From contig LVLI01000149.1 in assembly GCA_001687465.1 (NCBI GenBank), forward strand, positions 1 through 34,033: a stretch of DNA of 34,033 bases, written 5' to 3'. Within the stretch, counting starts at the first letter, position 1. Every line of letters starts with the position of its first letter. A program made the position numbers and the translations under genes. Positions 1 to 34,033 of the stretch are shown in pieces. The stretch comes from Halocafeteria seosinensis (lineage: Eukaryota > Sar > Bigyra > Bicosoecida). The notes under the pieces were generated by a model. It saw only the letters and a list, made by a program, of their open reading frames with translations, did not search any database and was not told the DNA's origin.

Positions 1-1728
1 CCAGTGCTGTGTTCCCTCACGGCGCATGTCAGCAAGGCTGCAGGAACAGCGGGCCCGTCGCTGCTTAACACGGGCGCATACCGCTCCTCGTTAAGAGGAT
101 GTGGTCAACTTCCCGGCCGGTGGGCTATCTGTCACATTTGTGTGTGTGTAACGTTGTACCTAGGTTGCACAAAGAACAGTTCCGGTAAGACCAATATCAA
201 TGCACATCTAAAACATGAGAATATCCAATGGTTTCCAATCTAAAAAGGTTTTACTGATTTTTACTGATAGCCCCAGTACATGGAGTATCCCTGCGGCACG
301 CAAGTTGACGCAACTCTCTGGAAAATATAGGTAGTCCCCCACTTGGTGGGCTGGGACCATCGGGTGTCACATCATGGCTTATGAGTGACTCCTGGACTCA
401 GCATAAAGTTATCCGCTATTCGAAAGCCCTACCTTTTTGTAGTTACCGTACCAGGGAAGCCAAAGAGAGACGAATGGTCAAAGGTGGTACTCCTGAATGG
501 GACTCCTGGTAACTGATTCTTGTGAAGTTATGCGCTATCCAAAGGAATCCAATGGTACTCTCCTGGAAACTGATTCTTGTGAAGTTGTACGGCTGCAAGC
601 AGTGCAAGGTACTCCCTGGGCACTGCGCAGCTAGTAGCTCCTCCTCGATCTGAGTCCCGGTTCGCTTCCCTCAACTGAGTGACTCTGAGTCCTCAGCTTA
701 GTCGGCTCACTGCGGCCAACTGAGTCTGAGTCTTCCAGGTCAGTAAAACTCGTTCTGCCAGGGTACTCTCACTCCGGGAGAAAAAAAAGTTTCTCCTCCG
801 GAGGTACTCTTGCTCTTTGGCGTCGGGGAATCAGAGCAACAGCTACAGGACTCAGAGCAACTTGAAGTCGTGCTCCAATCTGTGGTCTGACACAACATCA
901 CTCGGCAATTCTGTATCCATTCCTCTTCCCCGGTTATTTCTCCAATTCAGCATATACTACGTAAGTAGCAGTGGTACCCTCGCAAGTTCCGAGTCAGCTG
1001 AGCGGAGCTGACTACCGATGCACCACGGCAGCACAGATTATACCGCACGATTTCTAACTTAGCGCCGGAGGATTCCATATTGGCAGAGGTTTTGAATCCG
1101 AAGTGTGCACCAGGGCAATTCGCGGTAGTGCGTTGGGTTATATTGTAGAACGGACTTTGCACGTTTTGTGGCCCCCCGTACTACAAAGGCAGAGCTATGA
1201 TGATAGACTTTAATGTTCCAGTTAGTTGTGAATGGTACCTTGTCAATGATATAGCATATACTACCAGTGTGCAAAAGAGGGGGCTTTGGGAATTAGCGAA
1301 TGGTGCGACAAAATGTGACTCTCCATCCGTTACCGGATGCCCCAGAATAGAGGCAGAGATGATGCTTTCGAGACCATCCTAGGAACGCGAAGACTCCGTC
1401 CATGTTGCAGTATAGATGACGTGCTATCGTATGTGCACAGTTTTACAGAAGCCAGGGGAAACCACGTGTTCCGCGCAGTGTGAAGGCGAGGGATGGCAAC
1501 TATACTCGTGCTTCGTACGATTCTCACCTTCTATGGTTATCTGAATGCCAGCACTGAGTGAAATTGCCTTGACTGGTACCCTCGGGCATCACGAGTGAGC
1601 TTATCTGAGGAGAAAACTCGTGCCGGAGGCAGAGAGTCAATCACGTCGATACACACGGCATTGGACGGGCGTATGGAGATTTACGGCAACTGCAGCTTAC
1701 TCGAGTGAGGAACTGTCGAGTGAGATTC
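1..1728. other. gene-free left end with degenerate GAGTC-rich repeats
   Basis: No reading frame here shows a recognisable domain, and short frames overlap on both strands without a coding pattern. Between about 370 and 1010 the words GAGTC, GACTC and GGTACTC recur many times, which looks like an eroded tandem repeat field. Short GT runs occur near 141. The absence of genes is a judgement by eye; a small or very diverged exon could be missed. Confidence 0.5.
504..592. repeat. degenerate direct repeat, about 57-bp period
   Basis: The 19-mer AACTGATTCTTGTGAAGTT occurs exactly at 511-529 and 568-586, each preceded by CTCCTGG. A weaker relative (AAGTTATCCGCTATTCGAAAG) lies near 406-430 and matches AAGTTATGCGCTATCCAAAG after the first copy. 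This gives two good copies and one eroded copy. Confidence 0.7.
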
Positions 1729-1931
1729 AGAGTCACTGAGGATGCGGCGCCGATGCGCACACGGTGGAACTATATGCATGTAGTATACGCCGGTATTTTC
1801 GAAGGAAAGGGTAGAACGGGATCTCAGTCGAGTAGAGTCACTGAGGATGCGGCGCCGATGCGCACACGGTGGAACTACATACATGTAGTACACGCCGGTA
1901 TTTTCGAAGGAAAGGGTAGAACGGGATCTCG
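1729..1931. repeat. 105-bp tandem duplication, open on both strands
   Basis: Unit 1 starts at 1729 and unit 2 at 1834; they are nearly identical through GGGATCTC at the end of each. The unit length is divisible by three. Both strands stay open through both copies, giving a 35-residue peptide repeat on each strand. The array lies just beyond the stop codon of the minus-strand Zn2Cys6 gene at 1948, so it may belong to its 3' untranslated region. Confidence 0.85.
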
Positions 1932-1947
1932 GCAAACCTGGGATGTT

Positions 1948-3075
1948 CTATTTCGTCCCTTCAATACTTATATCTATTGGAACTTCGCGTGTTAGAATGT
2001 TGCCACTTCCATGATTGGTGTTTCTACCTAGGTTATCGTTGGGACTAAGACAATTGGACGAACTGAAGTTACTAGGGGAAGTGGCCGTAAATACACTGGA
2101 GAGCTCCCCATAGCTCGCAATCGACAGGAAACTAGATTCGTCTGCCTCAGCGTCATGTAAGACTTGCATCTCCTTTCCTTGAGGGTTTTCTACTGTTAGA
2201 TCCGCTGTAGGATCATAGTGGGGTGTTCGTCCGCACTGGTCGAACTCCGTCTCCCAGTTCTCATGCATGGGGTGGAACTGCCTGCCGCTTACTGCGCCCT
2301 TCGGGTTGACATCGAAGCCTGTCGTGGATTCTGAAAAACTCCAACTGCCTGGGTGACCACGCTCAACATTCTTATGTTTTGGGTGTAGATTCGCCCTTGT
2401 AGAATGGGTGTACGCTGGACCCGACCAGTGCCTTGTCGGTTGTGGTGCTTGACTGCCGCAATAGCTGGAAACAGTGTCGGACATGGGATAGATTGAACTT
2501 GCTTCTCGATTAGTACTCCCACTCATTCCCCCTTGCATACCATGAGAACGCAGACCAGTTTCACCTGAAAAGAGTTGTGCTTTTGGCGATGGACTCAAAC
2601 GGTGTAACCAGTCGTCAGAGAATAATCCCTCCGCTGATCCCAGGGGAGTGTACGCCTCCTCCAGCGAGGGAAGCCTGGTATTATAGTCAAATTGGCCTGT
2701 TTGGTTTTGTGAAGAAGTTCCCGTCGGATCACTTGAATTACTTTCAAGGACTATGTCGACTAGGGAAGGGCCAGCTCTTTGGATGATAAATCGTTCTGTT
2801 GAAGCCGCCCGCTTGCCTAAATGAGTTTTGGTATCCGTGTCTACACATTCACTGATTCTTTGTTTCTGTACACATCTCTGCATTTTCACAGAGAAGGACA
2901 ATTGTTCTACACGGTGAGAAGAGAGACGGTGCTGTACTACAGAGAAACGGGAACTTACAGTGCAAGGTCTTTGCCCATCGCACTTGAGTTTTCTCGACGC
3001 ACATGGGGTGCAAGCACGCTTTACTCTACCGAGAAAACGTTTCTTTCTCTTTGGAGGCTCTCCTGAACACTGCAT
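1948..3075 (-). CDS. Zn(II)2Cys6 transcription factor, paralogue 1
   Basis: Predicted nuclear DNA-binding regulator of about 348 residues. Exon 1 is 3075-2959 and exon 2 is 2877-1948, joined over an 81-nt GTAAGT...CAG intron in phase 0. The zinc cluster has Cys22, 25, 32 and 38 in exon 1 and Cys41 and 50 in exon 2, spacing C-x2-C-x6-C-x5-C-x2-C-x8-C, with the family-typical KLKCDG core. A basic stretch (KRKKR, residues 9-13) precedes it. The rest is Ser/Thr/Asn-rich with acidic and aromatic patches, as in activation regions; no fungal-type middle homology domain is recognisable. The start chosen is the ATG just before the basic stretch; the frame is also open upstream. The intron has no in-frame stop, so a retained-intron product is possible. 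The target genes are unknown. Confidence 0.85.
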   Translation of the reverse strand: MQCSGEPPKRKKRFLGRVKRACTPCASRKLKCDGQRPCTVSSRFSVVQHRLSSHRVEQLSFSVKMQRCVQKQRISECVDTDTKTHLGKRAASTERFIIQRAGPSLVDIVLESNSSDPTGTSSQNQTGQFDYNTRLPSLEEAYTPLGSAEGLFSDDWLHRLSPSPKAQLFSGETGLRSHGMQGGMSGSTNREASSIYPMSDTVSSYCGSQAPQPTRHWSGPAYTHSTRANLHPKHKNVERGHPGSWSFSESTTGFDVNPKGAVSGRQFHPMHENWETEFDQCGRTPHYDPTADLTVENPQGKEMQVLHDAEADESSFLSIASYGELSSVFTATSPSNFSSSNCLSPNDNLGRNTNHGSGNILTREVPIDISIEGTK

Positions 3076-4333
3076 ATGGTCGAGTAGTTGAAATAGGATA
3101 ACCCAGGTTGTACCGGTAGTTACTGGGCCGACCACGAAGCACCGAAATCGAAGAAGCAACCAGTTTGTGTTCTGTGAACGACAGCCCGGGGAAAAGTCTC
3201 CAATTTACCACCCACAATAGTGTTCCTTCCTGTAACACGACTGGATGGAAGCAACAATCCGAACAGATTTTACTCTATTGCTCGTGTGGGCCTGTCCCCT
3301 TACGTTGAAGATGGGCAGTCTCGGACATCTCACTGAGGTATGGACCGGCTTCTTCTGGCTGCTGGGTTCTTCCGAATTTCATCCCCAACCTCACTGAGTC
3401 TGCATGTTTTGGGCGATCAGTTCGTCCATGGGCGTGAGAACGTGGAATCCCTCACAGAACAGAGAAAGCGATATATACACGGGAAAGTGGCGCGCCCCTC
3501 CTCGGAAGTATGTAACGTGCGCCGGCGACCTCACCTTGTACACTTACCACTAGCAAGCGTCATACAATAACTTGGGGGGTTATCAAAGCATTTCCAATGC
3601 AGTGCCGATGCAAAGTCAAAGCCGGGTACCTCCATGTATCAGTCTTGGAAAACGAAACTACTGGTTCATCGGGGATCGTAACGGGGCGCAAGCCAGTTGA
3701 CAACCCCATCTCCGCTCGGGAGGAGTGAAGGCTTTCGTGGTGGTCCATTGGTGGATGATCGACTTGATTTTGCGATGAAACCTTAGAACAATTCATGTGC
3801 AGAGTAGAAAACGCTGTGTTCGTATGTAGATATGTTATCATTAGTTTGTGACTGCCCGCGATGATTTGCAACGGGAGGCAGTGCGTCTTGCCGAGGGAGT
3901 TATTCGACATATATATGACGGCAATGTTGGGATCACTCGTATTGGCACCTCATACTCGCCATCCATCGTTTAAGAGGAATCCCTGTGGAACGGACGGAGG
4001 AAAATATCATTCCCGCTTGATTTTGTGCATGAGCTTGTTGGACTGCAGGAAGGGTACCGGCTGGTTGTTATCTTCATCACACCGTATACGTGCGTTGCTT
4101 TACAACACTTGTGTAACGAAGTAATTTGCTTGAAACTCCTGGGAGAACAAGAGTAGGCGATGCCACCAGAGTGGTCGCATCAGTCGCTGCCGTAATCTCA
4201 ACTCGCTAACGTGAACTGCAATTGTACGTTAAGGTCAACGGGACTCCGGAACGGCGGAATCTAAGGCAATTTTTTTCGAACTTCATACCCGAAGCTTCCG
4301 GTATTTCTTGCAATTTTTCAGATATAAAAACTC
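3076..4333. other. intergenic, no supported gene
   Basis: About 1.26 kb between two minus-strand Zn2Cys6 genes: the promoter side of paralogue 1 and the 3' flank of paralogue 2. A 116-codon minus frame at 3560-3910 has no recognisable domain and no splice partner. Nothing else stands out. Confidence 0.5.
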
Positions 4334-5394
4334 TTACAGAAGTGCATCTTGGGGTTTCCTCCAACTCGCTTGAGGCTCTTCACACATAGGTGAGCCTTCG
4401 CGATTAGCGGAAGAGGCATCCGACGATCTAGAGGAGCTGTCACTTTGGCCTTCCAAGAAGCTCCGTAATGAAAATGGTAGATCCATACTCTTCGAAGAAT
4501 CATGAAGATTGTCTTGCCCCGGGGTTTGTGATGCGGAACGGTGGTCAATCACGCCACTGGAATTTCGGGCCGTCACTTGCAACGCCTCGCTGGGGCGGAA
4601 CCTGGTGACCGGGCTAGTGTTCCTTATGGAACGACTAGTTGCATAAGTGCCGGATTGGACGCTACAAACGGCATTTCTCGAACTAATTGTCAAATCTATG
4701 CTATCAGATAAAACGGGTTTCGCATGTTGCTTGATCGTGCTCTTCGGGTATGCGAAACTGACTTCCCTTAGCCGATTCTTTCTAGAAGCAGTTAGCTCGA
4801 CTCTCTCCCCTGCAGGAAACTTCCTTTTCAAGCCGAACCGTTGGAAAGTATGCCTTTCTGTTAGTGAGTTAAAGCAAGCAAAGGAGTCATCGTAATCGTT
4901 TCCAATAGTATCCAAACTGCCGGCAGTTCTGCGCCAGGGTGCGGAGCTACTCAGTGTACTATCCTCGGGAAGCATACCCGACACACATGAAGTTGTGCTG
5001 TAGCTGTTGGTACTTGGCATCGTCGATCCGGATATTGTATTGGTACCGAGACTAATTTCATCTGGAATGATCGACGGTTCCTCAAAGTCCGAAGAGTCCA
5101 GCATCCTATCTATAAGCGAATTGCGCGGATGTATGCCAAAGTTCCTTGTGGCTGCTCGCGTTGGTTGGTCCCCTAATCTACTGTCAAAGCACTGTTCTAT
5201 TCGATTTGCTTTTATACATCGCTGTAGTAAACATCATGTCATAAAACATGCACCCAAGGACATCAGCTGACCAAACCAACAATTGTGAGCTGCCTTACCG
5301 TACACGGCCGTATGCTCTCACATTTTTGTTTTCGCAGGGCGCAGGGGCGACAGGCTCTCCTTACTCGTCCTCTAGTACTAGACGCACTAGACAT
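4334..5394 (-). CDS. Zn(II)2Cys6 transcription factor, paralogue 2
   Basis: Predicted nuclear regulator of about 327 residues. Exon 1 (5394-5299, 32 codons) starts MSSASSTRGRVRRAC and holds Cys15, 18, 25 and 31. Exon 2 (5221-4334) begins with Arg-Cys and supplies Cys34 and 43. The intron (5298-5222, GTAAGG...CTACAG, 77 nt) is phase 0 at exactly the same place as in the paralogues at 1948-3075 and 28078-29127. Without the splice only a 256-residue Ser-rich frame is seen and the family cannot be recognised. The C-terminal part is rich in Ser, Thr and Asp/Glu, with a basic patch near the middle. The core reads CALRKQKCESIRPC, so the usual Asp-Gly after the third Cys is Glu-Ser, which may alter DNA contact. 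The target genes are unknown. Confidence 0.82.
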
Positions 5395-5830
5395 CTCTTG
5401 TATTCAATTTATAAGGTGTGAACAACGAAACACGATGTACTGCCGGGGCAATAGTGGATATGCATTTCCCTCGGCCTACTCTGTGCCTTGTATGATCTGG
5501 ATTCATAGCCAGCCACCCGATTATCCATCTGCTCCAGGGACTGCATTGCCTACAGTAAATGCACATAGCTTTAGGAAGATCAAGCCACAGAAACAAGAGC
5601 ATATTACTTAACTGACAGCGTTATCAGCTTGCCGAAAACTCCGCAGGTAGTCCTTGATGAAAGCATTTCGAGCTGACCATGCACTACTGTGTTTCTGTCC
5701 CTAACATATCGTATACCATGTTTTCTTCGTGAGGCAGGCTGAAAAATGGAGGCAATCGTTCTTTCTTGGTTAGCCAGCGGGCCATTCGGGGGGAGAAACC
5801 TCGTAGTCACGTGCCCTACCTCATTGTTCT

Positions 5831-5852
5831 GCGCGCGCGTGTGTGTGTGTGT
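5831..5852. repeat. GC/GT dinucleotide microsatellite
   Basis: Four GC units pass directly into a GT run. Alternating purine-pyrimidine tracts of this kind can take a Z-DNA form; no function is implied. Confidence 0.9.
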
Positions 5853-6151
5853 ATGTTCTGCGTCCCACGAGTTCTGCTAGAGGAAGGAAAGACCCTACTA
5901 CTGGTAAAATGACAAGGATCTCGATTTAAATCCTATCCGCAGAGAAGAATGGGCAAACTTGGGTCTCACTGCCCGTGCTTGGAGTGGTGCACTGCCTCAC
6001 ACGGAAATATCGGCTAACTTTACATGGAAGGTAGAACAGTAGTTGGCGAATGAATTGAGCAAAGAGAGGCGTTACCGAGTTATGATAAACGATATAAACC
6101 ACAGGTGCTTCCTCTTAGCAGAGTTGTAGTGCCGGAACCTGAGCGGAGGAT

Positions 6152-6217
6152 TTATCACCCGCCAATGGCAACATATGTTGCCTGATTATATTTAGATTTT
6201 GGTGTGGCGGGTGATAA
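6152..6217. repeat. nested inverted repeats
   Basis: The outer arms TTATCACCCGCCA (6152-6164) and TGGCGGGTGATAA (6205-6217) are perfect 13-bp complements. Inside them sits the perfect 16-bp palindrome GGCAACATATGTTGCC (6167-6182). The 66-bp unit could be a tiny terminal-inverted-repeat element, a protein-binding site or a structured transcript. No flanking target-site duplication is obvious. Confidence 0.8.
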
Positions 6218-6408
6218 GGATTCGAAATGGAAACGGAGCCGACTTGGCTACATAGATGTCGTAAGCACAATCGGCGTATACCGCAGTCCCGGGAGCTGCA
6301 TCATATTGAAATTAAGAACATAATACGTGGTGCGCGCCAGAAGGGCATTACTTCTCGCCCGGCTTCAAACGAAGTCAAATTCCACCCGGAATTCGAGAAT
6401 GCTGTAGT

Positions 6409-6429
6409 TGTGTGTGTGTGTGTGTGTGT
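6409..6429. repeat. TG microsatellite
   Basis: About ten TG units in a row. Confidence 0.9.
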
Positions 6430-6668
6430 AGTTGTACTGCAGCGCGTACAGCATCTACGGTGCTTTCGAAAATATTCACCAACTGATGCATGTCTTTAGA
6501 TGTCAGTAGCATGGTTCACTGCTTCGAGGGATACTGTGGAGGCAGGTCTCGTCCCGATTGATTACTCAGATTGGTCATCCCTATACCTTCAACAGCACAC
6601 ACATGACACAGTTGAGCACGCAAGTATGCAGAAACGCTAAGGAGCTCATTCACGATACGGGTAGGGAG

Positions 6669-7725
6669 CTAACATGGGCATGCAATGTTTTGCTTATTGC
6701 ACTCCGTGTTCCCAAAGTCGTTATTTGCTGTTGGCGGCAGGTAATTATACATGAATGAAGCAGCTTTCTCCCGGACCGACCGATCCTCTGCAGCCTCCCC
6801 GTCTGCACTATGGAAGTGACCATACTTGGTCCACGGATGGTTTAAGAAATCAGTAGTTGAGCAACGCTCAGAATCATCGATACTCACCATGATATGTGCT
6901 TGAGTAACTCTTGCGGTGACCTAGTACCACCTTATATACCTCTGCTGGTCAATACACTGCAGTTGCATATTATCTAGCTGACCAGTTGTCTGAAGAAACG
7001 AGACAAAGCCTAGATAGCATTGAGAGAAGCTGCGGAAGGACGTGTACCTACCAGCATTACACACAGAAGCGTTCTAAGGCACCAAATATCCCCTTTCTTA
7101 GCTTCCCCGGGAATTTTGCCCTGGAAGATCCTCCTGAGAATTTACTTGGAGACAGACCCCTGGAGGTGCATTCAGTAAGGTTCCTCTCACATGCCGCCTC
7201 TAAATCCCACCATTGGCCGCGGGATTCTTTCGGTCTATGGTTAGAGATGACGCTACTCCCACGTTCCCGTCCACCACCGACCAAGAAATTTTCAAGCTTA
7301 ACATCGTAATGCGCAACACCGCGAGAGTGGGCGAAATGAAGAGCCGCAGCATATCCACCGAAGGTATGATTAAGTTGAAATTGGCCTCTCCATGCGCTTC
7401 TTCGATTTATACCCTTGATTACTTACGACAGACAGATTCTTGCAGTTTCTTCGGGAAGTTTCCCGGCCCTTCGGGGTTCTAGGAGATGGTCAGATTGCGC
7501 CGATTTCGTCTGTATTATCAGGACTTTGTCCAAACAACCCGTTGGATTTATTGCTTCCACTGTTCTTCCAGAAGCAGTGAGTTTGGACTGCCCTCCAGTG
7601 CGGCGGGGAGTTCCACTCTCATTCCTATCCACTGCGAAGCCTCAAGATGCATAGAGAGGGTAATACGGAACCTCCTCTACAGAACTGGATGTGGACCACT
7701 TACAGCCACCGTGGCCAATCTTCTT
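6669..7725 (-). pseudogene. decayed Ser/Thr protein kinase, third family copy
   Basis: Pieces of the kinase family at 9351-10599 and 11390-12762 lie in order on the minus strand but in different frames. From 7725 an acceptor-like CCAG leads into KKIGHGG (glycine loop). Around 7530-7423 a frame reads QTKSAQSDHLLEPRRAGKLP, matching PMELAQSDLLIEIRRVGKLP of the intact copy. Near 7345-7290 is HFAHSRGVAHYDVKLENF, where the catalytic HCDVKPEN has become HYDVKLEN. A shifted frame then gives VRGTLLNAPP (intact: VRGTLLYAAP). The end of the domain, RCSTTDFLNHPW, lies in 6890-6820. Most of the segment between the activation loop and subdomain XI is missing. Frameshifts, stops, the lost DWG and the altered catalytic loop argue against activity. 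Confidence 0.75.
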
Positions 7726-9350
7726 CTGGAATTTTCCAGACGGATGCAATAATCGTAAACCATTCGACTCAAGAAGATGAGACGAACTCACTTTGAAAAA
7801 ATATCTCTGCTCGAAAGCGACATGGATCCTTTTTGCGCCAGACTGGGGAACAGGTCTGAGCCCAGAACTGCGGTCGGACCCGGAAGACTCCAGATGCTGA
7901 GTATATGGTATCCTAACTAAATTGGCTCGGATCCACCGGTTGAAGAGTTCAATACTCCAATCACTGTACCTTTTTTGGGTAACACCAACGAACAAGCATT
8001 GGCTTTTTATTCTCTAGCAGATATCCTACGGCCGTGGCACGAGTCGAAGCTTCTATTTTGAGGACGCAAGCCAGTTGAACTTGACGCCTCCCAGGAGTCC
8101 TAGCTTGTTTGAGGGCTATAGCGCTTTATCCCACGTCCCGTTCACCAGGGTTCCCAATAAGAGGGTTCATTGTAGGTAAAAGTGTGCATCAAATCCGGGA
8201 CTAACATGTTGTAGCGCGATCGTAGACGTGCTTCGAGTTCACGTGCAACGCTTCAGAAAAGCATTCGACGTTGATGTTCAGTTGAAGCTTCCAAAGTTGG
8301 ATATGAATGCATGAACACCAAGTCGACCATGAAATTGCAATGGAGCTGAGGCCAAATTCAATGGGGTGCCCTAGATTGATTCTGTGTGCTGAGCTGCGTT
8401 GGCGGGTCATTGTACTGTACCTGTATTTCTGACTCACCAGCTATGGAGGGATGATATTCTTGGAGATAAGTGCTTTTGGTCGTTAGGCTTTCTCCCGTTC
8501 TCTAGATGCAGCTTGATACAGGCATACTGGAAAGTTTTGCCGTCGGAGCTTCATTGATTTGACTGTAGGCTGAGCTAGTAGGCTCCTACGCCAGCAAAAC
8601 CGCTTGACGGCTCCATATTGCAGATCGGCCTGGTAGCTGTAAGTAGCGTCGCTTCCCTTAAATTGGGCATTTCTTTGCTCGTTTCCATCCTGTCCAGGGC
8701 GCGGCAACCGACCAAAACGAAAATAAAAGTAGAGATAGCCCGATTGAAGTTTTCCAAGCCGGTCGAAACGTCCGGGTAGGTTTTCTGACCTTACACGTAG
8801 CATCAGTACATCTCTGTATACATACAGTACCCGAAAGAGTGGCGTAAGGGTGTCGCATGCATACAGACATTACGCAAGAGAGAAGATGAAGCGGAGCAAG
8901 CGTATACCAGGAGAAGGGTTTGGGTTATGTGTGGTATCATGTACATGTACAACACACTGTCGACTCTGGGGGTCACTCACTTAATGCATGGTTGTAGGAT
9001 AGTTTCGTTGTACTTAACGAGCGCCATGCCTGGGAGAGATTCTCTGTCCTTATACGTGACCTTGTTCTGCTTGCGCGGTTTGCCCGCACAAATTATGAGA
9101 GTGCTATCCATAATTCAGATGAATCTCCGGCCACCGGCAGGTCCCATGTGAGTCTCAGTAAAACCTAGCGTTCAAGGTGAAAGCATCGGTACTTTACAGA
9201 GAATAAAACAAGTTGTTTTGCTCGAGAACACCAGCGAAAGACATAATTGTCCATAAGACACTAAGAGGTTATGTGGGCCTGGATCAGAACGCTTCGAATT
9301 GCGTGCCAGTGTGGACAATTCTTCTTCTTTACTCCGGGTTAGCAATATCC
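7726..9350. other. intergenic, no supported gene
   Basis: About 1.6 kb between the kinase pseudogene and the plus-strand kinase. The longest frame, 106 codons on the minus strand at 8483-8803, has no recognisable domain and competes with overlapping frames. The right part must contain the promoter of the kinase starting at 9351. Confidence 0.45.
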
Positions 9351-10599
9351 ATGGAGAGCCTAAGAGACACAACAACGCGCGTTGATATTCAAGTAGGTTG
9401 CTTGCCCTTTGTACATGTCTCCCCTGACTTTGTTTACAAAAGAATCTTGACCCGCAGTGGAAGATTGGTGTGGGCGTATCGGCTGAGGTGTTTTATGGAT
9501 TGCGGGGCGGAAAACCATTGGCTCTTAAAGTTTTTCGCACACTCAGAGAAGCACAGAGTGAAGAAGCGGCAGTACGTTATGGCTTTTGATATCTCTCAGT
9601 ACTGTTTACATTTAACACTGTAGTCACTCCAGCGGAAGCAACTGCACTTCGAATCTTCGTCGGAAACTCAGATTATCCCCTTTATTCTAACAATGGAAAA
9701 ACTATGTACTATCGAAGGAAAGCAGCTACGTCCAATAAAAGGTAATGCAGGAAGCTTGCTGAATATCCCCCTCAATCCTGTGGTCATGCCTATGGAGCTC
9801 GCGCAATCCGATCTATTGACGGAGATTATGCGAGTTGGAGGGTTACCTCAAGATACTGTACGGAAGTGTCTCTTGCAAATCTGCTACGGTATGTCGAAGG
9901 AATGCGTTAATAGCAGCATATACAGGAATTGTAACTGCAATGATAAATGCAGCATTGGATTATGCCCATATGCGAGGGGTAGCGCATTGTGATGTCAAAC
10001 CTGAGAACGTCCTCGTAGGGTTAGACGGACACCTGAGACTCGCAGATTGGGGATCGGCAGTGATCGACTACGACTGCACAAGTGCTGATAATGAACTATG
10101 GAGCTATCGCCTCCGTGGAACAATGCAGTACGCAGCTCCTGAAATCGTCTACCAATACAGTATCCTTGGGAGATCCTCAAACGTTAAATACGTGTGGGAC
10201 GCTAGGAAGGCCGATGTCTGGAATGCCGGCATTCTTATGTATGTGATGCTATCTGGTCGACCACCTTTCCGAAAAGCGTCGCGAAAGGATCCTCTCTTTG
10301 CCAGATTTGTTGAGTCAACAGAACAAGAAGATGCAACAGATATTTTGGAAGCGGAGATGCACGAGCTATACTCGACGTCCTTTCCCAAATGGCCGAAACA
10401 GGATGCCGCTTTTGATTCTACCGATGACGCAAGATTCCAATGGCCAACGTCCAACAGCAATTGTCAGGAGCTATTGCGACGTATACTGAGTGTTAATCCT
10501 CGTAACCGTTGCGACATTCGTTCGATTCTGGAGCATCCTTGGGTGCGGAACCGACCGACAAATTCCGACTACGTGTCAGTAGGCAAAGAAACTGGATAG
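9351..10599 (+). CDS. Ser/Thr protein kinase with HCD/DWG motifs, copy A
   Basis: Predicted 352-residue protein kinase, essentially a bare catalytic domain. Exons: 9351-9392, 9458-9571, 9633-9888 and 9953-10599; all joins keep frame and use GT...AG. Visible features are the glycine loop IGVGVSAEVF (17-26), the ATP lysine in LALK (38), catalytic loop HCDVKPEN (149-156), metal-binding DWG (169-171) in place of DFG, AAPE in place of APE, DVWNAGILMYVMLSGRPPF, and the closing Arg plus LEHPW of subdomain XI. The key Lys and Asp residues are kept, so it is probably catalytic; HRD has become HCD, which may free it from activation-loop phosphorylation. It faces copy B tail to tail, and exon 2 is 114 nt in both. 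The start ATG was chosen because its short exon splices in phase onto the glycine loop. Substrate and pathway are unknown. Confidence 0.85.
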
Positions 10600-11389
10600 T
10601 TGATTCTGGAGCATGGACATTTCCAACAACGGAGTCTTTAAACGAGCTCAGCTGCAGTTGCAATTGCAATCGACGATGTTGAACGGCTAGCTCTCAGACG
10701 TGGCCAAGATGATCCTGAACCGAACATGCTGCACACCCTAATGTTTCTGAAATGGGGATTACTAATACGTACAATACCATCCCCAAATTTCAGATGTCTA
10801 CCTCTCTTTCCAAAGCTACATCACTAGTGTGCATGACCCCGAAAGACCACTGGATTCATGCTGCGGTACTACCCTCACATGTATCTGATGTATTCCTGTG
10901 TCAATCAAGCATCAGGCTGTGTTTCCGTACCTACGTACGGTACAACATTTGTCCATGTATCGGCTGAATGCCACTGAACGTTCCGCGTGTGGATCTATCG
11001 AGAATGGGAAGATACGAGGTTTGTGGATCGCGTCATTAGCGTGGAGTCCGTGAAATCTTTTGCCATGCTGCTGCTGCCTGTGTAGCCCCGTAAAGAAACC
11101 TTGGAGAAGATAATTGGTCACGGCTGCGAAGTCAAGGCATACTGTGCTGTCAAAATTAGCAAACCCCCATTCGGTGAAATGCTCTCCCATTGTGGAAGCT
11201 GCTACGGATGACTGGGATGAACTATATATATCCCGTACGTTGTTTGCACTGGGTCCGGGATGGTGTTAGTGGCGGTTCATTTAATTACTTAAACCAATTT
11301 ACTTGACTGACTGGGGACAGCATTATGCATTTAATAAAAACTAGTTTTCAACGAATTACGTGCTCCCCACTTTCTGAAGGAGCTGCATA
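10600..11389. other. spacer between convergent kinase genes
   Basis: About 790 bp holding the 3' ends of both kinase transcripts. No domain-bearing frame was seen. Short matches TGGGGAT and ATCCCCA near 10755-10790 could pair as a small hairpin. Confidence 0.5.
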
Positions 11390-12762
11390 CTATCCCAAGC
11401 ACCCTACAGCGTGAAAACTCTGACTTCGAGACAAATCAGAAGAAACTTCGTTTCTGTGAGAAACCAGAGGCTCAGTAATTAGTGGAGTAGGATAGCTCAT
11501 ACTCGCGAAACCGTTGCTACGTATCCACGGGTGCTCCAAAATGTTGCTCATCGTGCATCGCTCCCCAGCATTCACCCTCAGCATTCTTAGTAATAAATGC
11601 TTTACTGATGGCATTTCCGCATTCGACGATTTAGGCCATAAAAATTCGCAAATTTCACAATGACTTGCTGAATCTCCAAAGTCCTCTGGATTAGTTAGTG
11701 AAGTGTCACTGTAGAGTTGCCGAAGCTCCTCTTCTAAAGATACCATTTTTTCCATTTGGTCAGTGGCTTGAAGAAATGAAACGAACCACGGATCTCTCCT
11801 AGAAGATTGATGAAATGGGGGTCTTCCTGTAAGTGCCACATATAGAAGTATGCCAAGACTCCACACATCACCCCTTGTAGCTTCCCAACGATATTTCGCG
11901 CGAGAAGAGCCTTGAGCGAGGTCATGTTGCAAGGATACTTCCGGAGCGGCGTACAGCAAAGTTCCTCTCACATGGCGACTCCATATTCCTTGCTCCGATA
12001 CTGCGCTCTCTTGGTCCACGCTCAACGACGATCCCCAATCGCTTACTCGAATATGCCCGTCCATTCCGATCAGAACATTTTCTGGTTTGATATCGCAATG
12101 TGCAACTCCTCGAATATGTGCGAACTGGAGAGCTGCAATAAAGTCCATACGATATGGCTCAAGAATAACTGCAAACCTCAAAGTATGGCTTCGTACCTTC
12201 GCAGATCTGGCGGATGCACTTCCGGGAAGTGTCCTCCGGCAGTTTCCCGACCCGTCGGATCTCAATGAGCAAGTCAGATTGAGCCAGTTCCATTGGCAAC
12301 ACTAATGTTTTTGTTAGCGATTTTGTAGGTGTAATTGGTTCCACTGACTCATGGAGGCCAAATTTCGTGGAGTCAACTTTGGCTACTTTCCGCGTCCGCA
12401 GGATGTACGGGGAACTATTCTCCGCACTCGATTGCAGCCGAACCCACTGTTTTTATCAAGCAAGAGGAGGAAGAGCTGTGTAATACACAAGGACCTCTTC
12501 CCAAGTTAGAGAAACATACAGCTTCGTTTTCGTTCCTGGCTGCTTCGATCGTGTGATAGCATTTAAGCGCCATTGGTTTCGAGTGCTGGAAGGCGTAATA
12601 CACCATGGCGTCGCCGCCTCTGCCTATCCTCTTCTGCACTCCCAAGAAGGCTGTGAAGGACGTCAATATCCAGCAAGATACCATAGATACACCTACTCTG
12701 ATAAAGATAGAGCTCGTCCGAAGATTCTGGCTCTGTCTGTCTGAAACGGGAGACGAGTCCAT
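11390..12762 (-). CDS. Ser/Thr protein kinase with HCD/DWG motifs, copy B
   Basis: Predicted 390-residue kinase. Exons on the minus strand: 12762-12697, 12633-12520, 12446-12197 and 12132-11390. It has the glycine loop IGRGGDAMVY (25-34), Lys46 in MALK, catalytic HCDIKPEN (155-162), DWG (175-177), AAPE, DVWSLGILLYVALTGRPPF and LEHPW near the end, then a tail of about 40 residues absent from copy A. The second intron was set by aligning ENEA|WVRLQSS with EEAA|RKQLHFESS of copy A; another donor 33 nt further in is possible but would make a 40-nt intron. Intron 1 (63 nt) is in frame and has no stop, so unspliced reading is also open. The gene is an inverted paralogue of copy A with all three intron positions shared. 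Substrate unknown. Confidence 0.85.
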
Positions 12763-14267
12763 TGTCGCGTAATACTGGTACAAACTCCTTTCTCACAATA
12801 CTATTGCCAACATGAGAGTTGAGGCTTAATTAATATTTTTTCTCTTTAATAATGGCACACAAAAGTCGTTATTCGTGGTATGTGATTTCAAATCTTGCTA
12901 CGCATTTGGCTTGGAACAATCCAGTATCTCCTGCCGTATCTTGTTGCGGGATTCGTGGCAATATTGCGACCAAGTACGGTTTCTCGGAGAGTCTTTCTCC
13001 CGCCGATGCACAACTAGTGTCTCTCTCATACGAAACTCGCTTCTCATACGCTCTACGCTCAGTGGAGACCTTCTTGAGGCCCATGCTGAATCCTGAATCA
13101 ATTCAGCAATTCACCGGATGCAAGGTAGACAAAGAAGTTGAGAGCATACCTCATTCATCTTCTCGTCTTGTTTTGGGGCTTTACAACCAGTGTTTGCAGT
13201 TCAAAGCGAAAAAGTAAAGAAGGAAAATAGTGCAGGAATGCATGATGTACTGGTATTGGTATTTTCCTTTGTTCACGAACTCTTCATGCCACTCTCCCAC
13301 TTTGTATTAAAACTACTGTATGCGACAGCATCAAGTGAGTCCGTGTCCCCATCGCATGCTTGCTTCGCAGTCAATTCTTGCATGTCTTTACTGCTTTATC
13401 GATCTCACTGTGACTTAGTCCTTTCAGAGAGGCATCTCTACGCAGCACTTGCACTACTATAGTGCATATGGTCGAATGACATCAAATACGGATAGTAGTA
13501 CCAGTGAACTTCACATTGCCAGAAAAGTTGGCGCCAGAAATTGCACCAACTCAACAAATCCTACCTGGTACAGCATTAATCCCAACTCTAACGGGAGTCA
13601 CATTGCACATTGATCTTGGTATTTTATTTGCGGTATCCTCCTAGAGTGCCCTTTCTACCGTCAGAGGGCGACGAGGATGTGGAGGTGAGCGAAAGGATGC
13701 CATGCCTCAGGATGGGAACAGTACAAGAGCTGTTTTCACCACTTCGCACCACGTTTATTCAGCAAGCAAACAAGAAATTGAGGAAGTGGAATTGATGGAG
13801 CTCATGGTGGTACGGGAGGAATTCAGAGGAATCTACCGGTCCGCTTGGAGTTCGGGAAGAAGAACTGCCGTTTAGCGTTAGCTTTAACGTATACAGGGAC
13901 ACAGGCTATAAAATTGTCAAGGCCTGGGTAATCGGCGGGATTCCCTGCTGCTGGAAATGCTGAATTAACACAGTTGAACTAACAGTAGTTTCTTCCTCGT
14001 GAAAACTGCCTGTTTCACTTTGACGGGAAAGGGCTCAGTGCATTCTCTGACAGCTTCTATGAGCCTCTACATTCGATACCAAATTATGAAGATATAAGTA
14101 TACATGATGGCTAGGTGCTGACTCCACCTCCTCGTATCATAAGAGAGCGCGTGACTGCGAGTCCAAGCCGCACAGGAACGGAAACAACTCTAAGTCCGAT
14201 CTTTACTGAATTGGTATGCAAGTGAGTAAATTTCGAGTTGCGTATTGAATAGTCAGGCAGTTAGATA
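12763..14267. other. intergenic, no supported gene
   Basis: About 1.5 kb between the kinase B promoter and the 3' end of the YeeE transporter. A 121-codon plus frame at 12852-13217 starts with ATG but overlaps four other open frames in the same place, which suggests chance. Frames at 13190-13462 and 13610-13795 show no domain. Confidence 0.4.
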
Positions 14268-15447
14268 TTAAGCTTGGATTTCGGGTTCCCCAGACAGTGG
14301 AGTCTTCCCTATATCACCTTGCTTTGGCTTTTGCTTGGGTTCGTTTTCAGTCTCCAGATAAGCTTTACCCACTTTTGCCACTATCAAACCAACTGCCATA
14401 GCAGGAAGGAAGACTGCTGCTGTCAAGGCTATACCTGCTCCAACCTGCGCCAGGGCAGGTCCTGGACATAATCCCGAGAGGCCCCAGCCTAGTCCAAACA
14501 TCCAAGCGCCCAGGAGCATCTGCAAAGTAATTTCAGTCGAGCAAGCGTTGTCATAAGAACAGCCTAGCATGGTGCAACCCCTCTTGCTTGCGTATCTGAA
14601 TGCTGGTAGTGAGACGAGAACAGCTCCACCCATGACAAAGATTACTTGTGGATCCCAATTTGTCCCATTCAGAAAACCGACGACCTTAGATCGCCGTGTC
14701 ATTCCACCATATATCAGGCCGATTGCAAATATGCAACCTGCACTAAGCGGGATAATAGATTTTTGGAAGGCTTCTCCTTTGTGCATACTCTTATATAGCA
14801 TGACTCCCGCCAGGATGAGTTCTGATGCAATCATCGCATACGATAACTCCTCTAGCGGTTCCACGCATATCTCCGGGTTATCCGTTGTCAAGAACGAGGA
14901 AATATTGTTGATTGTGGTAGCCATCGCAAATCCCGAAGTTAAGAAGGTAATCACTGCTGCTAGCGAGCGTTTACTCAGTCTGCCTAGACCGCAAACTCCA
15001 TGCCCTGCCGTTCAAGTAAGGCGGACGGTTGATGGTAACTGGTTGGGTGCCACGTAAGCCTGTCTTGCAAACTTACCGCTTGTACATCCGTTTCCTAACT
15101 TAGTGCCTATCCCCACTAGCAGTCCTCCAAGAAGAGCACCGGCTATTGTATTTTCTTTAATTGATGAATCGCTGATGAAGTATGAATCGTCTAACAGTCC
15201 CCATATTGATGAAACTAGCAACAGCCCCGCCAGCCATAATCCTTTCCAATGATATGAGTGCTTTTCTAGCACAAGTACCCCCGAAAATATTCCGCTTATA
15301 CCTGCAGGGAAGGGCATTCTATGAAAGCTCAAGAAGATAAAGGGCAACTAGGAACGTTTACTTACCTGTTCGTTCTCCCGTTGTATGGAGGAGAAACGCA
15401 GTGGATAGTCCAATAATTAAGCCGCCTATAAGTCCTTCCCACCACAT
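14268..15447 (-). CDS. YeeE/YedE-family sulfur compound (thiosulfate-type) transporter
   Basis: Predicted 347-residue membrane protein of the YeeE/YedE (TsuA-like) family, whose characterised bacterial members import thiosulfate; a related sulfur compound is possible. Exons: 15447-15366, 15301-15077 and 15004-14268, with introns GTAAGT...CTGCAG and GTAAGT...GGCAG. The joined protein starts MWWEGLIGGLIIGLSTAF. It carries both family signatures: GNGCTSGHGVCGLGRLS (97-113, Cys100 and Cys107) and GWGLSGLCPGPAL (about 275-287, Cys282), which line the substrate path by thiol contacts in known members. Many hydrophobic helices are visible and the length is normal for a one-chain member. The second intron lies inside the first signature. 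The 3' end of a BLH-like gene lies just upstream on the same strand, as in bacterial sulfide-response operons. ATG at 15447 is the first after an in-frame TAG. Confidence 0.92.
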
Positions 15448-16275
15448 TGCTGCAGAGGAAGTACTTGTAACGAAGTTAATGTTCCCCAATTGAATATTGG
15501 CCTATTTTTCGCGTAGTTGAAATGAAATTTGGGATCAGGTATCTATGCAAAACACCAATACATGTATTTTTCATAATTATCTGCATCTGGAAACATCAGT
15601 CCAATCAGCTGATGGTTCCGGAGTTTGAACGTCGGAGATAGCTGATGGAAGTTAGTGCATCAGCTGCAGTGGCGTGCGGAGACTTATTATAAGCTACATT
15701 ACGGCAGAGGTGTACCCATATAGCGTCTGTGGCGCACAGGGGGTGGATCAGTTGTATGCAAGAGCAGCATCATACGTTCTTCAAAAACATGTCCATTTTC
15801 CTTTTCTTGCTATTTATATTCCGATGCAGCCATGACCCATGAAACAGCCACAGGGAAAATATTAAACTCTTAACGAATTTATTGCACTTCTTGAGGAAGT
15901 TATTTATTACTTTCGGGCTCGTGAAGACCGCATACTTTGTTGGCAGGCAACGCCTTATCTCATCTGTGGATTCGATACATCAGAGTACGGTCGTCACTCA
16001 ATCCCGTATATCTATATACGCAAAATAAGTACTACATACCAATGAATTTTGGATAAGGAAGATTCAATTTGTGCATCAGATCTGCGAATTCCTCTTGACG
16101 CAAAGTGAGCCGAGGATTCAAAGCGCGTTCCTCAGCGACCGTCGTAAGCATACGCCCCTGTGATTTATAGGAGGCGCGTACAAATCTAATACGCATTAAG
16201 GAAAGAGCAGTCATTCAATAAAAAAGTGCATACCTTGTAGTCATGAGCTGGATAGAGCGCGCAGTGCTCTGGTAG
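15316..16275 (-). repeat. duplicated block, copy A (YeeE 5' end to BLH 3' end)
   Basis: This stretch matches 21800-22775 in the same orientation, with scattered substitutions and small indels. One boundary lies inside YeeE intron 1, immediately next to exon 2; the other lies in the middle of a BLH exon, at the codons for PEHCALYP. It therefore contains YeeE exon 1, the intergenic spacer and the last BLH exons. Confidence 0.9.
15604..15667. promoter_or_regulatory. candidate repeated operator upstream of YeeE
   Basis: ATCAGCTGATGG at 15604-15615, AGCTGATGG at about 15640 and GCATCAGCTGCAG near 15657 form a cluster about 160-210 bp upstream of the YeeE start. The same core, CATCAGCTGATGG, occurs in the BLH/SulP promoter at 24225-24237. 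A shared regulator is an inference from this match only; E-box-like CAGCTG cores also arise by chance. Confidence 0.4.
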
Positions 16276-16379
16276 CATACATTGGAGCAGCGCTTCAATG
16301 TCTGATTGTCTCGTAGTCTGTGCGCCGCAGGCGAAAAATTTTTGCCCTGTCCTCGTAGTCTCAGCATACTCCGTCGACA
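15900..16379 (-). pseudogene. 3' fragment of a BLH/ETHE1-type gene with a foreign 5' exon
   Basis: The last exons of the BLH gene at 22407-23954 are repeated here: 16157-16040 (GRMLTTVAEERALNPRLTL...) and about 15958-15900 ([16 protein letters not shown], stop). The exon before them ends [13 protein letters not shown] at 16234, keeping the last metal-ligand His. Upstream of PEHC the sequence is unrelated to BLH: an acceptor TTACAG leads into STEYAETTRTGQKFFACGAQ, in frame. The first two thirds of the gene, including HxHxDH, are absent. A 5-nt insertion (ATGAG) at the last acceptor can be absorbed by a shifted splice. It is either a truncated relic or the end of a chimeric transcript. Confidence 0.8.
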
Positions 16380-16431
16380 CTGTAAGGAAAGCACTCTACT
16401 CTTAAGCACTAATTACTGCTGTCCCACTTGG

Positions 16432-16554
16432 GAGTCCGTACTCTCACGAAGTGTGTACCGTTGTTCACCTGTGAGTCCCTACTCTCACGAAGTGTGCGCC
16501 GCTGTTCACCTGTGAGTCCCTACTCTCACAAGGTGTGCACCATTTATCACCTGT
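16432..16554. repeat. three 41-bp tandem repeats
   Basis: Units start at 16432, 16473 and 16514 with GAGTCCSTACTCTCAC and end with CACCTGT; a partial fourth GAGTCCCTA follows. Units differ at a few positions. The GAGTC word resembles the eroded repeats near the left end of the window. Confidence 0.85.
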
Positions 16555-16845
16555 GAGTCCCTAATGTGCACATGATAGATCATTTCTTGGGGAATCTTGG
16601 GTCACTTGTAGAGTAATGTTAGGTTTTCTTTTATTTTTCCTCAATCTGTGTAAGAGTAAATACAATACACACAGGTTATCCCAAGAAGTGCGTGCCGCTG
16701 AGTCCCGATTGCTAAAGTTGCCTGCTTCAGGCTGCTTGGGAGTCTTCGTAGTACAGTGTAGTTCTAGAAGACCGCTAAAATAGTACCGCAGCGGAAAATG
16801 TTCTCCATGAAGTTTGGACACCCTTTCCACGTATGAGTCCCGCTC

Positions 16846-17142
16846 GTGAAACCTTGCGAGTATGGGGTTCGGATCGTAACACGCCTTCTAAATACGGAGA
16901 AGGCGTTCATTCATGATCCCGTTGAGGAACCAATCAAGATTGAGGAAGAGGTGGATGAAGAAGAGACTCAGATTTGTCATCCGCGAAAGCGCGGACGCTT
17001 TGAAATTGCTATCGCAGCGCCTCCTCAAGGGAAGACACAAATAGAAGAGGAAATCGAACGGATACTACACCTCATCAGGAGAAAAGGATTTGATTCTCAT
17101 TTGCCCCCTACTGTACTCAGGAGAAAGATAACACACGGATGA
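16846..17142 (+). CDS. possible small acidic protein or exon, unrecognised
   Basis: A frame with strong compositional bias: EEPIKIEEEVDEEETQ followed by RKRGRFE, then an amphipathic IEEEIERILHLIRRKGFD. This looks like real coding sequence, but it has no ATG; the frame opens with GTG, so an upstream exon would be needed. After RRKITHG it meets TGA, while the next frame continues KERRVIAEKEGVPFLQ before a stop, so a frameshift or unseen intron may lie near 17135. No family recognised. It may be a relic of the mobile element debris to its right. Confidence 0.3.
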   Translation: MKPCEYGVRIVTRLLNTEKAFIHDPVEEPIKIEEEVDEEETQICHPRKRGRFEIAIAAPPQGKTQIEEEIERILHLIRRKGFDSHLPPTVLRRKITHG

Positions 17143-18313
17143 AGGAGCGAAGAGTTATTGCGGAAAAGGAGGGAGTTCCTTTCTTGCAGGGAGCAGATGA
17201 GGTGTCACCGTGACACAGACCGTACCACCAGAAATACTCTTTCAGAATAAAGGAATCTCTTATACTGTGCACGTATGGTATAACTAGTAATGATATCATA
17301 CTCCATTCAAGTAAAGCTTACATATATCCATACAAGGAATAGTCGACTGAGCCCACCTCCGCCGCTCAAGGACATTCGTGGGAGGCGAGGAATCGGCGTT
17401 CCCATGTCCCCATATGACCATAGTGCGTATGCCAGGAGGCTCAGGACGTATTCTTTCACCTCCAGGAACTAAGAGCGGAGCACCGTGTTGTACGCGTTTG
17501 TTTGGTCCATCGAGATCGTTGCTACTCCTCCATGTCGCAGATTGTTCGTCAATAGCTGCGTGATTTCTCCTGGCCCCTTCTGTACCGAGGGCAAACTGGT
17601 GTGGGGCCAAGAGCTCACAAAATTGTTGTTTGAATTCCTGCGCTACCGTCCGATGTAAGTCGAAAAAGGGTCTCGTCTATTGCTATTGGTTTCATTGTGC
17701 TACCGTCCGATGTAAGTCGAAAAAGGGTCTCGTCTATTGCTATTGGTTTCATCTTCGATATTGCCTTGTTTACCGCATCGGTTGATGCTTGGTAGAGTGT
17801 TGTCCCCTGCGGTCCTTCATGTCTGATGGCTGCCAGCTGGTCTCGGCTGCTCGCGGGTGTAGTTCCTCAAGTTTTCGTAGTGTCTCCTCTGTCCGCAGGG
17901 CTTTATTCGTGCACGTAAGGGCCGATACTGCTTTTCGATCTTCGCCCTCGCGTAGTTGTTGTCTGCATTTCTAAATCCTTTTGGCCATGGGAATGGTTGG
18001 TTCCTGGTTCCCTTCTCCGTCGGGATCCATGGTCTTCCCCTCCTGCCATTGTTCCTAGAGCGGCTTTTCGGTCGCACCGATGCCGCGAACAGAAACTGGG
18101 ATGCGCACCGACACCAGAAGTACACCCGGCCACGAAGGATATCGAAAACCTCGTGACACTCTGAAAAACCGGAGAGGCGACCGTAGATGCGGAACTAGAG
18201 GCCTGGAACAAGCTCAGCCACACGCTAGGACACCGAGAGCCTGAGCAGCGGTGACAACGGACAATGCCTCTGCGCGGTAAGTATTCCTGCAAGATAAGGT
18301 TCACATACAAGCA
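17143..18313. other. mobile-element debris, no intact gene
   Basis: Between the acidic frame and the RNase H remnant. Minus-strand frames here are long and Arg/Pro/Ser-rich, compatible with the trailing part of a retroelement, but none carries a clear domain. Confidence 0.4.
17642..17752. repeat. 57-bp tandem duplication
   Basis: Two essentially identical units begin with GCTACCGTCCGATGTAAGTC at 17642 and 17699 and run to GGTTTCAT. Their near identity indicates a recent duplication. Confidence 0.9.
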
Positions 18314-19131
18314 GGTATGTGTCCTGATGTGCTCAGCGAGCGACCTCGTGTTTGGGTATGCTTTGCTGCAGGCGGCGTAGTCGTCATAGTAGGACGTCAG
18401 CGTTCCTCCTGTGCGGGCGCCTGTTTTCCGGTGGCTGCGGGTGCCGCGATATGCTTGCATCCTGTGGCGTCGTATCTAAAGGTATATCGGAGGTTGGTCT
18501 ACGCTGAAGAAGTCTGCTTCCGTTAGCCTGTAGTTTTCCTGGGAGGGATACCAATTTTGCATCTTGTCTCACCAGGTTATGTTGGTCGCTCCAGTGCTCT
18601 AGCGTCGCATTGGAAGTTGATTGTGTGCTTTGTGAGGCCGTCTGCAAATGTGTTGGCTTCTCTTGGGACCTGTCCTATTCTCAGGCGATATAGGTTAGGA
18701 ATCTTCTCCAGATCTTCCAGCTTCTTGGTGCATCTTTGGTACCATGGTATTACATTGTATTTGGGGTTCATTTACGACGTAGCGCTGTTGTAATTGTTTC
18801 ACTACTGTGGTGGAGTTCTCGAGCACTTCGGGTTCCAACTGTCACTTCCTCATTGATAGTGTCGAGGAACTCGATGCTTAATTGTGGTGCGAGGTCCGCA
18901 GAGGCCGTTTTGGCCAGGTTGTTCTTAGAACAACCTCGTATCTGGTCCTAAGAACATGCGTCTCCATGCGTACTCGTCTGTCCTTCCGTCTCCTGTTTTA
19001 AGGAGGCACGTCGTTTGCGCCCCATCGAGGCCGGGATTGCCTCGTGCAGCCCCATCAAAATAGATTTGCAGCTCTACGACGCTCTGTACAGTTGTCCCAA
19101 ATTTTATATAACGAAGCCAGATACCAATCAT
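18314..19131 (-). pseudogene. RNase H-bearing retroelement remnant
   Basis: On the minus strand, LQIYFDGAARGNPGLDGA near 19070-19015 is the first strand of an RNase H1-type domain with its leading catalytic Asp. About 400 bp further on, RIGQVPREANTFADGLTK matches the end of such domains with the last acidic residue. The part between is broken by stops and frame changes (NNLAKTASADLAP in a shifted frame recalls the usual TNNxAE motif). Further downstream, 18400-18314 reads CSKAYPNTRSLAEHIRTHT, a C2H2 finger that lacks its first Cys. RNase H followed by a zinc finger fits the 3' end of a non-LTR retrotransposon. No reverse transcriptase was found. Confidence 0.65.
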
Positions 19132-19184
19132 GAATCCGCTTACGGTAACATATAATAAGCAGTATCACGAAAAAAAAGGACTAT

Positions 19185-19660
19185 ACAAGAGAAAAATATA
19201 AAACATATAAAGAGAGAGATACAGAGAATTGTAACCAAAAATTTTAATGCGGATATTGCAATTCATTCATTCGTAATGAGGATGAGGCTCCCCATCAAGA
19301 CTAGAAAGTGTCAAAAGCTTCAACTTTAAAATAAACCGTTAACACATTAGATGTTTACGAGTAATTACCACTTGGTACTTCTACAAAAAAGCAATATCAA
19401 AAACATTATCTAAATTTTATACTTAATTTATATTTAGTTTCTGAATCTGCAATTTAAGCCCCTAACTCACGCAGAAAAAAGCTTTCCCCTATCCCGTATT
19501 ACTGCGTATTTTTCCTCTGACTTTTCGAGTAAATCCCCATTAAAGATTTTATATGCTTTTGCTTTGACTCTAGTACTTTTACCCCTTGAACAAATTTTTT
19601 CATTTATTTGATAAAACTTATATGAGCAAAATTTATATTTGTCCTACAGTGGTAGCAGTG
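19185..19660. other. AT-rich island
   Basis: Base composition changes abruptly to strongly AT-rich, unlike either flank. A minus frame of about 58 codons, read from about 19650, begins after a TAG and includes VKAKAYKIFNGDLLEK; it is Lys-rich and unassigned. Possible sources are an organelle DNA insertion, the tail of a mobile element or an origin-like region. There is no ATG-led gene. Confidence 0.5.
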
Positions 19661-19669
19661 AAGCCTTCT

Positions 19670-20448
19670 CTACTCACCATAGTGCATCTCGTCGCCAAGG
19701 GAAGGACCGCTAATTTTAGGCATTGATATGTGGTCGTTTAGATGTTCCTCATTAATTGGTTCTTCGGTTCCAGAAATGGGGTCTCTAATATCTTGTGGTA
19801 AGAACGGGAAGTTGCTCGGTGCCGATGGACAACTTGACTCAGAAGAAAGGCTAGCAAGGGCATTCCTTAGATGGTATATGACCATATTCTTGTACTGTAT
19901 CATTCTGTCCTGCTCCGACAGCTTCTCTTCCATCATTCTTATTCGCTGTTTGAGCTCGTGCCTTTCTTTCTCCTTCCTCTTCCGGCTCTCGGCGGCGGTA
20001 AATCTATTCTTCAATTTCCTTGCTGCCTTCCGGGCCTCTGGTCTGTGCACGTGACAACATAAAGCCAAAATTGCTCTTCAAAAGTGAAGCGTAGCTGAAC
20101 TTACCCACTGCCTTTGGCGATACGCTTTAGCTCCTCATTGGAGAGAATGGTAGCGAACTTTTCTGTCCCCTCCGCGTCTTGGTCTTGCGAGGGAGACTCG
20201 AAACCGCTCGCCATGGGCTTTTCGCCCGGATCATGCCTGCACCTTTTATTAGATATCCTGAACTGGCCATACCCTTGGTCTTCACCTTCAAATATATCAG
20301 CGGCATTTGCGCACATGTTCGAGTTTACTGAGGAGTTGCTGCATCCATTCAACAACGATTCTACGAAGAGGCTGTGCTCCCCGGATGCTTCGCCAACTCC
20401 GGTGGTTGGAACACTGGCCGATTCCCAAGCCTCTAGAACTTGCTCCAT
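19670..20448 (-). CDS. bZIP transcription factor
   Basis: Predicted nuclear DNA-binding protein of 238 residues. Exon 1 is 20448-20105 and exon 2 is 20042-19670; the 62-nt intron (GTAAGT...CACAG) splits a Gly codon. The join reads AKGSG|PEARKAARKLKNRF, completing the basic region with the bZIP signature N-x7-R in NRFTAAESRKRK. A leucine-zipper-like coil with Leu, Ile and Met at heptad sites follows (HELKQRIRMMEEKLSEQDRM). The N-terminal half is acidic and Ser/Asn-rich, the C-terminal tail short and acidic. An in-frame TAG sits two codons before the chosen ATG. It lies between the two halves of the sulfur gene set. Fungal bZIP proteins such as Cys-3 and Met4 control sulfur genes, so a local regulatory role is plausible but not shown. 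Confidence 0.88.
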
Positions 20449-21101
20449 CTCCTAGCACTACGATAGCTTGCCGAACTGAGAGAAGTTTCGTTAGATATAA
20501 CAGGTGAACCTCGACAAGTGGTGGAAATACGGTAGACGTTCGGATCCTACAACCTGGCAAGACTCCTCTCTAAGTGCGCTGGCGAACGAGTGTGGGCGCG
20601 TGTGCTCAGTCCAGTTTTTTTATTGTTGAGCTCTAGGCAAATTGATGCTATGGTACTGTCTATCGATCACATAAATCGAAGGTATATGTTCGGCAAGCTC
20701 GCACCTGGTGTCCAATTTTACAAATGTAACTTATTTGAGTATACAGCTGCTGGCGCAAAGCACTCGATTCGTTCGCAGAACATAAATTTGGAACACCATC
20801 TCGGCGAAGGTCTGCCACTGGACTGCCAAGCCCATGCGAACCACGAACTATTACGAGCAAAACCGAAGAAACATGATAGCTAACTTTTCATAAATACATA
20901 AGTAACATTGTTGCCGTGCTGAGTAATATTGTTGCTGATGCTGAGGCAGAGAGAGTGTACCGGAATTGCTGTCGGTAACAGGCATTGTGAACCAACAGTT
21001 TCGCTTCGCTGGCTGCCAGCTGTTAATGACAGCTTGTCATTGGCCATGTGAAGAAGAATACACTGTGGGACATCGCAACCATGCAACATTCTGCAGTTGC
21101 T

Positions 21102-21136
<35 letters not shown>

Positions 21137-21799
21137 TTTGCACCAGGCAACTTAGCCATCGCTGTACTTGCTCGGAAGGATCCCAAGCTGACGCTTGGGT
21201 AAACTCCGTTGCAACGAGGTCCCAACCATGTGAAACTTAAGATTTATTTTGTAAAATTTGTTCTGGGGGTAAGACTTAGTTAAGTCCCAACCTCTGTGAA
21301 ACTCCACCACTGTAACTTGCTAGCGTCGTCTGCTTCGCAGCCAGTGTACCTAGGGGATTCGCTTTCTGTTGTGTGGTAGCTGTGCTACTACACCCCTTGC
21401 GAGTCTGTGGAGCAGCACTGTACGGATTGGCACAACCTGGGTACATACTTCTTTCAGCGCCTCGCCATACATGCATGCTTCCAACAATGGTTCACTTTGG
21501 CGGTTAGCCTCAGACGGTTGCTGTGTACACATACGAGAGAGCATATTAAGCATTCCACCTCGCTGCATATTTCAAATTCCAGTATCTCGCTCCTTGATCT
21601 TTCACAGCAGCCGGCTGTCCCTCTTGGGAATTTTGATCAGGGTAAATTGTGAGAAACATTATTGACTTTGCTTTGCCGTATTCGATTTAGAACTTGTACA
21701 CTCCTTTATCCTAAACAGGAGGTAGGTGCTGCTGAACTTGAGCGCAGCAGCGTCCGGTTGGAAATGGTAGTGGGTGCCTTCGAGCAGTCTTTCTCGGCT
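20449..21799. other. intergenic, no supported gene
   Basis: About 1.35 kb upstream of the bZIP gene. It contains a CA microsatellite. Short plus frames at 20590-20883 and 21369-21665 lack domains, composition bias or splice partners. Confidence 0.45.
21105..21133. repeat. CA microsatellite
   Basis: About 14 CA units, the longest dinucleotide tract in the window. Confidence 0.95.
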
Positions 21800-22775
21800 A
21801 TTCTATGAAACCCCAAGGAGATAAAGCCCAACTAGGAACGTCTACTTACCTGTTCGTTGTCCTGTTGTATGGAAGAGAAACGCAGTGGAAAACCCAACAA
21901 TTAGGCCGCCTATAAGTCCTTCCCACCACGTTGCTGCAGAGGAAGGGTTTCCGAAGCGTGACAAAATTAATGTTTTCCAATTGAATATTGGCCTATTTTT
22001 CGCGTAGTTGAAATCAAATTCGCGCTTGTGTATCTATGCAAAAAACCAAAACATTCATTTTCCATAATTGTCTGCATCCGGGAACCCCATCAACTGATGC
22101 TCCGGAGTTCGAAGCTGACGGAAGTTAGCGCGGAAGCTCAGCTGACCCAGCTGGCAGAGGAGTGCAGACGTACTATTAGCTACACTACGGCAGAGTTGTA
22201 TACATATAGCGTGTAAAGCGCACAGCAGATTGGTCCGTTGTATGCGAGAGCAGCATCATACGTTCAACAAGAAGTCCATTTTCCTTTTCTTGCTATTTCT
22301 ATTCCGTTGGGAAAAGTTCAACTACTATATTGCAGCCATGACCCATGAAATGGCCACAGAGAAAATATTAAACTTTCAAGCGACTTTATTGTACATATTG
22401 AGGAAGTTATTCATTGCTTTCCGGCTCGTGAAGACCGCATACCTTATTGGCAGGCAATGCCTTATCTGCGGATTCGATATACATATCAGAGTACGATTGT
22501 CATTCACATCCCGTATGTCTATATACGCATACCACCTACCAATAAATTTTGGATGAGGAAGATTCAAGTTGTGCATCAGATCTGCGAATTCCTCTTGACG
22601 CAAAGTGAGCCGAGGATTCAAACCGCGTTCCTCAGAGACCGTCGTAAGCGTACGCCCCTGTGATTTATAGGAGGCGTGTATAAATCTAATACGTGTTAAA
22701 GAAAGATTAGGCATTCTATAGAAAAGTGCCTACCTTGTAGTCATGAGCTGGATAGAGCGCGCAGTGCTCTGGTAG
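21800..22775 (-). repeat. duplicated block, copy B (YeeE 5' end to BLH 3' end)
   Basis: Same-orientation match to 15316-16275, from ATTCTATGAAA inside YeeE intron 1 to GGTAG in a BLH exon. Here BLH continues intact beyond the block and YeeE stops at the block edge, the reverse of copy A. Confidence 0.9.
21850..21931 (-). pseudogene. dead first exon of a second YeeE gene
   Basis: An 82-nt exon of the same length as the live gene's exon 1 reads WWEGLIGGLIVGFSTAF and ends in a good GTAAGT donor. The ATG has become ACG at 21931-21929, and no further YeeE exon exists downstream. The reading frame is otherwise undamaged, so loss of the rest of the gene may be fairly recent. Confidence 0.85.
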
Positions 22776-23954
22776 AGACAGGATCTGAGTGTGCACCGAG
22801 CGGTACAAGGTCTTCGGGTTGCCCTGTTGGAAGTCTGTTCTTCCACATCCTCTATACAACAGTGCATCACCGGTAAACGCCATACTCTTGTCATTCATGA
22901 CAAAAGTGACACAGCCATCAGTATGCCCTGGTGTCGCTCGGACATTCAACTTGAAGCGCCTGCATACATAGCGGACTGTGGAAGTGGAGGGTTCATTACT
23001 TGTGGCTGTCCATACCGTACCCGAATGTAATATCGTCCCCTGGTTTTACATAGATATCGGCTTGTGCACCTGAAGTCGTAGCAATAAGCGATTTAACGCC
23101 CACCAGCTTTTTCTTCAGCAATCCAGTACCCGTGATGTGGTCAGCATGCATGTGGGTGTTCACTGCACAGTCACTCGAGCGATTCGATAGGCCAGCTTCA
23201 TTCATAACAGATCGATGCGAACTTAAAACTTACTTGCATACTTCAGTCGGATACCTAGTTCCTTTACAAGCTGGATATCCCGGTCAACAAGTGTATCCAC
23301 GGGGTCGATGAGCACTCCTTCCCGGGTATCAGCATCCGCCAGTAAGTATGTATAGGTGCAACTTTCGCGATCAAACAATTGCCGAAAGATAAGGCCTGAA
23401 TGCTGTCTAGGTACAACAGAGGCCGCAACTTCGCACACATTCACTTTCGATACCCATTCCTTGCACGCTTCTTTCTGCAGGAAGTGCGCGTTGTTCAGTT
23501 TGGCCCACGACATGATGGTTGGACCACTCCAGTTCTCGCGCATAGCTATCCCCAAAGCCGCGACGGCAGAGGCTCTGCATCCGGTCCTGCACTGAATCAC
23601 GGCAGGGGTAGGAAGCTCCTTGAGCGTATCCATCACTTCACGTCGGAGCTCGTCGCTGAGGATGGGAGACACCTGCATCGAGACGATAACACGGTTCAAT
23701 CAATCAATTTCAATGCCTCATACGCAACCCATTGCGCGTACCGGCACGGGAGTGCGCTTGTATACGGCTCCTTCCGTGTTGGCTAGTTCATGTGTGCGCT
23801 CTACTTTGTCTGTCCAGCCATGTTCGGCAGCTTCCTCATCGGAGAGAAGCTGCATCCAACCCTTCACATGGTACTCATGCAGCAGAGAGCAGGTCTCTTC
23901 ATCCGAGAGAGCTCCACAACAAATGTAGGGTCCTAGAAACGTCGCTTTATCCAT
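22407..23954 (-). CDS. blh: BLH-type fusion: DUF442 domain plus ETHE1-like persulfide dioxygenase
   Basis: Predicted 405-residue enzyme. Six exons: 23954-23742, 23672-23234, 23162-23016, 22975-22734, 22657-22540 and 22465-22407. Residues 1 to about 125 form the DUF442 (phosphatase/rhodanese-like) domain with the active-site loop CRTGCRAS at 99-106. The rest is a metallo-beta-lactamase fold of ETHE1 type: HMHADH (221-226), GHTD (284-287), TGDALL with Asp303 and YPAHDYKG with His344 are the iron ligands; [10 protein letters not shown] (309-318) is the family signature. Such enzymes oxidise glutathione persulfide to sulfite; fused forms serve in bacterial sulfide detoxification. No mitochondrial targeting peptide is evident. 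The first donor is uncertain: GTACGC after PVP was chosen because it restores the DUF442 pattern; GTATGA 15 nt later would also keep frame. It is divergent from the SulP gene and upstream of a dead YeeE exon. Confidence 0.92.
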
Positions 23955-24355
23955 GGTGGATGCACGTTCTATGGAATAACACAGACAAAGTGTGTATGCT
24001 GGTATGTTAATATCCCGGTGGATCCGCAAAGATATTGGATATTACTTCATCAGCTTGTTTTTCTACAAGACAGTATTTTCAATGACCCAATGCAAGAAGA
24101 GGCAGCAGAACAACCCCAATGTAATCTTGAAAACTACCCCTGTACCTGTTTTTTCGCTCGTTCCTTCCTTCCATACAGCAGCAGCAGCTGATGGGAGGGT
24201 ATTCCGTCTTCATCTGCACTTCCTCATCAGCTGATGGACGCCGGAGGCGGGATACCATATATGGTATTTCAATGAAGCCCATTCGCGCAGGATTGTTGCG
24301 TGCCTCACAAGATAACTGTGTACGGGCACTCGTATTTTAAGCTTTGGCCTCGGTA
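23955..24355. promoter_or_regulatory. shared divergent promoter of BLH and SulP genes
   Basis: The two start codons are 401 bp apart and face away from each other, so one short region probably controls both genes. Three symmetric elements cluster at 24225-24267, nearer the SulP gene. No TATA box was assigned. Confidence 0.6.
24225..24267. promoter_or_regulatory. palindrome cluster, candidate operators
   Basis: CATCAGCTGATG (24225-24236) is a perfect 12-bp palindrome. CCG-GAGG-CGG (24241-24250) is an everted pair of CGG triplets, the half-site type read by Zn2Cys6 proteins. ATACCATATATGGTAT (24252-24267) is a perfect 16-bp palindrome. A further CAGCTGATGG lies at 24185-24194. The symmetry is seen directly; binding by the local factors is inference. 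Confidence 0.5.
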
Positions 24356-27283
24356 ATGGATCAGAATAACAGGGACAAAGATGGAGGACCCGGAGGTGAA
24401 ACTAGCCGACGGGGCGCCGGGACGGAGGAATCCCAGGTGACTGTGGCCATTGAAGGCCAAGATGGAATGACGGAGCCCGAAGGGACCCATGACACACTAC
24501 GGTCTTTGATAGAAGAACGCGAGCACTATGAAATGGATCATCGCACATCACTGGTGAAACAGCTATGGAAGGCGACCAAAACTTACATACCGCGACTCAA
24601 TCTTCCAAGTGTGCTGCGAGACAACTATTTCACCAGTAAATCATGGGCCGAAAGTTTGGCTAGCGATGCTGCAGCGGGATTTGTTGTCGCAGGTGCGTTC
24701 TCCCAAAAGTTGTTTGATCTGCTTTTGGTGCCTTTCATATTCACAACTGGCAACGAATTGCAGTTTTGCTGATTCCACAAGGCATGGCCTATGCTGCCTT
24801 AGCAAACATAGACGCAAAATTCGGATTGATCTCGAGTGCAGTAGCGGTACTTGTATTTTGCCTGTTCGGGAGTTCCAAGCATCTCGCGGTAGGCCCTACT
24901 GCGCTCATGTAAGGAAGAGCACTTGTCGATCCTCAATACACGTATTACGGCATAAGTACATGGTTCAATGATCCATGGATGCAGGTCGCTGCTAACAGCT
25001 GAAGCTCTTCATGAATTTGGAATTGATCCGATAGCGGAACCGAAACGACAAATTCTCGGCGCGACCACACTAGCATTCCTTGTGGGACTGTTTACGCTCA
25101 TTCTTGGTTCGTGGTTCGCCCCAATGATGATACTGTTAACAACATAAAACGTAGTGGCTCTTGCTGTCACTGAGACCACAGGAATCGCAAAAGCAGGACA
25201 TTTAGCTTCGTTCTTCTCTCGGCCCGTTTTAAAGTCGTTTACCACCTCTGCAGGTAGGAAACCGTATAAAGTGGTAGCACAGATATATTGAGAAGGAGAA
25301 TCATGCCATTTGATTGGATTTGCAGCTATTGTTATTGCATCGTCACAGCTAAATAAGCTTTTTGGCATACCTAGCAGAAGGTCTTCGGCTGTATACAACA
25401 TATGGATTCACGTAATTGAGAACCTCGAGAATGTACGTGCTGCTGACTGTAGGACCCGTTCTCAAGTGGGTAGGTAAAATTGCTGCACTCCAGGCTCAAC
25501 CCGAGACCATATATCTCGCAATTGAGAGTATAGCATTACTTCTCGGTCTCAAATATGGCAAGAAGCATTTACTAAGATATATAGAACGGCTTCCAGAAGT
25601 GCGGCAGCAACGACTCCTATGGCTGCAGGTGAGTTTATCTCGCACTTTTCTTCACTGAGACAACCTATCGTCGGAATGTGGACTACAGCGCGTTGGAAAA
25701 ACGTTTCCTACTCCCCTTGTTGTTGTGGTCGTCAACATATTGATAGTATGGGGCTTTAGTCTTGATGAGGACGTGAAGGTAGTAGGAAAACTAGACAGTG
25801 GCTGGGTTTCGAGGGGTAAGGACGTTCAAGGCCTCACTGAGCCAGTCCTCATGTCTAGAAAAGATGATGAATATTTTCTGCAGATGATATATTTATAGGG
25901 GATATAGCCCATTTTACTATCACGATGCTTCCATCTGTTATCGTGATAAGCATATTGGGGTTCATCGAGTCGTTTTCCGTTGCTAAGACGTACGCATTGA
26001 AGAGCGGAGACAAGCTAGATGCAGACCAGGAACTAGTAGGATTAGGATTTGCCAACGCTGTGGGTGGACTTTTGGGCGCATTTCCAACCACCGGAGGGCT
26101 ATCTCGTACAGCTGTTCATGCCGACGCAGGAGTGAAGACACAAGTATCTGGCCTGATATCAGGGGTATTGCTCTTATTGGTGATATTCTTTCTCCTCCCG
26201 CTATTCGAACTGCTACCGGAGGTGACACTTGCTAGCATCATTATCGTTGCGATTACCGGAATGGTGGACTTCTCGGTTCCCGTCCGCCTGTGGAAGATAA
26301 ATCGGTCAGACTTTAGCGCTTGGTGTGTTACATTTCTCTTGACTCTTCTCGTGGGCGTTGAACCGGGAGTTCTGTTCGGCACACTGTTTTCCCTTCTCGT
26401 CGTGTTAAAGAATGCCTCTCGGCCGCACTGGGCAGTACTCGGGCTCCTTAAAAGCAGTAGCCCAGATAATCCGGTGTACAGAAACACCAAGAATTACCCC
26501 TACTCCACAGAAGAGGAACCAGGAGTCCGTATTCTAAGATTTGACAGTCAACTTTTCTTTGCGAATAGCGAATATTTTGTCACCAACGTTACGGAGCTGG
26601 GGACTCATAAAATTGACTGGATGGACATGGTTAGTTGACCGACGATTACTCGTCATATGCTTTTCGTGATCACGTTTATTCTTGTGTTGCAGCAATTGGA
26701 ATGGTTAGAGCCGAAAGTTGTGGCAATTGATATGGGGAGTGTTGCCAATATAGACTACACTTCGTTGCAAGTGCTTCGAGAACTGCCAGCAACGATGAAG
26801 AAGGTAGCTGTAGCGGAACGGAAGAGATCGATAAGAAGGCTCAATCGGCTGAAGGAAGAAAACGCATCAGAAGAGGCCAAGATTGATGGTTTGATTACCA
26901 CTCTCCAAGATTTCGTTAACCTGCAGGTAAGAATCGTTTTGTTGATTTACTTCATATACTGGAGATGAATTCGGCATCTAAACGTACAGGTTCCTGCCAT
27001 CGTGCTGTTCACTGTCAGAATACCCATAATTAGAGGCATACTATCAATGAAGCATGCATTGGGAGAGAGTACCAAGATAGACCACGTAGCTTTGGATTCA
27101 AAAGCCGCAACTTCGCAAGACCATATCCCTTATTTCGTAGTTGCGTCCGCAGAAAATGCTCGCATGTTGATATTCATGGACCACGGCTTACAAACTAGTT
27201 TAGATCTTCCGCAAGGGATGAGGATACTCAAGAATTTACTCGGGATACACTTTTTCGATGCGAGAAAAGCTGATGAAGAATAA
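24356..27283 (+). CDS. SulP-family anion (sulfate-type) transporter with STAS domain
   Basis: Predicted 772-residue membrane transporter in ten exons: 24356-24692, 24764-24908, 24985-25106, 25182-25253, 25326-25432, 25494-25628, 25689-25815, 25884-26629, 26693-26926 and 26990-27283. All phases agree. After a hydrophilic N-terminus of about 105 residues come SulP signatures: VLLIPQGMAYAALA, HLAVGPTALMSLLT, SRPVLKSFTTSAAIVIASSQ, and SILGFIESFSVAKTYA followed by GLLGAFPTTGGLSRTAV. The membrane part ends near residue 530. A C-terminal STAS domain follows (FDSQLFFANSEYF to the end), with VVAIDMGSVANIDYTSLQVL and a charged insertion RKRSIRRLNRLKEE. Members move sulfate, sulfite, bicarbonate or other anions; the setting beside BLH favours sulfate or sulfite, perhaps removal or uptake of the oxidised product. 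Intron 3 has the weak donor GTTCGT, and intron 8 GTTAGT. Confidence 0.9.
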
Positions 27284-28077
27284 ACCATTATTCTAGTTTT
27301 AAACCAAGTTCTTATATTACGTTATAGCCAATAGGGCCTTGCAAGTTGCGGTCAGTCCCTGAGAGAAGTACGAAGGCATTGGCAGGGGTTCATATGATGC
27401 ACCGCGAAACAAACCACATGTAGTAAGTGTGATCATACATCTTACCATGGTAGTGTGCACTCGCTAATTCGGGACCCCTCGTCAACGAAGAAAAGCCGAG
27501 TATAACAAGCAGCTCTTATCGTACTTCGGAGAATGTGGTATGACTGAATGTGCCATTCGTTTCATCTTGTTCGAGAGAACTCCAAGCACAACTCCTCCAA
27601 GAACTCCAAAGCTAAGCTCTTGGAACCGGCGTACCAGTAACTGCTGATGTCCGTCAAACCAGCTGCCGCATTCCAGTCTCCATCGGACCGCGCTCTTAGA
27701 GAAAGAAGCATACATCTTCGCGGGACAGCCCGTTCCATTCAGGCCGGTGTTCGACAAGACGACTCTATCCACTAGATTCCCCAGTAGGCACGGGACAGCT
27801 GCTGCAGTGCTTTGCGAGCATCTTCAGGTTGCACCGGCTCTCGCCGGGGGCGGTGGAGCAGGACGGAGAACAGGATAACGTCCCCTGCTGTTCGCAACAA
27901 CAAACCCCTGTCAAGAAGACGATTTGTCTGAAGCTCTGCATTGGTAAACGCTTCACGGGAATGGGAGAGACACCTGCGTCTTGCTTAGTCTTGGGGCAGT
28001 GGTAGTTCCCTGAGTTACCGGTTTTCTCACCTTCAACGTGGAGTGGAAGTGCGAACACAGCTGAAACTTGCTGTAGG
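27284..28077. other. intergenic, no supported gene
   Basis: About 790 bp from the SulP stop to the third Zn2Cys6 gene. Minus frames at 27482-27772 (containing FGVLGGVVLGVL) and 27765-28199 (Cys-rich, antisense to the regulator's first exon) have no family match and are not called. Confidence 0.45.
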
Positions 28078-29127
28078 ATGGCTCCTGCTAAGAAGAAACA
28101 ATTCAGAGGGCGCGTCAATCGCGCCTGCCAATGGTGCGCGTCGAAGAAACTCAAATGCGACGGGGAACGTCCTTGTTTGGTAAGTCGTGCGTCCTGCATG
28201 GTAGTCTTACCGTAGAAGACAGTGTTGCCACCCCGTGGACGCGAACTTCAATTGCAGCGCTGTGTGACGAAAGGGATTGAAGGCGAGTGCGTGGACGCCG
28301 TGCCTAATGGAGAGCTCGGAAAGAGGTCGAGACACCAATCTTCACTCCCAAAGAATGGATCGAACGCGAACGCGAAAGGCGATGCGAGAGGTCAAATGAC
28401 TGCAGCGGCGGCCGCGGAATATCAGGAGGTGGAATCCGTTACTGGAGGAACCTGTTGCAACAGCACTCCGGCTACCATCTCCACTGTTGGGCAAACTTGC
28501 ACTGAACGCATAGAAAGCCACATGACTGCTAATGATATCGCAGCTCCCGAGAATGCGAAACGAAGAGATACTGGGCATTCCAAAATGAACTCAGGCGGTC
28601 AGAGGACAGAGTCGTACGTTTCCCTTTCCAAGAGTGAAGACTTTGCTGTATCCATTGAAATTCCAGAGCAAACTGGGACAAATATTCTGAATGGATATGG
28701 GCAGACTATGGAGTTCTCTAGCTTCCATAGAAGTGAACTCCCAGCTTGGGTCGTTGGATCACAGTTAGCATCCAATGGCACGACATGTAGCGAGCTTCCA
28801 TCCCTGGACCCTGCTCTATCTTACTACGATATGCTTACTGGAACAGCATCAGCCAGCACAGCAAATGACTCCTTTACTATCGAGGGTTGTCATGATGGTA
28901 CAACAGAGATGGAGCTTGCGCCGCAACCGATACTTCCCACCAATGGAACCTTGCAACTCGAGCCAGCAATGGAGGACGGTACTTTCCGAAGTTTCAGTCC
29001 CATTCCTCGATTGTCAGCAGCAAATTATCTGGCAGAAGATCCCTATGGATGGGGAATGCTCGACGAGGAGTGGAATTGCGCAAGTCCTGATGAGTGGCTC
29101 GTGGACTGTTTGCCCAGTGGAGGCTGA
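28078..29127 (+). CDS. Zn(II)2Cys6 transcription factor, paralogue 3
   Basis: Predicted nuclear regulator of 323 residues. Exon 1 is 28078-28179 and exon 2 is 28258-29127, with a 78-nt intron GTAAGT...TTGCAG in phase 0. The cluster has Cys17, 20, 27, 33, 36 and 45, spacing identical to the two paralogues at 1948-5394, with KLKCDGERPC|LRC... split by the intron just before Arg-Cys. A basic leader (KKKQFRGR) precedes it. The C-terminal end is acidic and Trp-rich (YGWGMLDEEWNCASPDEWL), a likely activation region. It sits 0.8 kb past the SulP gene on the same strand, so it is the Zn2Cys6 member best placed to act on the sulfur genes; that role is inferred from position only. Confidence 0.88.
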
Positions 29128-29907
29128 ATCAGGGAACTCTCAACAATTCTTATCCAGGAAATACAAGTGGATCAATTGTATTTTATCCAGTGAAGGAAGC
29201 GAATGTTAGCCGAGGTAAGGCGGGCTGATAGAACCTGATGATTGAAGACGAGGGATCAGGGACAGGAACGACGCGAAGTACGACGTGCCATAGTATAGAT
29301 GAAGAAACTGCACAATCGGTACAGATATTTTGGCCAATTTTTACGGTTCAATCGAATAAACATTCTTCATTTCCCTGCCATCATTTTGTCGACATTGTGA
29401 TCGTCTTCCAAGGCCGCAAACTCCTCGACTCATTCAATCTTTCATACGCCTGAGTGACTTCTCCTATGCCTTGGCCTTGAAATAACGGGGCTATGCGGCA
29501 ATTTGGTCCCACTGGACATTTCAGTGGGTGACGCTCTGATATGGAATGGAAGACTTGGGACTGCTCGTCGCGAAGCAAATGAGCAAGGTCGCAGTGTCGC
29601 AACTTCTGCTGGAAGCAACAGCACATTCACATATACCCAATGGTAATGCACATTGTATATTCAGCATGTTTGTCAGCGTTTATGCATGATGCATCCATTG
29701 ATGGTGCCATATGCTGTGGTATAGTCATATTGTACGGAGCAATAAAAGCCAGAAGCGCGATTGAACTCAGTCAACGCTCACTCTTAACGCGCCAAAACTG
29801 AAAAAACTATTTTATATTACAGCACAAGGGAAACGAGGGACAGTTGACATGCATACGGGGATGGATATCAATCGTTGATGGAAGAGGAATCTGAAACGTG
29901 AAAGAAA
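29128..29907. other. intergenic, no supported gene
   Basis: About 780 bp between the third Zn2Cys6 gene and the long terminal frame. AATAAA-like signals near 29355 and 29740 could serve polyadenylation. No domain-bearing frame was seen. Confidence 0.5.
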
Positions 29908-32900
29908 ATGGCTGCATCATCGCCGTCGATGCCGAAACAAAGTGAAAGCGGAACAACCGCTTCCCAGGATAAACCCGACGATGAGTTCCTCGGCTATTAC
30001 CGAGTGGATAGCGCATTTCGGCCCGAGGAATCCGCTAAGAAGCTCCCCTCTAGTATTGAGGACTTGATTTCACAGTACAGCAAAGAGTATGGGAAATCGG
30101 TGGAAACTGTCTACTCGTGGGATTCTGAGGCACAATCGTTTGTACCCGTGGAATCGGAGGGGAAACTGAAGCGGCTACTAAAGGCTCGACGTGATGAATT
30201 GATTGAAGGCAAGCTTTCTCTTTCGTCTCTCGCGGCCATAGTACGAGCGATTCATTCTACGCTAGAATGTGAAGACCTGGACCAAATCCACGCAGAACCA
30301 GTGTTTGCCAACCTTACGGATGCCAAACCTGAAGAAAACATCCCCAACGCGAGCTGGAGCTATCCATCTCAGGATTCACTGAAACGACAATCAGAGGCAT
30401 CTATAAATGTGCGATGTGAGGTTAGCTACCATCTCATTTGTCTGCTCGGCCAGGCGTACAACATACTCAAGGGCCACGAAGATCCCCTGAAATGCTTCGA
30501 GATTGTCGGCGGGGCGCTGGTGCAAGTGCTAGTAGATTCGCTGCGTCCGCAAGTAACGGATGAAGTCGTTGAGCTTGCTTTACTCTTGCTTAATCTGGTG
30601 TTTTCCGACCAAAGTGTCATGCAGTCAATATCAGAAGTTTGGTTGGATAAGGCTTTGAAGGTAATCATGCAGGTGCGTTCAGCAAAGATATGGCTAGGCG
30701 GCATGAGCGTCAAGGGTACGAGTACCAAAGTGTCGACTAATGATAAGAAGTCCAGCAGCAAGAAGGGGAGGAATAGAAAAAGGAAGTCCACAAGTGGAAC
30801 CTCGAGAGAAGTGAAGCGTGCTAGTAGCTCCGGCTTGACAAGCACAAAATCTGAAATTAACATCAAGGAGAACCTTCTCACAGGCGGCTCTAATTTGGCT
30901 TCGCAACCAGCATCATATTTTCTTACTTGTTCGATTGAGAGCAAAGTTCGTCGGAGACGGCAGCAAATACTGAAGCGGTGGGTGGCCGAATCATTAGGGC
31001 AAGTGGAAGCAAGAGAAACAGAATTTAGTTCGCAAGAACTACAAGGTGGTCCTTTCTCGTCTTGGCTAAGAGATGTTGATCTCATGGTAACAGCTGAGGG
31101 TAATCACTTTCAACTTCTAGAGTATTGGCAGCAACTTTGTAACGCTATCTGTATTGATCAACAAATATCTGTTCTTGCTCGGAGAATTCTGGACGCAAGG
31201 TCAACAAGTGATGTGTGTAAACTGAAAGAGAAGGGATGGTTGGTCCTGTTGAGAGATATACTGGATGACCATACAGATGTATGCATTCAGGTTGGGGAGG
31301 TGGAGTCTCCGCGAATTATAGCAATCGAGGGTTTACTGTCTTGCTCCCCATGGGTTGATCTCACCGAATTCCTCGGGAGGTCTTCTTTATCAAGGCTAAT
31401 GGCTCAGAGTGAGACTCTATACGACAGAAGGAATATGTCTCTCCGGCATACATTACTGAATATTCAACGGGTAGTCGATGAGTTGCCTAACGCCATTTTA
31501 AAGCTGATGATATTTGAAAAAGAAGAGCGTTTTAGGTTTCAGCTGAATCTGGCCCTTCTTATATGGAAAACTCTTGGTCTCTCAAGCGATTTATGCTTGA
31601 GCTTGTGCACCGGCGCTGACAAGCACGCTCATCGGGATAACCAGACGGAACCACCCACAAAGTGCTTCTGCCAAAGCGCAGCTCTCAATGTGGATCTCAA
31701 GCAGCGTACCTCTCCGATACGGCAAGCAAACTCATCTCTGGAGTTTATCTCTGTTCTTAATCTACTCAATGAGCTGTTGAGTGAGAGAACCAAGATGCCG
31801 TCTAGAGATTTTAACTGGAATGAGCATATCAGAGAAAAAACAAGTGGGGTTGCCCGGGCGTTACTTCAATACTGTTTTACAACTAGTAATGTCAGGAGAA
31901 TGTTAGCGATTGTGTCGCCCAAAGAAATCCGAAAGGCTGTTCTATCGAAGTCTTTTCCCGCTGAAGAAGAATCGTTTTCTCTGTGGGACGTACTAAGTGG
32001 AATGGCATCAGACCTATCACCACTCACAATGTTCCATTGCCGGATTGGTTACAGCTTTTTGGGCCTGTTTGCGTCCCATCTCAACCTGAAGGCAATAGCA
32101 GACAACGCGGAGGAAGGTGTGACAAAAGAAGATACATGCCCGTGGCAGTGGAAAACCCCACATGACACTTTAAAGCAGTCTAAGGATAAGTGGACAACAG
32201 CAGCTATTGAGCTCGCATCTAGGCAACTGTGGCTGACTATCCAAAATCTTGCTCACGAAGGTTCTTCTAACCACAACTTATACTATGGAAGATTCTCTCC
32301 TTTGACATATAAAGAATCACTGCGGATCATCGCTGCTTCGTTGAACGCCAGGAGCAAGGAGCTTTTCTGGTACTGGGCTGACTTTTTGCAAGAAGAACAA
32401 ATTGACGAAACCAAAGAAGCGGATCACCCTCACACAGCGATAGCCGAAGAATTAGCAGCTTCAGCGGGGCATGTTCGCGACCGTAACTCTGCAAATCATT
32501 GTCATCGCGATGTTTCATCTATTGACTTCCTGAATTCTTTGTCATTAATGCAATGTGTTTCAGCATATATGCTTCAAAACATCTCAACGGTAGCTAACGA
32601 GTCCGCAGTGGCCGCTGCTGCTAACGCACTTCTGCACCCGCAGCTGTCCGTGATCGTTCACAATGGCGATTTCGTAGTGTCACTTCTACGGAGGATGTTG
32701 CGTCACACAAGTTTGAAGAACGAAGTCGACGCGCCTGAAGCACTCTTCCATGAAGTCTCCCGACGAATTGATTCAGCTTTGGAGCGGCTTTGGGCATCAT
32801 CTCGCACTCTACGGAGACCGTCTGCAACGGGAGACGATACTGGTCGGGTTGGCATTTACCGGGAGCTAATGTTAAACCAGGGATTTGTATGCTGGTGGGT

Positions 32901-34033
32901 GCTTACCCGCGATAGCGAACGCCTACTGACGCAGCTCCCCACTCTGTTATCTATAGCCATAGACTCTTGCATTCAGTGTTTGGAGTACTGGAGGACAATT
33001 AAATTTCCGGAAGACGCGTCTCGGACTAAGGCTGTGCTAATCGGACAAGCCATTATTACCAAGACTATGCGTTACAGCGTGTGTAGTTTCTGTCATCTTC
33101 TGTATCAAGTGAGGTTAAGGAGCTCTTTAGATTCGGACGATACTTCGGAAGGGGTGCTCAAATTTGTTAAATCGCTTAGTGGAACGCTGGCAAAGCTGTG
33201 TTATGCTCTGCTTCAGGTGCCGGATTTTGAGGTACTCTCGCATGCCGCTGTTAGTGCATGGAGCGTCTGCATTTTGTGTAGAGAAGATAGCGCTCACAAT
33301 GATGACACGTGGGAAAGTCTCAGTCGCATCCTGCTCCGGTGGGTCGTTTCCTGTCCCCGATTAGCTGTGCGATATCATGGTCTTCCGGTCAATACAGAAG
33401 CATCCCGACACAGTAAACGACAGTCTAACATTAAGGCGTGGGCCGACTGGATATGTCGCAAGACGATGCCATCGCTAGAAAAGTTCGAGGACCCAACTCC
33501 TTGGTTTCCTACTTTATTTTATAGCTTTCCGAGGAGTCATGAAGCAAGGATCCAATACAGCTCTTTTGATGCGTTTGAGGCGTCGCCTGGAAAGGAAAAG
33601 GGAGGAGTTGGAGGCTACCGAAAGATGCAAGTTTGGACGGTTCATGAGCTATACCGCACGTTGATATCTGCATTCCATGTTCTTTGCTCCAACCAGATGT
33701 GTTCAGAGTGGCTGCTCCGAGGAGAAGATGTAGCAACGGCGAGGTCTCGAGACGAGTCGCTAAGAAGCGTGACACGAAATGCATTTAAGCGATATGAAGG
33801 ACTGACCGCGATCATCTTTGCCACGATCGCCTCATGCATGTTGTCGTCAATCGAAATACGCAGCCCTTTAGAGGATGTGTCCGGCAAATTCGCCCAAAAG
33901 ATGCTTTTGTCTTGCTTCCAGACGCTACTGAAGAGCTTACCCGTAGGTTCACAGGTTAGGGTTAGGGTTAGGGTTAGGGTTAGGGTTAGGGTTAGGGTTA
34001 GGGTTAGGGTTAGGGTTAGGGTTAGGGTTAGGG
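29908..34033 (+). CDS. giant unrecognised protein, cut off by the telomere
   Basis: An uninterrupted frame of 1349 codons of ordinary sequence, then 26 codons of telomere repeat, with no stop before the window ends. ATG at 29908 follows an in-frame TGA by two codons (MAASSPSMPKQSESG...). Residues 1-90 are charged and polar. A strongly basic segment near 278-305 (KKSSSKKGRNRKRKSTSG) looks like a nuclear localisation signal. The rest is mostly leucine-rich and appears alpha-helical, in the manner of HEAT/ARM-type scaffolds, but no named domain is recognisable. No intron is needed anywhere, in contrast to the intron-rich neighbours. Telomere sequence enters in the frame GTT AGG, giving (Val-Arg)13. 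The natural C-terminus has evidently been lost, so this is a 3'-truncated gene; whether it is expressed is unknown. Confidence 0.8.
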   Translation, partial: MAASSPSMPKQSESGTTASQDKPDDEFLGYYRVDSAFRPEESAKKLPSSIEDLISQYSKEYGKSVETVYSWDSEAQSFVPVESEGKLKRLLKARRDELIEGKLSLSSLAAIVRAIHSTLECEDLDQIHAEPVFANLTDAKPEENIPNASWSYPSQDSLKRQSEASINVRCEVSYHLICLLGQAYNILKGHEDPLKCFEIVGGALVQVLVDSLRPQVTDEVVELALLLLNLVFSDQSVMQSISEVWLDKALKVIMQVRSAKIWLGGMSVKGTSTKVSTNDKKSSSKKGRNRKRKSTSGTSREVKRASSSGLTSTKSEINIKENLLTGGSNLASQPASYFLTCSIESKVRRRRQQILKRWVAESLGQVEARETEFSSQELQGGPFSSWLRDVDLMVTAEGNHFQLLEYWQQLCNAICIDQQISVLARRILDARSTSDVCKLKEKGWLVLLRDILDDHTDVCIQVGEVESPRIIAIEGLLSCSPWVDLTEFLGRSSLSRLMAQSETLYDRRNMSLRHTLLNIQRVVDELPNAILKLMIFEKEERFRFQLNLALLIWKTLGLSSDLCLSLCTGADKHAHRDNQTEPPTKCFCQSAALNVDLKQRTSPIRQANSSLEFISVLNLLNELLSERTKMPSRDFNWNEHIREKTSGVARALLQYCFTTSNVRRMLAIVSPKEIRKAVLSKSFPAEEESFSLWDVLSGMASDLSPLTMFHCRIGYSFLGLFASHLNLKAIADNAEEGVTKEDTCPWQWKTPHDTLKQSKDKWTTAAIELASRQLWLTIQNLAHEGSSNHNLYYGRFSPLTYKESLRIIAASLNARSKELFWYWADFLQEEQIDETKEADHPHTAIAEELAASAGHVRDRNSANHCHRDVSSIDFLNSLSLMQCVSAYMLQNISTVANESAVAAAANALLHPQLSVIVHNGDFVVSLLRRMLRHTSLKNEVDAPEALFHEVSRRIDSALERLWASSRTLRRPSATGDDTGRVGIYRELMLNQGFVCWWVLTRDSERLLTQLPTLLSIAIDSCIQCLEYWRTIKFPEDASRTKAVLIGQAIITKTMRYSVCSFCHLLYQVRLRSSLDSDDTSEGVLKFVKSLSGTLAKLCYALLQVPDFEVLSHAAVSAWSVCILCREDSAHNDDTWESLSRILLRWVVSCPRLAVRYHGLPVNTEASRHSKRQSNIKAWADWICRKTMPSLEKFEDPTPWFPTLFYSFPRSHEARIQYSSFDAFEASPGKEKGGVGGYRKMQVWTVHELYRTLISAFHVLCSNQMCSEWLLRGEDVATARSRDESLRSVTRNAFKRYEGLTAIIFATIASCMLSSIEIRSPLEDVSGKFAQKMLLSCFQTLLKSLPVGSQVRVRVRVRVRVRVRVRVRVRVRVRVR
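33956..34033 (+). repeat. telomere, 13 perfect TTAGGG units
   Basis: Thirteen exact TTAGGG repeats end the window with the G-rich strand running 5'-3' outward, as expected at a right chromosome end. The junction is ...TTCACAGG|TTAGGG; no subtelomeric spacer separates it from coding sequence. No other TTAGGG array occurs in the window. Confidence 0.98.

Follow-up and report, generated by a model that had tools for sequence, protein, structure and literature searches.

In eukaryotes, the oxidation of persulfides is generally presented as a mitochondrial process that involves ETHE1. Among bacteria, the BigR-controlled yeeE-yedE-pdo2 operon of Acinetobacter baumannii and Serratia places YeeE, YedE and a persulfide dioxygenase (PDO) side by side; its two membrane proteins are distinct polypeptides, and its repressor belongs to the ArsR family (PMC7315123). 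The YedE1E2 importer of Cupriavidus pinatubonensis, which also has a partner PDO, consists of two polypeptides, and Cys104 of YedE1 and Cys101 of YedE2 are essential for its import of zero-valent sulfur (PMC10812762). In addition, the Blh protein of Xylella and Agrobacterium couples a sulfurtransferase-like N-domain (DUF442) to an ETHE1-like dioxygenase (PMC5823870). Among the papers listed by literature searches, none has a eukaryotic YeeE-ETHE1 cluster as its topic, judged by titles and abstract openings.

The window analysed here is a stretch of 34,033 nucleotides, the whole of contig C102 of Halocafeteria seosinensis, and its right end is a telomere of 13.3 (TTAGGG)n copies (33954-34033, plus strand). 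Genome searches gave no match for light-harvesting proteins or for LYS2 of the fungal type, and ribosomal uL3 had its highest scores with chains from plants and animals; the organism is probably a protist that is neither photosynthetic nor fungal. A preliminary description of this DNA had reported three sulfur-related genes near a telomere, and these are borne out in position, in intact spliced proteins and in Pfam matches. As far as its proteins can be predicted, the gene content equals that of the bacterial yeeE-yedE-pdo(-sulP) operon, with a PDO of the eukaryotic ETHE1 line, so that the window appears as operon-like gene content around a eukaryotic PDO. We propose, at a probability of roughly 0.6, that these genes form a compact eukaryotic cluster devoted to the uptake and oxidation of sulfane sulfur.

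Gene models and predicted proteins

The YeeE, BLH-like and SulP genes were spliced by hand with GT-AG introns, and the exons thus predicted give uninterrupted proteins in all three cases. The YeeE/YedE gene (minus strand; three exons, 15447-15366, 15301-15077 and 15004-14268) would encode 347 amino acids, in which a YeeE half (residues 5-125; PF04143, 38.0 bits) is fused to a DUF6691 half (residues 186-313; PF20398, 107.7 bits; cut-off 27 for each), possibly with an extra helix between them. The earlier label of YeeE needs correcting, as the protein is two bacterial proteins in one; each half has a gene of its own in the bacterial regions that we opened, and YedE1E2, which resembles it in having both halves with a cysteine in each, differs in being two polypeptides. 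Cys100 lies in GCTSGHG and Cys282 in GLCPGP, the two conserved motifs, and these residues may be the counterparts of Cys104 and Cys101 of the bacterial importer, a correspondence read from the motifs and not from an alignment with that protein.

The BLH-like gene (22407..23954, minus strand) has six exons (23954-23742, 23672-23234, 23162-23021, 22959-22734, 22657-22540 and 22465-22407) and a predicted product of 398 amino acids, with a PF00753 match of 66.3 bits, that combines a weak DUF442-like N-domain with an ETHE1-type PDO. The PDO domain is 63.9% identical to human ETHE1 (4chl) and 60.2% identical to 2gcu, which we take to be the Arabidopsis protein. Its metal-ligand set (an HxHxDH motif with a later His and Asp: H57, H59, D61, H62, H113 and D132) is invariant among seven aligned PDOs and presumably includes the iron ligands. 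By sequence, then, the protein is an ETHE1-type persulfide dioxygenase with a predicted activity on glutathione persulfide (GSSH). It differs from mitochondrial ETHE1, with which it also shares a clade, in its extra N-domain, a start that is not presequence-like, and its linkage to YeeE.

The N-domain is more elusive. Pfam gave no match to it up to E 10, and it resembles a cyanobacterial PTP-family protein weakly (26% identity, E 3e-12, in one comparison); among nine plasmid records matched at E <= 1, five were annotated there as PTP family or sulfur transferase (best E 9e-4), and a CRTGCR loop is visible. A search of the organism's own genome with PF04273 (DUF442) found nothing, which is consistent with a short, diverged domain. 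In pairing a possible sulfurtransferase-like N-domain with an ETHE1-like dioxygenase the protein resembles Blh, but the name BLH needs correcting: the NCBI Blh model (NF040641) gives it 110.5 bits against a curated cut-off of 625, and in its PDO half it is nearer to human ETHE1.

The SulP anion transporter gene (24356..27283, plus strand; 10 exons, introns of 60-90 nt) would encode 767 amino acids with PF00916 (307.9 bits) and STAS (34.1 bits) domains. The linkage of YeeE, DUF6691 and PDO known from bigR-type operons is present in the window, and their compact, single-direction arrangement is absent: SulP is transcribed in the other direction, and BLH is now 7 kb away from YeeE, with a bZIP gene between the two. 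Unlike the BigR-controlled operon, the window has a fused transporter, introns, genes on both strands, and an ETHE1-type PDO with an extra N-domain, and the regulator genes noted in it are of the bZIP and Zn2Cys6 types.

Bacterial counterparts and the origin of the set

The parallel with bacterial operons drawn in the preliminary description proved sound, as YeeE, DUF6691, PDO and SulP are found together in bacterial regions. We opened 10 plasmid SulP regions, namely the nine best-scoring annotated ones among 30 listed of 1730 records and a tenth chosen for its YeeE match. With the window PDO as tblastn query, every one of the 10 regions shows a PDO within 2 kb of SulP (9/10 by annotation), and YeeE and DUF6691-type genes are present in eight. 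These sets, from Rhodobacterales, Cupriavidus, Rubrobacter and Acaryochloris, have the same four functions as the window, SulP included; they differ in that a rhodanese-, PTP- or TIGR01244-type protein is usually a separate gene and that their PDOs are only 24-29% (8/10) or 45-46% (2/10) identical to the window PDO over the tblastn match. When the 80 bacterial loci whose PDOs come closest to that of the window are considered, YeeE with DUF6691 occurs in only 11 and SulP in three.

A second locus in the same genome bears directly on the history of the set. Contig C76 carries a second ETHE1 gene and, 7.7 kb away, a paralogue of YeeE, in a gene order opposite to that of the window; the gaps at the two diverged loci are 6.96 kb and 7.66 kb in a genome of 30.6 Mb, and the chance of one YeeE lying within 10 kb of either PDO is 1.3e-3. 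The window YeeE and its C76 paralogue agree in the positions of both introns, and the two PDOs agree in those of the four introns past the start of the PDO domain.

This locus and the PDO trees weigh on an alternative in which a bacterial operon was acquired whole by horizontal transfer and was afterwards broken up and gained introns. The gene content does equal that of bacterial operons, some of them on plasmids typed as conjugative; the window YeeE is nearest to Myxococcota-type loci in its tree (90/89), and two such loci (L074 and L079) carry YeeE, SulP and an ETHE1-like PDO (56.6 and 56.7% identity), the first in the single-strand order YeeE-DUF6691-SulP-PDO. However, a first tree, in which 40 of the 80 bacterial loci were kept, eight distant operon rows were dropped, and L074, L079 and L119 were absent, groups the window PDO with the human, Arabidopsis and C76 proteins (99/91). 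A second tree takes in every one of the 12 genome loci linked to YeeE or SulP, those three among them, and keeps the window PDO in the eukaryotic ETHE1 clade, at a support lowered to 93/66; some YeeE-linked bacterial PDOs are ETHE1-like as well (54-60% identity, 12 loci). In the trees the window PDO is sister to its C76 paralogue (100/93, 100/96), whose introns are placed alike, and an AU test rejects a union of these two with the PDOs of L074, L079 and L119 (p 0.0088). The low identity of the plasmid PDOs points the same way. Owing to the PDO trees and the shared introns, we rule out transfer of the whole operon as the main account and regard it as improbable overall; an import of all three genes as one operon also finds no backing in the SulP tree, where the window SulP lacks a supported placement. 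YeeE alone may have been gained by an ancient transfer. Grouping with a eukaryotic orthologue goes some way toward refuting the sulfur island that had been described, yet this same PDO is linked to YeeE at two loci.

SulP, a shared promoter element and a proposed working

The genome holds seven SulP loci, and the probability that one of them falls by chance within 10 kb of either YeeE-PDO pair is about 0.9%. The window SulP is closer to those of L079, L074 and L061 than to its own paralogues, but a special kinship with operon SulPs does not stand, because a different SulP from this genome (L004), used as a control, finds many of the same bacterial records (12 of 25 listed rows), and because no supported branch of the tree places the window SulP. 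In the same tree, the PDB prestin 7v73 sits on a branch of almost zero length, from which we conclude nothing.

It is possible, though less likely, that YeeE and PDO alone form a functional unit and that SulP is a subtelomeric bystander engaged in housekeeping sulfate transport. The L004 control and the tree are compatible with this, as are the seven SulP loci, none of which was matched on C76 in the genome search. Against it, SulP and BLH share a divergent promoter of 401 bp (23955..24355) with ATCAGCTGATGG at 24226-24237 and AGCAGCTGATGG at 24183-24194, and the palindromic 12-mer ATCAGCTGATGG recurs at 15604-15615 in the YeeE upstream region (15448..15899, minus strand) and nowhere else in the window. 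The PDO near SulP in every opened plasmid region argues likewise, as does the grouping of five of the six other genome SulPs, those included in the tree, without the window SulP (84/84). The motif was spotted by eye and tested afterwards; of 850 pairs of regions drawn at random, 17 have a 12-mer or longer in common. Upstream of the C76 YeeE-PDO pair there is no match at up to two mismatches; on C76 the only such site, with two mismatches, falls within the first intron of YeeE, and there is an exact 11-base core at an unrelated place (C76:45078), and a one-mismatch core lies at 5261 in the window. The shared element suggests that YeeE, BLH and SulP could be co-regulated.

In the uptake-and-oxidation cluster that we favor, the fused YeeE-DUF6691 protein would carry zero-valent (sulfane) sulfur over a membrane and pass it to glutathione as GSSH, and the BLH-like protein might load or relay sulfane sulfur through its DUF442-like domain. 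Outside the mitochondrion, the ETHE1-type dioxygenase would then turn GSSH into sulfite, SulP would carry the resulting sulfite or sulfate, or else import sulfate, and a cytochrome-b5 sulfite oxidase, whose gene we found elsewhere in the genome, would complete sulfite oxidation. Perhaps the cluster instead serves assimilation, scavenging thiosulfate or sulfate toward cysteine synthesis. TsuA-type relatives of YeeE import thiosulfate, as stated for YedE3, and the window YeeE does match the TsuA model (NF052577) weakly, at 31.3 bits; this falls short of the 400-bit cut-off, however, the protein has a YedE1-YedE2 (DUF6691) make-up, YedE3 did not speed polysulfide uptake in the published work (both YedE3 statements from PMC10812762), and sulfane sulfur would be destroyed by a dioxygenase. 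We consider assimilation a poor prospect.

The combination of an ETHE1 paralogue whose start does not resemble a presequence, a sulfurtransferase-like domain, and positional ties to a kind of importer known from bacteria leads us to predict a route of uptake and oxidation outside mitochondria, which could be tested with three genes. More tentatively, and with somewhat less than even confidence, we suggest that a eukaryote rebuilt the equivalent of a bacterial persulfide-detoxification operon from its own ETHE1 and YeeE duplicates and SulP, with one palindromic promoter element, a fused importer, and an extramitochondrial bifunctional PDO, and that the importer-PDO link survived duplication, with subtelomeric insertions now splitting it in the window.

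A former adjacency split by subtelomeric DNA

A 1-kb direct repeat records that BLH and YeeE once lay about 450 bp apart. Its left copy (15313..16275) is 82% identical to the right copy (21796..22775), which comprises a defunct first exon of YeeE (about 21850-21931, start lost by ATG to ACG), the old intergenic region, and, from BLH, exons 6 and 5 with the end of exon 4. Next to the upstream region of the intact YeeE there is a truncated BLH 3′ copy (15900..16274, minus strand), which retains 41 bp from the end of exon 4 together with exons 5 and 6 and the stop codon but no 5′ part, and the distance from BLH stop to YeeE start in the ancestral arrangement is 452 bp. Both remnants had been overlooked in the original inventory of three genes. 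A 5.5-kb subtelomeric mosaic, with a duplicated bZIP, separated BLH from YeeE. Historically, PDO and YeeE have paralogues that lie near each other on C76 to this day, the window lineage would have had BLH→YeeE on one strand about 450 bp apart with SulP divergent from BLH, and the mosaic would have split the pair subsequently.

The functional coherence claimed at the outset gains from this former adjacency, together with the YeeE-PDO neighbourhood at a second locus and the identical set in bacterial operons. Because subtelomeres are mosaics, and inserted mosaic DNA does lie between YeeE and BLH, three unrelated genes might have become neighbours by chance; set against the old 450-bp spacing and the second linked locus, such a coincidence is very improbable.

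Two regulator genes had also been reported, and both are present. The bZIP gene (19670-20448, minus strand; two exons, intact, ATG at 20448) lies in the inserted DNA between YeeE and BLH, with a PF00170 score of 21.5 bits, under its cut-off of 27.6, and the Zn2Cys6 gene adjoins the set beyond SulP (28081..29127, plus strand, start at about 28081; PF00172, 34 bits against a cut-off of 21), an intron splitting its zinc cluster. Their standing as local regulators is weak. The bZIP-bearing segment (19674..20603) is an 89% copy of C402:15758-16691, which weakens a role for bZIP as cluster regulator, and the YeeE and BLH searches of the genome had no C402 match among the matches listed. The Zn2Cys6 domain occurs at two places in the window's subtelomere, and a genome search with it gave eight matches elsewhere and none in the window.

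With its direct repeat and base-exact junction, the window is a clear case of a subtelomere breaking up a gene pair. The subtelomeric element at 16276..16833 begins within one base of the BLH truncation, and two of its parts, 16276-16565 (98.6%) and 16678-16833 (about 93.5%), have counterparts where contig C196 ends and where C125 begins. A dispersed repeat (21410..21719) has nine further matches at 77-82% that cover it wholly or for the most part and two partial ones. The repeat inside the subtelomeric element, at 16563-16672, occurs in the first 2.2 kb of 11 contigs.

The sulfur gene set and its earlier arrangement

A set of three sulfur-related genes had been placed at 14268..27283 in the preliminary description, and these limits run exactly from the YeeE stop codon to the SulP stop codon. 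Manual GT-AG splicing yields three intact proteins: YeeE (347 aa; 14268-15447, minus strand), a BLH-like protein with a persulfide dioxygenase (PDO) domain (398 aa; 22407-23954, minus strand) and SulP (767 aa; 24356-27283, plus strand). They lie on a contig (C102) of 34,033 bases with a (TTAGGG)n telomere at its right end, in an assembly of 605 contigs and 30.6 Mb.

The arrangement of YeeE and BLH has been disrupted. A 1-kb direct repeat (15313-16275 and 21796-22775, 82% identity) contains the BLH 3' end, the intergenic region and YeeE exon 1; its left copy has an intact YeeE and just the tail of BLH, and its right copy an intact BLH and a YeeE exon 1 without its ATG. The ancestral order was thus BLH, 452 bp, then YeeE, on one strand. 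The copies are 94.9% identical in exon 5, 89.8% in exon 6, 89.0% in YeeE exon 1, 85-88% in introns and 83.3% in the intergenic region, and the repeat may reflect either an earlier tandem duplication or the insertion itself. Mosaic DNA separates the copies. Both the end of contig C196 and the beginning of C125 match two of its pieces (16276-16565, 98.6%; 16678-16833, about 93.5%), whose border falls within one base of the BLH truncation. A repeat of about 110 bp at 16563-16672, a candidate for a subtelomeric repeat, recurs no more than 2.2 kb from the start of 11 contigs, as well as at deeper sites in others. A bZIP segment (19674-20603) is 89% identical to contig C402, for which our YeeE and BLH searches of the genome listed no match, and a dispersed repeat occupies 21410-21719. 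C402 carries, at 15727-16551, a close paralogue of the window bZIP, likewise with open reading frames. In the window, by eye, a short stretch at about 18960-19100 (minus strand) resembles a retroelement RNase H motif.

A second YeeE-PDO pair and the ancestry of the proteins

Searches of the same genome found one further YeeE (YeeE2, C76:30035-31201) and one further close PDO (an ETHE1 paralogue, C76:38863-40000), both on contig C76, 7.66 kb apart and in the reverse of the window's order; C403 and C63 carry weaker PDO-like matches (31-34% identity). The window and C76 copies agree in the positions of both YeeE introns and of the four introns after the start of the PDO domain. When window frames of at least 35 residues were compared with C76:20001-50000, matches other than YeeE and PDO came only from the window's first 240 bases, and the YeeE-PDO link thus recurs without its flanks. 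Under random placement, the probability of one YeeE lying within 10 kb of either PDO is 1.3e-3, and of both doing so 1.7e-6; after a joint duplication the two cases would not be independent, so that the true probability lies between these values. Each pair is split by 7-8 kb, and on C76 the interval holds, by eye, coiled-coil-like frames and leucine-rich-repeat-like frames, the latter at C76:33400-38400 (positions 3400-8400 of the extracted piece L030).

The PDO domain of the BLH-like protein is 63.9% identical to human ETHE1, 60.2% to its Arabidopsis counterpart, 59.0% to Burkholderia PDO-rhodanese and 50.9% to Myxococcus PDO1. In a first tree of 54 rows, which retained 40 of the 80 genome loci and left out eight distant operon rows, the window and C76 PDOs paired (100/93) and joined Arabidopsis and human (99/91); in a second, of 41 rows and with the full 12 YeeE- or SulP-linked genome loci, the corresponding values were 100/96 for the pair and 93/66 for the eukaryotes. 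A union of the two PDOs with those of the bacterial loci L074, L079 and L119 was rejected in this second tree (AU p 0.0088). In the YeeE tree (21 rows, among them every one of the 19 loci that have both halves), window and C76 again paired (100/100), on a long stem, and the closest bacteria were L079, L119 and L074 (90/89).

The PDO domain is preceded by a stretch of about 160 residues that includes a C-x5-R-type loop. This stretch gave no Pfam match; it shares 26% identity with a PTP-family protein of a cyanobacterium, encoded directly 5' of a PDO gene, a lead that points to a DUF442-like domain. The start of the BLH-like protein is not presequence-like (one Lys/Arg and five Asp/Glu among 30 residues); the C76 paralogue lacks the N-domain and has a presequence-like start (seven Lys/Arg and no Asp/Glu in 40 residues).

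Bacterial counterparts and a putative pathway

The window YeeE unites PF04143 (the YeeE half) and PF20398 (DUF6691) in one protein, with a single cysteine in each of two motifs. In each of the nine opened plasmid regions with both halves, these are two adjacent genes (both annotated YeeE/YedE in one region), and the window protein is therefore the fused form of the YedE1E2 pair. In a crude hydropathy scan, both YeeE copies showed a hydrophobic segment between their two halves (aa 155-173 in the window), which could tentatively be a linking helix. Against the NCBI TsuA model the window protein scored 31.3 bits, below the required 400.

Of the 80 bacterial loci whose PDO is nearest to that of the window, several of them cut by contig ends, 11 have YeeE together with DUF6691, three have SulP and two have both. 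L074 has YeeE-DUF6691-SulP-PDO on a single strand, and in L079 a gap of about 3 kb separates SulP from the PDO-YeeE-DUF6691 run that follows it; PDOs of the 12 YeeE- or SulP-linked loci are 54-60% identical to that of the window. Searched against plasmids, the window SulP matched 1730 records, and ten of the 30 listed were opened: the nine annotated rows with the best scores, and one chosen for its YeeE match. By tblastn all ten have a PDO no more than 2 kb from SulP (nine by annotation), and YeeE and DUF6691-type genes are present in eight, some several kb away or on the opposite strand. Over the match, eight of these PDOs are 24-29% identical to the window PDO and two 45-46%. A passage of PMC10812762 gives pdo as present in 177 of 212 bacteria with yedE1E2. 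The whole set, ArsR-YeeE-DUF6691-PDO-rhodanese-SulP, is found on the 21-kb Paracoccus plasmid p8, typed as conjugative, and the bacterial version may thus be mobile.

SulP itself is an ordinary SLC26/SULTR-type protein whose best solved relative (267.8 bits) is 'Sulfate transporter 4.1, chloroplastic' from Arabidopsis. No supported branch placed it in a tree of 25 rows, in which five of the genome's six other SulPs were included and grouped without it (84/84). With another SulP of the genome as control, 12 of 25 listed records were common to the window-SulP plasmid search; operon SulPs may thus simply be the bacterial SulPs most like eukaryotic ones, and we dropped a special kinship of the window SulP to them. 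The gene content of the bacterial operon stands despite this control.

Judged from sequence, the YeeE fusion, with both halves and both cysteines, would import sulfane sulfur, and the BLH-like PDO, given the ETHE1 membership tested by tree, would oxidise GSSH to sulfite, its N-domain perhaps transferring sulfur. SulP, by its tested family membership, would transport an anion. Sulfite might then be converted to sulfate by a sulfite oxidase encoded on C63, unlinked to the set; the genome's single PF00174 match lies there amid cytochrome b5 and Mo-co dimerisation frames, the make-up of such an enzyme. Overall the set would work like bacterial yeeE-yedE-pdo operons without being one itself, and the enzyme in it belongs to the eukaryotic line.

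A shared upstream motif and neighbouring genes

The start codons of BLH and SulP are divergent and 401 bp apart. The 12-mer ATCAGCTGATGG, spotted by eye before testing, occurs exactly in the window only upstream of YeeE (15604) and between BLH and SulP (24226). Allowing one mismatch gives six matches against 0.23 expected, from four sites, two of which were counted once per strand, and all lie within these two regions or the old promoter copy at 22087. Among 75 repeated 12-mers of the window (masked repeats excluded), it alone is common to both regions and it alone has a 10-bp palindrome. Besides the discovery by eye, three points count against the motif. Of 850 random region pairs, 17 have a 12-mer or longer in common. 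C76:20001-40000 yielded just a two-mismatch site, within YeeE intron 1. When 79 kb of DNA from elsewhere in the genome was scanned, the 11-base core matched exactly at C76:45078, with further one-mismatch matches, and another one-mismatch match lies at window 5261.

Two Zn2Cys6 genes (1948-3204, minus strand; 28081-29127, plus strand) have a zinc cluster split by an intron, which hides such genes, so that a six-frame search listed none in the window; after splicing by eye each matches PF00172 at about 34 bits. A third similar-looking frame lies at 4334-5233 (minus strand). Two protein-kinase genes of one type (9820-10599, plus strand; 11390-12301, minus strand; PF00069, about 104-106 bits) possibly belong to a subtelomeric kinase family, and a further kinase fragment is apparent by eye at 7057-7422 (minus strand). 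At 1729-1930, a 105-bp unit is repeated 1.9 times with 96% matches.
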